Source: SAR202 cluster bacterium (GTDB taxonomy: Bacteria > Chloroflexota > Dehalococcoidia > Lucifugimonadales > UBA1123). Taken from it: a DNA stretch of 64,000 nt. Position 1 is the stretch's first letter. Each line of letters starts with the position of its first letter. Of this stretch, positions 1 to 64,000 are shown piece after piece. The position numbers were made by a program, and so were the translations under genes. Where the stretch lies: assembly GCA_030752795.1 (NCBI GenBank), contig JASMDM010000065.1:1-64000 (forward strand), written 5' to 3'. A model generated the notes under the pieces. That model saw nothing but the letters and a program-made list of their open reading frames with translations, was not told where the DNA came from and made no database searches.

Positions 1-942
1 CCTGGTGACGACCCCGTGCAGATTGCCGGCTCGCCCCACCTGGAACGCCTGGAGCCCTACGGCGACGTCCAGATCCATCGAGATCGGCCCGAGTCCCCGG
101 ATGAAAAGGTCTCCCGGGCGATGGAGGCCGAGGTCCTGATCAATACGCGCGGGATCGTGACCTGGGGCGAGGCGGAGTTCGCCAGGCTGGACAAGCTGAA
201 GATGATCGCGACCTGCTCGATCGGCACCGATATGCTGGATCTGGAAGCGGCGTCGCGTCGCGGAATCGTGGTCAGCAACCAGCCCGGGCGCACTGCTCCG
301 ACCGTCGCGGAGCACATGTTCGGCCTCATGTTCGCGGTCGCGAAACGGGCCGCCTATCAGACCGCCGAGCTCAAGCAAGTCCGATGGGGCAGGGTGATCA
401 ACATCCACCTACAGGGCAAGACCGTTGGGGTCGTCGGCACAGGCAACGTTGGCGCCGAGTTTGCACGGCTCGCGAACGCCATCAGGATGAAAGTGCTCGC
501 CTGGACGTTCCATCCGTCGGATGAGCGAGGTCAACGTCTCGGAGTGGAGTACGTCGAACTGGACGAGTTGTTGACCCGATCGGATGTGGTTAGCTTACAC
601 GTCGCCTCCAGCGACCAGACGAGGGGCATGATCGGCGAGAGAGAGCTCACGCTGATGAAGCCGGAAGCGATTCTGGTGAACGGCGCCCGAGGCGATGTCG
701 TGGACACGAACGCGCTGGCTACGTTGCTGAACTCCGGCCACCTCGCCGGCGCGGCCGTCGACGTCTTCGATGAAGAACCCATCACGCCGGACAACCCGCT
801 GCTTACGTGCGAACAGGTCGTGCTGACCCCGCACATGGCCGACATGACGCCCGAAGGCATCGAAGCACTCAACGAAGGCGCCGTCGACAACGTGCTCGCG
901 TATCTAGCCGGGAACCCGCAAAACGTGGTGGCTTCGTCGTAA
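1..942 (+). CDS. D-2-hydroxyacid dehydrogenase, NAD-dependent (5' truncated)
   Basis: Family enzyme that reversibly oxidises a D-2-hydroxy acid to a 2-oxo acid with NAD(P); the substrate cannot be told from sequence. The frame is open to the window edge, and the first in-window start (GTG at 16) falls inside a typical N-terminal stretch, so the true start lies upstream. Seen: Rossmann motif GVVGTGNVGAEFA, catalytic Arg in NGARGDVVD, Glu in DVFDEEPI and His in LTPHMAD, in the order expected for the family. The C-terminal end looks complete. A second member of the family lies at 18009-18980. The gene is followed by a repeat-bearing gap rather than an operon partner. Family assignment is firm, substrate unknown. 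Confidence 0.9.
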   Translation, partial: PGDDPVQIAGSPHLERLEPYGDVQIHRDRPESPDEKVSRAMEAEVLINTRGIVTWGEAEFARLDKLKMIATCSIGTDMLDLEAASRRGIVVSNQPGRTAPTVAEHMFGLMFAVAKRAAYQTAELKQVRWGRVINIHLQGKTVGVVGTGNVGAEFARLANAIRMKVLAWTFHPSDERGQRLGVEYVELDELLTRSDVVSLHVASSDQTRGMIGERELTLMKPEAILVNGARGDVVDTNALATLLNSGHLAGAAVDVFDEEPITPDNPLLTCEQVVLTPHMADMTPEGIEALNEGAVDNVLAYLAGNPQNVVASS

Positions 943-1000
943 AGTCGAAACCTGATCTGTGACGTTCTGTCTGCACCGCGAAAGTGCGCGTGTGAAATCC

Positions 1001-1107
1001 TTCGACGGGCTCAGGACGAACGGGATGGCGGAATATTGCTCCTGAACGGCAATTTGCATTATAGCGGCGCCCGCCATTGACAAAACGTTCGTGGTGAGCC
1101 TGTCGAA
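1001..1107. repeat. REPIN-like pair of inverted short repeats
   Basis: Two 21-base arms at 1001-1021 and 1087-1107 are imperfect reverse complements (three mismatches by eye) separated by about 65 bases. The same arm pair recurs at 31626-31646 and 31788-31808 inside the SecA-like gene, and half-sites occur inside the 340-bp elements at 2869-3208 and 26558-26897. Arms of this type (core TTCGAC..GCTCA..) are dispersed in many genomes. The arrangement of two REP-type arms in inverted orientation resembles REPINs; mobility is inferred only from recurrence. Confidence 0.65.
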
Positions 1108-1197
1108 CCACAGGCTCCCGAACAATCCTGAACGCGGGCACGATCGCCGGACCACCCCTCCCGAGTACCGAAACACACCTTGCCAGGAGCCAAATCG

Positions 1198-1935
1198 ATG
1201 ACTTCGTACAATTACGAAACATTTCCGTTGGATATGACCGAGAACGACTTCACGGCGTTCCCTGAAGTGCTCAAAGCGGGCACGAAAGCCCCGGACTCCG
1301 TGCTTATTGACGCCGCAACTGGCAGCGAGGCGCGGTTGTCTGATTATTGGGCGCAAGGCCCGGTGATGATCGAGTTCGGGTCCATCACTTGACCGGATTG
1401 CGGGTTGGCGGCGCCAGCCCTGGAGCCGATGGCCGAGGAATTCAAAGAGCACGGCATCAGCTTTGTTTTCGTCTACACCCGTGAGGCGCATCCATGCGAC
1501 GAACGGCCCGCTCATGCTTCGATCGATCAGAAGATCGCTAATGCCAAAGACATGGTAGATCGGTGGGAAATCAAGAGACCGATGCTCGTTGACGATCTGG
1601 ACGGCACGACTCACCGGGCTTTCGGCACGCTGCCCAACATGACGTACATCTTGAGCGCCAGCGGAACCGTTCTCTATCGGGCAAGCTGGACCGACGAGCG
1701 CACGATCAAGATGGCGCTCGATCAGATCCTAATCGAGCGCGGTCTCAGGCGCGAGCGGACCCGAGTGTCGCCGTACTACGTCGAGTGGCTGCCCGGACGT
1801 ACCAACGAGCGTCAGGTGTTTATGCAAGGCCTCGCCAACAACGCCGGTCCCCGTGCCGTCGAAGAGTTCATCGGTGCGATCGCGCACACCGCCGGGGACG
1901 CCAGCCGCCGGGCCAGCTCGGCAGTGGTGGGCTGA
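1198..1935 (+). CDS. Deiodinase-like thioredoxin-fold selenoprotein (in-frame TGA read as Sec)
   Basis: A 245-residue reading frame interrupted only by TGA at 1390-1392 (codon 65). Around the codon the protein reads EFGSIT-(TGA)-PDCG and later YTREAHPCDE. These match the signature of iodothyronine deiodinase family proteins (FGSxT-U-PxF then EAHP), where U is selenocysteine in the active site. The residue after the TGA gives a U-P-D-C arrangement like a thioredoxin-fold UxxC redox site. The start ATG at 1198 has AGGAG at 1185-1189. A GC-rich hairpin starts 9 bases after the TGA (1402-1420), as a bacterial SECIS would. In bacteria such proteins are probably peroxiredoxin-like or dehalogenating redox enzymes; the substrate is unknown. 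Alternative: a nonsense-mutated Cys homologue. The Sec machinery is not in this window. Confidence 0.8.
1402..1420 (+). promoter_or_regulatory. Putative bacterial SECIS hairpin
   Basis: GGGTTGG (1402-1408) pairs with CCAGCCC (1414-1420), including one G-U pair, around a five-base loop CGGCG. A weaker outer CGG/CCG pairing (1394-1396 with 1426-1428) can extend the stem. The loop begins 16 bases after the in-frame TGA, within the spacing expected for bacterial SECIS elements read by SelB. The loop has G residues but not the classic GU pair, so this is suggestive, not proven. Confidence 0.5.
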
Positions 1936-1974
1936 GCTTCAGGCATTTGTTAAGGCAACGGAGAGAACAGCCCG

Positions 1975-2793
1975 ATGACCGAAGAATTCATGGCCGTGAA
2001 TCGCACGCATTGGGACGAGCTCGTACCGATCCACGCCCGGTCCGATTTCTACGACGTCGAACGATTCAAAACAGGCGGCACAAGCTTGAAGTCGGTCGAG
2101 TTGGAGCAACTTGGGGACGTCAGCGGAAAGTCGCTTTTGCATCTCCAGTGCCACTTCGGGATGGACACGCTGTCCTGGGCGAGGCTCGGCGCTCGAGTTA
2201 CGGGCATGGACTTCTCATCCAAGGCAATCACGCAGGCAACCAATGTCGCAAATGAGCTCGGCATCGACGCCAGATTCATCGAGTCGAACATCTACGATCT
2301 GCCAGCGGTCCTCGACGAGGAATTCGACATCGTCTTCACCTCGTACGGCGTCCTGGTCCATCTGCCGGACATGGCTGGTTGGGCGAAGGTCGTGGCGCGG
2401 TTCGTGAAGCCGGGCGGCGCATTTCACATCGTGGAATTCCACCCGTTTTCGCAAACGTTTGACGACACAAAAGGTCTGACAGAGTTGAGACTGGCGTACC
2501 CCTATTTCGACCGGGATGCGCCGATGAGATTCGAACCCGACGACGAAGGTTCGTACGCAGACCGCAGCGCGACCGTGAGCACTCCGACTTACGAGTGGAA
2601 TCACAGCCTGTCGATGATAATCAGTTCATTGGTTGATGCCGGGCTGCGAATCGAACGAATCCGCGAATTCGACCTTACGGTTCATCAACAGTTCCCGTTC
2701 ATGGAGCAATCCCCTGACGGCTACTGGCGCCTGCCAGCCGGATATCCGGAGATCCCGCTCCTGTTTTCGTTGGTGGCCACAAAACCAGCCTGA
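1975..2793 (+). CDS. Class I SAM-dependent methyltransferase
   Basis: A 272-residue cytoplasmic methyltransferase of the Methyltransf_11/25 type. Motif I is LLHLQCHFGMDTLSWARLG (about residues 53-71), followed by an acidic strand end (VTGMDFS), the motif around FDIVFTSYGVLVHLPDM and the KPGGAFHIVEF segment that usually follows the SAM-binding strands. The substrate cannot be predicted. The start ATG at 1975 has GGAGAG upstream. It follows the selenoprotein gene by about 40 bases on the same strand and may be co-transcribed, but no functional link is known. Confidence 0.9.
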   Translation: MTEEFMAVNRTHWDELVPIHARSDFYDVERFKTGGTSLKSVELEQLGDVSGKSLLHLQCHFGMDTLSWARLGARVTGMDFSSKAITQATNVANELGIDARFIESNIYDLPAVLDEEFDIVFTSYGVLVHLPDMAGWAKVVARFVKPGGAFHIVEFHPFSQTFDDTKGLTELRLAYPYFDRDAPMRFEPDDEGSYADRSATVSTPTYEWNHSLSMIISSLVDAGLRIERIREFDLTVHQQFPFMEQSPDGYWRLPAGYPEIPLLFSLVATKPA

Positions 2794-3316
2794 TATTGCT
2801 GTGAAAATGCCTACACAGGGACTGCCTGAAGACTGGAACCACCATCGAATTGGTATTCTGGCCCTTTTGGCGATAAACAAAATAAGTGGCGCGGAACGAA
2901 ATTTGTCATTCTGATCCTTCCGCGCGCGGAAGGACGAAGAATCTAGTCGCTGAACATGGCTAGTTGCCTGAGCTGCCCCAAACGTTCCTTTTCGCCGAGC
3001 CACCCAGCATGGTAAGAAACGTTGAGATCAAAGTATTGGGTCAATGAACGTAACGGCTCACGCGACTCTTGAGTGTGGGCGGCCCTTCGACAGGCTCTGA
3101 GCCTGCCCTGAGATTTCCGAAGGGGCGAACGGATGGGTGCGTGGCTCACCATGGACGGACGCCTAGCATTGCGAGGAGCGTTGAGCACTACTTAATTAGT
3201 TGATGACCCTTAGGCCGAGTCCACCATCGAGTTGGTGCTCTGGCCCTTCAGGGCCCAGCCTAGTTTTCATACTTTGATACAGGGGCGGCAACCGCCATGA
3301 ATGATTCGGAGGACCG
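2794..3316. other. Gene-free stretch dominated by repeats
   Basis: No credible gene. It holds a 340-bp MITE-like element (2869-3208) flanked on both sides by a related motif containing CACCATCGA..TTGGT..TCTGGCCC (about 2840-2866 and 3219-3246). The segment after it (about 3247-3305) is also found after the second element at about 26902-26960. Short minus-strand frames here appear to be repeat shadows. Confidence 0.7.
2869..3208 (-). mobile_element. 340-bp MITE-like element, copy 1
   Basis: Both ends carry a 19-base imperfect terminal inverted repeat (2869-2887 and 3190-3208), one reading GGCGATAAACAAAATAAGT and the other, reversed, GGTCATCAACTAATTAAGT. The interior is a clearly diverged reverse-complement copy of 26558-26897, of identical length. 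It includes a palindrome around CTTCCGCGCGCGGAAG (near 2920) and a REPIN-type half-site near 3086-3130. No transposase is encoded, so it would be a non-autonomous element. Confidence 0.65.
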
Positions 3317-3706
3317 ATGGAGAAGATCAGGAGACCGCACACAGATATCGCTCCGGCGGGTCCGACCTATACCAGGGCCGTTCGGGCAGGAGACGTTTTG
3401 TACATTTCAGGTTGCACCGCTCGCGGCACACCAGCCGAGGGCGGGAGCGCCATAGAACAGCTCAAGGCAACCCTCGACCGGGTGGTTCGCCTCGTCGAAG
3501 CCGAAGGCGGTGAGCCGCGCGACATAGTAAAGTGCACCACTTTCGTGACCCACATCAGTGACTGGTATCCGATAACCGACGAGCAGATAGCCGTTTACGA
3601 CAGCTACTTCCACGGCGAGAACCCGGCCAACTCGCTCGTCGAGATCAACGCATTGGTGCTCCCCGGATTGAACATCGAGATCGAAGCCGTCGCAGTGCTG
3701 AGCTAA
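3317..3706 (+). CDS. RidA / YjgF family enamine-imine deaminase
   Basis: 129 residues, the usual RidA length. RidA proteins hydrolyse reactive enamines and imines released by PLP enzymes, and some relatives act in catabolic pathways. Family features visible are YTRAVRAGDVLYISGCTA near the N terminus, a central DIVKCTTFV strand and the C-terminal LPGLNIEIEAVAVL. The Arg usually present before the last conserved segment (as in R-x-x-V-E) is not obvious, so catalytic deaminase activity is uncertain. GGAGG lies just before the ATG. The polysaccharide deacetylase gene follows 22 bases later and is likely co-transcribed. Confidence 0.85.
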   Translation: MEKIRRPHTDIAPAGPTYTRAVRAGDVLYISGCTARGTPAEGGSAIEQLKATLDRVVRLVEAEGGEPRDIVKCTTFVTHISDWYPITDEQIAVYDSYFHGENPANSLVEINALVLPGLNIEIEAVAVLS

Positions 3707-3728
3707 GCAACGCAAAGGATCAGACGCC

Positions 3729-4601
3729 ATGAGCAATCCACGAGCACAGTATTCTTCGCCAATGAGCCGGCCTGTCTTGACACTTCCTCACAACGCCAGG
3801 CTCGTCGTTTGGTTTGTTCTGAACGTCGAGGAGTGGGTGTTCGGCTCGACGGTAGCGCGGTCGGTGCTCCCTGCGCCGCAAGGGGTGAGCATAATACCCG
3901 ACGTGCCAAACTACAGCTGGCACGACTACGGCATGAGGGTCGGGTTCTGGCGGATCAAAGAGGTTCTCGACCGACGAGGCGTCACGGCGACAATCAGCCT
4001 GAACGCCTCGGTCTGCGAATCGTACCCCGAAGTCGCACAGGCCATGGTCGACGCGAATTGGGAGATCATGGGGCACGGCTTCGTGCAGCGTCCGTTGCCG
4101 TTGGAGAACGACGAGCGAACGGTCATTCGCAGGACCAACTCGATGATCGCGAGCTTCACCGGTCGGTCTCCGAGAGGTTGGATGGGGCCGGGCCTCGCGG
4201 AGACGTACGATACGCCGGACATTTTGATGGAAGAGGGGATCGAGTACGTCTGCGACTGGGTGAACGACGACCAGCCCTACGTGATGAACACGAAATATGG
4301 CAGGTTGGTGTCGCTGCCGTACACGGTCGAGATGAACGACATACCGATGTACATGGTGCAGCACCATCGGTCGCCGGAAATCTACGAAAGAGGCCGAGAC
4401 CAGTTCGACACACTGTACCGGGAAGCAGAAACTTCCGCCCGTGTCATGTGCATCGCCGTGCATCCGTACATCTCAGGCGCGCCCCATCGAATCAAGTACC
4501 TCGACATGTTGCTGGAATACATCGCCTCTCACGAAGGCGTACTGATGTGGACCGGCGGCCAAATCCTAGACTGGTTCAACACCGCGTCTGCCTCCGCGTA
4601 G
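3729..4601 (+). CDS. Polysaccharide deacetylase / allantoinase-like (NodB fold)
   Basis: 290 residues of the NodB-homology family, closer by eye to the PuuE/allantoinase-type branch than to chitin deacetylases. Visible: N-terminal VVWFVLNVEEW, the WHDYGMRVGFWRIKEVLDRRGV helix region, ASVCESYPEVAQAMVDANWEIMGHGF where the metal-site His of the branch is expected, GPGLAETYDTPDIL and a late VHPYISG. Such enzymes hydrolyse C-N bonds in N-acyl sugars or cyclic ureides. Pairing with RidA fits a nitrogen-compound catabolic unit (inference). Its 3' end overlaps the convergent truncated beta-lactamase-like gene by about 70 bases. Confidence 0.85.
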   Translation: MSNPRAQYSSPMSRPVLTLPHNARLVVWFVLNVEEWVFGSTVARSVLPAPQGVSIIPDVPNYSWHDYGMRVGFWRIKEVLDRRGVTATISLNASVCESYPEVAQAMVDANWEIMGHGFVQRPLPLENDERTVIRRTNSMIASFTGRSPRGWMGPGLAETYDTPDILMEEGIEYVCDWVNDDQPYVMNTKYGRLVSLPYTVEMNDIPMYMVQHHRSPEIYERGRDQFDTLYREAETSARVMCIAVHPYISGAPHRIKYLDMLLEYIASHEGVLMWTGGQILDWFNTASASA

Positions 4602-5062
4602 GTGTGGTCAGGATTGGCAGGGTCCATGCCGCAGATGCTGTAGAGCAGCTCGCGAATGGTCATCGGAATTCGAGTGTTCGTCAGTCCCAGCTCGTCGAGA
4701 GTGGCATGCAGAAAATCTTTACCGACGAGGCCGTACACGAGGTCTGTGGCCGTGTTGTCGCTGACGATAATCATCAGCGTCGCCAGATCGTGAACAGTGG
4801 GATTCAAACCCGCGGCAAGCTCCTTCAGCACGCTGGACCCGGGCACCCTGTCAGCGTCGGTCAGCTCGACTCGTTGATTTGGGTCGATGCGCCCCGCGTC
4901 GACTAACTTGTTTAGCGCGACGAGCAACGGAACTTTGAACGTGCTGGCCAGGAAGAAGACCTCGTCGGCACGCAATCCAAGCTCTCGTCCGGTTTCGAGA
5001 TGTTTTGCGGCGTACCCGACACGAGCTTGGACGGCGGATACGGCGGATTCGATGGAAGTCAC
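4529..5062 (-). pseudogene. Class A beta-lactamase-like serine hydrolase, C-terminally truncated
   Basis: Starts at GTG 5062 (VTSIESAVSAVQARVG). The nucleophile motif S-T-F-K (in FLASTFKVPLLVALNKL) and the S-D-N loop (IIVSDNTATDLVYGL) of class A beta-lactamases are intact. The frame ends after 177 residues; family members are about 260-290. The third active-site element (K-T/S-G) and the last strands are missing, and the last residues are read through the antisense of the deacetylase 3' end. A rearrangement probably removed the C terminus. It may still make a short protein but is unlikely to be an active lactamase. No signal peptide is seen at this start. Confidence 0.7.
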
Positions 5063-5220
5063 GGGCAACCCTCGGTGGTGTGGATGTCCAAAGTATAGCA
5101 TCGGCCTGAGCCAGCATTGACGGGCTGCCGCTATGGGCTCTTCAGGGTGTACAAATCGAAACGCCCTTGTATGATGTTGCGAGCACCGTTGGGGCACTCG
5201 CCCAGAGGAGATTTTTCGCG

Positions 5221-8200
5221 ATGAGAACCGGACCGATCTCGGCCGCAGACCTGCAGTCCGCACTTCCGGACACCACCTCGACTGTACAACTAAAAGGGCC
5301 TGATGGCGCGATTACAATCGTGCGCGACGGCCACGGGATACCGCACGTCCGCGCAACGTCCACCCACGACGCCTACTTCGGGCAGGGCTTCGCGACGGCA
5401 CAAGACCGGCTGTGGCACATGGACTACGACCGTCGCAAGGCGTACGGTCGGTGGTCGGAATTCGTCGGCGAATCGGGCGTCGAGCAAGACAAGACGATGC
5501 GTCGCTTCCGTCTAGGCGCCTCGGTCGAGGTCGACTGGCCCGAGCTCAGCGCCGAGACCCGCGCCATGTTCGAGGCTTACGCTGGCGGCGTGAACGCGTT
5601 CATCGATTCAACCGAGTCGTTGCCGATCGAGTACACCATGACCGGCACGACGCCCGGGCAATGGCGGGCCAAGGATTGCCTGGCCGTGTTTAAGATTCGG
5701 CACATCATGATGGGTGTGTTCGAAGGCAAGTACTGGCGAGCCAAACTGGCCAGCACGCTCGGCGCCGAGAAAGCAGCCGAGTTGCTGAAGGGCTATCAGC
5801 CGGGCCACCTGGTGATCGTACCGCCCGGATCCGAATTTGACGGACCCACCCTCGACGGTCTCGATGAATTGAACAAAGGCCTGGAGCACGTCGATTGGCT
5901 TCGCGATGACGATTCGGGCAGCAATAACTGGGCGCTCTCGGGCGACCGAACGCGCTCTGGAAAGCCGCTGATCGCGGGCGACCCTCATCGCGGCCTGGAC
6001 ACCCCGAATGTCTACTACCAGAACCGCATTGCCGGACCGGAGTTCGACGTAATCGGCCTGTCATTCCCAGGCTGCCCCGGATTTCCGCACTTCGGTCACA
6101 ACGCCGATGTCGCGTGGTGCGTCACCCATGCCGGCGCCGATTATCAGGACCTTTTCGTGGAGAAACTGCGCGTCGAAAATGGATCGCTCGAGTACGAATT
6201 CAAGGGAGAATGGAAGCCTGCGGAAGTGAGCTCGGAGACCATCGAAGTGCGGGGCGGCGACGCTGTCGAAATCGAAGTCGCCGCGACCCATCACGGCCCT
6301 ATAATCGGACGAAGCGAAGACGCCGAGAAGGGCATCGCGTTACGGTACACGGCGACGGCAGGGCCGAACCTCGGCTTCGAAGCCCTCCGCAAGATGCTTT
6401 ACGCATCGTCGGCCGACGAACTCGACGAATCTATGCGCACGTGGGTCGATCCGTGCAACAACTTTGTGTTCGCGGATGTGGCTGGCAAGATCGAGTACCT
6501 CAACAGAGGCGCCGTGCCGATTCGCTCGATGGCCAACGCCTGGCTCCCGGTTCCGGGGTGGACCGGCGAACACGAGTGGGAGGGCGTGATCCCCTTCGAG
6601 GAGCTTGCCCGGTCGATCGACCCCGAAAACGGCTTCATCGTTACCGCCAACAACCGCATCGTCAGCGGCGACTACCCGTACTACATCGCGCTCGACTTTG
6701 CACCGGAGCACCGAGCGCGCCGAATCTACGAACGGCTCAAGGACCTAAAGGGCGCGACCGTCGAAAACATGGCGTCGATCCATTCCGAGGTCGTATCGAT
6801 TCCGGGTCAGGTGTACACGAAACTCATCGCCAACACGCTGCCGCTCGACGCGGTCGCCGCCGCGGCTCGTAATCGCATCGTCGCCTGGAACGGCGGCATG
6901 GATCGCGACGCTGTTGCGCCGACGATCTACAGCGCGTTCAGGCAGCGGCTGCACCAAGAAGTCATCGGAGGACTTCTCGGCCCGTTGGCCGACGAAGCGC
7001 TGTCCGCGGCGGGCAGGGGAGCGCCCGGTCACATGCGGCAACTGATGTCGCTGATGGCAGCGCACGCGGAATCCGGCGACACTTCACTGCTGCCTGCCGG
7101 TTCAGACTGGGATTCGCTGGTGTCGAGAGCGCTTGCGGCCGGAGTCAACGATCTCCGGCAGCTTCTCGGGGACGACATGGACACGTGGACGTGGGGTCGC
7201 GTTCATCGCACGAAGCCCACGCATCCGCTGTCGGCCGCGTTCCCGGATGCCGCCGGCGATCTGGACCCGCCGTCCGTGCCGATGGGCGGCGACGGCGACA
7301 CCCCGCAGGCGGGCAGCTACTCGTTCGCGACCCTGTACACGATGCAAGGCATGTCCGTGGCCAGATACATCTGGGACATCGACGACTGGGACAACTCTCG
7401 ATGGATCGTGCCGTTGGGCTCGTCCGGCCATCCTGGCAGTCCGCACTATGCCGACCAGACGCCCATCTGGGCCGAGGTCGACCTGGTTCCGGCGACGTAT
7501 TCGTGGGATAAGGTCGAGGCCGGCGCCGAGTCTACTCAGACATTGCTGCCAGACGCGCCTACCGAATCAACGGAGTCCGTTGCCGCAACTCAGCCGGTGG
7601 CCAGAGTCCAGCCGACGGCGGCGACCGAGACGTCCGGGTACGAGGGATCGCAGCAACAGTACGGAGTCGTTATAGATTGCGACGTGATGCTCACGATGCG
7701 CGACGGCGTGAACCTCGCCGCCGACATCTATTTCCCGGCCGCCGGCGATGACGTTGCAGACGGCCAATTCCCCGTCATCCTCGAGCGGACTCCTTACAAC
7801 AAAGCGACCGCGGCGCAGACGACCAAGGCAAAGTACTTCGCGCGCCGAGGATACGTGTGCGTCATTCAGGACGTAAGAGGCCGCTTCGAATCGGAAGGCC
7901 TGTGGTACCCGTTTTCGAAGGAAGCGCCGGATGGGTACGACACCGTCGAGTGGCTTGGCACGCAGTCCTGGAGCACCGGCAAAATCGGCACCATGGGCGA
8001 CTCCTACTCCGGCAGCGACCAGTCAGCGCTGGCGACATTGAACCCGCCACACCTGAGCACGATGTTGGTTGCGGTCGGGGCGTCGAACTACTACGACAGC
8101 TCGATGCGGCAGAACGGCGCGCTCGAACAACGATTCTTGATCTACTGCTTCAGAATGGGCGTGACGAGCAAAGAGGCTGCCGAGGATCCGTCGCTCAAGG

Positions 8201-9537
8201 CCGCGATCACCCGCATATTCGAAGGCGGAATGCCGGAGATTGTCGAACAGTTCCCGATACTCGAAGGCACGTCCATCTTGAGTCGATTGCCGACGCATGA
8301 ACAATGGGCCATCGAGCTCCAGACCAAGGGCGACTACGACGACTACTGGAAGCAACGCGGATACGCCCCGGTCGAGTACTACGACGAGCACGCGGACGTG
8401 CCGACGCTGTACCTGGGCGGATGGTACGACTCGTACGCCCGCAACACCACGCAGAGCTACTCGATGCTTAGCAAGATGAAGAGCTCGCCGCAGCACCTGT
8501 TGATGGGACCGTGGACGCACGGCCAATATGAAGTCACCTTCGCGGGAGACATCGACTTCGGACTAGATGCCCACATCGACTACAAAGACCTGAAACTGGC
8601 CTGGTTCGACCGCCATCTGAAAGGCATGCACACGGCAGTGGATGACTGGAGCCCGGTTCGCATTTTCACGATGGGCGGGGGCCCAGGCGAGACCAACAAC
8701 GAAGACCGGCTCGAGCACGGCGGATATTGGCGCGACGAGCCCGATTGGCCGTTGCCCGGAACGCAACCGACGCCGTACTATCTGCATGGCGACGGAACGC
8801 TGTCGACCGAGACCCCAGCATCCGACGAGGCGCCGGAAACCTCCTACGTATTCGACCCGTCGTACCCTGTGCCGACCGTCGGCGGCGGAATCTCCGCCGC
8901 CAACCCGATCATGGAACCGGGCGCCTACGACCAACGCGGCGACCCCGATCGGTTCTTCGGCAGCGAAGATACGATGCCATTGGCGTCGAGGTCCGACGTA
9001 CTGACGTTCCGCACGCCCGAGCTTGATGCCGACGTCGAGGTCACCGGACCGATCGAAGCGCATCTGTGGGCGTCATCATCCGCGCTCGACACCGACTTCA
9101 CGGCGAAGCTCGTCGACGTGTACCCGCCGTCGGCCGAGTTCCCGGAAGGTCTCGCCATCAACATCACTGACTCGATCATCCGAGCCCGCTACCGCAACGG
9201 GTACGAGCACGGCGAGATGATGACGCCTGGCGAGGCGTACGAGTTAGTGTTCCAGCTCTACCCGACGTCGAACGTCTTCTCGGCTGGCCACCGCATCAGA
9301 GTCGACATATCCAGCAGCAACTGGCCCCGATTTGACGTCAACCACAACACCGGCGCGCCTCTGGGCACGGACCGCACCTACGAAACCGCCCGCCAAACCA
9401 TCCACCACAGTCCAGACTGCCCGTCGCACGTGGTGTTGTCGATACAACCGGCGCAGTTGGTACTCACATTCGCAGAAGCAGCAACGAATCCAATTCGACT
9501 GAATCGAGGAATCACGTGCCGATCACAAACCCAATAA
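5221..9537 (+). CDS. Penicillin acylase - CocE/NonD hydrolase fusion
   Basis: A 1438-residue protein from ATG 5221 (AGGAG upstream). Residues 1 to about 780 are a penicillin-amidase-type Ntn hydrolase: DGHGIPHVRATSTHDAYFGQ, AQDRLWHMDYDRR, and the cleavage-site/nucleophile motif GSNNWAL with Ser at about residue 234. A Pro/Ala/Thr-rich linker (about 780-815) leads to a CocE/PepX-type hydrolase: MRDGVNLAADIYFP, the oxyanion region YVCVIQDVRGRFESEG, nucleophile elbow GDSYSG (Ser about 928) and a C-terminal jelly-roll. Both halves cleave amide or ester bonds in acylated substrates. Autoprocessing of the first half would be needed for activity. No clear signal peptide. The last residues beyond the usual family end overlap the next gene. 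Confidence 0.9.
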   Translation: MRTGPISAADLQSALPDTTSTVQLKGPDGAITIVRDGHGIPHVRATSTHDAYFGQGFATAQDRLWHMDYDRRKAYGRWSEFVGESGVEQDKTMRRFRLGASVEVDWPELSAETRAMFEAYAGGVNAFIDSTESLPIEYTMTGTTPGQWRAKDCLAVFKIRHIMMGVFEGKYWRAKLASTLGAEKAAELLKGYQPGHLVIVPPGSEFDGPTLDGLDELNKGLEHVDWLRDDDSGSNNWALSGDRTRSGKPLIAGDPHRGLDTPNVYYQNRIAGPEFDVIGLSFPGCPGFPHFGHNADVAWCVTHAGADYQDLFVEKLRVENGSLEYEFKGEWKPAEVSSETIEVRGGDAVEIEVAATHHGPIIGRSEDAEKGIALRYTATAGPNLGFEALRKMLYASSADELDESMRTWVDPCNNFVFADVAGKIEYLNRGAVPIRSMANAWLPVPGWTGEHEWEGVIPFEELARSIDPENGFIVTANNRIVSGDYPYYIALDFAPEHRARRIYERLKDLKGATVENMASIHSEVVSIPGQVYTKLIANTLPLDAVAAAARNRIVAWNGGMDRDAVAPTIYSAFRQRLHQEVIGGLLGPLADEALSAAGRGAPGHMRQLMSLMAAHAESGDTSLLPAGSDWDSLVSRALAAGVNDLRQLLGDDMDTWTWGRVHRTKPTHPLSAAFPDAAGDLDPPSVPMGGDGDTPQAGSYSFATLYTMQGMSVARYIWDIDDWDNSRWIVPLGSSGHPGSPHYADQTPIWAEVDLVPATYSWDKVEAGAESTQTLLPDAPTESTESVAATQPVARVQPTAATETSGYEGSQQQYGVVIDCDVMLTMRDGVNLAADIYFPAAGDDVADGQFPVILERTPYNKATAAQTTKAKYFARRGYVCVIQDVRGRFESEGLWYPFSKEAPDGYDTVEWLGTQSWSTGKIGTMGDSYSGSDQSALATLNPPHLSTMLVAVGASNYYDSSMRQNGALEQRFLIYCFRMGVTSKEAAEDPSLKAAITRIFEGGMPEIVEQFPILEGTSILSRLPTHEQWAIELQTKGDYDDYWKQRGYAPVEYYDEHADVPTLYLGGWYDSYARNTTQSYSMLSKMKSSPQHLLMGPWTHGQYEVTFAGDIDFGLDAHIDYKDLKLAWFDRHLKGMHTAVDDWSPVRIFTMGGGPGETNNEDRLEHGGYWRDEPDWPLPGTQPTPYYLHGDGTLSTETPASDEAPETSYVFDPSYPVPTVGGGISAANPIMEPGAYDQRGDPDRFFGSEDTMPLASRSDVLTFRTPELDADVEVTGPIEAHLWASSSALDTDFTAKLVDVYPPSAEFPEGLAINITDSIIRARYRNGYEHGEMMTPGEAYELVFQLYPTSNVFSAGHRIRVDISSSNWPRFDVNHNTGAPLGTDRTYETARQTIHHSPDCPSHVVLSIQPAQLVLTFAEAATNPIRLNRGITCRSQTQ

Positions 9538-9911
9538 GAAGAAAATACAAACCTGTATTCGGTTCGTCTACAGATGAATGGGTGTTGCAAATACCAAAAC
9601 ACGAGATGCGTACAAAGGACGATGCCCATTTTGAGATACGACTGCCGTTTTACTTAACCCGCACCTATCTCGGTCCAGGTGGAGCGATTCTTCGCCCGAA
9701 ACAGAAACGCTATCGTGAATGGCTACTATCCTCACAGGGAGGCAAGTGCAAAATTTGCGGTGGTGACGCCGATGAGTCGTTGGGGCGCTGGATCCTAGAC
9801 CATCAACCTCCGATGAACCAAACTGGCTCAAGGTATATTGATTGTGAGCGGACGACCGAAAACAGGGTAATTCATCAAAGGTGTGACGACGCCCAAACGT
9901 CGAAGGAGTGA
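9516..9911 (+). CDS. Small HNH-endonuclease-like protein
   Basis: 131 residues from GTG 9516 (GAGG a few bases upstream), overlapping the fusion gene by 22 bases. The C-terminal half shows CKICGG (first metal-binding pair), LDHQPP (candidate HNH catalytic histidine) and NRVIHQRCDDAQTSK (later His and Cys), the layout of an HNH nuclease with a zinc knuckle. The N-terminal half (about 60 residues) is not recognised. Base composition at the 5' end is visibly more AT-rich than its neighbours, hinting at recent acquisition. It could be a homing or restriction-type nuclease, or a degraded one. Confidence 0.65.
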   Translation: MPITNPIRRKYKPVFGSSTDEWVLQIPKHEMRTKDDAHFEIRLPFYLTRTYLGPGGAILRPKQKRYREWLLSSQGGKCKICGGDADESLGRWILDHQPPMNQTGSRYIDCERTTENRVIHQRCDDAQTSKE

Positions 9912-10492
9912 CGAGACAGGTCGCCTGCGCGGCTGCTCCTGTTTCTGAGTCGAGATCGCGCCATTATTGGGCCAGCCCAGCGCCGATCCGTGGTGGTTGG
10001 CAGGTCAGATGATGCCACGCTTGGCGATCGTAGCCCCGACGAAGCGAACGAATGCCAAGTCTGGTGCTGGCGGTCGTCGCTATATGCGTAGTCGAGAAAG
10101 TCACGTGCGTCAGGCCGCGAGATTCTTCGCCTGTGGGCTTGAAATGGCGAGATTGGGCTCCCGCAGCGTAGTCGGATCTTGACATTCACGCCGTCTTTAT
10201 TCCCCGATGTACAACTCAAGATTGCCTGACCGGGACGAGTCGGGATGCAAGGGCGAAGCCCTGCCGGGGAACCGGGGTGTCCCCGGAAAACTTTCGCGGG
10301 CGGGCGGGCGGGATAGAACAATTTCGGCACAAGCCCACCCAAATGTCCGGTCATTCGCCCGTAGCCGGCGTTTCCGAACGCACTTGCAGTCCTCGTGAGC
10401 GTTGCCTGATCCACGACTCCGCGTTGAGAGAGTCCCAAGTTTGCGTGCCGTCGATCAGATCGGCCCGCCGCGGCTTTCGGAGACTAGAGAAA
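9912..10492. other. Gene-free stretch with a GC-rich hairpin
   Basis: No frame here has a recognisable product; the overlapping open frames look like noise. A strong inverted repeat CCGGGGA..TCCCCGG occurs at about 10264-10287. This is where a HicA partner for the downstream-reading HicB would be expected, but none is seen. Confidence 0.5.
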
Positions 10493-10699
10493 TCAACGGG
10501 CGCCCACGTCAACCTCTATCCGACGTATTTTGGAAACGGCGGTGGCCGTTGGCGCTTCGAAATGCAACGCCAACGCCTCCGCCAAATTCGTGAGGGCTTC
10601 GTCTTCCGTCGCCCCTTGGTTCGCGATGTCAACTTCAAGGCATTGGGCGACATGCCATTCGCCTTCGTGCGACACGGTTGCCGTGAAACCGCGCTTCAT
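10493..10699 (-). CDS. HicB-like antitoxin, orphan
   Basis: 68 residues with the HicB/UPF0150 partial RNase H fold pattern: FTATVSHEGEWHVAQCLEVD, then GATEDEALTNLAEALALHFE. HicB proteins neutralise HicA mRNA interferases. Here neither flank carries a HicA-like 60-80-residue basic protein, and the usual C-terminal DNA-binding domain is absent. It is therefore a solitary short HicB-like protein. It lies just downstream of the D-aminoacylase gene on the same strand. Confidence 0.75.
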   Translation of the reverse strand: MKRGFTATVSHEGEWHVAQCLEVDIANQGATEDEALTNLAEALALHFEAPTATAVSKIRRIEVDVGAR

Positions 10700-10777
10700 T
10701 TGTCGTACCTACCATCTCGCATTGATCTCGAACCATCGTACTGAGAGCTGAGCGCCGCAACCTCAGATTATCACCCC

Positions 10778-12346
10778 TCACCGCCCGTGCCGCAGCGCAC
10801 GTCCTGGCGTGGCGCCGGTGTGCTGTCCGCCGTCGATCACTGGCGTGCCGTTGACGATCACGTAGTCGATGCCGATTGGGAACTGCTTCGGTTCGGTGCG
10901 CGTTGCCGGAGTGCTGACCGAGTTCGGATTGAAGACCGTGATGTCCGCCTTCATGCCGTCGCGAAGGATGCCGCGATCGCCCAAGCCCAATCGCTGAGCC
11001 GGAAACGACGTCATCTTGCGGATCGCATTGGACAGCGACATCTGCCGCTCCTCGCGGACGTACTCGGCCAGGATGATCGGGAAGCAGCCATAGGTGCGCG
11101 GACTCGGGAAGTCGCCCAACAGCACAGCGTCGGAGCCGACCATCGACAGTGGATGCGTCACGAACGCCGGCAATGTTCGGGAGTTCAAACCCTCGGCGAC
11201 GTAGCAGACCTGCATGTCCTCGGACAGCAGCAGATCGCACAAGGCGTCGACCGGATGGCTGTCCATCATGTCCGCGATCTCGGCAATCGACCTGCCTTCA
11301 TATTGATGGTTCACCGGTTGTTTGAAGTAGGTGAGCCACATATCGTGCCACGACGGCGCGCGCGGCACGACCTCGCTGCGCAGGCGTTCGCGAGCTTCTG
11401 CGGAGGCCAAAACCTCCCGCAGCTTCCCGGGCCCGCCTTCGTGCGTCCAGTCCGGGAACACGATCAGGATTCGGGTGCTGCCCAGCGAGTACGGATAGCT
11501 GTCGAACGTCACATCGTGGCCCTGTTCGGCGAAGTTCTCCACCAACCCGAGCAACCTTGAACCGCCGCCCGTGCTAGGTGAACGCTGGTAGAAGTGCGTG
11601 ACGTGGACCGGGACACCGGACCGGTCGCCGATCTCAAGGGCTTCTTTGAACGGGTCCAGAAACATGTCTCCCAGCCGATACCGGACGTGCGTGTGGTAAA
11701 TGCCGCCCAGGTCGGCGACCTGTTGGGAGAGCTCGACCAGCTCGTCCGTGTCCGCGTAGCTGCCGGGCGGGTAGTCGAGGCCGGTCGACATCCCCACGGC
11801 GCCCTCTTGCATCGCCTCTCGGATGATCGCTTTCATGTTGGCGATGTCTGACGCCGTCGCGGGAGTCGGGTCCCAGCCGATCGCATCGATGCGCACCGGC
11901 GAATTCCCGAGTATATAGGCGATGTTCACGGCCGATTTCCGGTTGAACATGTTCAGGTACTGCTCGACAGTCGACCAATTCCCCGGCAAAGGCGGGTTGC
12001 CGTCGAGTCCGGAGTTCAGTTCGACGAACCGCAGGAAGTCGTCGTGAGACCGGAACGGAGCGTACGAGTTGCCGTCGACGCCGATGAGTTCGGTCGTGAT
12101 CCCTTGGCGGACCTTCGGCTCGTGCCGTGGCTCGGCGAGCAGCACGAGACCCGAGTGCGCGTGCATGTCGATAAAGCCAGGACTCACGATCAGCCCCACG
12201 GCGTCGATTCGTCGCGTCGCCTCGACTTCGGAGGACGAGCCTCGAATTATCCGAACGACGTCTCCGTCGATGCCCACGGCACCGTAGTAGCCGGGATTTC
12301 CGGTTCCGTCGATGATTTGCCCGTTTTCGATCAGTACGTCAAGCAT
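10778..12346 (-). CDS. N-acyl-D-amino-acid deacylase (D-aminoacylase, amidohydrolase superfamily)
   Basis: 522 residues from ATG 12346 (MLDVLIENGQIIDGTG), the normal start pattern of the family. Metal-binding HxH is in GFIDMHAHSG. Later elements GMSTGLDYPPGSYADTDELVEL, HTHVRYR, VPVHVTHFYQRS and a C-terminal DGMKADITVF are all family-typical. The enzyme removes acyl groups from N-acyl-D-amino acids, or from related N-acyl compounds, in the cytoplasm. It sits near a penicillin-acylase fusion, a beta-lactamase remnant and a deacetylase, so the region is rich in amide hydrolases. No partner gene shows the exact substrate. Confidence 0.9.
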   Translation of the reverse strand: MLDVLIENGQIIDGTGNPGYYGAVGIDGDVVRIIRGSSSEVEATRRIDAVGLIVSPGFIDMHAHSGLVLLAEPRHEPKVRQGITTELIGVDGNSYAPFRSHDDFLRFVELNSGLDGNPPLPGNWSTVEQYLNMFNRKSAVNIAYILGNSPVRIDAIGWDPTPATASDIANMKAIIREAMQEGAVGMSTGLDYPPGSYADTDELVELSQQVADLGGIYHTHVRYRLGDMFLDPFKEALEIGDRSGVPVHVTHFYQRSPSTGGGSRLLGLVENFAEQGHDVTFDSYPYSLGSTRILIVFPDWTHEGGPGKLREVLASAEARERLRSEVVPRAPSWHDMWLTYFKQPVNHQYEGRSIAEIADMMDSHPVDALCDLLLSEDMQVCYVAEGLNSRTLPAFVTHPLSMVGSDAVLLGDFPSPRTYGCFPIILAEYVREERQMSLSNAIRKMTSFPAQRLGLGDRGILRDGMKADITVFNPNSVSTPATRTEPKQFPIGIDYVIVNGTPVIDGGQHTGATPGRALRHGR

Positions 12347-12475
12347 GTTGTGCTCCCTGGCGCTAGCGGCGCGCCTCAGATTGTACACCTGATCGTTAAG
12401 CGGCTAGGATGCCGAGGCGCCGATCTCGAATCTTCGAGACTGTGCACTTGGTGGCAGTCTCAAATCCGCAGTTGC

Positions 12476-12481
12476 TATAAT
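12476..12481 (+). promoter_or_regulatory. -10-like TATAAT upstream of prfB
   Basis: TATAAT at 12476-12481 lies about 160 bases before the prfB start. No convincing -35 at 16-18 bases is visible, so this is only a candidate promoter. Confidence 0.3.
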
Positions 12482-12643
12482 CAAATTCAGTGGATTCGGC
12501 GAACCGCTCTGGCGTTGGCCGGACCGAATCTCTCATCGATGTTTCACCTCAATCCGATCTGGTGACCTAACCTGTGCGGGGCCTTGTCGTTTCATAGGCG
12601 TGGAACCGCTTCGGGCTCGGAAGCCGTATTTAAGGAATTGCAT

Positions 12644-13751
12644 ATGCTTGAGATGCGCGAGTCAATCGCACAAATACGCGACAGGATATCTGACACGATG
12701 GTGCGGCTTTGACTTCGATGCCAAAGACAAGCAAATTCTGGCTCTTGAGCGCGAGGCGGTGGAGCCCTCTTTCTGGGAGGACAACAAGCTAGCGCAGCGC
12801 AAGATGAAAGATCTTGCGGCTTTGAAGGCCGAAATCGAGGATTGGCGGGGGCTAAAAAGTCGCGCCGACGACCTCCACGAGTTCCTGACGATCGCCCTGG
12901 AAGAGAAGGACGATTCGTTGGCTCAGAGTTTCGAGGAGGAGTACTCGGGAATTACGGAAACACTCGACGAGTTCGAATTCAAGTTGATGCTGTCGGGCGA
13001 GTTTGACGACCGGAGCGCCATGATCGCGCTGCACGCTGGCGCTGGCGGAGTGGATTCTCAGGACTGGGTCCGAATTCTCATGAGAATGTATATTCGTTGG
13101 GCCGAACGCAGAGGTTACAAGACGGAAGTCCTCGACGTCTCCCCGGGAGAAGAGGGTGGACTCAAAGGCTCAATCATCCAGGTAACCGGCGACTACGCTT
13201 ATGGCTATCTACGAGCGGAGCGAGGAGTGCACAGGCTCGTTAGGATTTCGCCATTCGATGGCAACCACGCGCGACACACCTCTTTCGCCCTGGCTGAGGT
13301 CATGCCGGAAGTAGAAGAGGGAGTCGATGTCACTATCAACCCCGACGACCTGAGAATCGACGTGTTTCGAGCCGGAGGCCACGGCGGCCAGAGCGTCCAA
13401 AAAAACTCGACAGCGGTTCGTATCACTCACCTGCCGACCAAAGTGGTGGTGAGTTGCCAAAACGAAAGGTCGCAGCACCAAAACAAAGAGATCGCGATGC
13501 GCATCCTGACCGCGCGATTGATGGAAATAGAGATGCAAAAAAAAGCCGACCAGCTGGCCCGTATCCGGGGCGAACATATATCGCCCGAGTGGGGGAACCA
13601 GATTCGAAGCTATGTTCTGCATCCGTATCAGATGGTCAAAGACCACAGGACGGACCTGTCCGTTTCCAACGCCGACGCTGTTCTCGACGGCGATCTGGAC
13701 GAGTTCATCAGCACGTATCTATCGTCGACGGTCGGCGTCGACACGGGATGA
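12644..13751 (+). CDS. prfB: Peptide chain release factor 2 with programmed +1 frameshift
   Basis: RF2 terminates translation at UAA and UGA. The gene starts at ATG 12644 (AAGGA upstream) and reads MLEMRESIAQIRDRI.. to codon 22 (CTT), then TGA at 12710-12712. Slipping +1 on CTT-TGA-C continues as DFDAKDKQILALERE to 13751, giving about 368 residues. This is the autoregulatory site of bacterial RF2. The product keeps the SPF stop-recognition motif (ISPFDGNHARH) and the catalytic GGQ (GGHGGQSVQKNST). A frame without the slip would start at an unlikely upstream codon, so the frameshifted reading is preferred. A binding-protein gene follows about 85 bases later. Confidence 0.95.
12704..12713 (+). 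promoter_or_regulatory. prfB: RF2 autoregulatory +1 frameshift site
   Basis: The sequence CGG-CTT-TGA-C holds the classic CTTTGAC slippery stop. GGTG three bases before CGG could act as a weak Shine-Dalgarno-like stimulator, less perfect than the Escherichia coli site. When RF2 is scarce, ribosomes shift +1 from CTT to TTT and make full-length protein. Confidence 0.9.
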
Positions 13752-13835
13752 TCGATCGAGCAGTGGAGCGCCTTTTTTAACCGACCGATTGAAAGGCGCA
13801 TCAAATCCAAAAGACTCTAAGGCATGGGAAGTGCG

Positions 13836-15647
13836 ATGCGAAAGATAATAGTCGTCCTGTTCGCTATGGTATTGGTAGCTGCCGTCGCCTGTAGCGAAGG
13901 CGAAGATGGGGCGCTGGCCGAGGAACCTCGACCGACACCCGCGCCAGTCGTCACACAAGCGCCCGCGTCGGCTCCCGCTTCGCCGTCAGCGCCGTCGCCA
14001 GCCGCGGCGCCGTCGCAAGTAGCGCCCGCGCCGACGGCCCCTTCCGCATCGGCGGCTCCGCCGTCTGCCACGGCAGTGCCTTCGATTCCAGGATCGCCGG
14101 CGCCGCAGCAGGGGGCCGCGGTCGAGACTTCCGGAGGTCAGGTCCGTGGCGGCATCTTCCGCCGGCTGTGGGCCGACCCGCCCACTCTTGATCCCCATCT
14201 GACGACCGACACGACATCCGCTGGCGTCGTCGTCGAGATCTTCAGCGGCCTGGTGGCGCTGAACACGGACCTGCAATTGGTCCCGGACATCGCGGAGAGC
14301 TGGGAGATCAGCCCGGACGGGACGATGTACACGTTCCACCTGCGGCCCCAAGCGAAGTTCCACGACGGCAAGATAATCACGGCGTCGGACTTCAAATGGT
14401 CCATCGAGCGTGCGACTAGCCCCGAAACCGCGTCGCCCGTTGCCGACACGTATCTCGCGGACATCATCGGGGTCAACGCTGTCCTTGAAGGCGATTCAAC
14501 CGACATCAGCGGCATCAAAGTCGTCGACGACCACACCCTTCAAATCACCGTCGATGCGCCCAAAGCGTACTTCCTTGCCAAACTGACCTATCCGACCGCA
14601 TATGTGCTCGATCGAGAGAACGTCGAGGCTGGCGGGCGCAACTGGACCGACGCACCAAACGGTTCGGGCCCTTTCAGGCTCAAGGAATATCGAATCGGTG
14701 AACGGATCATTCTCGAGCGCAACGAAAACTACTACAAAGAGCCGCCGTTCGTGGACTCGGTTCTGATGAACTTGGCCGGTGGACAGTCCATGGCCATGTA
14801 CGAAAACGACGAAATTGACATAACTGGCGTCGGGCTGTTCGATCTGGAACGGGTTCTGGACCCGAACGAAGAGCTAAATCGCGAGCTGGTGGTCGCGCCT
14901 CCGAACTTCAGCGTTTCCTACGTCGGGTTCAACACGACGATGCCTCCGTTCGACGACCCCAGCTTCAGGAAAGCCCTCAACCACGCGGTCAACAAAGACC
15001 TTATCGCGACCGAGGTCCTCTCCGAGCTCGTGGAAGCGGCTTATGGCGTGCTCCCGCCCGGATTCCCCGGTTACAACCCGGACCTGCAAGGGCTGCGGTA
15101 CGACGGTGAGCTCGCGAGGCAACTCCTTGCAGATTCAAAGTATGGCGACGAGGCGTCGCGACCCCGGATCGTGGTCACGGTGCCCGGCACCGGTGGAACG
15201 ATAGGTCTCGATCTTGAGGTCGTCATCGAAATGTGGAAGCAAGAGCTCGGCGTAGAGGTCGAAATCCAGCAAGTTGAGTGGGCAACCTACCTCCAGGACC
15301 TGAACGCAAATAAATTCCAGGCGTTCGCCGGACTGGGTTGGGAGGCCGATTATCCGGACCCTCAGGACTTCCTGGATATCCTATTCCATACGGACAGCTC
15401 CATTAATCACGGTGGCTACTCCAACGCGGAGGTCGACTCAGTGCTGGAGCTGGCTCGCACGGAACCCGACGTTCTCAGGCGCGTTGCGCTTTACCAGGAA
15501 GCGGAGGAGCTTATCATCGCGGACGCCGCCTGGGTGCCGCTGTGGTTTACAGGCGAGCGATACGTGCTCATAAAGCAGGACGTTAGTGACTATCGAGTGA
15601 CGCCAATGATCATTCCGAAACTGAAGCAGGTCCACTTCACGGACTAG
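13836..15647 (+). CDS. ABC transporter substrate-binding lipoprotein, family 5 (peptide/nickel type)
   Basis: About 603 residues from ATG 13836. A signal peptide with a lipobox (VAAVAC, Cys about residue 20) is followed by a long Pro/Ala/Ser-rich tether (to about residue 95). The SBP_bac_5 fold then begins: GGIFRRLWADPPTLDPHL, SWEISPDGTMYTFHLRPQAKFHDG, the FKWSIERATSP stretch, and DPQDFLDILFHTDS near the C terminus. It should capture oligopeptides or similar ligands outside the membrane and pass them to the permeases encoded next. A strong hairpin terminator separates it from the permease genes, consistent with more binding protein than permease being made. The ligand is unknown. Confidence 0.92.
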   Translation: MRKIIVVLFAMVLVAAVACSEGEDGALAEEPRPTPAPVVTQAPASAPASPSAPSPAAAPSQVAPAPTAPSASAAPPSATAVPSIPGSPAPQQGAAVETSGGQVRGGIFRRLWADPPTLDPHLTTDTTSAGVVVEIFSGLVALNTDLQLVPDIAESWEISPDGTMYTFHLRPQAKFHDGKIITASDFKWSIERATSPETASPVADTYLADIIGVNAVLEGDSTDISGIKVVDDHTLQITVDAPKAYFLAKLTYPTAYVLDRENVEAGGRNWTDAPNGSGPFRLKEYRIGERIILERNENYYKEPPFVDSVLMNLAGGQSMAMYENDEIDITGVGLFDLERVLDPNEELNRELVVAPPNFSVSYVGFNTTMPPFDDPSFRKALNHAVNKDLIATEVLSELVEAAYGVLPPGFPGYNPDLQGLRYDGELARQLLADSKYGDEASRPRIVVTVPGTGGTIGLDLEVVIEMWKQELGVEVEIQQVEWATYLQDLNANKFQAFAGLGWEADYPDPQDFLDILFHTDSSINHGGYSNAEVDSVLELARTEPDVLRRVALYQEAEELIIADAAWVPLWFTGERYVLIKQDVSDYRVTPMIIPKLKQVHFTD

Positions 15648-15671
15648 GCGAATCGGTCCCGCTGAACACTG

Positions 15672-15710
15672 CCCGCCCCGATGTATTTTGCATCGGGGCG
15701 GGTTGCGTTT
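15672..15710 (+). terminator. Intrinsic terminator or attenuator between binding protein and permeases
   Basis: A perfect 12-base-pair stem (15672-15683 with 15691-15702) with a seven-base loop is followed by TTGCGTTTT. It lies just after the binding-protein stop and before the permease gene on the same strand. It would stop most transcripts there, or stabilise the upstream mRNA end. Confidence 0.85.
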
Positions 15711-15804
15711 TGGCAGGTGCGTCGATATGCTGACCGGACGGGCGGCGGCCTCGGAAGCGCACGCAAAGCGCCTCCCCGGCCGGCGTGTTTTGAGGGGCGA
15801 GTAG

Positions 15805-16743
15805 ATGTGGGTTTACATAGCACGGCGGCTGTTGTGGCTTCCCTTTTTGTTAGTGGCAGTGTCGTTCGTCACATTTACGCTCGGCCGCTTTGGCCCTGGC
15901 GACCCGGTTCAGGTAATTCTCGGGACCAGGTACGACCCCGATTCAGAAGTGACCAAGAATCTCGAAGCACAGTTCGGTTTGGATAAACCATTCATCGTCC
16001 AGTACGCAGACTACATGTGGGGCGTAATTCGGCACGCGGATTTCGGAGAAAGCTATCGATACCGCGGTCGCGAAGTCAGTTCGCTGCTCGGATCGAAGAT
16101 CTGGGTGTCATTTCAGGTGAACGTGGCTGCGATGATCGTCAGCCTGGGCATCGGCTTGCCTCTGGGATTTTGGATTGCTCACAAACAAGGGAGTTGGGAA
16201 GACCCTACCGCCGTGACTACAGCATTGATTCTGATGTCCATCCCGATAATGGTGAGCATACCGGCGGTCCTGTGGGGGATGTGCCTCAAAACAGATCTTG
16301 TCCCCTGCTCCGGGTGGGATGGGTTTTGGAGCACAAGGATGATCGTCCCCGCGATAACAATGGGTATCCCCGGCATTGCAGGATTTGCCAGATTCATGCG
16401 GGCAAGCACATTGGACGTGATGGGGCAAGACTTCATTCGGACAGCTCACGCCAAGGGGCTTTCGGGAATCATGGTCGATTACCGTCACGTGTTCAAAAAT
16501 GCCATGATCCCAATTGTAACGTTGCTGTCGTTTGCGTTGGCCGGCATGCTGGGCACCTCATTCATTGTTGAGAGAATCCTTGGCATCCCCGGAGTTGGCA
16601 ACTTCACCATAGATGCAGTCTTCAATCGTGATTATCCAGTCATAATGGCCGCCACCTTGTTGGGCGCAGGTGTGTTTGTCATTGCGAATTTGGCGGCGGA
16701 TATCGTCTATTCGGTCATAGATCCGCGGATTCGTTATCAGTAG
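15805..16743 (+). CDS. ABC transporter permease, DppB/OppB type
   Basis: 312 residues with the DppB architecture: an N-terminal membrane helix (RRLLWLPFLLVAVSFVTFTL), a periplasm-side loop with the GDPVQVILG region and QFGLDKPFIVQYADYMW, then five further helices. The EAA-type coupling loop that contacts the ATPase is near FIRTAHAKGLSGIMVDYRHVFKNA. It forms half of the membrane channel of a peptide-type importer with the next gene. The intracellular ATPases are not adjacent; the nearest candidates are at 60862-62875. Confidence 0.92.
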   Translation: MWVYIARRLLWLPFLLVAVSFVTFTLGRFGPGDPVQVILGTRYDPDSEVTKNLEAQFGLDKPFIVQYADYMWGVIRHADFGESYRYRGREVSSLLGSKIWVSFQVNVAAMIVSLGIGLPLGFWIAHKQGSWEDPTAVTTALILMSIPIMVSIPAVLWGMCLKTDLVPCSGWDGFWSTRMIVPAITMGIPGIAGFARFMRASTLDVMGQDFIRTAHAKGLSGIMVDYRHVFKNAMIPIVTLLSFALAGMLGTSFIVERILGIPGVGNFTIDAVFNRDYPVIMAATLLGAGVFVIANLAADIVYSVIDPRIRYQ

Positions 16744-16760
16744 TTTGGGAGCTTAAAGGG

Positions 16761-17723
16761 GTGGTGGTTAAAGAGCTTACCGGCGAACTCAGAGAGCAGG
16801 AGTCCCGCAGCCATCTGGCGCGAGCCTGGTCTCGCCTGATCAGGAAGAAGATCGCCGTTACGTGCATGGTGGCCTTGGTGCTGGTCTACTCTGCCGGCAT
16901 CTTTGCGCCGCTCATCTCGCCTTACGAATATACGGCCCAAGACTACGCGGCCGTTCGAAAACCTCCGACCGGTGAACACTGGGCCGGCACCGACCTCAAA
17001 GGCAGGGATATGTTGACGCGCGTGCTCTGGGGTATCCAGAACACCGTCGTCATCACGGTTGTCTCGATGGCGAGCGGCAGCCTCGTAATAGGGGTCACAT
17101 TGGGCTTGGTGTCGGGGTATTTCGGTAAACGTATCGATGCCGTGATTATGCGGGTCGGTGAGGTGTTCTCGTCTTTTCCGGACATCTTGCTGGTTATAAT
17201 CCTAGCAGCGACTCTGCGGCCTCGAATCTTGGATTGGGTTCGATGGCTGGAAGACAACACGTTCCTCGATGGGCTGGTGAGGAGCGGAATCGTGGACTAC
17301 ACGGTAATATTCCTGGCTCTCGTGTCGTTTAGTTGGTTCGGCATGGCACGGTTGGTGCGGGGCCAGGTGCTGTCTCTGAAAGAGACCCAGTTCATCGAAG
17401 CCGCCCGAGCTTTGGGCTCGTCAACGCCGAGGATCCTGTTTATCCATCTGCTTCCAAACGCAATAAGTCCGATCGTGGTTTCCGTCACGATGGGCATGGG
17501 TGCGATGATCGGCACGGAGATCATCCTCAGCTTCCTGGGACTCGGGATCCAACCGCCGCGACCGAGCCTGGGCCTGATGTTGCAAGAGGCAGGAAGCCTG
17601 AGCGCACTGCGCCAGGTTCCATGGATGCTCCTGACACCGGGTCTGGTCGCCTGGACGCTCGTGCTGGGCTGGAACCTGCTGGGCGACGCCCTCAACGACG
17701 TGCTCAACCCGCGAACCCGGTAG
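16761..17723 (+). CDS. ABC transporter permease, DppC/OppC type
   Basis: 320 residues, probable GTG start at 16761, 17 bases after the preceding permease gene. Features: an N-terminal cytosolic tail, a first helix (ITVTCMVALVLVYSAGIF region), the DppC-typical GTDLKGRDMLTRVLWG segment, and the coupling-loop motif QFIEAARALGSSTPRILFIHLLPNA. It ends GDALNDVLNPRTR as OppC proteins do. It pairs with the upstream DppB-type subunit in one transporter. No ATPase follows. Confidence 0.92.
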   Translation: MVVKELTGELREQESRSHLARAWSRLIRKKIAVTCMVALVLVYSAGIFAPLISPYEYTAQDYAAVRKPPTGEHWAGTDLKGRDMLTRVLWGIQNTVVITVVSMASGSLVIGVTLGLVSGYFGKRIDAVIMRVGEVFSSFPDILLVIILAATLRPRILDWVRWLEDNTFLDGLVRSGIVDYTVIFLALVSFSWFGMARLVRGQVLSLKETQFIEAARALGSSTPRILFIHLLPNAISPIVVSVTMGMGAMIGTEIILSFLGLGIQPPRPSLGLMLQEAGSLSALRQVPWMLLTPGLVAWTLVLGWNLLGDALNDVLNPRTR

Positions 17724-17744
17724 ACTTCCCCCGCTCGAACAGCG

Positions 17745-17790
17745 GTGTCGTTCTGAACCTTCCGCAGAAGGTGAAGGATCTCGGGTCGCG
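17745..17790. repeat. Short palindromic dispersed repeat
   Basis: Segment with GTCGTTCTGAACCTTCCGC then AGAAGG..GGATCTCGG, containing the palindrome CCTTC..GAAGG. Related forms occur at about 2906-2944, 26826-26870 and 26944-26990. The surrounding 17724-18008 gap shows no gene. Confidence 0.45.
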
Positions 17791-18008
17791 CAGGAAGTCA
17801 CATTGGTTTCGTATTCCATCCAGCGATCCCGCTCGAGAATGCAATTGACGGGCAGTGCGTCTTGCCTCTTCGTCGGACTCCCCACCGATTCATCCTCGGT
17901 ACGGCGGCGCCTGCGTGCTGGTAGCGGACGCTGTGTATGATTGACACCCAAATGCCGCACTCCTAAACTGCCGGTACCGACGAACTCACAATCACGGGAG
18001 AACAATCG

Positions 18009-18980
18009 ATGGCATTCAATCTTCTGATCGTGCGCGGTCCAGCAAGTGCCGGACAATCTGCAATCGACGCCTGGCCTGCCGAGCTTCGTGCGGCGATTCC
18101 GGGCATCACGGTGAACGTCGCCACGTCCGAGGGCGAGGCGATGGAGATGATCGGCGAAGCGGACGCGGCATTCGGCGACATCCGGCCCGAGCTGCTCGCT
18201 CGAGGGGAGAAGCTCCGCTGGATCGCGTGCCCCCAGGCGGGCCCACCGGCCGGGTATTACCACGGCGAATTGGTCGACAGCGACGTCGTTGTCACAAACA
18301 CCCGAGAGATCTACAACGATCACATCTCAAACCACATCATGTCGTTCGTACTGTCGTTCGCGAGAGGATTGCACGTTTACGTCCAGCAACAAATGCGCGG
18401 AGATTGGGCGCCCGGATATGAGATTGTGAACCTGCCGGACGCGACGGCGATAATCGTCGGAGTGGGCGGCATCGGCGCCGAGACGGCTCGCCTGTGCTCG
18501 GAGTTCGGCATGAACGTTCTGGGCATCGACCCGCGAGTGACAGATCCGCCCCAAGGCGTCGCTGAGTTGCACAATTCCGAAGCCCTCGGCGAACTGCTGC
18601 CGAGGGCCGATTTCGTTATCGCCACCGCGCCCGAAACACCTGCGACACAGGGAATGTTTAACGCCGACTTGTTCGGGCGCATGAACCCCGGCGCTCACTT
18701 CATCAACATCGGCCGCGGCGCAACCGTAATACTTGACGACCTAGTGGACGCGTTGACCTCTGGCAAGATCAGAGGCGCGGCGTTGGATGTCTTCCAGGTG
18801 GAGCCGCTGCCCTCAAATCACGCACTGTGGTCGATGCCCAATGTGATCATCACACCTCATTGCGCCGGAGCCGGACCGTACCTAGACGATCGTAGGCTCG
18901 AGTTGTTTATCGACAACTGCACCAGATTCAACGAAGGCCAAACACTGCTCAACGTGGTGGATAAAGCCAATTGGTTTTGA
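18009..18980 (+). CDS. D-2-hydroxyacid dehydrogenase, NAD-binding
   Basis: 323 residues. Rossmann motif AIIVGVGGIGAETARL (about residues 150-165), catalytic Arg in NIGRGATVILDDL, Glu in DVFQVEPLP and His in ITPHCAG, all in family order. The N-terminal substrate domain is divergent. It probably reduces or oxidises a 2-oxo/2-hydroxy acid; the actual acid is unknown. It is separate from the ABC transporter by about 285 bases and followed by the exonuclease gene. It is a different subtype from the enzyme at the window start. Confidence 0.9.
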   Translation: MAFNLLIVRGPASAGQSAIDAWPAELRAAIPGITVNVATSEGEAMEMIGEADAAFGDIRPELLARGEKLRWIACPQAGPPAGYYHGELVDSDVVVTNTREIYNDHISNHIMSFVLSFARGLHVYVQQQMRGDWAPGYEIVNLPDATAIIVGVGGIGAETARLCSEFGMNVLGIDPRVTDPPQGVAELHNSEALGELLPRADFVIATAPETPATQGMFNADLFGRMNPGAHFINIGRGATVILDDLVDALTSGKIRGAALDVFQVEPLPSNHALWSMPNVIITPHCAGAGPYLDDRRLELFIDNCTRFNEGQTLLNVVDKANWF

Positions 18981-19044
18981 GGTCGACTTCGGATGCCTTT
19001 TTCGATGTGTGCCGTGTTGGGTTCGGGAATGGGAGAGGACGCGA

Positions 19045-19917
19045 ATGAAGGTTCACTTGGTGGACGGCACTTACGAACTGTTCCGAGCTCACTTCGGAAT
19101 GCCGCCGGCGGCGGCGCCTGACGGGCGTTCCGTGAGCGCGGTGAGCGGCCTGATCCAGACGCTGCTCTCGTTGCTCCGCCAGGACGACGCAACACACGTC
19201 GCCTGCGCGTTCGATCACGTGGTCGAGTCGTTCCGCAACGATCTTTTCGACGGCTACAAAACCGGCGAAAACGTTCCCGACGAGCTGTTCGCGCAGTTCG
19301 AGCTCGCCGAAGAGGCCGCGTCCGCGCTGGGAATCGCGGTTTGGCCGATGACCGAGTTCGAGGCTGACGACGCGCTAGCGACCGCCGCGGCCAGATGGTC
19401 ATCCGATCCGCGCGTCGACCAGATTGTGATCTGCTCTCCGGACAAAGATCTGTGTCAGATGGTTCGCGGCGACAGAATCGTTTGTCTCGATCGACGTCGC
19501 GAGTTGACCCGCGATGCGGACGGCGTTCGTGAACGATTCGGCGTCGACCCGGAATCGATTCCCGATTATCTGGCGCTGGTGGGGGACGCCGCCGATGGCA
19601 TACCAGGCGTTCCGCGCTGGGGAGCGAAAGGGTCGGCCGCGGTCCTGGCGCGATACCTGCACATCGAGCACATTCCGCCCGACTCGAACGACTGGGATGT
19701 GACCGTTCGAGGCGCCGCTGGATTGGCGCGAACCCTTGCCGAGCACCGCGAAGATGCGGCGCTGTACAAGACGTTGGCGACGCTGCGGACGGATGTCCCG
19801 ATCGACGAAACCCTGGACGAAATCGAGTGGACCGGCGCCTACAAAGGTCGATACATACAACTGTGTGCCGAGTTGGGATTGGGCCGATTGTCGGACACGC
19901 CTCGAGTGTGGCGTTGA
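19045..19917 (+). CDS. 5'-3' exonuclease (polymerase I N-terminal-like)
   Basis: About 290 residues from ATG 19045. It matches the FEN/5'-nuclease fold: MKVHLVDGTYELFRAHF at the start, a helical arch region, acidic metal site EFEADDALATAA, SPDKDLCQMV and the helix-hairpin-helix region PDYLALVGDAADGIPGVPRWG. Acts on flap or 5' ends during repair or Okazaki processing. It stands alone without a polymerase domain. A stand-alone copy suggests a paralogue of, or split from, DNA polymerase I; polA is not visible here. Confidence 0.92.
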   Translation: MKVHLVDGTYELFRAHFGMPPAAAPDGRSVSAVSGLIQTLLSLLRQDDATHVACAFDHVVESFRNDLFDGYKTGENVPDELFAQFELAEEAASALGIAVWPMTEFEADDALATAAARWSSDPRVDQIVICSPDKDLCQMVRGDRIVCLDRRRELTRDADGVRERFGVDPESIPDYLALVGDAADGIPGVPRWGAKGSAAVLARYLHIEHIPPDSNDWDVTVRGAAGLARTLAEHREDAALYKTLATLRTDVPIDETLDEIEWTGAYKGRYIQLCAELGLGRLSDTPRVWR

Positions 19918-19947
19918 GGCTGTCCAAGCAGACCTGAAACGGAGGAG

Positions 19948-20019
19948 TACCCCCGGTGGGACTCGAACCCACGCACCTGGCTCCGGAGGCCAGTGCTCTA
20001 TCCTCTGAGCTACGGGGGC
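19948..20019 (-). tRNA. tRNA-Arg (anticodon CCG)
   Basis: Read on the minus strand it folds as a normal cloverleaf. Acceptor GCCCCCG pairs with the 3' strand, with one G-U. The D arm is followed by an anticodon stem CTGGC/GCCAG with seven-base loop CTCCGGA, anticodon CCG. The T arm contains GTGGGTTCGAGTCCCAC. CCA is not encoded. It reads Arg CGG codons. Confidence 0.93.
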
Positions 20020-20120
20020 AGGAAACGATACAAATATAGCAGGGGGTGTTAGAATCGGACAAGTCAGGGCGATGAAACGTTAGGGTGCCCACCTCGCCTA
20101 AAGTAGATAGCTCAAGGGGG

Positions 20121-20149
20121 TTGACATCCCAAGCACCAGTGAATATGAT
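20121..20149 (+). promoter_or_regulatory. Sigma-70-type promoter of the collagen-like lipoprotein gene
   Basis: A perfect -35 TTGACA (20121-20126), a 17-base spacer and -10 TATGAT (20144-20149). The implied transcript has a leader of about 110 bases with a small hairpin (TCGCCGG/CCGGCGA at about 20167-20186) before the ATG at 20268. One of the best promoter matches in the window. Confidence 0.8.
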
Positions 20150-20267
20150 TATGCCGCTGTTAAGCGTCGCCGGAGTCACCGGCGAAGTCTTTGTATGTCC
20201 AGTCTTAATTTTCTGGCATTAAGTCAAGCAAATAGCTTGGACTCTGGTATTTCAGAGAGGGGGTCAG

Positions 20268-21158
20268 ATGAGAAAGCGTTTTCCTTTGAAGGGCATGGTG
20301 ATTGCCCTGCTTTCCTCCGTTCTTGTGTTCGCGTTAATCGCTTGTGAGGGTGCGCCTGGCGAGCCAGGCAACCCCGGCCTCCCTGGCCCCCCTGGCAACC
20401 CCGGAAACCCGGGCGCACAGGGCATACAAGGCATACAAGGCTCCGCTGGCGAACCTGGATTCTCCGGCTTGCCCGGTAACCCAGGCAACCCTGGCGCCAG
20501 CGGACCTCCCGGTCCACAAGGAATCGCTGGCTTGGACGGCGAGGACGCGGTATCTCCGTCTGCACGACTCACGTCTAGCAAAGACATGATAGCGACCGCT
20601 GGAGACCCGTTCACGGTTTCGGGCTCAGGCTTCCAGGCTAATGAGCCGGTCACGCTGTTGATTCAGGTCAACCAGACTTTGCAGATCATCATCGGCGGAG
20701 CTCGCGGAGCTCAGGTTGTGGCCAACGAGGCCGGAGCCTTCTCCATCGACTTCCCTGAGATCGGCGGACGTGCCACAAGCCTTGAAAGAGCACTTGGCGT
20801 TAGGTCCCTCGCCGCGAACGGAATCCTTGGGAGCCGCGCAAGCACACCGATCAAGGTTATCGACGAAGCGCCCGATGTTCCAGCGATTGACACGACGTTG
20901 GCCGCGGGAGCCGCAGTCGTCGGCGAGCGGATCTCGCTCTGGGGCTCAGGCTTCAACGCGAACGAAGCAGTCGTGATGCTCGCGGTCGGCGCGTCCGGCG
21001 GCAGCGACCGAATCGTTGCCAGCGCGATGGCCAACGACTCCGGCGCGTTCGCAACAGACGCGACGAATACGATGGAAATCGGTGTGTACACACTGAAAGC
21101 AATTGGCTCAAGTGGCTCAACCGCTACCGCTCCTCTGGTGATTCTAGAGAGCAAGTAG
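20268..21158 (+). CDS. Collagen-like lipoprotein with two beta-sandwich-like repeats
   Basis: 296 residues. The signal peptide ends in a lipobox (FALIAC, Cys about 26), so it is a surface lipoprotein. Residues about 28-90 are Gly-X-Y triplets rich in Pro and Asn, for example [19 protein letters not shown], of the kind that form a bacterial collagen triple helix. Two similar domains follow, each with the motif G-S-G-F-x-A-N-E (about 123-130 and 224-231), and look like Ig- or IPT-like folds. A trimer exposed on the cell surface is likely (inference). The gene has its own strong promoter and terminator. Function (adhesion, envelope) is not known. Confidence 0.85.
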
Positions 21159-21916
21159 CTGACCCCGAGTCTGGTCAAACAGGCTCGACCGGTTGAATCT
21201 ATCGATACCCCTGGTCGTTTTCGGCCAGGGGTATCGTCGTTTGCGGAGCCTGCGCCGATCTGGTCATTCGATGAACGTCGTGCGGCCGGTCTTGAGCGCC
21301 GAGTGACAGGGCGCCGACGCGATGTTAGGCCAATTCGCTCTTGCAGACGACTTTCGCCTTGATCGTGCCGAAGCGCGTGGCCTGGAGTCCTGCAGGCGTC
21401 AGTAGGTCTTGCGCAACCACAATGCCCGGGAATGTGGCAACGGTGACGTACGCGTGGTTCACTCTGTCATCGCCGCCCCAGGTGTCAGGGCTAACGGCTC
21501 TCCAAAAGAGAGTCTCTCGCGCGACGAACGGGCAAGCACGCGGCGTCGGGCGTTGGCAGGCGCATGCGACATACCACGATCACAGCCCGCCGCGATTGCA
21601 AGCACGTGATTCGGGACGGACCTGCCATGATTTGAACCGGACAACTCACGATTTCGGAATTGCTGGCACGGTCCGGATCGATTTCGGTGGTAGGCCAGCG
21701 CATCGACACCCGCGTCTAAGCCCATAATGCCGATCCCGCGTTTATTGCTAGCAACGGCGCCTGGGAGGCAAGGCTTCGGGGGGACGGCGTGACGTTGAGC
21801 TCGGCGGACGCGGAGAAGAGGCGGGGAGAGCGGTCCCAGCGCATCGGCGCAGGGTTTGGGTGAGCTTCCTCGGGACGGGTGACACTCAAGGTCACAGGAC
21901 AGAGCAAACCACAGCG
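21159..21916. other. Gene-free stretch, possible gene remnant
   Basis: After the terminator at 21203-21240 no gene with a start codon is supported. A minus-strand open stretch at about 21333-21580 has protein-like composition (for example WGGDDRVNHAYVTVA and TFPGIVVAQDLLTPAG, ending VVCKSELA then stop), but it has no start codon and is preceded by a stop. It may be a decayed 3' fragment of an unidentified gene. Confidence 0.35.
21203..21240 (+). terminator. Intrinsic terminator after the collagen-like gene
   Basis: A 12-base-pair stem, CGATACCCCTGG with CCAGGGGTATCG (21203-21214 with 21225-21236), with a ten-base loop and a short T-containing tail. About 45 bases after the collagen-like lipoprotein stop. 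Confidence 0.8.
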
Positions 21917-23170
21917 TTATTCCGGATGGACCGTTCGCGTGACCTTCAGCATCTTCATGCGCCGCCCCAGGGTCGACATAACCTCGATTCGGAGTCCGTT
22001 GTACTGAACGATGTCGCCCACGTTGGCGATCTTGCCGATTTGGTCGAACACGAATCCGCCCACCGTGTCGAATCCGTCACTCTCGACGGAAACCTGAAGC
22101 ACTTCATTTAGCTGATCGATGTTGACCCGCGCGTCGACCATATACTCGTTCGGGCCTGTCGGTTGGATATCCGGTTCGGTCACGTCAAATTCGTCTTGAA
22201 TCTCGCCGACAATCTCTTCGAGAAGGTCCTCAATCGTGACGATGCCTGAAACGCCGCCGTACTCGTCAACCACGATCGCGAGATGAAGCCGCTTTTCTTG
22301 AAATTCGTCCAGCAATCCTTCGAGCGTCTTCGATTCAGGGATGAACAACGCCGGTCTGGCGACGTCCAGCGCCGTCAATCCTTCGAGCGATTCGTCGGCC
22401 AGGTAATGAAGCAAATCGCGTGCGTGAGCGACGCCTTCAACATGGTCGAGATCGGTCGTGAACACCGGCACTCGGCTGTGTCCGCCTTCGAGCATCTGTT
22501 CCGCCAGCTCGCTGACGGGTGTGCCGGCCTCGGCGGCGACAACATCGACTCTCGGCACCATGATCTCACGCGCGATCGTTGTGTCGAGCTGTACGACCGC
22601 CCTGATCATCCGTACTTCGTGTTCGTCGAGGTCTTCCTGTGGCGGCGAAACCTCCAAATCCATCTCGATGCCGCGATCTTCGGTTGAATCCTCGCCTTGT
22701 GGACTCCAGGGGAATCCGCGAAGTAAAAAGGATTGTGCCAACAGAATCGGATACAACGGGAATGACAGCGCACGCGCGGTTCGAGAAGCGGCCGGCATCA
22801 GCGCATCGGGCCAGACGATCGCGACTGCGCGTGAGACAGCCAGCAGCAAGCCCAACCCTGCCATCGTTCCGGTCTCGACCACGGAGATCAGAACCCAGTC
22901 GGTGCCCGATCGCGATACCACCAACGCCGCCATCGACAGCACGGTCGCGGCAACCGCGGCCAGATTCAGCAGCCGGAGAGGGGCTGTTGCCCCGCCGGGG
23001 ATTCGGCGCAACGCCTCCAAGTCAGGGTCGTCCTCGACCGGTTCCGGACGCAAAATGCCGGTCCGTACTCGGAGCGTCAACGCGATGACGGTCGCGGCGA
23101 TTTCAGTCAATCCGAAGACGACGATTGAAATCGCAAGCGCTAACGCCGATAACGTACTGTCAGTCTCCAA
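21917..23170 (-). CDS. Membrane CBS/CorC-HlyC family protein (hemolysin-like, CNNM-related)
   Basis: 417 residues. The N-terminal third has four predicted membrane segments (ALALAISIVVFGLTEIAATV, LNLAAVAATVLSMAALVV, ETGTMAGLGLLLAVSRAVAI, a short fourth). A pair of CBS domains follows (about 195-320: IMVPRVDVVA, GHSRVPVFT, HLAIVVDEYGGVSGIVT). The C-terminal CorC_HlyC domain (about 335-417) ends the protein. Family members are linked to Mg2+/Co2+ efflux or homeostasis; the hemolysin name is historical. The DUF21 membrane domain is rather divergent. Its start lies 30 bases from the end of glmU, reading the same way, so the two may be co-transcribed. Confidence 0.85.
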   Translation of the reverse strand: METDSTLSALALAISIVVFGLTEIAATVIALTLRVRTGILRPEPVEDDPDLEALRRIPGGATAPLRLLNLAAVAATVLSMAALVVSRSGTDWVLISVVETGTMAGLGLLLAVSRAVAIVWPDALMPAASRTARALSFPLYPILLAQSFLLRGFPWSPQGEDSTEDRGIEMDLEVSPPQEDLDEHEVRMIRAVVQLDTTIAREIMVPRVDVVAAEAGTPVSELAEQMLEGGHSRVPVFTTDLDHVEGVAHARDLLHYLADESLEGLTALDVARPALFIPESKTLEGLLDEFQEKRLHLAIVVDEYGGVSGIVTIEDLLEEIVGEIQDEFDVTEPDIQPTGPNEYMVDARVNIDQLNEVLQVSVESDGFDTVGGFVFDQIGKIANVGDIVQYNGLRIEVMSTLGRRMKMLKVTRTVHPE

Positions 23171-23199
23171 TGCGGTCGCCTGGAACGTGCTTCAGGGGT

Positions 23200-24567
23200 T
23201 TAGCCCGAGTCTTGAGTATTCGGATCGGGCTTTTTGCGAATGATTCTGGCCGGCGCCCCGATGGCGCCGGAATCGGGAGGAACGTCTTTGTTGATCACGG
23301 AGCCTGTCCCCGTGTAAGACCTGGCGCCAATCGTGAGCGGCGCGACCATCATCGTATCGCACCCGATGAACACGTCATCTCCGATGATCGTGCGGCTCTT
23401 CTGTTCGCCGTCGAAGTTGCACGTTATCGAGCCCGCTCCGATGTTGACGTTCGCGCCGATCTCAGCGTCGCCGAGGTAGCTGAAGTGTCCGGATTTGGTG
23501 CCGATTCCGAGCCGGCTGTTCTTGACCTCGGAGTAGTTGCCAATGTGTACGTCCCGCTCGAGATAGGAGCCGCTTCTCAGATGACTGAACGGGCCGACGT
23601 CGACGCGGTCCTCCAGGACGGCGTCCTCGATAACCGATGCCTGTACTTCGCAATCCGAGCCCAGCGTCGAATCGGAAACGATGGAGTTCGGGCCGATCTT
23701 GCACCGAGGTCCGATCGCCGTGCGTCCGGTAATGTGCGTGTTGGGCAGAATGACGGTGTCCTGGCCGATCTTGGCGGTGTAGTCGATGTAGACGGAGCTT
23801 GGATCCGGCATCGATACGCCTTCGAGCATCCAGTGTTCGCGGATTCGTTGCCGCAAGACAGCCTCAGCGCGAGCGAGCTCGATCCGGTTGTTGACCCCGA
23901 ACGCCTCGGCGCCGTCGGACACCTGGACCGATTCGACGATGAGACCTTGCTCCGCCGCGGCCGTTACCAGGTCGGTGAGGTATATCTCGCCGGTCTCGGA
24001 GGGCTCAAGTTTTGGGAGCGTATCCCAAAGCCAGCGAGACTGGACGAAGTAAACGCCGGCGTTGATCTCTGTCGAGGCTCCGCTAAGGTCCGAAAATGCC
24101 CTCTCTTCGACGATCTCCTGCACGGATCCGTCGTTGCCTCTGACGACGCGCCCGAGGCCGGCTGGTTCCGTGAGCGTCGATGTGAGTACGGTGAGGACCG
24201 CTTCCTTTTCGGCGTGGCGTTGCAGAATCGCTTTAAACGTCTCTTGTTTCACGAGCGGCACGTCGCCGTTGAGCAACATGACGTGGCCGTCCATGGGGAG
24301 CATTCCGCGAGCTTGAAGCACCGCGTGACCCGTGCCGAGCGGTTCGTCCTGGACCGCGTAACGCGCAGAGCCGTCGAGCGAATCTTTGATCGAATCGGTG
24401 TTCGGCGCAATCACGACTACGATCGGTCCGATTCCGGCGGCCGTCGCATTGTCCACGACGACGCCGATCATTTCACGCCCGCATAATTGGTGCAGCGCTT
24501 TGGGGGTGTCGGACTTCATTCGCGTGCCCTGACCGGCGGTCAGAACGATGGCGGGTGGAGTGATCAT
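23200..24567 (-). CDS. glmU: Bifunctional UDP-GlcNAc pyrophosphorylase / GlcN-1-P acetyltransferase
   Basis: 455 residues, the usual GlmU length. The N-terminal uridylyltransferase domain carries VLTAGQGTRMKSDTPKAL, LNGDVPLV and EINAGVYF. The C-terminal half is a left-handed beta-helix of hexapeptide repeats (IGPRCKIGPNS, VHIGNYSEVKNSRLG) with the acetyltransferase segment FSYLGDAEIGANVNIGAG. It makes UDP-N-acetylglucosamine, the precursor of peptidoglycan and surface glycans. The family pattern is L-A-A-G; here the first alanine is Thr, which is tolerated. It is the first gene of a likely two-gene unit with the CBS membrane protein. Confidence 0.95.
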   Translation of the reverse strand: MITPPAIVLTAGQGTRMKSDTPKALHQLCGREMIGVVVDNATAAGIGPIVVVIAPNTDSIKDSLDGSARYAVQDEPLGTGHAVLQARGMLPMDGHVMLLNGDVPLVKQETFKAILQRHAEKEAVLTVLTSTLTEPAGLGRVVRGNDGSVQEIVEERAFSDLSGASTEINAGVYFVQSRWLWDTLPKLEPSETGEIYLTDLVTAAAEQGLIVESVQVSDGAEAFGVNNRIELARAEAVLRQRIREHWMLEGVSMPDPSSVYIDYTAKIGQDTVILPNTHITGRTAIGPRCKIGPNSIVSDSTLGSDCEVQASVIEDAVLEDRVDVGPFSHLRSGSYLERDVHIGNYSEVKNSRLGIGTKSGHFSYLGDAEIGANVNIGAGSITCNFDGEQKSRTIIGDDVFIGCDTMMVAPLTIGARSYTGTGSVINKDVPPDSGAIGAPARIIRKKPDPNTQDSG

Positions 24568-24913
24568 GGCCCCAAAAACAAAGCGCGCCTGTTGGAGGCG
24601 CCGTCGGAGCCGCGCCGAGGCGCGAAGACTTTAGGAGATCTGTCAGAATCGTCCACTGTGCCGCAATGCTAGCAGAGGGTGTTGTACGTGTCAATCAACC
24701 GCGCCTGGCGATCACGCTGTGAGGACCATAACACGCCTTCATTCGGCCGTAGGTTGCGATTGTCGATGACGCTGGATTGTCGCGTTTACCGAAACGTGCC
24801 CAAATGGCGCCATAACCGAACACGTTCATGACTGAGGTTTCGCTCACGCAATCAGGCTTTGTAGTAGAATCAAAACCGGTGTTGTCCCGCGAAATGAATC
24901 GCCGTGAGTAGCT
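24568..24913. other. Divergent intergenic region
   Basis: 346 bases between the divergent glmU and DUF4178-like genes. It should carry both promoters, but only a weak -10-like TAGAAT (24865-24870, plus strand) is visible. No RNA gene or frame is supported. Confidence 0.4.
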
Positions 24914-25486
24914 GTGTTTGGATCGCTGTTCGGTAAAAAGAAACGTCGCTCGAAGTCGAGTGAACCGTTGAAGGACGATTCGATCCGGTCGGCCGGCGTC
25001 GATGACGTGGTCGTAATTCCGGGCTTCTCGCCCACATTCGAAGACGCCTACTTCATCGTGGAGAGCAAGAACCGCCTGGAAAGCGCGTTCGGCAGGGCTT
25101 ACGAACTCATCGCCGTGGACGGAGATCGAAGGGTCTCCATCGAATGGCACGACGACAGCGAACTGCTGATCCTCGTTACCGAACATGACGAGACGATCGG
25201 TTTGTCCGAAATCGGGTTGGATGAGCAAACCCTCTCCGCATGGGACGACAACAAGTCGACGGAGAACTTCGTCGAGTTCGAAGACAAGAAGTACTTCTAC
25301 CGAACCAGCTACGAAGTTCTGTACTACAAAGACACCGTCGGCGCCGGCGAAGGTTTTTGGCTGTGGGACTTTGGCAACGAGGATGGAGAACACGGTGTCT
25401 CCGTGGTTAAATGGGAAGGAATGCCGTTTGAGGCCTATCAATCCGTGATAGTGTCGCCGCATATCGTGCGCGTGTATCGGAAGTAA
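24914..25486 (+). CDS. DUF4178-like protein
   Basis: 190 residues from GTG 24914. No signal peptide or membrane segment. The basic N terminus (GKKKRRSKS) is followed by a beta-rich body containing YELIAVDGDRRVSIEWHDD, WDDNKSTENFVEFEDKKYFY and GFWLWDFGNEDGEHGVSVVKW, resembling the DUF4178 domain with its W/Y-rich repeats. DUF4178 genes often sit next to DUF350 genes and polyamine genes; here DUF350 follows 26 bases later. Biochemical function is unknown. The domain call is by pattern and could be wrong. Confidence 0.6.
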   Translation: MFGSLFGKKKRRSKSSEPLKDDSIRSAGVDDVVVIPGFSPTFEDAYFIVESKNRLESAFGRAYELIAVDGDRRVSIEWHDDSELLILVTEHDETIGLSEIGLDEQTLSAWDDNKSTENFVEFEDKKYFYRTSYEVLYYKDTVGAGEGFWLWDFGNEDGEHGVSVVKWEGMPFEAYQSVIVSPHIVRVYRK

Positions 25487-25512
25487 CACCGGGCTGTAGA
25501 AGGGGAAGACAA

Positions 25513-26403
25513 ATGGCTGACGCATTCGTCGATGTTCTGGAGCAGATACCAAGAGGCCTGGTATACGTTGGGATGGGCATCGTCTTGCTCGTTTTCGCCA
25601 AGTTCGTCCAGGACTTTATCACTCCGTACAAAATCCAGGTGCAACTCAGGACCCACGACAACGTCGCTCTGGCGTTGAGCATCACCGGATACTATCTGGG
25701 GATCGTAATCGTCTTCCTCGGCGCAATGTACCAGCCGTTCGGATTGATCGTCGCCGACTCGAGCCTCGGCTTCACCGAGGCATACTGGGAGGATGTTCTC
25801 AGGGTTCTGGTGTACACCGCAATTGGCATTGTGGTTCTGAACGTCGCGCGTATGATAGTCGACCGGCTCGTGCTGTATAAGTTCAGCACCGAGGATGAGA
25901 TCATCAACGACCAAAATGTCGGCACAGGCGCCGTCGAGGCCGCCGTATACGTCTCAGTGGGCTTGGTAATCGCCGGCTCCATTTCAGGCGAAGGTGGAGG
26001 TCCCGAAACTTCTTTGGCGTTCCTCGCTTTGGGATTGGCGGCGCTGATCCTGTACACGCTGTTCTACGAATTCACCTCATCGTATGACTTGCACGACGAA
26101 ATCGAGAAGGACAACGCCGCCGTTGGGGTGGCGCTGGCAGGCAACCTTGTTGCAATCGGGATCGTCGTGTTCAAGTCGGTGTTCGGAGAATTCACCACTT
26201 GGGAAGAGGGCCTCGCGGGATTCCTGATCTACGCCGTGGTCGGATTTGCGCTGCTGTTCGTGGTTCGAAGAATTACCGACCTGGTGCTGTTTCCAAAGGT
26301 GTCCGTGGCACACGAGCTCGCCGTCGATCGTAATCTCGGCGTGGCGTTTATCGTCAGCGCCATGGCCATCAGCGTGAGCCTGATACTGTTCTTCGCGGTG
26401 TAG
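25513..26403 (+). CDS. DUF350-like membrane protein (two repeats)
   Basis: 296 residues, about eight hydrophobic segments. Two similar halves each begin with a hydrophobic helix and a charged loop with N-V-A-L-A-L (about residues 57-62, DNVALALSITGYYLGI) or N-A-A-V-G-V (DNAAVGVALAGNLVAIGIV), the DUF350 pattern. DUF350 proteins are inner-membrane proteins of unknown role found with DUF4178 and polyamine biosynthesis genes. A good ribosome site (GGGGAAG) precedes the ATG. Likely co-transcribed with the preceding gene. The operon with a polyamine-type decarboxylase starts at 38.4 kb on the other strand. Confidence 0.75.
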   Translation: MADAFVDVLEQIPRGLVYVGMGIVLLVFAKFVQDFITPYKIQVQLRTHDNVALALSITGYYLGIVIVFLGAMYQPFGLIVADSSLGFTEAYWEDVLRVLVYTAIGIVVLNVARMIVDRLVLYKFSTEDEIINDQNVGTGAVEAAVYVSVGLVIAGSISGEGGGPETSLAFLALGLAALILYTLFYEFTSSYDLHDEIEKDNAAVGVALAGNLVAIGIVVFKSVFGEFTTWEEGLAGFLIYAVVGFALLFVVRRITDLVLFPKVSVAHELAVDRNLGVAFIVSAMAISVSLILFFAV

Positions 26404-27130
26404 AGAATTGCCGTCGCACGATGCGCTCAGCTAGGGGTTGCTGACGGCGATTCGCGAGATAATGGCGCCGAACAAATTGTGTCACTGGGATGGAAATGGC
26501 GGCGCGGGATCGGCCTTCAAGACCGATCCCACCATCCAGTTGGTACTCTGGCCCTTTGGTCATCAACTAAATAAGTTGTGCCCAATGCTTCTCGCGATGC
26601 TGGGCATCCGTAGATGGCACCTCGCGCACCCATCCGTTCGCCCCTTCGGAAATCTCAGGGCAGGCTCTGAGCCTGTCGAAGGGCCGCCCACACATAAGAG
26701 TCGCTTGAGCCGTTACGGTCATTGGTTCAGTACGTTGCTCTCAACGTCTCTCGCCAGCTGGGTGGCCCGGAGAATAAGAAGGATTTGGGGTTGCTCAAGC
26801 AACAAGCCGTGTTCAGCGACCAGATTCTTCGTCCTTCCGCGCGTGGAAGGATCAGAATGACGCATTTTGTTCGGCACTACTTATTTTGTTTGTCGCCATT
26901 AGGGCCAAGCCTGGTTCTCATGCTTTGATACGGTGGCGGCAAACGCCATGGGTCATTCTGATCCCTCTGCGGAAGGACGAAGAATCCAGTCGTTGAACAT
27001 GCACGATTGCGATGCGCGACTCGAGCTTCACGTGACGATCGATGATACCCGAACGCCCCTCTCTTTGCCGGAGTCATCGCGGTACTCGACGGAAAAACGC
27101 ACCAATGGAGCCCACTCAACGGGGCGAAGA
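26404..27130. other. Gene-free stretch dominated by repeats
   Basis: Contains the second 340-bp MITE-like element (26558-26897), its flanking motif CACCATCCAGTTGGTACTCT (26530-26549), the shared downstream flank (about 26902-26960) and a further palindromic short repeat at about 26944-26990. No credible gene; the small frames are shadows. Confidence 0.7.
26558..26897 (+). mobile_element. 340-bp MITE-like element, copy 2
   Basis: Terminal inverted repeats at 26558-26576 (GGTCATCAACTAAATAAGT) and 26879-26897 (reverse complement of GGCGACAAACAAAATAAGT). The interior matches the reverse complement of 2869-3208 along its whole length, with substitutions. No coding capacity for a transposase. The two copies therefore lie in opposite orientations although their outer flanks agree in direct orientation. 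Confidence 0.65.
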
Positions 27131-27964
27131 TTGATCAGACGTGTACTTTGGGCCGTGGCCGCCGCCCTCGTGATTATGTTGTCGACGGCTTGTGGCGGCT
27201 CCGAAGACGCGGAACAGTACTTCCTGGCAGGATTGGAATCCAAGAACAGGGCCAACCTGAAGATGCCATCGCCCAATACGACAAAGCCATCGAAGCAGAC
27301 TCCGAGTCCGCGCCGTCCTACCTGAACCGAGGCAACGCCTACGACTTGCTCGGCCAGGTCGAGCGAGCCATCAAGGATTACGATGAGGCGATCCGGATCG
27401 ATCCCGAGTTTGCGTTGGCGTACATGAGCCGAGGAATCGCGTTCAACAAACTCAGGCAGCCTATGTTGTCGCTCAAAGACCTTGACGAAACGATCAATCT
27501 CCAGCCTGATTTTGCGCCTGCGTACGTCAACTGAAGCAACGTTCACGCCGGCCTTGGAAACCACCAGAACGCGGTCAACGACCTGAACGATTCGATCAGG
27601 CTGGACCCACGAAACCCTCGACTTTTTCTGAGACGCGGATACAATTACGAACGGCTGGGTCAACCCTATCGAGCCGTCGATGACTACACCGAGAGTATCC
27701 GCATCGATCCCGAGTTTGCGATCGCGCTCATCAACCGCGGGATTCTGTATGTTGGCTTGGATGAGCTTGAGCTCGCGATTGACGACTTGAACCGAGCCAT
27801 CCGCCTTGACGCCCAATCGGGTCTCGCCTATGCCAATCGAGCCATCGCTTTGCCCATCTCAACCGAGATGTCGAGGCCGACGAGGATGTCGGACGCGCCG
27901 TGGAGCGGGGATCGACGGACCCAGCTTGAGAGCGGAAATCGAGCGAATCAGGTCGCTCAGATAG
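27131..27964 (+). pseudogene. TPR lipoprotein pseudogene
   Basis: A decayed paralogue of the intact gene at 28195-29028. From TTG 27131 it encodes a lipoprotein signal (VIMLSTACGG). It loses frame near 27236-27240 (one base missing), resumes as GQPEDAIAQYDKAIEADS and following TPR units, and meets TGA at 27532-27534 (YVN-stop-SNVHAGLG). The intact paralogue has CGA (Arg) there (YYNRSNVHAK). Two more frame changes near 27850 and 27911 restore the C-terminal LRAEIERIRSLR and stop TAG at 27962-27964. At least four lesions make a functional protein very unlikely. Confidence 0.85.
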
Positions 27965-28194
27965 AAAGAGATCGCGCTCCGGATTCCGTTCGCATCTGTT
28001 TCGGGGGCACAAATCGTCGATAGCGGCGACCGGAACTGTTCCGATCGGCGCCGATCGACTGCCTACCAATCTTCGGCTGGCTCGATTAGACTCATTTGAC
28101 GAAATACTGCGGATCCCCTTGGCCGAAGACGTCGGTTCAGAGCGCCCGATCTTGGCCAATGAGCCTTCTTTGGACCGCATCGGCGAGGTGACAT

Positions 28195-29028
28195 TTGAAA
28201 CGAATCTTACTCCTAACATTTGGCGCGGTGTTCGTGGCGATGTTCATCGTGTCGTGCGGAGGAGCCGGAGAAGCTGAATCGTTCTACAACGCGGGCGTGG
28301 AGATTCAGGACCTCGGATTTCCGAAAGAAGCTATCGAACAATACGACTTGGCCATCGAAGAAGACCCAGATTTCGCCGCCGCCTACATGAACCGCGGCAA
28401 CGCCTACGATGTACTGGGAGACCCGGAACGGGCAATCGCAGACTATGACGAAGCTATCAGGATCGAACCGCACTCTCTGGTGTACGTAAACAGAGGCATC
28501 GCCCACGATAGCTTGGGCCAATCGGAACTCGCGATCGAAGATTTCGACGAAGCCATCAGGCTCGACCCTGAACTCGCCGGCGCGTATTACAACCGAAGCA
28601 ACGTTCACGCCAAAGCGGGCGAATGGGAACTGGCCGTCGTGGACCTCGACAAGGTCATTGAACTCGATCCATTCGACGCCCCAGCGTACATGAACCGCGG
28701 TTTCGTCCACGACAACCTTGGCTTCGCCCAAGATGCATTGATGGACTATGATGAAGCGGTTCGCCTGGTTCCCCGATTCGCGATGGCTTATGTTAATCGA
28801 AGCTTGGTCTTGCTGGATCTTGGACAGAACGAAGCCGCGATTGATGACTTGACAGTGGCCATTCGGATCGACCCTGAGCTGACTCAGGCGTTCGCGACTC
28901 GTGTCATCGCTTACACGCTTATGGGCCGAGACGCCGACGCCCAGAAGGACCTCGAACGCCTGGCCGGGCTCGGATTCGATGGATCGATGCTCGACGCGGA
29001 AGTCGGCCGAATCCAAGCAGCGCGATGA
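28195..29028 (+). CDS. TPR-repeat lipoprotein
   Basis: 277 residues from TTG 28195. A lipoprotein signal peptide (MFIVSC, Cys about 21) is followed by about seven 34-residue tetratricopeptide repeats, each with A-x-x-x-Y-D-x-A-I-x-x-D-P-x-x-A-x-A-Y-x-N-R-G spacing (for example YMNRGNAYDVLGDPERAIADY). TPR arrays are protein-protein interaction scaffolds; anchored outside the membrane this one would organise envelope partners. Partner unknown. It is the intact member of a tandem duplication with the broken copy at 27131. It ends about 40 bases before the convergent end of the SecA operon. Confidence 0.88.
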   Translation: MKRILLLTFGAVFVAMFIVSCGGAGEAESFYNAGVEIQDLGFPKEAIEQYDLAIEEDPDFAAAYMNRGNAYDVLGDPERAIADYDEAIRIEPHSLVYVNRGIAHDSLGQSELAIEDFDEAIRLDPELAGAYYNRSNVHAKAGEWELAVVDLDKVIELDPFDAPAYMNRGFVHDNLGFAQDALMDYDEAVRLVPRFAMAYVNRSLVLLDLGQNEAAIDDLTVAIRIDPELTQAFATRVIAYTLMGRDADAQKDLERLAGLGFDGSMLDAEVGRIQAAR

Positions 29029-29067
29029 TCTGGGGCGGTAGACAGCCAAGCTGAGCGAGGTCGGCGC

Positions 29068-30051
29068 TTACGAAACCGCGTCTCTGGCGTTGCGGAGTTC
29101 AGCCTCGGCCTCGACGATATCCGTCAGTTCGTCGTCGTCGATCCAATCATGGTCGACCGCCGGTTCGATGATCCAGTTCAAGAAGTCATCATCGGGGATG
29201 CATTTTCGCCATTCGGACCTAAACCCATCGAGCGATCCATCGTAAAGCCGCAGAAGAAATACCGCCCGGTACGCGTCGATGCTCTGCGCATCGAAGACCT
29301 GCACCCTTAGGTCGAAGCCACTGCCCGCGGCGAACTCAACCGGCCGCTGGCCTCGTGACGGGCTCACATCGCTGAACGCGTCGAATGCGTCGATGTAGGC
29401 CTCGGCCTCGTCCATCAATTCGCCGATAAACGATCTGCCGTCCTCGCTGATTTCGAGCATGTTCCCGCCCGGCGACGGCGCGATCAGACCCCGGTCGACC
29501 AACGGATTCGCGACTCGGAGCAACTCCGCGTACAGATCGTCGCTGGGAGTCGTCGGCAATACGAAACGGTGCTTATCGAGGAAATAGATTAGCGCGCACG
29601 CCCGCATCCAGCCCGCGAATCCTTCACGGTCGCCGCCGTCGAGCTCGTACGCGGCTAACGCGTCGAATCGGTTCTCCAGCACCAACTGCAGCGACCGATC
29701 GACACTGGAAGACGCCTCTTGGCAGGACTCAGGCGCGACCAAACAGGACACCAATAGCGCCGGATCGACATCGGCCCCGGCGGGCGTTCGGAACGTCATC
29801 CGAGATGTCCCAGCCCTCCAGTGATCGAACATGCCCGACAGCATATCGTAGATTTCGGGGAGGTCCGGATACGTCCGCGTATCCAACCGCAAGCGAACCG
29901 CGTCGATATCAGCGACCGACGGCGGGAACAACTGATCGATCAGATCCACGACGCTCACGTTGGTCTCAACGCGTGGAACATCGATCGTGAAGGCCTCTTC
30001 GGGAGCCATGTCGCCCAAGGTCAGGTTGACCCGAAGCGTTCCTTGGGTCAT
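29068..30051 (-). CDS. Hypothetical protein, last gene of the SecA-like operon
   Basis: About 327 residues. I take the start as ATG 30051 because its ATGA overlaps the stop of the preceding gene (30048-30050), implying translational coupling; the longer frame upstream is the shadow of that gene. No signal peptide or membrane segment; acidic composition. The N-terminal 75 residues (GTLRVNLTLGDMAPEEAFTI onward) look like a beta-sheet domain of unknown family; the rest appears alpha-helical. No known catalytic motif seen. Its consistent place at the end of the operon suggests a role with the exported lipoprotein or SecA-like ATPase (inference). Confidence 0.7.
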   Translation of the reverse strand: MTQGTLRVNLTLGDMAPEEAFTIDVPRVETNVSVVDLIDQLFPPSVADIDAVRLRLDTRTYPDLPEIYDMLSGMFDHWRAGTSRMTFRTPAGADVDPALLVSCLVAPESCQEASSSVDRSLQLVLENRFDALAAYELDGGDREGFAGWMRACALIYFLDKHRFVLPTTPSDDLYAELLRVANPLVDRGLIAPSPGGNMLEISEDGRSFIGELMDEAEAYIDAFDAFSDVSPSRGQRPVEFAAGSGFDLRVQVFDAQSIDAYRAVFLLRLYDGSLDGFRSEWRKCIPDDDFLNWIIEPAVDHDWIDDDELTDIVEAEAELRNARDAVS

Positions 30052-30869
30052 CGCAGACTGGGTCGAACGAATCCGATCACACAAGCACCGCCGCCTCCAC
30101 CCCGGAACCCGCCGCTGCTGCGCGAGGTGCTTGACCGGGCGCTCGAGCCCCAACTGCTGCGAACGCCGGTTCCGCTGCTCTTGAACGAGCTCGACGACTT
30201 CTGCGAGCCCAGATACGAGTTGCGTGCGGTGCTCTTGGTGGCATTGGTGTATTTGGACCCCTGAAACGACTTCTGCTTGCTGAAGTAGGACGTGTTCTTG
30301 GACACCTGGCTGCGGTAGCCCGCCGAAGAGCGGTAGTTGGTGCGGTTGCTCTGCATCGAACCGTAGCGGTTGATTGGTGTCGAGTAGTAGTATCCGCGCG
30401 GCGAGAGTGCGGAAATGACCATGTACGTGAACAGGAAATTCCCGGCGCCGAAATTGTTTCGATAGTAGCCGTTCGAGCCGTGACCCCGGAGTTCGTGCTG
30501 CCGGTCGTGGTCCCGAACGATCGAGAACAGCATGTCGTCGTTCGCGTCCTCGATCTCCTTGCTGCCGTTCAGGTCTTCCCAGCCTTCGAGTGTCAGGTCT
30601 TCGCCGTCTTGTTGGGCTCGGATCAGGACGATTCCATCGCCCTCGTATATCTCGTTCACGCGTTTTTCGAAATCGGACGTGCCGTCGGATTTCTTGAACG
30701 CCTCTTGAACCTCGTCGAGATTGATGCGGCCCGCCGCGCCATCGGTCGCGGCCCAATCCTCATACGTGGGACCGGAGGCGCAAGCGGCCGCGGCCGGGGC
30801 GAGCAACGCCGCGCTGGCAAAGGCTGCCATCGAGGGACGGGTTAATTTGGTGCGTCGGCTCATCGTCAT
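30048..30869 (-). CDS. Ser/Gly-rich lipoprotein, probable substrate of the adjacent SecA-like ATPase
   Basis: About 273 residues. Signal peptide with Arg-Arg start (MSRRTKLT) and lipobox AAAAC (Cys about 30). After it comes DGAAGRINLDEVQEAFKKSD and an acidic loop rich in Asp/Asn (WEDLNGSKEIEDANDD), then YRNNFGAGNFLFTYMVISAL with Tyr-rich repeats. The last 90 residues are Ser/Thr/Lys/Tyr-rich and end SSGGFRGGGGG then Cys. The middle loosely resembles DUF4247-type proteins that occur with DUF4178/DUF350; not certain. A Ser-rich exported protein beside a second SecA recalls accessory Sec systems. Tail Gln/Lys/Ser residues could be sites for a transglutaminase-type enzyme (speculative). Confidence 0.7.
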   Translation of the reverse strand: MTMSRRTKLTRPSMAAFASAALLAPAAAACASGPTYEDWAATDGAAGRINLDEVQEAFKKSDGTSDFEKRVNEIYEGDGIVLIRAQQDGEDLTLEGWEDLNGSKEIEDANDDMLFSIVRDHDRQHELRGHGSNGYYRNNFGAGNFLFTYMVISALSPRGYYYSTPINRYGSMQSNRTNYRSSAGYRSQVSKNTSYFSKQKSFQGSKYTNATKSTARNSYLGSQKSSSSFKSSGTGVRSSWGSSARSSTSRSSGGFRGGGGGACVIGFVRPSLR

Positions 30870-30881
30870 TTCTCCCTTGCC

Positions 30882-33800
30882 CTATGCGAGCAGGCTCAGA
30901 ATCTCCTCCGAGACCGGTGTATGTGACTCCGCGATCGAGGCGTTGTGCTCCTCGAAATGCATGGTCAGGATCAAAGGCATTGCTTCGTCCCACGCCGCGG
31001 TCATCAACTCGCGATACGCGTCGCGTGCGAACTCCGCAAAGTGCGTGGCCGCCATCCGGTGTGTCGGTCCGGCGATCGCCGCGCTGAGCGCCACGTCACG
31101 CAGATGAGACAAGTGGCCGGGCCATAGTTGGTCCGCCGTGCCGACCAGGATCGATCGAGCCCGGTCGGCGTGCGTCTCGTCGCCCAGCGCCGAGCGACCG
31201 TCGGCGAGGCGATCAGTCAACATTTCGGACAACGCGATCGATATCGCGACCTCCCCGGCCCCAAATAAGCCGACGCAGTCGATGCCGAGCTCGCTCCAGA
31301 GGTGCTCAACCAATCCTTCGAACACCGGCAAATAGCCTATCTCAGGCAGATCGCTGAACCACCGCGATACGAACCTCTCGGACCATGTTCGGGCCATGTC
31401 GTCGCACGAGTGCCGCCACGTCGCGTCGCTGAGGATGCTTTGCCTGGCTCGATAGTACGACAGAGTTTGATTCTCGAGCACCGCCGTGTAATCACGGGCC
31501 GATTCGTGGGCGGCGCGCTGGTTTGCTGCCGCCTCGTCTTGTAGGGTCCGAAGGAGCCTGCTCACCCTCGAGCTAGTGCTGCGCCGTCGCAAAGCTTTGG
31601 ATCGAGTCTCCGCGGTCGGCGGCCCTTCGACTGGCTCAGGGCGAACGGATTGGGGCGGGGTCGCGTTCGCTGCGATTTCAGGGCGAACGGCGTGTGAGGA
31701 GCTCTGGATCGCGGCGCCGTCAGACCCGCGGTAACCATTGATGGCTTCTGTCATGAGGCCCGGGCGAACCGTCACCGCTTTGTTTCCGTTCGTGGTGAGC
31801 CTGTCGAACCACCCGCCCCACGCCGAGCACCGCCAGAATAGGTGACCCGACCCTGGCGCCCGCGAGACAGCCAGGCGATTGAGCTGCGGAGCTTGACGGC
31901 TGAACGCGATCGGGTCTTCCTGGACGGAGACCAATATCCTCGAGGCGCCGAACGCCCCTTGGCGACCCGCTCTGCCTCTGAGCTGCCGTTCGGCGCGCGC
32001 GCTCTGGTGCAGGGCAACCCCGATGACGCTCAGTCCGAGCCCGAAGTCGATTGCGTCGCAATCTTCGGAGCCTTCAGCCGTGCAAAGGCTGCGAGAAATG
32101 CGGACCGTGTTCGATTCCGAACCTCCCCACGCACGCGACACCCTGAACCCGGCATTGTCAGCGGCGTCAGTGATGATCCCTGCCTCTTCGCGTGTGTCAC
32201 AGCGTAACTCGATCGTCGCTTCGGGTTGTGCTGCGAGCACGCTTGAGATTCGGTCCAAGCAAGCGGCGATGATTCGGCTGTCGAGACCGTCTTCAATGAT
32301 GATGTCGGTTCCGCGTCCGGCCATATTCGTAGCAACGGTCACGGCGCCAAGTCGCCCAGCCCCGCGCACGATCTGCGCTTCCCAGTCGCTCGTCACCGCG
32401 TTCAGCAATCGGTGTTCGATGCCCGCTCGGTGCAGTTGATCGCTGATTTCCTCGGATTGCCGGACCGACACCGTGCCAATCAAAACGGGCCTCCCGATCG
32501 AACGCCACTTGTCGACTTGCTCGATCAAGGCGGTCTGCACATATTCGTTTGTGGCATGGATCTCCGGAACATGGTCGACTCGACGCTTCGGATGCGTCGG
32601 CGCCACTTTCACCGTCTCGAGATCGTAGGTTCGGTCGAACTCGTCCTGCGCTTCGCTCGCGGTGCCGGTCAGGCCGCTCACGCGCTCGTAGCGGCTAATA
32701 AATCCCGAAACGGTAATCTGGGCAATCGTCTCAGCTTCCGGCCTCGGCTCCAGACCTTCCTTGGCCTCCAGGGCGGCTTGCAGGCCGTGCAGGTACCTGT
32801 TGTCCGGCAACAGCCGACCGTTCATCGGATCGACGATGACGACTCGGCCGTCAGAGACGATATAGTCGATGTCGCGTTTGAACAGCGTGTACGCCCGAAG
32901 CAACTGATGCGCCATGCCGAGGGTCGCGTCCCATTGGCTTTGGTCTGCTTCAGCGCGATTGAAATTCGCCGTCGTCACGTCGGTCAGAACCGGTCGGACC
33001 CACGGGTCGTCCATAAATTTGGATGGCGAACTGTCCGACCGCCCGAGCTCGTGCGCGATGAACTCTTCGCCTCGTTGGGTAAACCGGACCGAGCTCCTCG
33101 CCGAGTCGGTGACAAAGTAGAAGCGGTCTTCGTACCCGCCGACGCCCAGGTCATCGTGCATGTCGTCAAGCTTCGCCATCAGTTGGTGGCGAGCCGTGCC
33201 GTGTCTTGCGACCGCGTCTCTGAGGACTTTGCTCTCCGGATCAGCCGCGTAAAGCATGGCGAGGTCCTCGGCTACGTCGGCGTATTCAGAGCCGGCGAAC
33301 AACACGTTGGCCTCCGCCAGCCGGACCTGCTTGTCGTGTAGCGCCAGGAGTCGCGCGATGGCGTCGATGGCCGATTGGAAGCCGCCCAGGTCGTCCGCCT
33401 GTTCCCCCGAGATGATCAGCGGGGTCTGGTCCTGGTCGATCAGAACGTGGTCGGCTTCGTCCACGATGACGGTGTCCAGCGGGCCCTGAACGGGCCGGGC
33501 CGGCGGCAGCATGAGGTTGTCCCTCAGGTAGTCGAATCCGATCTCTCTGGCCGTGGCGTAGACGATCTCACGCGCATACGCCAGCCTCCGCTCGTCGTCT
33601 TCCATCGACGACAGAATGACGTCGATGCCGAGTCCGAGCGACGCGTAGACGGGCGAAAGCCATTCCGCGTCTCTCGATGCCAGGTAGTCGTTGGCCGTGA
33701 CCACGTGGACGGATCGACCTGCGGCTGCCGCGACGATCGCGGCCAGTCCGGCAGCGACGGTCTTGCCTTCGCCGGCATCCATCTCGACGACAACGCGTCG

Positions 33801-34370
33801 GAGCAGCAGCGCGGCTGTGATCATCTGCTCGCACGTCGGCGTAAAGCGCAGGATATCGTCCGGGTCCAACGCGCGTATCGCGTCGTAGAACGACGCTGGC
33901 AGCGAGACGTCAGCAGGTTGGACGGTCCCGAGCATCGAGCGTGCCCGAACAACGCCCCGCACGATCTCACGTTCGTCTAACGACGCTTTTAATGCGTCGA
34001 TGGTCCGACCCACATCGGTTGTCGATTCGATGACGCTGTCCGCCAGTTCGAAGCATTTCCGAATCGCCTCCGGGACCGATTCGTCGTCGAATACTCGCCA
34101 CGCGCCCAGGCGGCGCTCCATGGCGACGCTCGCAGCCGCAATCGCGCGCGACAGCGAAGCGGCGGACTCGGGCTGCATCGTCGCGTTTTGTAACTCCGCT
34201 CGGAGCTCAGAATCCGACAAGCGGTGGCAGTCGATTTGACCGGCGAAGTCGGCGCATTCCGTCGCCCATCGTAGCAATCGTCTGTCCCGGGACGAGGTCA
34301 TATCTCGCAACCAGCCGAAGAGCCCTGTTGCTGATTGAACGCGACCTGCGATTTGGCGGAGCGTGCTCAT
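30882..34370 (-). CDS. Divergent SecA-like translocase ATPase (accessory SecA type)
   Basis: About 1162 residues from ATG 34370 (AGGA upstream); a GTG at 34388 overlapping the previous gene is also possible. Visible SecA landmarks: Walker A EMDAGEGKT (canonical MRTGEGKT varied), TANDYLASRDAEW, DEAD-type DEADHVLIDQDQTPLIISG, GLTGTASEAQDEFDRTYDL, NMAGRGTDI and QLRGRAGRQG. It pumps proteins across the membrane with ATP. Two additions: about 85 residues between NMAGRGTDI and GLSVIG, longer than in standard SecA, and about 75 residues (roughly 850-925) encoded by a REPIN-like repeat pair. The C-terminal zinc/SecB tail is absent. Inference: dedicated to a special substrate, not the housekeeping SecA. 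Confidence 0.85.
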   Translation of the reverse strand: MSTLRQIAGRVQSATGLFGWLRDMTSSRDRRLLRWATECADFAGQIDCHRLSDSELRAELQNATMQPESAASLSRAIAAASVAMERRLGAWRVFDDESVPEAIRKCFELADSVIESTTDVGRTIDALKASLDEREIVRGVVRARSMLGTVQPADVSLPASFYDAIRALDPDDILRFTPTCEQMITAALLLRRVVVEMDAGEGKTVAAGLAAIVAAAAGRSVHVVTANDYLASRDAEWLSPVYASLGLGIDVILSSMEDDERRLAYAREIVYATAREIGFDYLRDNLMLPPARPVQGPLDTVIVDEADHVLIDQDQTPLIISGEQADDLGGFQSAIDAIARLLALHDKQVRLAEANVLFAGSEYADVAEDLAMLYAADPESKVLRDAVARHGTARHQLMAKLDDMHDDLGVGGYEDRFYFVTDSARSSVRFTQRGEEFIAHELGRSDSSPSKFMDDPWVRPVLTDVTTANFNRAEADQSQWDATLGMAHQLLRAYTLFKRDIDYIVSDGRVVIVDPMNGRLLPDNRYLHGLQAALEAKEGLEPRPEAETIAQITVSGFISRYERVSGLTGTASEAQDEFDRTYDLETVKVAPTHPKRRVDHVPEIHATNEYVQTALIEQVDKWRSIGRPVLIGTVSVRQSEEISDQLHRAGIEHRLLNAVTSDWEAQIVRGAGRLGAVTVATNMAGRGTDIIIEDGLDSRIIAACLDRISSVLAAQPEATIELRCDTREEAGIITDAADNAGFRVSRAWGGSESNTVRISRSLCTAEGSEDCDAIDFGLGLSVIGVALHQSARAERQLRGRAGRQGAFGASRILVSVQEDPIAFSRQAPQLNRLAVSRAPGSGHLFWRCSAWGGWFDRLTTNGNKAVTVRPGLMTEAINGYRGSDGAAIQSSSHAVRPEIAANATPPQSVRPEPVEGPPTAETRSKALRRRSTSSRVSRLLRTLQDEAAANQRAAHESARDYTAVLENQTLSYYRARQSILSDATWRHSCDDMARTWSERFVSRWFSDLPEIGYLPVFEGLVEHLWSELGIDCVGLFGAGEVAISIALSEMLTDRLADGRSALGDETHADRARSILVGTADQLWPGHLSHLRDVALSAAIAGPTHRMAATHFAEFARDAYRELMTAAWDEAMPLILTMHFEEHNASIAESHTPVSEEILSLLA
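31626..31808. repeat. REPIN-like inverted repeat pair inside the SecA-like gene
   Basis: Arms at 31626-31646 and 31788-31808 are the same sequence family as 1001-1021 and 1087-1107. On the coding strand they read as the peptides WFDRLTTNG and VRPEPVEGPP. The interval is a low-complexity stretch that keeps the SecA frame open. It falls between the last motor motif and the helical scaffold, a region that standard SecA proteins have much shorter. Confidence 0.7.
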
Positions 34371-34380
34371 TGTCGTCCTG

Positions 34381-35721
34381 TTATCCACTGCCGTTGCCTG
34401 AAGCGTTCGCTGCTGTCGCCACGCCCGGAGTCGGCTTCAACGGGCGACGCACCGAGAACGGCGCCATGCCCGCCCGCAGAGCAGCCATCACGCCGGCCGC
34501 CTCCCAGTAGTTGTCGACGACGTAGAGCCGGCCCGTGTCCCAGGGCAATCGGGCAAGATCGTTGCGCATCACGTTTCGGTTTTCGCGTACCGCGATGACC
34601 GGGATGCCCTGTTCGAGCGCGGCCAGGGTCGGAAGTCCGATGCAACCGTCCGGGATCACAAGACACGACACGTCCGCGGCGGTGATCACGCCGGGCAGCT
34701 TCATAGCATCTCGGTCCGAAACGATTCGCGGCGAGTGTTGCAAGCCCTTGAGGACGCACTGCAAAAACGTGTTCGATATTACCTCTGCGGCCATGCGAGG
34801 GTCGACGACGCCCGGGTCCACGTTGGCAACTTCGTCCGACTCCATCATCGGCGCGTGGGCCGTTGGAACGTCGTATATGCACGACGCCGTGTGCGTGAGC
34901 AAAGCTTCGACGCCGCCCCACGGGTTGATCATCTCTCCGCCGCTGGTGAAGTAATCCATGTGATACGGCAACGGGACGTCGATCACAGACGCGATGGCGA
35001 CCGCGTCGAAGCTCCCCCGCCACTGCTCGAACGCGTCCATCAGCCCCTCGAAGCCTTCGACCGCTCCAGTGGCGCGTCCCGACTCCGAGTAGTGGCTAAT
35101 TAAGCGAAGTGGGCGATCCAAGACTGCCGTGCCTGCGATGTCCAGACCGTACGTCGCGTGCGCGGCGTTGACGGCGTTCAATGTCGAAGTCACCCACTTG
35201 GGATCATGGCCCGCGTCGATAGCGACTAGCACGCGGTTCGAGCGCATCTTGCGTAGCCCTGCCGTGCCCATCATCAGCCGCGACAGCACGCTGCCCTCGA
35301 CGTACAAACCGTTGTCCGGCATCTCGTTGATGTCGGACGCGTTGACGACGTTCGGGTGCGTGATTAGAGTGTCGCAGACCTGAGCCAGCATTCGCGCCAC
35401 GGGTGTCGCATCGCCTGAATGCCCGCCAATCTCCGCTCCGATCCCGGTTGGCACGATGAAGACGGCGGTGAACGAGTCCGTGTTCTCCCACGGGCGTTTC
35501 GAGAAATCGAATATCGAGGACATCGACGGCAGACTTTCGGCGCCGGTTCGTTCGATCGATCCTACTTCGCAGGCAAATCTGCGGTCGTCCGATTCGCTGA
35601 CCACGAACCGAACCGGTAGCCGGTCGTCGCCGAGCGCGTCTAGCACGCCGGTCCGCGCCCGATCGAGGACGTTGCCGCCCCATGGGTTCGGGATCGTCAG
35701 TTCTCGTTCAGCTAACCGCAA
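34381..35721 (-). CDS. DUF3326-like protein
   Basis: 446 residues. The central DUF3326 pattern is clear: FIVPTGIGAEIGGHSGDATPVARMLAQVCDTLITHPNVV (split here as two motifs, PTGIGAEIGG and LITHPNVVNASD), MPDNGLYVEGSVLSRLM and late NRNVMRNDLARLPW. DUF3326 proteins occur in cyanobacteria, plants and scattered bacteria; function is undescribed. No signal or membrane segment, so likely cytoplasmic. It overlaps the upstream PLP decarboxylase gene by 14 bases and abuts the SecA-like gene, so co-expression is nearly certain. Confidence 0.8.
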   Translation of the reverse strand: MRLAERELTIPNPWGGNVLDRARTGVLDALGDDRLPVRFVVSESDDRRFACEVGSIERTGAESLPSMSSIFDFSKRPWENTDSFTAVFIVPTGIGAEIGGHSGDATPVARMLAQVCDTLITHPNVVNASDINEMPDNGLYVEGSVLSRLMMGTAGLRKMRSNRVLVAIDAGHDPKWVTSTLNAVNAAHATYGLDIAGTAVLDRPLRLISHYSESGRATGAVEGFEGLMDAFEQWRGSFDAVAIASVIDVPLPYHMDYFTSGGEMINPWGGVEALLTHTASCIYDVPTAHAPMMESDEVANVDPGVVDPRMAAEVISNTFLQCVLKGLQHSPRIVSDRDAMKLPGVITAADVSCLVIPDGCIGLPTLAALEQGIPVIAVRENRNVMRNDLARLPWDTGRLYVVDNYWEAAGVMAALRAGMAPFSVRRPLKPTPGVATAANASGNGSG

Positions 35722-36895
35722 TCTGGCTCGCTCCGTTCTTGGCGGCGAATTCGTCGAATCCCGATGACTGGAGAAGCTTCAGCTCCCCCGACTCGAGCAT
35801 CGCGTAGGCGTCCGGGAGATTGATGCCGTTGAACGTGTGAGCCTTGGGCTGTGTGTACGCGCCAGCGCCCAAGATGGCTACCCGGCTGCCGGGCTCCAAC
35901 GGTTCTTCGAACCGGTAGTCTCCCAGAATATCGCCCGCCAGACACGATCTGCCAGCCAGGATATACCTATGTGACCCATCGGGCGTGTAGTCGAGCACAT
36001 CGGGTTCATACTGGTACTCGAACACCTCGGGCATGTGGTTCACGGTGGTATCGAGGACCGCCACTTCCACGCCGCCGCTGTCGAATACGTCGAGGACCGT
36101 GCTGACGATGAAACCGGCGTCGGCGACGAAAGCCGCGCCGGGCTCGATGAAGATCTCGATTTCACGGTCGCGGCTCAACAGCGAACCTGTCTCGACGAGC
36201 GGTCCGATGTCGGTCGCCTCGCCGAACGTGTATCCGCCTCCGAGATTCAGCCAGGCCATCCGATCTATGAGTGTCCCCAGCCGTTCGTCGATGGCCGAAG
36301 CCGTTGAGAACAGGTCCAGGAGGTCGTCGGACTCGCAGTTGGTGTGAAGCAGTAACCCTTGCGCCATGCCGGACACGCCTCTCGAACCGAGCTCCGCGTC
36401 GAGAATCTGCTCAATCGGCGTTCCGAGTTTCGAATGTCTTCGGCAAGGGTCGTACCGCTCGTCGGAGACGAACGATATGCCGGGGTTCAATCGTATGCCA
36501 ACGCCGGTCTCAGCCGGAGCTTCCGGTCCGTATCGCTCCAATTGACGGATGGAGTTGAACGTGATGTAGTCGCACGTCCGCGAGATCTCGACGAACTCGT
36601 GGTCGGCCACCGCCACGCCGTAGTAGTGTACGGTTCCGGCATCGCCCAACGCCTGCCGTGCGAGTCTGACCTCGAAGGGCGAGCTGGCGGTGAACCCGGT
36701 TACGTGGCCAGCCAGTTGCTCGATGACCCATGAGAAGGTGCAGGGCTTCATGGCGTACAAAAGCGATATGCCCGCGGCGTCCGCCGCAGACCGAATCCGT
36801 CGTGCGGAACTGGAAAGTTCAGCCTGCGAAAACACCAGCGCGGGCGTTTCCGATACCGCGGCCATGGCCGCACGGATTTCAGCAGTGTCTACCAT
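35708..36895 (-). CDS. PLP-dependent amino-acid decarboxylase, carboxynorspermidine decarboxylase-like
   Basis: About 395 residues from ATG 36895. Fold type III (alanine racemase-like) decarboxylase of the DAP/Orn/NspC group. The PLP lysine is in LLYAMKPC (about residue 48). NspC-like features are LNPGISFVSDERYDPCRRHSKLG, LLLHTNCES and the C-terminal catalytic Cys-containing LAGRSCLAGD with GAYTQPKAHTFNG. NspC relatives decarboxylate carboxy(nor)spermidine to make polyamines; a meso-diaminopimelate or related substrate is an alternative. No dehydrogenase partner of the usual polyamine route lies next to it. It follows the transglutaminase-like gene by about 30 bases. Confidence 0.85.
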   Translation of the reverse strand: MVDTAEIRAAMAAVSETPALVFSQAELSSSARRIRSAADAAGISLLYAMKPCTFSWVIEQLAGHVTGFTASSPFEVRLARQALGDAGTVHYYGVAVADHEFVEISRTCDYITFNSIRQLERYGPEAPAETGVGIRLNPGISFVSDERYDPCRRHSKLGTPIEQILDAELGSRGVSGMAQGLLLHTNCESDDLLDLFSTASAIDERLGTLIDRMAWLNLGGGYTFGEATDIGPLVETGSLLSRDREIEIFIEPGAAFVADAGFIVSTVLDVFDSGGVEVAVLDTTVNHMPEVFEYQYEPDVLDYTPDGSHRYILAGRSCLAGDILGDYRFEEPLEPGSRVAILGAGAYTQPKAHTFNGINLPDAYAMLESGELKLLQSSGFDEFAAKNGASQIAVS

Positions 36896-36925
36896 CAATA
36901 CTCCGAGCCTGATTAGACCTGTAAT

Positions 36926-38389
36926 TTACCACACTGTCGGTTTCAGGTTCTTGCGAAGCCCAATCAAAATTAGGCCTGCCTGGTGACCCACGCCTTCGAA
37001 ATGGTCGTATCTTGCCAGCAGATGGTCTTGACTGTCGAGAATGGCCCCGGCCGCGTCGGGCGCTCGGTCGCGTAAGTCTTGGCCCAGCGGCGAGTCGAGC
37101 GACCACGACGGCGACGCCTCGAGCGTCAGCCGTTCCGGGATACACGCTTCGGCGTATTGCCCTCTGATCGACTCGTACTCCTGTTCATCCTCGTATACGA
37201 CCGGAGTCACGAACACCGATTCATCGATGTAGAGTCCGAGCTCGTTGTCGAACACCTGGACCAGGTCGATCTCCGGCACGAAGTTCTCCATTGCGTAGTA
37301 CAGGTCCTCGACCAGACCTTGATCCGTGCGGTGGTAGTAGAAATCTTCCCGAACTTCCGCCATCCGGACGGGCAGGGGTTTCTTGTTCGAGTACCCCAAA
37401 TATTCATCGGCGGCGTTACCTTGCTCGAAAAGAAACGGGATGTTCCCGTTGGTTGCGTCCACAAGCAACTCGACGCCGTCCAGGTCGTAGACCAGCGCGA
37501 CGTGCTGCCAATAGCGCATGTGCCGCTTCGAAAACGAGTAGTCGAACGTGTCCAGGATCTGGCGTAGCGCATCCTCGGGCGGCGGATCGGGGATGTTCGG
37601 TCCTGAGAGCACGTAACTCGACTCGATGCCGAGGTTGTCGGTTAGAAATTTGAGCGCCTGTACTTTTTCGGAGCAAATGCCGCCCCGGCCCTCAGAGATG
37701 TTGATCACGGTCTCATCGCCGGTTTTGTAGCGCAATCGATCACCGGTGTATCGGGAGTAGTTCTCGAAATCGGCACGCCAAATGCGCAGCGCAAGGCTTC
37801 GAATCAACTCGACACGGTCGTCGCGCGATTCGAGCGCCAAGATTTTTTCGCGTTCGGACGCGGGATGAGCAAGCGCGATCGAGTCGGCCACGAAAGCTTC
37901 GAAAATCGATCGTTGCCGCGACCATTTGCGTCGATGGAAACCGGCCCAGTTTCGATCGTAACCCGCTGGACCGCGATCCAGCATGAGCGCGATGAGTTCG
38001 ATGGCGACCCCGTCTGCCATCACTCGCGCAGCCCTCGGAACCTCGGCACGGTTCAGAGCTCGACCGGATTGCAGAATCGACGAGTTGGGTATCGGATGGG
38101 TCAGTTCGCCAGAGTCGGTCAGTGCATAGCTGGAATCTTGGAGCGCCAGAAGCGCCTGTGCGGACGTGGCGGACATGCGGCCCAGTTCGACCATTTCGTC
38201 CACCGCGCAAGCGCGAAGATATTTGTCGACGAGATTGCCGGTTGTCAGCCCTGCGTCTTCAGGCTCGATGACGATAGCGCAAGTGCGGTCGGTGAGAGCG
38301 TCAGTCATCTGCAGGAAGACCGACGCCCGTTCGCCGAAACGTCCCCGAACCTCGCGCAACGTCGATTCTTCTGAGAACTGAAGCTCCAT
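36926..38389 (-). CDS. Transglutaminase-like cysteine enzyme, first gene of the operon
   Basis: 487 residues. A papain/transglutaminase-like catalytic triad can be read: Cys239 in GGICSEKVQAL, His296 in RYWQHVALV and Asp311 in LLVDATNG, in the order and spacing of the transglutaminase-like superfamily. The N-terminal 200 residues are helical and not assigned. No signal peptide. Such enzymes cross-link or amidate Gln side chains with amines, or act as proteases/amidases. Being first in an operon with a polyamine-type decarboxylase suggests an amine substrate (inference). Start ATG 38389 is preceded by a TATAAT and an inverted repeat. Confidence 0.75.
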   Translation of the reverse strand: MELQFSEESTLREVRGRFGERASVFLQMTDALTDRTCAIVIEPEDAGLTTGNLVDKYLRACAVDEMVELGRMSATSAQALLALQDSSYALTDSGELTHPIPNSSILQSGRALNRAEVPRAARVMADGVAIELIALMLDRGPAGYDRNWAGFHRRKWSRQRSIFEAFVADSIALAHPASEREKILALESRDDRVELIRSLALRIWRADFENYSRYTGDRLRYKTGDETVINISEGRGGICSEKVQALKFLTDNLGIESSYVLSGPNIPDPPPEDALRQILDTFDYSFSKRHMRYWQHVALVYDLDGVELLVDATNGNIPFLFEQGNAADEYLGYSNKKPLPVRMAEVREDFYYHRTDQGLVEDLYYAMENFVPEIDLVQVFDNELGLYIDESVFVTPVVYEDEQEYESIRGQYAEACIPERLTLEASPSWSLDSPLGQDLRDRAPDAAGAILDSQDHLLARYDHFEGVGHQAGLILIGLRKNLKPTVW

Positions 38390-38713
38390 TTAGCCCCCAC
38401 ATCGGCTCATATTAGTACGAGCCAATTATACAGAGGCGTCGAGAGTCGGCGCTTTGGTCTGAGTCGTACGCGAACGCCCAATTGTTGACGTGCGTGGCCG
38501 AAGTGTGGGCGTTCAGTGGAACTTGACGCTTGGCGTCGATTGGGGGGCGCCGGCCTGACCGAGTACGGCGTCAGGCGGCCAGGAAAAAAGAGACCGGGCG
38601 CCACCACACGCCCCGCGCGCTGGGCAGGAGAATCACGCGGAACGCGAGCGACGCCCGGTAGAGAGATCTAGTTAGTTATTCAGCCGTCTCAAGAGAATTG
38701 AGGCCGAATTGAA
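38390..38713. other. Intergenic region before the SecA-like operon
   Basis: 324 bases with the operon promoter candidate at its left end. The rest, GC-rich with several partial palindromes, carries no supported gene or RNA. Confidence 0.4.
38404..38430 (-). promoter_or_regulatory. Probable promoter -10 with overlapping inverted repeat for the SecA-like operon
   Basis: On the minus strand TATAAT lies at 38430-38425, about 36 bases before the ATG of the first gene. No good -35 is seen. Between the -10 and the start is an inverted repeat GGCTC-N10-GAGCC (38404-38423) that could bind a dimeric regulator or form a hairpin at the transcript start. Confidence 0.45.
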
Positions 38714-38995
38714 TTAGGCTGACTTAGTTTCGTTCGTGCGGGCCCGACACGAAGGGCAACCGCAGTGTTTAGGCTCTCGGAGCATGTCGGGGAAGATTAG
38801 CTGAACCATCTCTTTTTCGGTCAGCCTGAACGATGTTCCGATCGCGACGAATTCGACCAGCCGGTTGTTTTTGTCTTCTCGTTCGGCTTCGGACAACTCT
38901 TCGCCGTGGACCAGATTTCTATTCGCATAGCCTTTGAGCACTTTGAGGTGCTCGGCAACCGTATCCCGGGGATCGCTCAGCGTCTCATGTGTCAT
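38714..38995 (-). CDS. Small hypothetical protein with cysteine cluster
   Basis: About 93 residues from ATG 38995 (AGGA five bases upstream). Charged and helical (VAEHLKVLKGYANRNLVHGEELSEAEREDKN) with a C-terminal HCGCPSCRAR that could bind a metal ion. No signal peptide. It lies upstream of the SecA-like operon promoter on the same strand and could be separately transcribed. Family not recognised. Confidence 0.55.
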   Translation of the reverse strand: MTHETLSDPRDTVAEHLKVLKGYANRNLVHGEELSEAEREDKNNRLVEFVAIGTSFRLTEKEMVQLIFPDMLREPKHCGCPSCRARTNETKSA

Positions 38996-39413
38996 GTTCC
39001 TGCTCTTGCTTGTCTCGTGCCGTTTCACCGAGAATCGTTCCCAGGTCCCTCGATAAGAGCTAGATACCCAATCGCCAAGCTCGCCGAAACCGGAACCGTG
39101 GGTGGGACCCCTAAGGATCGTCTGGATACATCCCTGTATTTTTCTCACCGTACATGTACTTAGCGTTCCGGGAATCGACGCCTAAGTAAGCGGCAAGTCG
39201 GCGAGAAAATGGAGCCCTTGTGCGTGTCAGGCTCGCCCCACTCGACGAAATGCCGGACCGACGGTATCGAACGCCTGCGTCAGAGGAACATGTGAATCTG
39301 GCGCTACGCGCCGATTGGGGTTAGGCTGACAATGTCTCGGCAGGGCTGACGCCTGGAAACCCGATCCTCAGTGCGGCGATGAGTCGCGTCGAGTCCGACC
39401 GGACAACGTCAAT
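38996..39413. other. Gene-free stretch
   Basis: 418 bases between two small minus-strand genes. I see no frame, RNA or strong promoter. No DnaA boxes were noticed although the rpmH cluster is near. Confidence 0.4.
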
Positions 39414-39608
39414 CTAGAGGTAGAAACCGGGCTCCTCTTCGAAGTCCGGCAGATCGTTGACCAAACGCCCGACGTTGGCAGCCACCGATTCGATCGATTC
39501 GCGTGCGCGTCGAGCCGTGGTCTTGCCCCAGAGCTCGGTTGCCCGGCGCTCGAATTCAAACACGAGTCTGGCGTACTGACGATCGGTTCGGAGGTTGGAT
39601 TGCGTCAC
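39414..39608 (-). CDS. Small hypothetical protein
   Basis: 64 residues from GTG 39608, with GAGGGAG a few bases upstream. Charged and probably helical (RQYARLVFEFERRATELWG), ending FEEEPGFYL. It is transcribed away from rpmH, sharing the divergent promoter region. No family recognised; coding is supported only by length, composition and ribosome site. Confidence 0.45.
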   Translation of the reverse strand: MTQSNLRTDRQYARLVFEFERRATELWGKTTARRARESIESVAANVGRLVNDLPDFEEEPGFYL

Positions 39609-39657
39609 AACGAGCTCCCTCAGCGCTTCGTTGCAAGCATGTGCTGCTCGCGTCGAA

Positions 39658-39687
39658 TTGACACCGATTTTTGGGAATCATTATAAT
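39658..39687 (+). promoter_or_regulatory. Promoter of the rpmH-rnpA cluster
   Basis: Consensus -35 TTGACA (39658-39663), an 18-base spacer and consensus -10 TATAAT (39682-39687), 25 bases before the rpmH start. A near-perfect sigma-70-type promoter. Confidence 0.85.
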
Positions 39688-39712
39688 CGTTGAGGATGTG
39701 AGGTAGCCATCA

Positions 39713-39850
39713 ATGCCAAAGAGAACATATCAGCCACGGAAGCGCCGTCGGGCCAGGGTCCACGGCTTTCGATCAAGAATGAGATCACGAGACGGTCGCA
39801 ACGTAATAAAGCGACGCATGTTCAAGGGACGAAGTCGACTTACTGTTTGA
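39713..39850 (+). CDS. rpmH: 50S ribosomal protein L34
   Basis: 45 residues ([19 protein letters not shown]..), highly basic, the universal L34 pattern. Built into the large ribosomal subunit. First gene of the conserved rpmH-rnpA-yidD-yidC-jag cluster. It has its own consensus promoter just upstream. The gene is too short for most gene-length cut-offs. Confidence 0.97.
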
Positions 39851-39943
39851 TTCCTCGAACTTCCCACGCCGCGAGGGTGTTGTTCCGTCGGAACCACGTA
39901 ACCGCTCGGCCTGGTGTCGAGGGGCGTATTTGGCCGGGTGTCC

Positions 39944-40276
39944 ATGCAGAAAGAACGCCGTCTGAGAAAGTCGAGCGATTTTGCTGCTGCGCGACGACGA
40001 GGCCGGAGCTGGAGCGACCCTCTGCTCGTGTTGTTGGCCCGACGAAACGGTTCGGACGTTAGTCGAATCGGTTTCGCCGTCGGGCGTCGAGTTGGCAATG
40101 CGGTGATCAGAAACCGTATCAAACGCCGCCTGCGGGCTTTGGCGCATTCGGCCGACATCGAAAATGGATGGGACCTGGTGTTCATCGCGAGGAAAGATGC
40201 GGCGACTTCGAATTTTCCGAACCTTTCGAGGTCCGTGTTCAAACTTCTCAAACGTGCCCGGTTGGTGAGGTCGTGA
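39944..40276 (+). CDS. rnpA: Ribonuclease P protein component
   Basis: About 110 residues from ATG 39944 (MQKERRLRKSSDF); an in-frame GTG at 39914 would add ten residues. The RnpA signature RIGFAVGRRVGNAVIRNRIK is clear. It binds RNase P RNA to process tRNA 5' ends. It lies about 90 bases after rpmH, as in many bacteria. Confidence 0.95.
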   Translation: MQKERRLRKSSDFAAARRRGRSWSDPLLVLLARRNGSDVSRIGFAVGRRVGNAVIRNRIKRRLRALAHSADIENGWDLVFIARKDAATSNFPNLSRSVFKLLKRARLVRS

Positions 40277-40316
40277 ATTTTCGTACGCCGCCAGGCGAGA
40301 TTCGGCAGAATTCGAA

Positions 40317-40526
40317 ATGAAAAAACTGGCCCTCGGCGCGATAAAATTGTACAAATTGGCCGTGTCGCCGTATTGGCCAGGGACTTGCAGGCATTCGCCC
40401 ACATGTTCCGCCTACGCGGCCGAGGCGATCGAAAAACACGGCGCGGGCAAAGGGGTCTGGCTCACCGCCGGAAGACTGGGTCGATGCCGCCCGTTCGGCA
40501 CGAGCGGATACGATCCAGTGCCGTAA
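40317..40526 (+). CDS. yidD: Membrane protein insertion efficiency factor YidD
   Basis: 69 residues of the YidD family: LYKLAVSPYWPGTCRHSPTCSAYAAEAIEKHG with the three conserved cysteines, followed by RLGRCRPFG. Thought to sit at the membrane and assist YidC-dependent insertion. Position between rnpA and yidC fits, though a lipoprotein gene intervenes here. Confidence 0.95.
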   Translation: MKKLALGAIKLYKLAVSPYWPGTCRHSPTCSAYAAEAIEKHGAGKGVWLTAGRLGRCRPFGTSGYDPVP

Positions 40527-40815
40527 TCGGCGCGCGTCGCCGACCGTGTTGCGGGGCACTCCCAATTTGCGGGCCCCAAGTGAGTAGCGGCACAAAGATA
40601 ACCGACAGATGTCGTGCGGGTAAACGAACTATCCGCTAAGCTATCCGATGAAGAAAGATCGACAACTGACGCGTCGGTCCATAGAAATGGCGATTCAGAC
40701 GCCAATTGAAAAACGGGCCCATGAATCCGGTCTGAAACAAGCTGACCACGATCAAGAATAAATCGTTGTGGGGCAACTACTGCATTCACCCCACTGAAAT
40801 GTTGGACACTATCGG

Positions 40816-41976
40816 ATGTTGAAAACGTCTCGACGCGGCTCGCGGAAAACAGGAATCATTGTCGCTGCAGTCGTTCTGGCCATGCTGGCCGGCGCCTGCA
40901 GCCGCATCAGCAACCCACAAGGATGGTCCGGAGTTGCGACCTCCGGCGACACGCTCGTTGTCGGTACGATGGAAGGGCAGCTCATCGCCGTCAACAAGGA
41001 CGACGCTTCCACGTTGTGGCGCGTCGATCTCAGAGGCGAAGAAGAGCAACGGGCGATCTACGGCAGTCCGGTCATCGACGGCGACACGGTTTACGCTGGC
41101 GGCTACGATGGTACGTTGTACGCGTTCGATCTGCAGGGCATTCCCGCTCGTTGGGAGGACACGCGACTGGGCGATCGCATCGTCGGCGGGCCAGTTGTGG
41201 CGGGAGATGCGATTATCGTCGCATCAATCTCGCTAGCCGACGATGGCGGTGACGAAGGCAAACTGTGGTCCATCGACGCTGAGACCGGCGATAATCTGTG
41301 GGACTATTCCACGCCGGGACCGATCTGGACGACGCCCGCGGTAGCCGACGGGCTCGTATACTTCGGCACACTGAATAAGCGCGTCTACGCAGTCGATCTG
41401 TCAGACGGCCAGAAGGTATGGGACTTCGAAACAGGTGGCGGAGTCGTTGGCACGCCCCTGGTTTCTGGCGGGCGAGTGTATTTTGGCGCCTTCGACAGCG
41501 TCTTCTACGCGTTGGACGCCAAGACCGGCGCCGAAGCCTGGACGTTCACAGGGGCCGATAAATGGTTCTGGGGCGGCGCCATCGAGCTCGGAAACCTCAT
41601 ACTTGCCCCTTCGCTTGACGGCAGCCTATACGCCCTGGATTCAGCGACCGGCTTGCCTCAATGGAAGTTCGAGACCGAAGGCACGATCGTCGGTTCCCCT
41701 GTCGTCATCGGCGAACTTATCGCGGTTCCAATCGCGGACGGCGGCGAATCGAAGATATCGCTGATAGAATTTAACGGCAGCCCGCGCGAGGCGTGCAAGG
41801 TCGGTGAAGACGTTCGGACGCCGCTGTTCGCGGATGGAGAACTGGTATACTTCGGCGCAACCAACCATTCGATTTGGGCGCTGCGGATCAAGCAAAACGG
41901 CAACCCGGACGAAGAGTGGGTTTACTTTACAGATCAAGACGATCCGATCCCACGGGATCGTAGCAAGGCATGTTGA
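40816..41976 (+). CDS. PQQ-type beta-propeller lipoprotein (BamB-like)
   Basis: 386 residues. Signal peptide with lipobox (LAGAC, Cys about 28), then about seven to eight W-x-x-x blade repeats: LVVGTMEGQLIAVNKDDAS, VYAGGYDGTLYAFDLQG, VYFGTLNKRVYAVDLSDGQ, VYFGAFDSVFYALDAKTGA. BamB-type propellers help assemble outer-membrane proteins, but related PQQ-like repeats also serve other envelope roles. It interrupts the usual yidD-yidC adjacency and lies 16 bases before yidC, so it may be co-expressed with membrane-insertion genes. Whether this organism has an outer membrane is unknown, so BamB function is doubtful. Confidence 0.85.
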   Translation: MLKTSRRGSRKTGIIVAAVVLAMLAGACSRISNPQGWSGVATSGDTLVVGTMEGQLIAVNKDDASTLWRVDLRGEEEQRAIYGSPVIDGDTVYAGGYDGTLYAFDLQGIPARWEDTRLGDRIVGGPVVAGDAIIVASISLADDGGDEGKLWSIDAETGDNLWDYSTPGPIWTTPAVADGLVYFGTLNKRVYAVDLSDGQKVWDFETGGGVVGTPLVSGGRVYFGAFDSVFYALDAKTGAEAWTFTGADKWFWGGAIELGNLILAPSLDGSLYALDSATGLPQWKFETEGTIVGSPVVIGELIAVPIADGGESKISLIEFNGSPREACKVGEDVRTPLFADGELVYFGATNHSIWALRIKQNGNPDEEWVYFTDQDDPIPRDRSKAC

Positions 41977-41992
41977 GGACGGCTAGAACACA

Positions 41993-42913
41993 TTGGATTT
42001 CATAGTCGACACTTGGAACTTGGCAATCATCCAGCCGATGATCAACGGCTTGGTATTGTTGTACAGCCTGTTTTTCAGCAACTTCGGCATCGCCGTGATT
42101 GCATTCACGCTGGTCGTCAGAATGATAATGATCCCGTTGACGATCAAACAGAGCCGTCAGATCAAGTCGATGGGCGCCCTTCAGCCGCTGATGAAGGAGA
42201 TCCAGGCAAAGCACAAGAACGACCGGCAACGAGCCTCCCAAGAGACAATGCGCCTATACAAAGACCATGGCGTCAATCCTCTGGGCTGCCTCGGTCCGAT
42301 GTTCATACAATTCCCAATATGGATCGGTCTCTACCAGGCCATCCTGCAAACGGTGCCTTCCAACCCCGAGAGCCTCGTTGGGTTGTCTCGGCATCTGTAT
42401 GGATGGATTCCGCTGGTGCACAAGGTAGTGCCGATCGACAGCTCGTTCCTCTGGATGGACTTGGCGAAACCCGACCCATCGCCGTTCATCATGCCAATTC
42501 TGGTTGGCGGGTCGATGTTCATAATGCAGAAGATGTCGAGCATGCCCGCGGCGGACGACCGGCAGGCGTCGACGAATCGTATGATGTTGTGGATGATGCC
42601 TTTGATGTTCGGCTTCTTCACGCTGAATTTTCCGAGTGGGCTTGCGGTGTACTGGGTAGTTTCGAACGTGATTGGGGTGGCGATTCAAGGGTTCATCACC
42701 GGATGGGATCCTCTGAAATCTCTGTTGGCCTTCGGGCGCGCCACCGAGCAGGTCGAGACGGTTGCCACGGCGCCGTCGTTGGCTCTACCTGCCGAGGAGA
42801 CGGTAATCGATGACGGAAATAACGATAACGGCCAAGACGGTGGACGAAGCAATCGAGCTCGCCCTAAAGGAACTCGACGCAGAGCGCGCAAAGGTCGAAA
42901 TAGACGTCGTTAG
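41993..42913 (+). CDS. yidC: Membrane protein insertase YidC/Oxa1 family
   Basis: 306 residues from TTG 41993. Five membrane segments typical of the short YidC form of Gram-positives and Chloroflexi: MINGLVLLYSLFFSNFGIAVIA region, the LGCLGPMFIQFPIWIGLYQAI loop, IMPILVGGSMF, and WMMPLMFGFFTLNFPSGLAVYW. The cytosolic arginine of the hydrophilic groove is probably in VVRMIMIPL. No large periplasmic domain. The last 35 residues are strongly basic (RRRARKGRNRRR) and are encoded in the region overlapping the start of jag. Confidence 0.95.
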   Translation: MDFIVDTWNLAIIQPMINGLVLLYSLFFSNFGIAVIAFTLVVRMIMIPLTIKQSRQIKSMGALQPLMKEIQAKHKNDRQRASQETMRLYKDHGVNPLGCLGPMFIQFPIWIGLYQAILQTVPSNPESLVGLSRHLYGWIPLVHKVVPIDSSFLWMDLAKPDPSPFIMPILVGGSMFIMQKMSSMPAADDRQASTNRMMLWMMPLMFGFFTLNFPSGLAVYWVVSNVIGVAIQGFITGWDPLKSLLAFGRATEQVETVATAPSLALPAEETVIDDGNNDNGQDGGRSNRARPKGTRRRARKGRNRRR

Positions 42914-43445
42914 CAGGGGCAAAGCCGGCATTCTGGGCATCGGCAGCGAACCCGCCAAGGTGCGAGTAGCGCTGCTCGACGCTCCTTCCGATGTCGCGAC
43001 AACGACCACAGAGGTTCTCGACGAGATCATCTCGTTGCTCGGAGTCGATGTGGTTACGTCGTTGACCCAAGCCGACAAAGAAAACCTCGGCGGCCCTGCG
43101 TTCGATATCGAGGGCGACGATGCCGGGCTGCTCATCGGCCGCAGGGGCGAAACCCTGAAATCGCTCCAATTCCTGGTCAAGTACATGGTCAGCCAAAAGC
43201 TGGGCGTCAACGCGAACCTTCAAGTGGATGTCGAAGGCTACCAGGAGCGACGAAACGAGGCTCTGGCCAACATGGCCCGCCGCGTTGCGCAAAGGGTCAT
43301 GGACTCCGGAAACCCCATCAGCCTCGAACCCATGCCGGCCAACGAACGGCGAATCGTGCACCTGACTCTCGCGGACCACGCACGGGTGACCACGGAAAGC
43401 GCCGGATCAGGCATGTCCCGCCAGGTGGTTGTTCACCTGAAATAG
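42810..43445 (+). CDS. Jag/KhpB RNA-binding protein
   Basis: 211 residues: N-terminal Jag_N domain (MTEITITAKTVDEAIELAL), a KH-II-type region (GDDAGLLIGRRGETLKSLQ) and a C-terminal R3H region (EPMPANERRIVHLTLADH). Jag/KhpB proteins bind RNA and influence cell-envelope synthesis. ATG 42810 is the natural family start, so the gene overlaps yidC by 104 bases in another frame. It closes the rpmH-yidC cluster. Confidence 0.93.
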   Translation: MTEITITAKTVDEAIELALKELDAERAKVEIDVVSRGKAGILGIGSEPAKVRVALLDAPSDVATTTTEVLDEIISLLGVDVVTSLTQADKENLGGPAFDIEGDDAGLLIGRRGETLKSLQFLVKYMVSQKLGVNANLQVDVEGYQERRNEALANMARRVAQRVMDSGNPISLEPMPANERRIVHLTLADHARVTTESAGSGMSRQVVVHLK

Positions 43446-43542
43446 TTGGAGCAACTTTATCGCCGGCAACGGCTCTTCCGGCGATTTGCTTCGTCGCAGA
43501 AACCCAATCAGGTTGCGATCATTCAGCCGCGGGCCCGGTGTT

Positions 43543-44376
43543 ATGTCGAATCGCATCCAACCGGATGTCGTGGTCATCGGCCACGTTTCGCGAGATGTGA
43601 CCCATACCGGCCACGTCCTGGGCGGCGGCGCTGCGTACGCTTCGCTAACGATCAAAGCACTCGGGTTGCTCCCGGCGGTGGTGACTAGTTGCGGCCCGGA
43701 CGTCGATCTCAGTTCCGTGCTTCCTGAAATCCCAGTGCACGTGAAGCCCGCGGGCGCAACCACGACTTTCGTCAACACCTACGACGGTGGACGCCGGCGC
43801 CAACAAGTCAAAGCTGTGGCCGAGACATTGTGCGCGTCTGACGTGCCATCCGAGTGGCGTGCCGCGCCGTTCGTCCTCCTGACCCCACTCGTTCGCGAGA
43901 TCGATGACTCCGTCTTGGACGCATTCGGATCCCCGACTGTGGTGGCGTCCTTCCAGGGCTGGATCAGAGAATGGGACGACGACAGAGTCGTGTCGACCCG
44001 ACATTGGGACGGAGGTCGCGTGTTGGACAATATCTGCGCCGCACAATTTTCGGACGACGACGGCGTAACGCCGGAGCAGATCGAAAGGTGGGCCGAACGG
44101 TGTCCGGTTCTGCTCCACACCAAGGGCGCATCCGGCTCCAGGGTTTGGGTCGATGGGGGCTGGTACGACCAGCCGGCGTTCCCCGCTCACGAAGTCGATC
44201 CGACGGGAGGGGGGGATGTGTTCTCGGCCGCGTTCCTGGTAAGATTCCAGGAATCCGGCGACGCGTTGGACGCGGCGAGGTTCGCGAGTTGCGCGGCGAG
44301 CTTCTGCGTTGAGCGCGTTGGCGCGGAAGGCATCCCGAATCGAGCGATGATCGAAGCTCGACTCAGCGGAGATTGA
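43543..44376 (+). CDS. PfkB-family sugar kinase
   Basis: About 277 residues from ATG 43543. The PfkB C-terminal signature is VDPTGGGDVFSAAFL, with G-G-G-D in place of the usual G-A-G-D, which keeps the catalytic Asp. The N-terminal GHVSRDVTHTGHVLGGGAAYAS matches the substrate-binding start. It should phosphorylate a sugar or nucleoside with ATP; the substrate is unknown. It is shorter than many ribokinases because the lid is reduced. A crotonase gene follows about 170 bases downstream. Confidence 0.85.
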   Translation: MSNRIQPDVVVIGHVSRDVTHTGHVLGGGAAYASLTIKALGLLPAVVTSCGPDVDLSSVLPEIPVHVKPAGATTTFVNTYDGGRRRQQVKAVAETLCASDVPSEWRAAPFVLLTPLVREIDDSVLDAFGSPTVVASFQGWIREWDDDRVVSTRHWDGGRVLDNICAAQFSDDDGVTPEQIERWAERCPVLLHTKGASGSRVWVDGGWYDQPAFPAHEVDPTGGGDVFSAAFLVRFQESGDALDAARFASCAASFCVERVGAEGIPNRAMIEARLSGD

Positions 44377-44548
44377 CTCTTTCGAGTCGTCCTTGGGTGG
44401 CTGCGGCGCAATGATCGTCGTGCCATAATCGACCCGAACGTGCTGCAACATCTGCGATCGACGAAGCCCAGTGTCCGCGTCGACCTGGCGTGGGTAAACT
44501 GAACCGGGCGCCGCCCATCGCCAAGCCTTGAATCGGAAGGCGGAACAA

Positions 44549-45319
44549 GTGGACAACAAACGCGTTGCGTTGGAGCGTCGTGAAAGGCTGGCCGTGGTCA
44601 CCTTGCGTGGACAAGGCGATGCCAACTTGATCGACACAACCACGGCCTTCGAAATCGCCGACGCGTGTGCCGAAGTCCGGCAAGATGACGCCATTTGGGT
44701 TGTCTTGCTGACCGCGACCGGCTCCGTCTTTTGCAACGGCACTGACGTCGAATCTTTTCGTACCTCAGTGGCAGACACGTGGGCCCTCGCCTCATTGCGG
44801 GTGTCCGAGATGGTCGCGAGCATCGAAAAGCCCGTGGTGTGCGCTCTCAACGGTGACGCCATCGACCAGGGCCTCGAACTCGCTCTCGCGTGCGACTTGC
44901 GCATGGCGTCTGACCAAGCGACGTTCGGCATGACGCAACTCGAACGCGGATCGATGCCGTGGGACGGCGGGACCCAGCGATTGCCCAGACTGATCGGGCG
45001 GAGCAGGGCAACCGAGATGTTGCTTACATCGAAGATGGTTTCAGCGGAGGAAGCCGCCGACATCGGGCTGGTCAACATGCTGGTCGAGCCGTCGAAGCTC
45101 AATGACGCCGCGATTGAGCTCGCGTCGGTCATCGCCACTCACGGGCCCATCGCCCTTCGGTATCTCAAAGAGGCCGTGCTGAAAGGCCTCGACCTAACCG
45201 TCGAACAAGGGCTGAGACTTGAAGCCGACCTCAGCTTCTTGCTTCAGAGCACGTCCGACCGGTCCGAGGGCCTCACGTCATTTCTGGAAAGGCGTAAACC
45301 AGAGTACAGCGGCGAATGA
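44549..45319 (+). CDS. Enoyl-CoA hydratase/isomerase family protein (first of pair)
   Basis: About 256 residues from GTG 44549 (GGAAGGCGGA upstream). Crotonase fold with the oxyanion-hole segments VFCNGTDVESF and CALNGDAIDQGLELALACD. The family loop G-x-x-P-x-x-G-G-T is present as GSMPWDGGTQRLPRLIG, but the usual N-terminal Gly-Gly/Ala pairs are less regular. Acts on acyl-CoA thioesters, probably as a hydratase or isomerase. It ends 17 bases before the next crotonase gene; the pair and the acyl-CoA synthetase that follows look like an operon for fatty-acid or aromatic-acid degradation. Confidence 0.88.
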   Translation: MDNKRVALERRERLAVVTLRGQGDANLIDTTTAFEIADACAEVRQDDAIWVVLLTATGSVFCNGTDVESFRTSVADTWALASLRVSEMVASIEKPVVCALNGDAIDQGLELALACDLRMASDQATFGMTQLERGSMPWDGGTQRLPRLIGRSRATEMLLTSKMVSAEEAADIGLVNMLVEPSKLNDAAIELASVIATHGPIALRYLKEAVLKGLDLTVEQGLRLEADLSFLLQSTSDRSEGLTSFLERRKPEYSGE

Positions 45320-45335
45320 CTCGTTCGGAGATCCC

Positions 45336-46073
45336 GTGGCCCAAGACGAACTGACAGTTCTATATTCGAAAGACGGCGCAGTCGCCCGCATCGTGTTGAA
45401 CCGCCCTCGTCGGCTGAACGCGTTCAACGTCCAGATGCGCGACGATCTCTTCGCCGCGCTCGAAGCCGCCCGAGACGACCCGGACGTTCGCTGCATCCTG
45501 ATCTCGGGAACCGGAGACCGGGCTTTCTGCGCCGGCGCGGACCTTACCGAATTTGGCTCAACCCCGTCTCAGGCCGTCGCTCGCCGGGTGCGATGGGAGC
45601 GCGACCTCTGGGGATTGTTCTTGTCAATCGCGAAACCGCTCGTGGTCGCCCTTCACGGGTTTGTGATTGGTTCTGGCGTCGAGATCGCCTGCCTATGCGA
45701 CATTCGAATCGCTGCCGAAAACGCGACGTTCCGTATGCCGGAGACAGCTCTCGGCATGGTTCCGGCGGCCGGAGGCAGCCAAACGTTGCCGCGCGTAATG
45801 GGGCAGGGCGACGCGCTGGAAGTCCTGCTCGCGAACGCGCAGGTGTCCGCCTTTCGCGCGTTGTCGACAGGCTTCGTGCATCGAGTGGTCGCTCCGGAGG
45901 AACTGGCCGATTCGGCACTAACGCTCGCCGAGCAACTTGCGTCGTTGGACATCAATGCCCTCGCGGCGATCAAGCAAGCTGTTTTCACCGGTATGGACCT
46001 CTCCATGGACCAAGGTCTAGCCCTTGAACACCGGCTGGCGGCACGATTGATGACGGGAATGTTGGAACGGTAG
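45336..46073 (+). CDS. Enoyl-CoA hydratase/isomerase family protein (second of pair)
   Basis: About 245 residues from GTG 45336. Canonical crotonase landmarks: LNRPRRLNAFN, AFCAGADLTEFG (first oxyanion site), ALHGFVIGSGVEIACLCDIRIAA (second), and TALGMVPAAGGSQTLPRVMG. Substrate acyl-CoA unknown. More typical than its upstream neighbour, so the two may act on successive or different acyl chains. Confidence 0.9.
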   Translation: MAQDELTVLYSKDGAVARIVLNRPRRLNAFNVQMRDDLFAALEAARDDPDVRCILISGTGDRAFCAGADLTEFGSTPSQAVARRVRWERDLWGLFLSIAKPLVVALHGFVIGSGVEIACLCDIRIAAENATFRMPETALGMVPAAGGSQTLPRVMGQGDALEVLLANAQVSAFRALSTGFVHRVVAPEELADSALTLAEQLASLDINALAAIKQAVFTGMDLSMDQGLALEHRLAARLMTGMLER

Positions 46074-46139
46074 TGGAAACGAAGCCGGTTTGGTGGTAGG
46101 CTATCGGTCGAAACTCCGACCGGGGGTCCGAATCAACAA

Positions 46140-47708
46140 ATGAATATTACCGAGTTTCTTACCATTTCGGCCGCCATCGTTCCCGACCGGCCCGGTATGG
46201 TTTTCGAAGACCGGTCCACCACTTTCGAGCAGCTGCAGACGCGCGTCAACAAACTGGCCAACGGCATGGCCGATCTGGGAGTCGGCGCGGAGGATCGAGT
46301 CGCTTTCCTCCACGTCAACACAGATCACTACATCGAAGCCCTGTTCGCGACTTCGAAACTGGACGCGGTGTTTGTCCCTCTCAATTTCCGCGCCCGAGGC
46401 GAAGAGTTGTCGTACATGATTAACGACTCAACGCCCAAGGTCCTGTTCGTGGGCCCCAGGTATGTTGACATGGTCAAATCGTTCGCCGACGGCATCGAGA
46501 GCGTCAAACACGTCATCGTCATGGAGGGCGAACCCCAAGATTTTCTGGCCTACGACAACGTGGTGACTGAAGCCTCCGACGACGAGCGTTTCCCCGAATC
46601 CGCCGACGACGATCTTGCCGTCATCATGTTCACCGCCGGGACTACCGGATTCCCGAAAGGCGTGATGCTCAGCCATGAAAGCTTCTCGTCGTACATTCTC
46701 AGCAACGTGACGCCAGCGGACCCGGACATCGAAGAACGCAACATCTTGACCGTCCCTCTCTATCACATCGCCGGTATGCAGGCGGTGGTTTCGGCGGTCT
46801 ATGCCGGGCGCACGCTGATCATCCAGCGTCAGTTCGACGCCCTCGGTTGGATGAAACTCGTCGAACAGCACCAAGTCGACCGCGCGATGATGGTTCCGAC
46901 GATGTTGAAGCTCCTCATGGACCACGAAGAATTTCACACACACGATCTGAGCAGCCTCCAAGTCATCACCTACGGCGCGGCGCCAATGCCGCTCGAGGTG
47001 ATCAAGCGCGCGATCCAAGAACTGCCAAACGCGCACTTCATCAACGCGTTCGGACAGACTGAGACAGCGGCCACGATCACGATGCTGCCTCCGGAAGATC
47101 ACGACTTGACCGGAACGCCCGAGGAGATCGAGCGCAAGCTCAAGCGATTGTCCTCAATCGGAAAGCCGCTGGTTGACGTCGACGTGCAAATCGTCGACGA
47201 AGACGGCGAGCAGTTGGCCGTTGGCGAGACCGGCGAAATCGTCGCGAGCGGCGCGCGCCTGATGAAAGGGTACTGGCACATGGAAGCCGCCACTGCCGAG
47301 GCAATCCGCGGCGGTTGGCTCTACACAGGAGACCTCGGGTACATGGACCCTGACGGCTACATCTTCCTGTCAGGCAGGGCCAAAGACTTCATCAAGCGCG
47401 GCGGAGAGATGATCTCGCCCGAAGAAGTCGAGCAGGTACTGCAGTCGCACCCGGCAATCGACGAGGCCGCGATCATCGGCATTCCCGATCTCGATTGGGG
47501 CGAACGCGTCCGAGCAATCGTGGTTGCGAAACGGGGCCAGACGGTCGAGGAGGCGGAGGTCATCGAATACTGCCGCCAGCACTTGGCCAGCTACAAAAAG
47601 CCCGAATCCGTCGTGTTGACTGATGAGCTTCCTCGCAACCCGTTGGGCAAGGTCCTCAAGCGAGTTCTGCGCGAACAGTTCGACGCACCGATCGGAGCCG
47701 CGGACTAG
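46140..47708 (+). CDS. AMP-forming acyl-CoA synthetase (fatty-acid CoA ligase family)
   Basis: 522 residues. AMP-binding P-loop in IMFTAGTTGFPKGVMLSH, then FGQTETAATITMLP (motif near YGQTE of the family), YTGDLGYMDPDGYIFLSGRAKDFIKRGGE (A5/A8 motifs) and the C-terminal catalytic Lys in LPRNPLGKVLKR. It activates a carboxylic acid to acyl-AMP and then acyl-CoA in the cytoplasm. Directly follows the two crotonase genes, fitting a beta-oxidation-type pathway. Chain length not predictable. Confidence 0.93.
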   Translation: MNITEFLTISAAIVPDRPGMVFEDRSTTFEQLQTRVNKLANGMADLGVGAEDRVAFLHVNTDHYIEALFATSKLDAVFVPLNFRARGEELSYMINDSTPKVLFVGPRYVDMVKSFADGIESVKHVIVMEGEPQDFLAYDNVVTEASDDERFPESADDDLAVIMFTAGTTGFPKGVMLSHESFSSYILSNVTPADPDIEERNILTVPLYHIAGMQAVVSAVYAGRTLIIQRQFDALGWMKLVEQHQVDRAMMVPTMLKLLMDHEEFHTHDLSSLQVITYGAAPMPLEVIKRAIQELPNAHFINAFGQTETAATITMLPPEDHDLTGTPEEIERKLKRLSSIGKPLVDVDVQIVDEDGEQLAVGETGEIVASGARLMKGYWHMEAATAEAIRGGWLYTGDLGYMDPDGYIFLSGRAKDFIKRGGEMISPEEVEQVLQSHPAIDEAAIIGIPDLDWGERVRAIVVAKRGQTVEEAEVIEYCRQHLASYKKPESVVLTDELPRNPLGKVLKRVLREQFDAPIGAAD

Positions 47709-47754
47709 GCGACAGATCCGGCTTCAGTCTCGATTCACGATTTCCCGCTGGCGA

Positions 47755-49026
47755 TTAGTTCGCTGGCGCTTCGATTTTGTCGAAACCGGTGTACGGCCTG
47801 AGAACCTCTGGGATGACGATCGAGCCGTCTTCCTGTTGGTAATTCTCCAACACGGCGATCATGACTCGGGACAATCCCAGTCCGGACCCGTTTAGCGTGT
47901 GCACGTAGCGCGGCCTGGCGCCCCGCTCGGGCCGGTATCGGATCATGGCGCGGCGAGCCTGGTAGTCGGTGCAGTTCGAGCACGAGCTCACCTCCAACCA
48001 CTCTTCGGCGCCTGGGGCCCACATCTCGACGTCGAACGCTTTAACCGCTGGCGCGGACAAGTCGCCGGTGCAAAGCTCCAAGACTCGATACGGGATTTCC
48101 AGCGCAGCAGCGACGCTCTCGGCATCTGCGACCAGCTTCTGAAGCTCGTCGCTGGACGAATCCGGCTCGACGAACTTGTACATCTCTACCTTTTCGAACT
48201 GGTGGACTCGTTTGATGCCTCTCGTATCCCGCCCCGCCGAAAACTTCTCCCGCCTCCAGCAAGGCGTGTGTGCGACGTAGTACAAGGGCAGGGCGCCCGC
48301 TTCGAGGATCTCGTCTCGATGGAGGCTCGTAATGCCTGGTTCCGCTGTCGGCAGCATCCACAGGTCGTCTTCCTCGTCGTGGTACATCTCTTCCTGGAAA
48401 TGGGGCAAATGGCCGCTCGCGGTCATCGTGTCGCGTCCAACGAGGTACGGCAGGTACACTTCCGTGTATCCATGCTCTCTGCCGTGGAAGTTGAGCATCC
48501 ACGTGATCAGAGCCCGCTGCAACGTCGCGCCCTTGCCGTGGAGGACGTAAAACCGTGAGCCTGAAAGCTTCACCCCGCGCTCAAAGTCAATCGCATCGAG
48601 CGAGGGTCCAAGCTCCCAGTGGGGTTTCAGTTCGAAGCTCTTCTCAGGCGCGATCCCAACCGAGCGAACGACGATGTTGGCGGTGTCGTCGAGTCCGATT
48701 GGAGCGTCGTCTTGCGGAATATTCGGAATTGAGAGCAGCCTCTCTTTGAGGACATCGTCGAGCTCGCGCAGCACGCCTTCGAGTTCGCGGATGCGACCTC
48801 CGACCTGGCGCATTTCGTCGATCAGTTCCCGCGGCTTGTCCTTGGACTTGCCGATCTCGCGGCTGACGTCGTTACGGCGAGCCCGTAGTTCGTCGGCCTC
48901 GGAGATAGCCGAGCGCCGTTGTCGGTCGAGGTCGAGCACGTCGTCCAACGGAGCGTCGTAGCCCCGGTTTTTCATGGCAGTGCGAACCAGATCGGTCTGG
49001 TCTCGAATGATCTCAATGCTTATCAA
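47755..49026 (-). CDS. serS: Seryl-tRNA synthetase
   Basis: 423 residues, TTG start at 49026 with AAGGTG upstream. N-terminal coiled-coil arm that binds the tRNA (about 30-100), then class II motifs: GSRFYVLHGKGATLQRALI, PTAEPGITSLHRDE, CWRREKFSAGRDTRGIKRVHQFEKVEM (motif 2) and NGSGLGLSRVMIAVLE (motif 3). Charges tRNA-Ser, and tRNA-Sec if present. Convergent with the acyl-CoA synthetase gene; the SelA-like gene lies upstream on the same strand. Confidence 0.95.
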   Translation of the reverse strand: MISIEIIRDQTDLVRTAMKNRGYDAPLDDVLDLDRQRRSAISEADELRARRNDVSREIGKSKDKPRELIDEMRQVGGRIRELEGVLRELDDVLKERLLSIPNIPQDDAPIGLDDTANIVVRSVGIAPEKSFELKPHWELGPSLDAIDFERGVKLSGSRFYVLHGKGATLQRALITWMLNFHGREHGYTEVYLPYLVGRDTMTASGHLPHFQEEMYHDEEDDLWMLPTAEPGITSLHRDEILEAGALPLYYVAHTPCWRREKFSAGRDTRGIKRVHQFEKVEMYKFVEPDSSSDELQKLVADAESVAAALEIPYRVLELCTGDLSAPAVKAFDVEMWAPGAEEWLEVSSCSNCTDYQARRAMIRYRPERGARPRYVHTLNGSGLGLSRVMIAVLENYQQEDGSIVIPEVLRPYTGFDKIEAPAN

Positions 49027-49151
49027 TCTTCACCTTCGTGCAGGAGGATTTCGTTTGCCGAGAGCGCCCGACAAATTGACGTCGCGGTCAGCGCCGATCG
49101 AATACGGTCTCGCTGAGCGGAGTTTTCTTTGAGTCCGAGAGCTATGCCGGA

Positions 49152-50273
49152 TCAGGAGAAGATCTCTCGCAGGCGGCGAGCGATGATCTCCTCGGAGTCT
49201 TGTTTGAGCGTCAGCATCCGAACAGCGAGCCCGTTGTCGTCTTGATGCTCGCGAACCCAGATGCTCGGGTTGCCTTTCCTGAGCTCCTCGATGACCTCGG
49301 CAGCGGTCTTGCCGACCACATCCGCGTCCACCTCGATGAACAGGCCTTCCGCGGGGCCGTCCGACGGGTAGTCTGACAGCTTGACGCCGTCGATGCCGGC
49401 GAGGTCGGACCGCAAGGACGAGATGCGGATCTCATAGGCCGCGAACCGGTCCTCGTGATTCATCGTTAGCCACTCGCGCAGAGCGCCGTATACTGCGACC
49501 ACCTCTTGGCGATCGACCTTCATGGGCCGCCCAAATGAGCGCAGGCCAGAGTCTTCGAATCCAATGAAACTGTGCGTTCGGGCGATGTCGACGAGGTCTT
49601 TGCGACCGGTCAGCATGCCGCTCGAGTTGACGGCTCCGAAATATTTTGCGCCGTAGGCGACAAGATCGGCGCCCATCTTCACGTATGAGCTCAGTAGATC
49701 GGTCGGGTACACCTGTCCGGCAGCGTCGACGATGATCGGGACGTCGTGGGCGTGTCCGACTTCGATGACCGTCTCGATCGGCAGCGCCCCGGCGTTTCGG
49801 TCTCCTGGCGCGAGATAGTGAATCGCCGCGGTTTCAGGCCCGATGGCTGCGTCGAGCTGATCGACCGTCGTGCCGTCTTCGTCCCCGATCTCGACCAGTT
49901 TGCCGCCGGGGATCGTCATGCAGCGATCGTACCTGACTCGGAGTTGTCGCTGGATCAGTATCTCGCTTCGCAATCCGGTCGTGTCCGGAATCCGCTCGAT
50001 GTTGGCGGGGTCGTCGCCCGAGATGATCGCCGCCGCGCCGACCGCGAGGGCCGCCGAGCATCCCGACGTGACCAGAGCGGCTTCGACGCCAAGCATGTCC
50101 GCGATACGATGCCCGACGCTGTCCATCAGTTCGCCCAGGTTGACGTAGAACTCCTCGGAATCGTCCATCAACGCTCGAACGGTTTCGGAGGGCGTTCCGC
50201 CGCCGAGAAGCGTTCGATTGCCCTGCGCGTTCAGCACCGGTCTCACATTCAACTCTTCGAAGATGCTAGCCAT
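49152..50273 (-). CDS. SelA-like PLP-dependent enzyme
   Basis: 373 residues of the fold-type I SelA/DgaE-like family. The PLP lysine is in GADLVAYGAKYFGA; VTSGCSAALAVGAAAII binds the phosphate. It lacks the N-terminal domain and length (about 450-470) of true selenocysteine synthase, and resembles the subgroup used on amino sugars or other amino acids (for example glucosaminate-6-phosphate ammonia-lyase). The substrate is unknown. Not evidence for Sec biosynthesis by itself. Transcribed towards serS, about 130 bases away. Confidence 0.8.
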   Translation of the reverse strand: MASIFEELNVRPVLNAQGNRTLLGGGTPSETVRALMDDSEEFYVNLGELMDSVGHRIADMLGVEAALVTSGCSAALAVGAAAIISGDDPANIERIPDTTGLRSEILIQRQLRVRYDRCMTIPGGKLVEIGDEDGTTVDQLDAAIGPETAAIHYLAPGDRNAGALPIETVIEVGHAHDVPIIVDAAGQVYPTDLLSSYVKMGADLVAYGAKYFGAVNSSGMLTGRKDLVDIARTHSFIGFEDSGLRSFGRPMKVDRQEVVAVYGALREWLTMNHEDRFAAYEIRISSLRSDLAGIDGVKLSDYPSDGPAEGLFIEVDADVVGKTAAEVIEELRKGNPSIWVREHQDDNGLAVRMLTLKQDSEEIIARRLREIFS

Positions 50274-50455
50274 GATTCACTCCATAGGTCGGCTGTTTGT
50301 CGAATCATTCTATGGCCACAGATAGACGTTCGCAACCCTCGGCGGAAACGACGCTTTCGAGGCCCGGATTGCTTACGTGCCGATCGCGTGTCGGCGTATA
50401 ATTACTGGGTTGCAAAACGGATGGGAAGATGGGAACGGCGGACGAGGAGAGCTTT

Positions 50456-50818
50456 ATGCCGGACGCTGCGCTGGTAACGGAATACGCAGACGAACTTATT
50501 CAAACGCCACGCGCTCACCTGAGGCTTGAACTCAAGCAAGACGGCGAAGGTTTGTCGTTGGAGTACACCGGCCAACTCCTCGCGAGATGCTACTTGAGCA
50601 GGGAAGGGATGGTCACCGGAGGCTTCTTGGCCAAAGCGCTCGGTGTGTCGATCCCTCCGCGCGGAGAATCGGTGATCGCCAGAGTATCCACGGGTGTGCT
50701 TTATCGGGCTCTTGGCATCTGCCAGTTGGACTTCGCGGAAGAGGCTTCGTTCGTTCTGTTGGAGCGGTTGTTGGACGAGGCTGAAATGCAGCGAGGCGCA
50801 AGGAGCGACGCCGAGTAG
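50456..50818 (+). CDS. Hypothetical protein
   Basis: About 120 residues from ATG 50456. No signal or membrane segment. Mixed alpha/beta with LRLELKQDGEGLSLEYTGQLLARCYLSR and a segment GVSIPPRGESVIARVSTGVLYRALGICQLDFAEEAS. No family recognised. A TATAAT (50397-50402) lies upstream without a clear -35. The MaoC gene starts 71 bases later with its own promoter, so it is a separate or leading gene of the fatty-acid cluster. Confidence 0.6.
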   Translation: MPDAALVTEYADELIQTPRAHLRLELKQDGEGLSLEYTGQLLARCYLSREGMVTGGFLAKALGVSIPPRGESVIARVSTGVLYRALGICQLDFAEEASFVLLERLLDEAEMQRGARSDAE

Positions 50819-50827
50819 CGGCTCGCG

Positions 50828-50856
50828 TTGATTTGGCCTGCGGTTGGCTCTATAAT
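50828..50856 (+). promoter_or_regulatory. Promoter of the MaoC-PlsX-FabG-FabL cluster
   Basis: TTGATT (50828-50833), 17-base spacer, TATAAT (50851-50856), about 33 bases before the first MaoC-like gene. A good match to sigma-70-type promoters; it overlaps only the end of the spacer after the hypothetical gene. Confidence 0.7.
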
Positions 50857-50888
50857 CGTTTCGGATTTGCAGCGCATTTGAAGAGAGG

Positions 50889-51335
50889 TTGGTGGGCTTT
50901 TCATTGCCCGTTGATTACGGGGCGCTTTCGCCTGGACAAACGATCTCACAGCATACGTATGTCATCGACGACGAGATGGTTGCTCGGTACGTTGACGCCG
51001 TCCAGGACGAATCGCGAGTTGCGAGTGTCGCGGACGGACCCGAGCTCGCGCCGCCGATGTCAATCGCCGCGCTGAGCCTGACGGGCGTGGTTCAGGACCT
51101 GCAGATTCCCGGAGGGACGTTGCACGTCGGGCAGGAGTTCAAGTTTTCCGGAGCTGTCCAAGTCGGCTCGACGCTCGAGTGCATCGCCACGTTGAAGACC
51201 AACTCGATGCGAGGCGGCTGGCGGTTCATGGTGGTCGAATCGGTGATCATCGATGGCGACGATCGGCAAGTCATGACGGGCAAAAGCACGATCACGCTGC
51301 CGCAAGACTTGACCGGCGGTGAGGCGACGGAATGA
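50889..51335 (+). CDS. MaoC-like N-terminal dehydratase domain protein
   Basis: 148 residues with the hot-dog-fold pattern of the MaoC N-terminal type (FAS1-like dehydratase). It contains ISQHTYVIDDEMVARYVDAVQD and IPGGTLHVGQEFKFSGAVQVGSTLECIATL. Such proteins pair with the catalytic MaoC protein. Its ATGA overlaps the start of the next gene (51332), so the two are translationally coupled. Likely the non-catalytic partner of an enoyl/hydroxyacyl dehydratase. Confidence 0.8.
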   Translation: MVGFSLPVDYGALSPGQTISQHTYVIDDEMVARYVDAVQDESRVASVADGPELAPPMSIAALSLTGVVQDLQIPGGTLHVGQEFKFSGAVQVGSTLECIATLKTNSMRGGWRFMVVESVIIDGDDRQVMTGKSTITLPQDLTGGEATE

Positions 51336-51736
51336 ACCCGGGCGACGTGCTGCCGAGTGTGGAGAAGTCCATAACACAGGAACGAATCGAGCGATACGCG
51401 GAAGCCGCGGGCGATTTCAACCCGATTCACGTCGATGAAGAATTCGCTGCTCAGTCGCAATTTGGCGGCAGGATCGCTCATGGGATGATGATAGCGGCGA
51501 TCATCTCGGAAATGATGACCGCCGCGTTCGGACAGGCCTGGCACGAATCGGGCCGGATGAAAATCAGGTTCCGTTCGCCGGTGTTTCCGGGAGATCGGAT
51601 CGAGGCGACCGGCGCGGTGGAGTCGGTCCGCCCGCGCGACGACGGTGTCGAGATCGTGTGTACGGTCCAAGTGACTAAGGACAGCGGAGAAACCGCGATC
51701 AGTGGAGACGCCGCCGTATTGGCACCCGCGGATTGA
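51332..51736 (+). CDS. MaoC-like dehydratase (R-specific enoyl-CoA hydratase type)
   Basis: 134 residues. The hydratase-2 signature is visible: ERYAEAAGDFNPIHVDEEFAAQSQFGGRIAHGMM, with Asp and His of the catalytic pair (D in AGDFNPIH). Acts on (R)-3-hydroxyacyl or enoyl thioesters. With the preceding partner it could supply the dehydration step for fatty-acid synthesis, as no FabZ/FabA is seen nearby. Upstream of plsX by about 95 bases. Confidence 0.88.
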   Translation: MNPGDVLPSVEKSITQERIERYAEAAGDFNPIHVDEEFAAQSQFGGRIAHGMMIAAIISEMMTAAFGQAWHESGRMKIRFRSPVFPGDRIEATGAVESVRPRDDGVEIVCTVQVTKDSGETAISGDAAVLAPAD

Positions 51737-51832
51737 CCCATAAACAAGGACGCACGATTGACGAGCAACAACTCGCCAGCGTCGTTCTCGAGAAAACGTA
51801 ACCGTGTGGTCTGAAGTCGAGGAGGGCACGTT

Positions 51833-52852
51833 TTGACCGCTGAGAATGGTATGGTCAAGATCGCCGTCGATGCCATGGGCGGCGACAATGCACCTGCCGA
51901 GATCGTCAAAGGAGCGGTTGAGTTTGCCAGGGCCGGCACAGCCCAGATTATTCTGGTCGGCGACCCCGACGCGGTGCAATCCGAACTCGCCAAATTCGAT
52001 GTCGACGGACTGCCGATCGGAGTGGACCCGTCAGACGGGGTGATCCGCGAGGGCGAACCGCCGGCGTTGGCGCTGCGACAAAAACCAAAAGCGTCCATAG
52101 TCGTCTCGACCAGGCTCGTGAAACGTGAACAAGCCGACGCAAGCGTCACAATGGGCTCCACCGGCGCGGCCATGGCTGCCGCCGCGGTCGTGCTCGGGGT
52201 GGCCAAAGGCGTGGAGCGTCCCGTGCTCGGAGGGCCGATACTCGGCACCGCTCCGCGGACAATGATCTTGGACGTCGGCTCCAACGTCGATTGCAAACCC
52301 CAGCAACTGGTAAGTTACGCCGTGATCGGCGACGTGTTCGCCCGCTATTTCTGGAACCTCGAACGCCCGCGGGTGGCCTTGATAAGCGTTGGCGCCGAGA
52401 TTGGCAAGGGCAATCGACAGATTCGAGAGACGACTGAGTTGCTGGAAAAGAGCGGCTTGAACTTTGTGGGCAACGTGGAAGCGCACAAGCTCGCGAAAGG
52501 TGCCGTCGACGTCGCGGTCTGCGACGGGTTCGTCGGCAACATCGTGATGAAACTCACCGAGGGGATTGGCGAAGCGACGGACGAGCGTCTTCGCGACCGG
52601 CTCCAAGGCACGATGTCGGCTGAAGAAATCGAAAGCGTGGCGGCTGACATTCACCAACTGACGAACGTGGTCGAGATGACAGGCGGAGGGCCGCTTTTCG
52701 GGGTCAACGGCGTAACAGTCGTGGGCCACGGGTCCGCGAACGCCACCGCTGTTTACCGTGCCATTGAGGTGGCGAAACGCGCCGTCGACACAGGGTACGT
52801 TCCGCGGATCAATCAAGAACTAGAGGCGATTCACGCCAAACTAGGCGAATAA
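51833..52852 (+). CDS. plsX: Phosphate acyltransferase PlsX
   Basis: 339 residues from TTG 51833 (GGAGGG eight bases before); ATG 51851 would be an alternative. PlsX landmarks: VKIAVDAMGGDNAPAEIVKGA, EPPALALRQKPKASI, GSTGAAMAAAAVVLG and VAVCDGFVGNIVMKLTEG. It converts acyl-ACP to acyl-phosphate for phospholipid synthesis. Linked to FabG and FabL-like genes downstream, a common arrangement with fatty-acid genes. Confidence 0.95.
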   Translation: MTAENGMVKIAVDAMGGDNAPAEIVKGAVEFARAGTAQIILVGDPDAVQSELAKFDVDGLPIGVDPSDGVIREGEPPALALRQKPKASIVVSTRLVKREQADASVTMGSTGAAMAAAAVVLGVAKGVERPVLGGPILGTAPRTMILDVGSNVDCKPQQLVSYAVIGDVFARYFWNLERPRVALISVGAEIGKGNRQIRETTELLEKSGLNFVGNVEAHKLAKGAVDVAVCDGFVGNIVMKLTEGIGEATDERLRDRLQGTMSAEEIESVAADIHQLTNVVEMTGGGPLFGVNGVTVVGHGSANATAVYRAIEVAKRAVDTGYVPRINQELEAIHAKLGE

Positions 52853-52894
52853 TCTAGACGCGCGAATGTATGTAAGTTCGCGTCAGGAGGAATC

Positions 52895-53647
52895 TTGGTC
52901 AAGTCCGATATTGAAGGCAAATTCGCGCTCGTGACCGGCGCCTCGAAGGGCATCGGCAGAGCGATCGCACAACGACTGGCCGACGAGGGCGTCAACGTTG
53001 CGGTCAACTACAATCGGTCGGAGGACGAGGCCCACCAGGTGGTGGCCGGCCTCGAATCCGCCGGCGTGACAGCATTCGCGGTCCAAGCGGACGTAAGCCA
53101 GGTCGATCAAGTCCAGGCCATGATCACCCATGTGCAGGAGACCTTCGGCGGCATCGACATCCTGATCAACAACGCCGGCATTATCAATGACGGCCTGCTG
53201 GTGAGAATGTCCGATTCCGCCTGGGACGACGTGATGGGGACGAATCTCAATGGCACATTCCATTGCACGCGGGCCGTTTTGCGACAGATGATCCGCCAAC
53301 GTTGGGGACGCATCATCAACATTGGTTCGGTCGTGGGGATCAGAGGCAACATAGGGCAGGTCAACTACACGGCGTCTAAAGCTGCGATCATAGGGTTCAC
53401 CAAAGCGCTGGCCAAAGAAGTTGCGACCCGAAACATCACCGTCAACACCGTAACCCCCGGCTACATCAGCACTGATACGGTCGACGTGCTTCCTCAGGAG
53501 ACCAAAGACCGCATCATGACCTGGATTCCGCAAGGACACTTTGGCGAGGTCGACGACGTGGCGCACTTAGTCGCATACCTCTCAAGCGAACGAGCAAAAT
53601 ATATGACCGGCCAGATCGTTAGCGTGGACGGCGGAATGGCCATCTAG
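52895..53647 (+). CDS. fabG: 3-oxoacyl-ACP reductase FabG (SDR)
   Basis: 250 residues, TTG start 52895 with AGGAGG upstream. SDR features: TGASKGIGRAIAQRL (NAD(P) loop), NNAGI, catalytic Ser-Tyr-Lys in IGSVVGIRGNIGQVNYTASKA. Substrate assignment rests on family and on neighbours plsX and fabL-like. Reduces 3-oxoacyl-ACP in fatty-acid elongation. Confidence 0.9.
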   Translation: MVKSDIEGKFALVTGASKGIGRAIAQRLADEGVNVAVNYNRSEDEAHQVVAGLESAGVTAFAVQADVSQVDQVQAMITHVQETFGGIDILINNAGIINDGLLVRMSDSAWDDVMGTNLNGTFHCTRAVLRQMIRQRWGRIINIGSVVGIRGNIGQVNYTASKAAIIGFTKALAKEVATRNITVNTVTPGYISTDTVDVLPQETKDRIMTWIPQGHFGEVDDVAHLVAYLSSERAKYMTGQIVSVDGGMAI

Positions 53648-53656
53648 GCCGCGACA

Positions 53657-54406
53657 TTGTCATTCGAAGGCAAGATCGCACTGGTGACCGGCGCTTCACG
53701 TGGCATTGGACGGGCCATTGCACTGGAGTTCGCCCGGCGCGGCGCTCACATCGCGTTCAATTATCTGCGAAACCACAAAGCCGCCGCGGAGACCCAATCG
53801 GAAATCGAAGCCCTGGGTGTGCGGTGCCTGAAAATCCGAGCGCACCTCGGCGACACCGAAAAGATTCGCGATCTGTTTACCGGCATTCAGAAGGAATTCG
53901 GACGCCTCGACATCCTAGTCAACAACGCGGCGACGGGCGTGCAGCGTTCGGCGGCTGAGCTCGAGGAGAAGCACTGGGATTGGACCATGGGCGTCAACGC
54001 CAAAGCCCCGTGGCTGTGCTCCATCGAAGCTTCTCGCCTCATGCCGGACGGCGGTCACATCGTCAATCTCACCAGCGAAGGCTCCCGGCGCGTTCTGCCG
54101 TACTACTTCTCGGTCGGAACCTCGAAGGCAGCGCTGGAAGCAGTCACCCGGTATCTAGCCATCGAGTTCGCCGAAAAGAACATCGCTGTCAACGCCGTAT
54201 CCGGCGGGTACGTGGAAACGGGAGCTCTCGATCACTTCCCTACAAAGGATCAGATGTTCGAGTCGGGCCGCGACACGCCGGTGGGACGGATGGTGACCGT
54301 AGAAGACATCGCGGGCGTCGTCGCTTTCCTATGCACAGACGCGGCGAGCATGATCCGAGGCCAGGTCATCGTCGTGGACGGCGGCGTCACGCTGAAAGCC
54401 GAGTAA
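53657..54406 (+). CDS. fabL: Enoyl-ACP reductase, FabL type (SDR)
   Basis: 249 residues from TTG 53657, nine bases after fabG. It follows the Bacillus FabL pattern closely: TGASRGIGRAIALEF, NNAATGVQRSAAELEEKHWDWTMGVNAKA, then SVGTSKAALEAVTRYLA (reductase Tyr replaced by a spaced Y-x-x-x-K-like group, as in FabL) and AVSGGYVETGAL. FabL reduces enoyl-ACP as the final step of each cycle. Gene symbol is inferred from family resemblance. Confidence 0.8.
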   Translation: MSFEGKIALVTGASRGIGRAIALEFARRGAHIAFNYLRNHKAAAETQSEIEALGVRCLKIRAHLGDTEKIRDLFTGIQKEFGRLDILVNNAATGVQRSAAELEEKHWDWTMGVNAKAPWLCSIEASRLMPDGGHIVNLTSEGSRRVLPYYFSVGTSKAALEAVTRYLAIEFAEKNIAVNAVSGGYVETGALDHFPTKDQMFESGRDTPVGRMVTVEDIAGVVAFLCTDAASMIRGQVIVVDGGVTLKAE

Positions 54407-54473
54407 GCGCGCAGGCCGGCAGCGATATCAACGGTGCTCTGGCCGTTTACGGCCAAGCCCACGCATGCCTCTG

Positions 54474-55496
54474 TCAGTCGCGATCCTCGGAGCTTCTCGC
54501 CACCACGACCTCGATCGCGCTTCCGTCGACATCAGCCGCCAGCGCCGTCCCAGTATCCGAGTGCGATCTGCGCACCAAAGCGAGCGCGACATGCGATCTC
54601 GACGCGTCATCCGAGGACGATGACGTCACCACGCCCACGGACTGGCCGTCCGCACTCAACGTCGATCCAGAGGGCAGCGTCGCGTCACCGCTCCAGGTAA
54701 GCGAGACTAGATGTCGCTGCACTTTGTCGTATGCATTCAACCGGGCGACGACCTCTTGGCCGATGTAGCACCCCTTGTTGAAGCTGATGTATTCGAGCAG
54801 GCCGGCCTCGAGGGGGTTGTGATTCTCGGTGAGCTCAGCGCCGAAGGCCGGCGCCATGTTCTCGATCCGCAGCAACTCCAACGCCTCGGCATTCGCACTC
54901 AGGACGCCGTTGGATTCGAGCCGATCGCGGACTTCGGATTCGGCCGAATGATGGACGATGACGTCGAACGCTAGGACGCCGGCGAAGTCCGTTCGGACGA
55001 TGGTGCAGCCGTCCACAGTGGGGCACGGCGCGCCGTCGAAACGTTGCCAACCCCGTACGTCCAGGCCGAAAACGGCCTCAACGATGTCGCCGGATTTCGG
55101 ACCGACAACGCTCATCATGGCGGTGTCCGGCGTGATGTCCATTACAGAAACGTCTTCCGTGAACGTGTAGAAGTCCATCCACTCGGCGACCTTGCTCTGG
55201 TTTCCCGGTCCGGTCAGCGCCAACAGGCGCCCGTCAAGTTGCACCACCGTGAGGAGATCGATGACTCGGCCCTTGTTGGTGGTGAGCACCGTCCCGATGC
55301 CTCGTCCAACGGTGAGACCGCGAAGGTCGTTTGTGGAAAGCCGGTCGAGTAAGTCGATCGTGTCGGCGCCGGATATCGCGAGCCGGCCGATCTCGGATCG
55401 ATCGACGATGGCGGCGTCTTCAGTCAGCGCTCGACGCTGGTTCGACGCGGCATCGTCGGGGCCAGGGGAAGTTGAGATTGCTTCGGTTGACGCCAA
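54474..55496 (-). CDS. ygfZ: YgfZ/GcvT-domain folate-binding iron-sulfur assembly protein
   Basis: 340 residues. The YgfZ signature KGCYIGQEVVARL is present; the rest is a GcvT-like fold (NDLRGLTVGRGIGTVLTTNKGRVIDLL). YgfZ is a tetrahydrofolate-binding protein supporting Fe-S cluster enzymes. Reads from 55496, the next gene after the IscA/ErpA-type protein on the same strand, separated by a hairpin with a T-rich tail. The functional link between the two is consistent with Fe-S biogenesis. Confidence 0.9.
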   Translation of the reverse strand: MASTEAISTSPGPDDAASNQRRALTEDAAIVDRSEIGRLAISGADTIDLLDRLSTNDLRGLTVGRGIGTVLTTNKGRVIDLLTVVQLDGRLLALTGPGNQSKVAEWMDFYTFTEDVSVMDITPDTAMMSVVGPKSGDIVEAVFGLDVRGWQRFDGAPCPTVDGCTIVRTDFAGVLAFDVIVHHSAESEVRDRLESNGVLSANAEALELLRIENMAPAFGAELTENHNPLEAGLLEYISFNKGCYIGQEVVARLNAYDKVQRHLVSLTWSGDATLPSGSTLSADGQSVGVVTSSSSDDASRSHVALALVRRSHSDTGTALAADVDGSAIEVVVARSSEDRD

Positions 55497-55506
55497 GGCG
55501 GCCTCC

Positions 55507-55548
55507 TGTCAAAAAACACGAAAACAGGGCGCCGTCTGACGCCGCCCC
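55507..55548 (-). terminator. Possible terminator between the IscA/ErpA-type gene and ygfZ
   Basis: On the minus strand an imperfect GC-rich hairpin (GGGCG..CGCCC arms) is followed by TGTTTTCGTGTTTTTT. It may be partial, letting some transcription continue into ygfZ. Confidence 0.5.
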
Positions 55549-55584
55549 GCGGAGAGGATCAAGTTTGCGGTGAGACTGTCTCGG

Positions 55585-55935
55585 CTAGACGCTGAACGAG
55601 GTGCCGCAACCGCAGGTTGTCTTGGCGTTGGGATTGTTGAAGACAAATCCCTTGCCGTTGAGCCCGCCGGAGTATTCCAGCGTCGTGCCCGCGAGGAAGA
55701 TGTACGACTTGCGGTCCACGAACAGCTTCACGCCGTGATCCTCGATAATCTTGTCGTTGTCGCCAGGCTCGTGAGCCAGGTCCAAGACGTAGGTTAGCCC
55801 CGAGCATCCGCCGCCCTTAACACCCACCCGCAGGTGCGCGTCCGGGTCGCCCGCTTGCTCGGCGAACACTCGGACATGGCCCGCTGCCTCTGGTGAGATG
55901 CTGATGGTTAGCGGCTCGGGCATTACTCTTGCCAT
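55585..55935 (-). CDS. Iron-sulfur cluster assembly accessory protein, IscA/ErpA family
   Basis: About 116 residues from ATG 55935 (GGAG six bases upstream; a longer start at 55977 is less likely). Three conserved cysteines: GGGCSGLTYVLD and CGCGTSF at the C terminus. A-type carrier that passes Fe-S clusters to client proteins. Paired with ygfZ downstream. Whether it is ErpA or IscA cannot be decided here. Confidence 0.92.
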   Translation of the reverse strand: MARVMPEPLTISISPEAAGHVRVFAEQAGDPDAHLRVGVKGGGCSGLTYVLDLAHEPGDNDKIIEDHGVKLFVDRKSYIFLAGTTLEYSGGLNGKGFVFNNPNAKTTCGCGTSFSV

Positions 55936-56244
55936 GACACTCCAACCGTCCTTCGGATTCAGGGGTGTATCGGACATCCGAGGTCTATTCTACAGGATGT
56001 GTCGAACTTTGGCATCAAATCTCACATCCACACAACCTGATGATATACGAGACTGGCGCCGGTCGGAGTTTCGTGACGTTCTTTTGTGGCGGGGAAAAGG
56101 TGACGATCACCGGGAATGAGTGCCCTGGAGACGACTGATGTGTCCCGTTGAAACCATGTGGCGCCCGGCGACGATCGCATATTCCCCGAGGTCGTCACTC
56201 GCCAGACCCGCCCAACGGTTGAACTCGACGACGTTCGCTGGCCG

Positions 56245-56430
56245 CTACGCCGCGCTCTTCTTACGTCCGGGCTTCATCTTGCCCTTTTTGATTTTGACGT
56301 TGAGTGAGAACGCAGGTTGGGTGTCGCGCATGTGGCCGCACTGCAGGCACTCCTCGTACTGACCATAGTGATCGGTATGTTCGTGCACGTCGCCTTGGCA
56401 TCGTGGGCATGCGCGAAATCGTAAGGTCAT
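56245..56430 (-). CDS. Small zinc-ribbon protein
   Basis: About 61 residues from ATG 56430 (MTLRFRACPRC). A zinc ribbon with CPRC (Cys pair) and ECLQCGHM, and a Lys-rich C-terminal tail (KIKKGKMKPGRKKSAA). Likely binds nucleic acid or a protein; function unknown. Codes on the minus strand, downstream of nothing obvious. Confidence 0.7.
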   Translation of the reverse strand: MTLRFRACPRCQGDVHEHTDHYGQYEECLQCGHMRDTQPAFSLNVKIKKGKMKPGRKKSAA

Positions 56431-56945
56431 GGCTGCCTCCATTTTCATCCTGCTATACAGAAATGATTGCCGACTCGATCACCGTCTCGGGCTGTTAGAT
56501 GCTTTGCCCCGTCCGGAGAATCAGGCCGTTAGTTTACAGGCCGGCGCGGAACTCTCTGGCCCGATAATTGCCGGTCCGGATACGTAAGACGGCGGAGAAA
56601 CGTTATGATCGCATGTAAGGTATCATTTCAAATAAGGTTTGTCAACTTTGGAATGCTTTTTGTGCATAAAACAAAATACCGCATTAAGGGTGATATCGAG
56701 AACTAGTGGTGCCAACGTGCGGGTAACCCAAGAAGAAATTGACTCGTGAACAATGGGTGAAATATACTCGGGCTATACAGTGGCAGCGCCGATTCTGGTG
56801 CAGTCGGCGATGATTTGTGGGGAACTGGCTACCCTTGGGTCAGTTAGGCTGACGAATTCATAATCCGAAGCTCTTGCAAGAGATCGCGGACCAATACTTT
56901 CCGCCAATCAGGTTCGGTAGTACGGACGACTAGAGCGAGGTTACA
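56431..56945. other. Gene-free stretch, AT-richer
   Basis: 515 bases between the zinc-ribbon gene and the SDR. The part around 56600-56700 is AT-rich with no long frame. No RNA gene or clear promoter was found; a GAGCGAGG just before 56946 could act as ribosome site. Confidence 0.4.
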
Positions 56946-57764
56946 ATGGCCGAATTCAACGACAAAGTTGCGATAGTTACGGGCGGCGCGCTTGGAATGG
57001 GGAGCATCACCGCCTACGAATTCGCGAAGAGCGGCGCTTCGGTTGTCGTTGCCGACATCGATTCCAGCGCCGGAGAACAGAGAGTCGCGCGGATGCGCGA
57101 CAATGGACTCAGCGCGCTGTTCCTGCAGACTGACGTCAGCGTCGCGGCGGATTGCGAGCGGGCGGTAGCGTCCGCCGTTGCCGAATTCGGCGGCGTGGAC
57201 GTACTTTTCAACAACGCCGGCATCCAGCCTCCGGACTCGTATCTCAACGTCGAGGACACCTCGGAAGAAACCTGGGACAAGATCACGGGCGTCAACCTCA
57301 AAGGTCACTTCCTGATGTCGAAGTACGCGATCCCTGAGATGCGGAAACGGGGAGGCGGTGTGATCATCAACAACGCCAGCGTCCAAGGATTGCAGTCACA
57401 GCCCTTGGTGCCAGCCTACGCCGCCAGCAAAGGCGGAGCGCTATCGCTCACGCGCCAGATGGCGCTGGACTACGCGCCGGAAAGAATACGCGTGCTCGCG
57501 ATCTGTCCCGGAACCATCGATACGGAGATGGTTCGGACGGTTGCGAGTCAAGAAGGCGGCGACATCGATCAGACTCTCGTACGATATGGGGCAGGGCATC
57601 CCATCGGCAGGATCGGGCAAGGCGAAGACATTGCCGCGCTCGTATTGTTCCTTGCCAGCGACGCCGCCTCGTTCATGACGGGGAGCCACGTCGTTATTGA
57701 CGGCGGCTTGATGGCATTGGGAGCTTGGGCCGGCGGCGCGGGCGGCTCCGGCACGGACGGTTGA
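56946..57764 (+). CDS. SDR-family oxidoreductase
   Basis: 272 residues. TGGALGMGSITAYEF cofactor loop, VVVADIDS acidic end (NAD preference), NNAGIQPP, catalytic NNASVQGL..YAASKGG with Tyr and Lys, and a C-terminal FMTGSHVVIDGGLMALG as in glucose/steroid dehydrogenase-type SDRs. The last residues are Gly/Ala-rich. Substrate unknown. Followed by SMP-30 nine bases later, probably one operon, a common pair in sugar-acid or lactone metabolism. Confidence 0.9.
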   Translation: MAEFNDKVAIVTGGALGMGSITAYEFAKSGASVVVADIDSSAGEQRVARMRDNGLSALFLQTDVSVAADCERAVASAVAEFGGVDVLFNNAGIQPPDSYLNVEDTSEETWDKITGVNLKGHFLMSKYAIPEMRKRGGGVIINNASVQGLQSQPLVPAYAASKGGALSLTRQMALDYAPERIRVLAICPGTIDTEMVRTVASQEGGDIDQTLVRYGAGHPIGRIGQGEDIAALVLFLASDAASFMTGSHVVIDGGLMALGAWAGGAGGSGTDG

Positions 57765-57773
57765 CCCGCCCGT

Positions 57774-58664
57774 ATGAACTTGCGGGCGTTCGGAGAAGTG
57801 ACGATGGCAATGCTGACTAACGGAAACGATGTCTCAGTGCTCGCGGACGGCTTGGACCACCCGGAAGGAGTCGTGCGGGGCCGAGACGGCTTTGTGTACG
57901 CCGGCGGCGAGACGGGACAGATCTACCGGATCGATATCGACCGCGGACGTGCAGACCAAGTCGCTCAGGTCCCAAACGGCTTCATCCTCGGCATGGCGAT
58001 CGACGCCGACAATAACATCTACGCGTGCGAAACCGGCAGCCACAGCGTCGTCCGCATAACCCAGGGCGGCATCGTTTCGACGTACTCGCGAGGCGCGCCC
58101 GATGACCCGTTGTATTTTCCGAACTACCCCGCGTTCGACAGTCAAGGGAACCTGTACGTCTCGGCATCCGGCGACTGGAACGCGGACAACGGCAAAGTGT
58201 TCAAGATCAAACCAGGGGGCGACGCCGAAGTCTGGAGCGACAAACTCAAGGAGTTTCCGAACGGTCTCTGCATGGGCCCAGACGAAAACCACTTGTATGT
58301 CGCCATGAGCCTCAATCCGCCGAGAATCGTCCGCGTCAGCATCCAGGGCGACGGCAGCGCCGGTGAGATCGAAACCGTGGTCGAACTCCCCAAGACCGTC
58401 CCGGATGGGCTCGCGTTCGACATAGACGGGAACCTCTACATATCCTGCTATCGACCCGACAGAATCTACCGGTTGTCGCCGACCGGGAACCTTGAGGTTT
58501 TGGCCGAGGACTACGAAGGCACGCTGATCGCCGCTCCAACGAACGTTGCCTTCTGCGGCAGGAACCGAGACGTCCTGGTATCTGCTAATCTCGGCCGCTG
58601 GCACCTCACCCGATACGAAGCCGGGGCGCGCGGTATGCGGTTGCATTATCCGCGCGTCGGCTGA
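57774..58664 (+). CDS. SMP-30/gluconolactonase-like beta-propeller
   Basis: 296 residues. Six-bladed propeller typical segments: LDHPEGVVRGRDGFVYAGGETGQIYRI, GFILGMAIDADNNIYACE, VPDGLAFDIDGNLYISCY. The metal-site Glu is in EG(VV), with Asn/Asp in PNYPAFD and DGLAFD. It may hydrolyse lactones or similar. Stop overlaps the TTG start of the damaged kinase gene, suggesting one transcription unit with the SDR. Confidence 0.85.
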   Translation: MNLRAFGEVTMAMLTNGNDVSVLADGLDHPEGVVRGRDGFVYAGGETGQIYRIDIDRGRADQVAQVPNGFILGMAIDADNNIYACETGSHSVVRITQGGIVSTYSRGAPDDPLYFPNYPAFDSQGNLYVSASGDWNADNGKVFKIKPGGDAEVWSDKLKEFPNGLCMGPDENHLYVAMSLNPPRIVRVSIQGDGSAGEIETVVELPKTVPDGLAFDIDGNLYISCYRPDRIYRLSPTGNLEVLAEDYEGTLIAAPTNVAFCGRNRDVLVSANLGRWHLTRYEAGARGMRLHYPRVG

Positions 58665-59293
58665 TTGAGCGATTTGACGCCGCCGCCAGTCGTAGTCGTC
58701 GTATTGGGACCGCCGGCGTCCGGCAAGACCACTATCGCGCGAGCGATGGGGCCAGCGCTCGGAATCCCGATGCTTTCCAAGGACGATATCAAAGAAACGC
58801 TGTTGGACAGTAGTTGGACAGTATCGGATGGACAGATCGAGAGCCATCGGCGGTGCTGGGCAAAACCGCTATCGACCTGCTATTTGCGTGGACCGAGATC
58901 CAGTTCTCCTCGGGCGGTTCGGTGATATGCGAAATGAACTTCCATGCTCGCCTCGACCCCCCGAGGTTCGCCTCACTTGGCTCGCGATTTCCGTGCCGTT
59001 TCGTCCAAGTGCATTGTTCGGCTCCGAACAGTTTGCTGATCGAACGTTACCGAGAACGCGCTATGTCACGTGAAAGGCATCCGGGCCATTTCGACGGAAG
59101 CATCGAGGTGCAGGACTCATTCGCGAACAGCCTCGTTCGAGGCGTTTGGGCGCCGTTGAATATGCCAGGTCGGCTTTTTCGGATTGATCCCCTCAAATTG
59201 GACTACACGAGGTTCATGACCGATGTTGCTTCGGCGATCTCGGGCAATGGGCAAGACACCGATAGGGCGACGGACAGCTTCGATCCGATTTGA
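58665..59293 (+). pseudogene. P-loop kinase gene broken by an 11-bp tandem duplication
   Basis: The N-terminal part (VVLGPPASGKTTIARAMG, Walker A; SKDDIKETLLDS) is read from TTG 58665. The continuation IGWTDREPSAVLGKTAIDLL and SVICEMNFHARLDP is in another frame. The cause is visible: an 11-base unit GTTGGACAGTA is present twice in tandem (58802-58812 and 58813-58823). Removing one copy restores KETLLDSIGWTDREP, the pattern of small AAA/zeta-toxin-like kinases. Either a recent pseudogene or a reversible phase switch. Product if intact: about 200-residue ATP-binding kinase of unknown substrate. Confidence 0.8.
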
Positions 59294-59413
59294 CCCGAGC
59301 TTCGTTGAGGGTCAGCTTTCTCCGTGTGCACGCCGACCAGGCTCATCAACATCGTTATTCGTCGCTGGCAACCGGCGGCGCCCGGCCCCTGTTTCTCGGG
59401 CGGCCCGGAACGG

Positions 59414-60469
59414 CTATCGAGGCGTGACCAAGATCCGAAAAACGTCCTTGGCGGCCGACACCATTCGCGGGAAACCGGTTTCGATGACCTGATCCAGCTT
59501 GATCACATCGGATACCAACGGCAAAGTCTTCATCTGGCCTGACGCGATCAGCTTCACCGCCTCCTCGACGTCGCGCTGTTCGTACGCCAACGATCCGGCC
59601 ATCCGTACCTCTGTGCCCACGAGACTGTTGAAGTCGAATTGCGGCGTCGAGGTGTAGATCGCCACCAGCACGACCAGGCCGCCTCGACGGACCGCCTCGA
59701 CAGCCAACTTCGGGGTTTCGGCCGCTCCAGCCGCGTCGATGACGATGTTAGGGCCAATGCCGTCGGTCAACTCGGCCAGCCTGGAGACGGTGTCCTGAGT
59801 CGACGAGTCGATCGTCGCGTCCGCGCCTAACTCGGCGGCAAGCTCAAGGCTCATCTGCCGCTTATCGACAGCGTAGACTTCGGCGCCTTGAGCCTTCAGC
59901 GCCTGCATCGCCAACAAACCGACGGTTCCAACGCCGATGACCGCGACACGGTCGCCCGCGGCTGCCTCCGAGCGCCTGGCCGCGTGTATGGCGACCGAAG
60001 CGGGCTCGACCAAAGCTGCCTCTTTGCTCGACACGTTGTCAGGCAGGACCACCACCTGCTCCGCGGGCCATACGACGTGCTCCGCGAGCCCGCCGTCGAT
60101 CGCGAACCCGATGGCTGCCATCGACGGGCACTGTGTCGTTTCGCCTTCCCGACACCATCGGCACGTGCGGCAAGTCAACACCCCGTTCAACACGACTCGG
60201 TCGCCCACGCTCGGCGCCAAAACCCCTTCGCCGAGCTCAATCACCGTGGCTGCGATCTCGTGTCCCGTTGTCAGAGGCATCTGTCTACCAGTGACTGGAT
60301 TCGGAGTGTCACCGGAGATGAAAACCGGGCCGTACAAGAATTCTTCGACGTCCGTGGCGCAGATGCCGCAATAGTCGACGGCGAGCTTGACCTGACCGGG
60401 TCCCGGCGTCGGCTCCGGAACGGTTTCGAGTCTGAGGTCTTTGTTTCCGTGATAAACGAGAGCCTGCAT
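59414..60469 (-). CDS. Zinc-dependent medium-chain dehydrogenase (MDR, sorbitol/alcohol type)
   Basis: 351 residues. Catalytic Zn site in DYCGICATD and GHE (TTGHEIAATVIELG); structural Zn cysteines in CRTCRWCREGETTQC; Rossmann motif VIGVGTVGLLAMQAL. It oxidises or reduces an alcohol or polyol with NAD(P). Convergent with the SDR-SMP30 unit. Substrate unknown. Confidence 0.92.
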   Translation of the reverse strand: MQALVYHGNKDLRLETVPEPTPGPGQVKLAVDYCGICATDVEEFLYGPVFISGDTPNPVTGRQMPLTTGHEIAATVIELGEGVLAPSVGDRVVLNGVLTCRTCRWCREGETTQCPSMAAIGFAIDGGLAEHVVWPAEQVVVLPDNVSSKEAALVEPASVAIHAARRSEAAAGDRVAVIGVGTVGLLAMQALKAQGAEVYAVDKRQMSLELAAELGADATIDSSTQDTVSRLAELTDGIGPNIVIDAAGAAETPKLAVEAVRRGGLVVLVAIYTSTPQFDFNSLVGTEVRMAGSLAYEQRDVEEAVKLIASGQMKTLPLVSDVIKLDQVIETGFPRMVSAAKDVFRILVTPR

Positions 60470-60861
60470 GTTTCACCTTCTTTGAGACGGGGCGCCTCCG
60501 GATCGAGTGTATTTATCGTTCGGTGGGCGTGTCAACCGGCGCAGATCTTGTACTCCGCGACCTCCGTTAAGTCGGGGCCGCGCAGGTGGATATCGGCGAC
60601 ATCCGCGCTTTGAGTGACGTCCTATACTCGGGATGATGCGGGCCTGATCCATGCTGGCCCTGGCAGATTGGTCTCGGACGCCGAAAACCCTTGCCTAGCA
60701 GGGTTGCGTTTTGGGATCAGATTGGCTATATTTGGCGTGCGAATTCGCTCGGCGCGTCAATTCGTGTCGTACAACGTTGTTCCAGGCACGACGGAACCTT
60801 AGCGCGCGGGCATCGCCGAGTTGAACGCATGTCGATTCATGCGGTAAGGAGTAAAGCGGCC
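60470..60861. other. Intergenic region with weak hairpin
   Basis: About 390 bases between the divergent MDR gene and the oppD-type gene. AACCCT (60686-60691) pairs with AGGGTT (60700-60705), followed by GCGTTTT, as a weak terminator or leader hairpin. AAGGAG near 60845-60850 supports the ATG at 60862. No other gene is supported. Confidence 0.4.
60686..60712 (+). terminator. Weak hairpin with T-rich tail in the leader before oppD-type gene
   Basis: Six-base-pair stem AACCCT/AGGGTT, eight-base loop, then GCGTTTT. Could be attenuation of the following genes; short and uncertain. Confidence 0.35.
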
Positions 60862-61869
60862 ATGCAAGATTCTGATCGCATTGGGGACGTAGTCCTCGAG
60901 GTCAAAGATCTTCGGACCTACTTTGTAACGAGGTGGGGCGTGGTAAAGGCTGTCGACGGCGTGAATTTCAACGTTCGTCGCGGCGAGACATTGGGAGTTG
61001 TCGGAGAGTCGGGATGCGGCAAATCAGTCACATCGCTCTCCATCATGCGTCTGGTGCCTTCACCCCCTGGCCACATCGTTGGCGGGCAGATCCTTCTCGA
61101 TGGATACGACATTCTCCAACTCGACGACGGCGAAATGGAGAGCATCCGAGGCAGCCGAATCGGAATGGTGCTTCAAGACCCGATGACAGCGCTCAACCCG
61201 GTTTTCGACATCGAAGACCAAGTGGGTGAAGCCCTGAAGATACACAAGAACATGTCTGGTGAAGGCCTCAAGTCCAATGTGATCGAAATGCTTCGAAAAG
61301 TACGCATACCGGCTCCCGAAGTGCGCATCAAGGACTTTCCTCACCAGCTCTCGGGCGGCATGAGGCAGCGTGTGGTCGGAGCAATCGGAATCTCATGTGA
61401 CCCGGCGGTCCTCATCGCCGACGAGCCAACGACTTCGCTCGACGCCACGATCCAAGCTCAGTATCTTCGGCTTCTCAGGGAGCTCCAAGAGGAGACAGGG
61501 GTCGGCATTATCTTCATCACGCACGATTTCGGGATCGTCGCGAAGATGTGCGACCGGGTGGCGGTGATGTACGCGGGCAAGATCGTCGAACAGGGGGACG
61601 TTCGTCAGATATTCAATAAGCCGGCTCACCCCTACACCGAGGCGCTAATCCAATCGGTGCCGAAAATGGAAGTGAAAGAAGAGCGGCTGTATTCTATTCC
61701 CGGTCAGCCGCCCGCGCTGTGGGACTTGAGCCCAGGGTGCGCGTTCGCCGAACGATGCCGGTATGCGTTCGATCGTTGCAACGCCGAGTACCCCGACATG
61801 TTCGAGCTCGAAGATGGACAGATCGCAGCCTGCTGGCTCAAAGAAAAAGACAAAGTAGCCACGGCCTAA
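60862..61869 (+). CDS. Peptide-type ABC transporter ATPase, OppD/DppD
   Basis: 335 residues from ATG 60862, with AAGGAG about 11 bases upstream. ATP-binding signature: GESGCGKSVTSLS (Walker A), LSGGMRQRVVG (signature), VLIADEPTTSLDA (Walker B). C-terminal oligopeptide/HPY-like region with CAFAERCRYAFDRC cysteines. One of two ATPases of a peptide-class importer. Followed by oppF-type gene after 28 bases. It may serve the permeases at 15.8-17.7 kb or the permease cut at the window end; not provable. Confidence 0.93.
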   Translation: MQDSDRIGDVVLEVKDLRTYFVTRWGVVKAVDGVNFNVRRGETLGVVGESGCGKSVTSLSIMRLVPSPPGHIVGGQILLDGYDILQLDDGEMESIRGSRIGMVLQDPMTALNPVFDIEDQVGEALKIHKNMSGEGLKSNVIEMLRKVRIPAPEVRIKDFPHQLSGGMRQRVVGAIGISCDPAVLIADEPTTSLDATIQAQYLRLLRELQEETGVGIIFITHDFGIVAKMCDRVAVMYAGKIVEQGDVRQIFNKPAHPYTEALIQSVPKMEVKEERLYSIPGQPPALWDLSPGCAFAERCRYAFDRCNAEYPDMFELEDGQIAACWLKEKDKVATA

Positions 61870-61897
61870 ACGGCGTTGACGCGAAACGAGGTGTTTG

Positions 61898-62875
61898 ATG
61901 ACCAGTAGCGAAGGTGCGCTTCTGAGCGTACGAAATCTGAAGAAATATTTTCCCGTGGGGTCAGGTTTCCTCGGACGAAGCAAAGCTATGCTCAAAGCCG
62001 TCGACGGTGTCAATTTCGACATCGAACCCGGCAAAACCTACGGACTAGTCGGGGAATCAGGCTGTGGGAAGACGACCACCGCCAAGATGATCTTGCTTCT
62101 GGAAGAACCGACTGACGGCGGCGTATCGTTCGAAGGGGCCGATGCGTTGTCGATGGATCGAGACGCCCAGAGGAACTACAAATCCAAGGTTCAAGCTGTC
62201 TTCCAAGACCCGTGGGCGTCGCTCAATCCTCGGATGAGGGTCGGAGGAATTGTCGGCGAACCGTTGGAAGTCAACAGCACGATGACGAAACAGGAAATCA
62301 AGACCAAAGTCGGTGACACCCTGGAAGAAGTCGGCCTTGCCGCTTATCAGGCAAACCTATTTCCTCACGAGTTCAGCGGCGGCCAGCGACAACGAATTGG
62401 TGTCGCTCGAGCCCTGGTTCTGAACCCGAGCCTTATCGTTCTCGACGAGCCTGTGTCTGCGCTGGATGTGTCTATCCGTGCACAGATCATGAACCTGTTG
62501 GAGGACCTGCAGGACGAGCACAACCTCACCTACCTGTTGATCGCTCACCACTTGGCCACGGTCAGGTACATGTGCGACAAAGTGGGCGTCATGTATCTGG
62601 GGCGCTTGGTTGAAGAAGCCGACACGGAAGAACTTTACGACAACCCTCTGCACCCGTACACGCGAGCATTGATGTCCGCCGCTCTGCCGTCGCATCCGGA
62701 CATCGAGCGAGAAGAGATCATCTTAACAGGCGAGGTTCCGTCCCCGGTCAACCCGCCCGAGGGCTGCCACTTCCACCCAAGGTGCCCGTCGCGATTTGAG
62801 CCGTGCGCCGACGTCCCGTTGCCCGTCGAAACCGAGCCGACACCGGGCCACCGGGTAGTGTGCCACCTGTACTAA
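61898..62875 (+). CDS. Peptide-type ABC transporter ATPase, OppF/DppF
   Basis: 325 residues from ATG 61898. GESGCGKTTTAKM (Walker A), FSGGQRQRIGVARAL (signature), LIVLDEPVSALDVSI (Walker B), and a C-terminal domain ending CHFHPRCPSRFEPC, with Cys residues typical of OppF. Second ATPase of the same importer as the preceding gene. Ends at the terminator at 62940. Confidence 0.93.
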   Translation: MTSSEGALLSVRNLKKYFPVGSGFLGRSKAMLKAVDGVNFDIEPGKTYGLVGESGCGKTTTAKMILLLEEPTDGGVSFEGADALSMDRDAQRNYKSKVQAVFQDPWASLNPRMRVGGIVGEPLEVNSTMTKQEIKTKVGDTLEEVGLAAYQANLFPHEFSGGQRQRIGVARALVLNPSLIVLDEPVSALDVSIRAQIMNLLEDLQDEHNLTYLLIAHHLATVRYMCDKVGVMYLGRLVEEADTEELYDNPLHPYTRALMSAALPSHPDIEREEIILTGEVPSPVNPPEGCHFHPRCPSRFEPCADVPLPVETEPTPGHRVVCHLY

Positions 62876-62939
62876 GGCGGAGACAGCGGAAGGGAGTCAA
62901 CGCCGTTCCCCCTCCCAATAATCAATCGACGCGATAAAT

Positions 62940-62974
62940 CGCCGCCGTGGACGCGAAGTCCCGGCGGCGTTTTC
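62940..62974 (+). terminator. Intrinsic terminator after oppF-type gene
   Basis: CGCCGCCG (62940-62947) with CGGCGGCG (62962-62969), followed by TTTTCGTT. Stops the ATPase unit. Confidence 0.8.
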
Positions 62975-63030
62975 GTTCTCCGTCGAACTGGGTTTGATAG
63001 CCGGTCGTGACCATCGGCCCCACGGTAAAA

Positions 63031-63062
63031 AAGCGGTCAGGCCGTTTTCACGACCTGACCGT
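63031..63062 (-). terminator. Intrinsic terminator of the lipoprotein gene
   Basis: On the minus strand CGGTCAGG pairs with CCTGACCG and is followed by CTTTTTT. Lies about 75 bases beyond the stop at 63136. Confidence 0.8.
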
Positions 63063-63135
63063 TTGTGTGTCCTGAATTTGGGGTCCGCCGCTTGAAACGG
63101 GCTGCACGATAAGCTGGTTGATTCCCGACCGCAGC

Positions 63136-63669
63136 TTACGCGGGGTTCACCGTGAATACGCCGACTTTGTCGTCGTTGCACAGAATGTCGAACGCGCCTG
63201 AGTTGCCAGGGTTGAAGTCGTAGAACACCCTCGCTCCCGATTCGAACTCCAGATTAACTGTGGTTACGCTACTGGCGAACGCTCCGCCAGCGTTGTTGAT
63301 TTCAAGTCCTTGGATAACATAGGAGACCTGCTCTCGGTCACCAACTACCTCGAGGGATTTGGTGGTGCCTTCGCGGATTTCCGCTGGCAACTGAATTGCC
63401 AATCTCACACGCTGCCCCATCGTGACAGTGACGTCACCTGGGTCAGCGGTGCAACCGGCATCCGTCGTCGCTAGGTCGATCCGAAATTGCTCGAAGGCCG
63501 TGACAGGCGATCGGTGGAATTCGGTGGATTCACCTTCCGGCCTCGCCGATCCGCGATCACCCGATTTTACACCACAACCCAACGCCACCAGAGCAAACAA
63601 GGCGATCATTAAAGGTGCGAATCGAACGATGGATTTGGCGATTGCCGAAAAAGCAGTCCGCGTCTTCAT
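63136..63669 (-). CDS. Lipoprotein, possibly cupredoxin-like
   Basis: 177 residues. Signal peptide with lipobox (LVALGC, Cys about 32). The mature part has a beta-rich pattern (VTVTMGQRVRLAIQL, GAFDILCNDDKVGVFTVNPA) somewhat like a cupredoxin. A single Cys in ILCND near the C terminus sits where a copper ligand might be, but the usual His-Cys-His-Met set is not seen. It may bind a metal or act as an envelope protein. Convergent with the ATPase unit; a permease gene lies upstream. Confidence 0.65.
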   Translation of the reverse strand: MKTRTAFSAIAKSIVRFAPLMIALFALVALGCGVKSGDRGSARPEGESTEFHRSPVTAFEQFRIDLATTDAGCTADPGDVTVTMGQRVRLAIQLPAEIREGTTKSLEVVGDREQVSYVIQGLEINNAGGAFASSVTTVNLEFESGARVFYDFNPGNSGAFDILCNDDKVGVFTVNPA

Positions 63670-63821
63670 TTCAAACCAACCTCACAGTAGACGCTCACAA
63701 TCCGATATCAACGGCACAGTGTTCGCATCACACCGGAGGTCACACCTCAGATTCCGGAAACGAATGGATGGCCTGAACAATCCTCAACTGTGCCAAACGC
63801 TAGGATACGTCTACCCTTCGA

Positions 63822-64000
63822 TTAGTTCAACTGCCTCAAGCGCGGGTCGAGTCGGTCTCTTAACCAATCTCCGGTGAAGTTGAGTGACATGACCACTAAG
63901 AAAATGCAGACGCCCGGGAAGAACGCGATCCACCATGCGTCGTTAATAAACGGTCGTCCGTCGTTGACCATCGCGCCCCAAGCCGGAGTGGGTGGGGGGA
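63822..64000 (-). CDS. ABC transporter permease, DppC/OppC type (3' end only)
   Basis: The stop (TAA on the minus strand) is at 63822-63824. The last 59 residues read [32 protein letters not shown] then [17 protein letters not shown], the usual C terminus of OppC/DppC permeases. The start is beyond the window. Too short for automatic calls but clear by pattern. It would belong to another peptide transporter operon extending upstream past the edge. Confidence 0.85.

Follow-up and report, generated by a model that had tools for sequence, protein, structure and literature searches.

A SAR202-type gene set with a predicted amide-forming enzyme and its own SecA paralog as a possible counterpart of PspA envelope-maintenance operons

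Ravi et al. 2024 (PMC11237479) describe PspA operons in which DUF350 and DUF4178 are accompanied by a novel lipoprotein, a K+ channel and enzymes of the ATP-grasp or spermidine-synthase-like type. The E. coli operon yjfIJKLMC encodes PspA, DUF350 and the Ser/Gly-rich YjfM, and its YjfC is annotated as a peptide-spermidine ligase (Pederick 2023, as cited in PMC12568646). In the window (the whole stretch of 64,000 nucleotides that was analysed), we found a locus that may be the form taken in SAR202-type Chloroflexota by PspA/DUF350/DUF4178 operons for envelope maintenance, namely those that encode a Ser/Gly-rich lipoprotein together with an amide-conjugating enzyme; we regard this interpretation as about evenly balanced. 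Literature searches on DUF3326, on the decarboxylase/transglutaminase/SecA set, and on SAR202, DUF350, transglutaminase, SecA2 and PspA combined returned no description of this system, and we know of no function for DUF3326, DUF350, DUF4178 or ORF6.

The operon consists of six tightly packed minus-strand genes running from 38389 to 29068 (Table 1). The first-pass annotation had described six minus-strand genes with overlaps and one ATGA coupling, and the ORF coordinates and junctions bear this out. A GGAG precedes the ATG of the decarboxylase at 36895, the decarboxylase and DUF3326 genes overlap by 14 bp and the DUF3326 and SecA genes by 8 bp (GTGGATAA), a gap of 12 bp separates the SecA and lipoprotein genes, and the ATGA coupling lies at the lipoprotein/ORF6 junction. 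A TTG start for ORF6 at 30756 (562 aa) was rejected as spurious, the alignment placing the conserved start at the ATG at 30051. The DUF4178 and DUF350 genes claimed nearby were confirmed by profile search; the pair is convergent with the operon and lies 2.7 kb from its end, and the DUF4178 orthologue in locus L036 matches PF13785 at E=2.3e-10.

Table 1. Coordinates of the operon and of the neighbouring DUF4178-DUF350 pair in the window
Feature	Coordinates	Strand	Basis
Transglutaminase/NAT-superfamily Cys-His-Asp enzyme (predicted)	36926..38389	-	ORF; invariant triad C239, H296, D311; AF2 model
PLP alanine-racemase-fold decarboxylase, NspC clade	35708..36898	-	Profile scores NspC > LysA
DUF3326 protein	34381..35721	-	Pfam PF11805 E=4.6e-97
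Accessory SecA paralog, 1168 aa	30882..34388	-	SecA_DEAD E=4.5e-70
Ser/Gly-rich lipoprotein	30048..30869	-	AAC lipobox; alignment n=26
ORF6, conserved, 327 aa	29068..30051	-	Alignment n=24
DUF350 (YjfL-type) membrane protein	25513..26403	+	PF03994 E=1.9e-53
DUF4178 protein, DUF350 partner	24914..25486	+	PF13785 E=3.2e-4 in the window, below cut-off

The proposal made at first pass depended on the gene set being conserved in relatives, and the set does recur: the first protein of the operon turned up at 42 more loci, each of them carrying a Chloroflexota or Dehalococcoidia/SAR202 label. Over the 32 loci with enough flank, the window locus included, the SecA paralog is present in 29, the lipoprotein gene and ORF6 in 28 each and DUF4178 in 19, and DUF350 is linked in 25. 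Among 60 relatives (related MAGs, so that the counts cannot be treated as independent), the enzyme and the lipoprotein are found together in 15 of 16 genomes each way (Fisher p=5e-12, family level 3e-6), ORF6 is confined to enzyme-bearing genomes (11/60), and the decarboxylase and DUF3326 occupy an identical set of 11/60 genomes. The latter two genes adjoin in 20 of 20 loci (L064 judged from ORF coordinates). Sampling 261 genomes across the phylum added a single decarboxylase-DUF3326 pair and a single further DUF3326, and no additional copy of the enzyme. As all holders belong to one phylum and mostly to Dehalococcoidia, the genes could be neighbours simply because one clade of slowly rearranging genomes inherited them together, with no shared function. 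However, gene order varies across loci and parts of the set relocate as units: G003 has a decarboxylase-DUF3326-ligase-SecA-lipoprotein-DUF350-DUF4178 block apart from the enzyme, G028 has only decarboxylase-DUF3326-DUF350-DUF4178, and G016 has a C3-channel-ligase-GNAT-Usp-SecA-lipoprotein block. The distribution is also patchy: presence matches in 8 of 41 families, and most other genomes of the order have none of the set. We consider common ancestry without shared function extremely improbable. The linkage exceeds chance, since the same set is found in 42 other loci and in patchily distributed genomes; its presence in 43 loci, kept through the rearrangements in G003, G028 and G016, supports the envelope-maintenance interpretation.

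Partners that the first reading did not see, namely a PaaK-like CoA ligase (AMP-binding), a K+ channel and PspA-PspAA, shift the setting to envelope stress; the relatives' loci also add a GNAT. PspA and PspAA lie directly past DUF4178 in 13 relatives' loci, and PspA is present in 16 of 16 enzyme-bearing genomes compared to 8 of 44 others (p=5e-9, family level 1e-4). In the window genome, a PspA-PspAA pair exists on another contig (C62), not linked to the operon. The suspected link to DUF350 and DUF4178 is thus real and extends to PspA-PspAA in relatives, and because the gene set, kept together again and again in distant relatives, travels with PspA, it resembles a system for envelope maintenance that has not been described before. 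It shares with the operons of Ravi et al. the adjacent DUF350 and DUF4178, the lipoprotein, PspA with PspAA nearby (in relatives' loci), a K+ channel in some and a candidate amine-related enzyme. In contrast to theirs, the conjugating enzyme is NAT/transglutaminase-like rather than ATP-grasp or spermidine-synthase-like, an NspC-like decarboxylase with DUF3326 takes the place of AdoMet decarboxylase, a SecA paralog and a PaaK-like ligase are added, and no CesT/Tir gene was seen by inspection among the conserved neighbour clusters. With yjfIJKLMC the likeness comprises a PspA homologue, DUF350, YjfM as a lipoprotein-like protein rich in Ser and Gly, and a ligase joining spermidine to peptides. 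The E. coli operon, however, lacks SecA, DUF3326 and the decarboxylase, whereas ATP-grasp, DUF2170 and DUF2491 were not seen among the conserved neighbours here, and the lipoproteins are not detectably homologous. Homology of our lipoprotein to YjfM (YjfM/DUF1190) was rejected at an hhalign probability of 1.2 %.

Conservation of the catalytic residues, on which the label transglutaminase-like depended, is complete, with Cys239, His296 and Asp311 invariant in 42 sequences. The superfamily fold also stood, but the nearest fold is that of an arylamine N-acyltransferase and not of a protein transglutaminase. In a Foldseek search with the AF2 model (pLDDT 90.9), the best PDB folds were arylamine N-acyltransferases (E 1.3e-4 to 8e-4), geldanamycin amide synthase was also among the nearest, and transglutaminase 3 matched only at E 0.05; all these matches are partial, with TM-scores of 0.2-0.45. 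No Pfam or NCBIfam family matched at E<=0.1; the basis of the transglutaminase label is the triad together with the predicted fold. The enzyme resembles the arylamine N-acyltransferases and the GdmF amide synthase in fold, in its Cys-His-Asp triad with a His-Asp spacing of 15, and in the G-G-x-C-x-E around the Cys, but differs from them in having no profile match, in being ~200 residues longer with an extra N-terminal domain, and in its operon context. The model is consistent with a predicted cytosolic amide-forming acyltransferase of the NAT/transglutaminase superfamily. ORF6 and the N-terminal domain of the enzyme looked alike by eye, and this relationship was rejected by profile comparison (probability 1.7 %).

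The decarboxylase had been assigned to the carboxynorspermidine type, with a role in diaminopimelate or lysine synthesis as the counter-reading. It scores 252 bits against NspC and 89 bits against LysA (NCBIfam profiles), the 252 bits being under the TIGR01047 cut-off of 409, and 331 and 87 bits, respectively, when its profile is compared with PDB chains; a LysA role was rejected, as NspC is far closer and a separate LysA-type frame exists in the genome at C67:204726. While the NspC clade assignment holds, canonical carboxynorspermidine synthesis looks absent, because the C-terminal domain of carboxynorspermidine dehydrogenase (Sacchrp_dh_C, PF16653) was detected in none of 15 genomes, with a positive Bacteroides control. 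Both the decarboxylase and DUF3326 are missing from 5 of 16 enzyme-bearing genomes, so an amine made by the decarboxylase is not obligatory for the core. The constant pairing of the two genes suggests that their products work together. Searching with the DUF3326 fold returned nothing at E<=0.001, and we therefore claim no function from its fold. In another Chloroflexota genome (L099), DUF3326 lies within an NRPS cluster.

The SecA paralog retains Walker A and DEAD motifs (GEGKT in 34/34 and DEAD in 31/34 sequences), lacks the SEC-C zinc tail, and falls below the NCBIfam SecA2 cut-offs (best model 385 bits versus 1085; Mycobac 384 versus 725); the housekeeping SecA1 is encoded on contig C3. The adjacent lipoprotein has no Pfam match. 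Its lipobox Cys30 is invariant (n=26), and its Ser-rich tail contains Gln188 (26/26), an invariant Asn192 and Gln199 (24/26). As in the streptococcal accessory Sec system (SecA2/SecY2/Asp, serine-rich repeat glycoproteins), a second SecA gene neighbours those for modifying enzymes and for an exported, Ser-rich protein, but the substrate here is a short lipoprotein, and inspection of the neighbourhoods revealed no SecY2, Asp or glycosyltransferase genes among the conserved neighbours. The conserved glutamines, the invariant triad, the tight co-occurrence of enzyme and lipoprotein and the peptide-spermidine ligase precedent in E. coli speak for the model of the first-pass annotation, in which a true transglutaminase would cross-link a polyamine made by the decarboxylase to lipoprotein Gln before export by SecA. 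The fold nearer to NAT, the five genomes lacking the decarboxylase and the undetected dehydrogenase argue against it, and we judge it highly unlikely.

Another scheme fits the arylamine N-acyltransferase and amide synthase folds, the AMP-binding ligase of relatives, the NRPS setting of DUF3326 and the presence in G207 of a decarboxylase-DUF3326 pair but no enzyme: the NAT-like enzyme would act with the decarboxylase, DUF3326, GNAT and the PaaK-like ligase to produce an N-acylated amine, either a polyamine conjugate or a lipid-like amide, acting on the membrane or channel, and SecA and the lipoprotein would be a separate export function at a shared locus. On the other hand, the C3 and ligase genes, found in only 12 and 10 of the 43 loci, respectively, are missing from the window, and SecA and the lipoprotein follow the enzyme almost perfectly. 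This scheme is possible, though well short of even chances.

By analogy, the envelope-maintenance module is best read as working like yjfIJKLMC, the differences being the conjugating enzyme and a SecA of its own. Judging by triad and fold, the cytosolic enzyme would form an acyl thioester on Cys239 and transfer the acyl group to an amine, which the NspC-like decarboxylase and DUF3326 may supply where present, and the PaaK-like CoA ligase observed in many relatives might provide the acyl donor. The dedicated SecA, given its adjacency and co-occurrence, would drive the lipoprotein through SecYEG, and PspA operon precedents suggest that the lipoprotein, DUF350, DUF4178, PspA-PspAA and, in some relatives, the K+ channel would act at the membrane. 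The step most at risk is the conjugation target, either the lipoprotein itself or a small molecule; modification of the lipoprotein by the enzyme, as we infer it, would be plausible, and we consider it less likely than not that the lipoprotein is the actual target. Against the envelope-maintenance interpretation stand the unlinked PspA of the window, the partial Foldseek matches, the 5 of 16 enzyme genomes without decarboxylase and DUF3326, the missing ligase and C3 genes in both the window operon and its congener, the lack of YjfM homology and the relatedness of the MAGs. A stricter version, in which the lipoprotein is modified with an amine or acyl-amine in the cytosol by the NAT/transglutaminase-like enzyme and exported only by its own SecA, feeding PspA-controlled membrane protection, seems unlikely; if true, such a system would parallel the accessory Sec pathway but use a modification other than sugars.

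SAR202-type Chloroflexota are abundant, yet hardly any have been cultured. The constant pairing of DUF3326 with the decarboxylase, and the association of both with PspA, a lipoprotein, a putatively dedicated SecA and a predicted amide-forming enzyme, provide a testable role for each uncharacterised protein, and the connection of amine metabolism with PspA envelope stress would extend to a phylum, an enzyme class and an export motor for which the literature searched does not report it. In family f1 genomes, speD/speE lie ~9-12 kb from DUF4178; we judged this weak synteny, as speE is on contig C54 in the window genome.

An ORF check bore out the positions and strand of the six minus-strand genes in the first-pass annotation, except for the start of ORF6. 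Relatives align only from 30051, which is therefore taken as the start, and the longer TTG frame as spurious. The decarboxylase and DUF3326 reading frames overlap by 14 bp and those of DUF3326 and the SecA paralog by 8 bp, a 12 bp gap leads from the latter to the lipoprotein, and the lipoprotein–ORF6 junction is ATGA, all of which suggests translational coupling. Pfam searches identified Orn/DAP/Arg decarboxylase, SecA, and DUF3326 (E=4.6e-97) domains, and found no family for the first protein (the Cys-His-Asp enzyme), the lipoprotein, or ORF6.

The gene set is real and conserved. The enzyme is present in 16 of 60 relatives and, in the species-level genome collection, at 42 loci, all labelled Chloroflexota or Dehalococcoidia/SAR202; none was found in 260 other genomes sampled across the phylum. 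The window and the 42 loci were profile-annotated, and an edge-aware tally limited to the 32 loci whose downstream flank is 9.9 kb or longer gave the SecA paralog in 29, the lipoprotein and ORF6 in 28 each, DUF350 in 25, DUF3326 in 23, DUF4178 in 19, the decarboxylase in 18, and a K+ channel in 12. Recurrent added genes encode a PaaK-like AMP-binding CoA ligase, C3 (a shorter protein, possibly related to this ligase), a K+ channel with an RCK domain, a GNAT, and a Usp protein; C3 and the ligase are absent from this operon in the window and its congener.

Across the 60 genomes, 15 of the 16 with the enzyme have the lipoprotein and vice versa (p=5e-12, or 3e-6 at family level); the two exceptions are genomes G042 and G045 (completeness 84 % and 77 %). 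The NspC-clade decarboxylase and DUF3326 share an identical set of 11 genomes, all with the enzyme, and are same-strand neighbours wherever both are in the locus (19 of 20 by script, the twentieth, L064, by ORF coordinates). Detached blocks move as units in three genomes, which argues against mere synteny. The decarboxylase–DUF3326 pair is distant from the enzyme and adjoins DUF350–DUF4178 in G003 and G028, accompanied in G003 by ligase, SecA, and lipoprotein, while in G016 C3, channel, ligase, GNAT, Usp, SecA, and lipoprotein form one block separated from the enzyme.

The triad of the enzyme first called transglutaminase-like (Cys239, His296, and Asp311) is invariant in 42 sequences. The best matches to the enzyme's AlphaFold2 model (pLDDT 90.9) are arylamine N-acyltransferases, at E 1.3e-4 to 8e-4, followed by geldanamycin amide synthase (1.7e-3), with transglutaminase 3 reaching only 0.05. 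Because the TM-scores are 0.2–0.45, the predicted fold supports the superfamily and a chemistry of thioester formation with acyl transfer to an amine, but not family membership. A G-G-x-C-x-E motif and a His–Asp spacing of 15 are presumably further likenesses to NAT enzymes.

The decarboxylase scores 252 bits for NspC versus 89 for LysA, and 331 versus 87 against PDB chains; a separate LysA-type frame is in the genome. In the Vibrio/Campylobacter route, carboxynorspermidine dehydrogenase leads to the decarboxylase substrate. The C-terminal domain of this dehydrogenase was missing from all 15 genomes tested (Bacteroides as positive control), so the substrate probably does not come by that route; spermidine synthase is in 14 of the 15. 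For DUF3326, searches gave no solved relative by sequence and no confident fold match to the model (pLDDT 79). Its gene lies between large NRPS genes in the Chloroflexota genome G168 (6.3–6.8 Mb), a hint of natural-product chemistry, and G207, of another class, carries the decarboxylase–DUF3326 pair without the NAT-like enzyme and followed by an unknown membrane protein; these settings suggest a role in small-molecule amine chemistry.

Of 34 sequences of the SecA paralog, all have GEGKT and 31 have DEAD; the paralog scores below the cut-off of SecA2 models, and the gene for an ordinary SecA (913 aa, with zinc tail) lies at another site in the genome. The lipobox Cys of the lipoprotein is invariant, as are Gln188 and Asn192 in its Ser/Gly-rich tail. 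A putatively dedicated SecA adjoining its candidate Ser-rich substrate resembles the accessory Sec system (PMC5578698), but no SecY2 or Asp genes were seen among the conserved neighbours.

Two further genes lie beyond DUF4178 at 13 loci, and their copies in one relative's locus (L051) match PspA_IM30 (E=1.3e-27) and PspAA (E=3.4e-33) in Pfam. PspA occurs in 16/16 enzyme-bearing relatives versus 8/44 others (p=5e-9; family-level 1e-4), and contig C62 of the window genome holds a PspA–PspAA pair. The best precedent is a group of PspA operons with DUF350, DUF4178, lipoprotein, K+ channel, and polyamine enzymes (PMC11237479), in which E. coli yjfIJKLMC is counted. YjfC is annotated as a peptide-spermidine ligase; Pederick et al. 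2023, as cited in PMC12568646, reported this activity. YjfM is Ser/Gly-rich like the lipoprotein here, with no detectable homology to it. The system appears to work like this group, but is no plain member of it; the papers that could be searched do not describe it. From linkage, co-occurrence, motifs, and predicted fold, all of which the analysis shows, we infer that the enzyme would convert an acyl-thioester and an amine to an amide, with the amine supplied by the decarboxylase with DUF3326; the SecA paralog may export the lipoprotein, and the membrane genes with PspA would form an envelope-maintenance system. The original idea, amine modification and export of the lipoprotein, is partly supported, polyamine-to-glutamine transfer being its least certain part.

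Coordinates of features in the window and in relatives' loci (L)
Feature	Location	Strand
Cys-His-Asp enzyme	window 36926..38389	-
Short ORF upstream of operon	window 38714-39148	-
rnpA, BamB-like PQQ repeat lipoprotein, yidC, jag	window 39914-43445	+
Two TPR-repeat ORFs	window 27148-29028	+
Collagen-repeat lipoprotein-like gene	window 20268-21158	+
Gene resembling the collagen-repeat gene	L101 5297-6160	+
CTTCGACAGGCTCAG copies	window 31625-31809 (two), 26667, 1000, 1094, 3085	
DUF3326 gene between NRPS genes (G168)	L099:8753-10078	
Decarboxylase–DUF3326 pair (G207)	L098:8768-11357	

The palindromic element CTTCGACAGGCTCAG has six copies versus 0.15 expected, two of them within the SecA paralog coding frame, giving a VRPEPVEGP insert near residue 915. 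In this genus the TPR-repeat ORFs separate the end of the operon from DUF350; ORF6 and DUF350 directly adjoin in most other relatives. Three family members (G002:C34, G003:C1, and G007:C3) have a speD-like gene and speE ~9–12 kb away from DUF4178, which is not so in the window genome. The rnpA–jag genes are divergent and upstream of the operon, and the rnpA–yidC–jag/operon junction is common to six loci (window, L033, L034, L056, L065, and L068). The short upstream ORF, of no known family, is conserved in four genomes with a CGCPSCR motif, and the lipoprotein-like gene has Gly-Pro-Pro repeats of the collagen type, matching PF01391 at E=5.6e-11.
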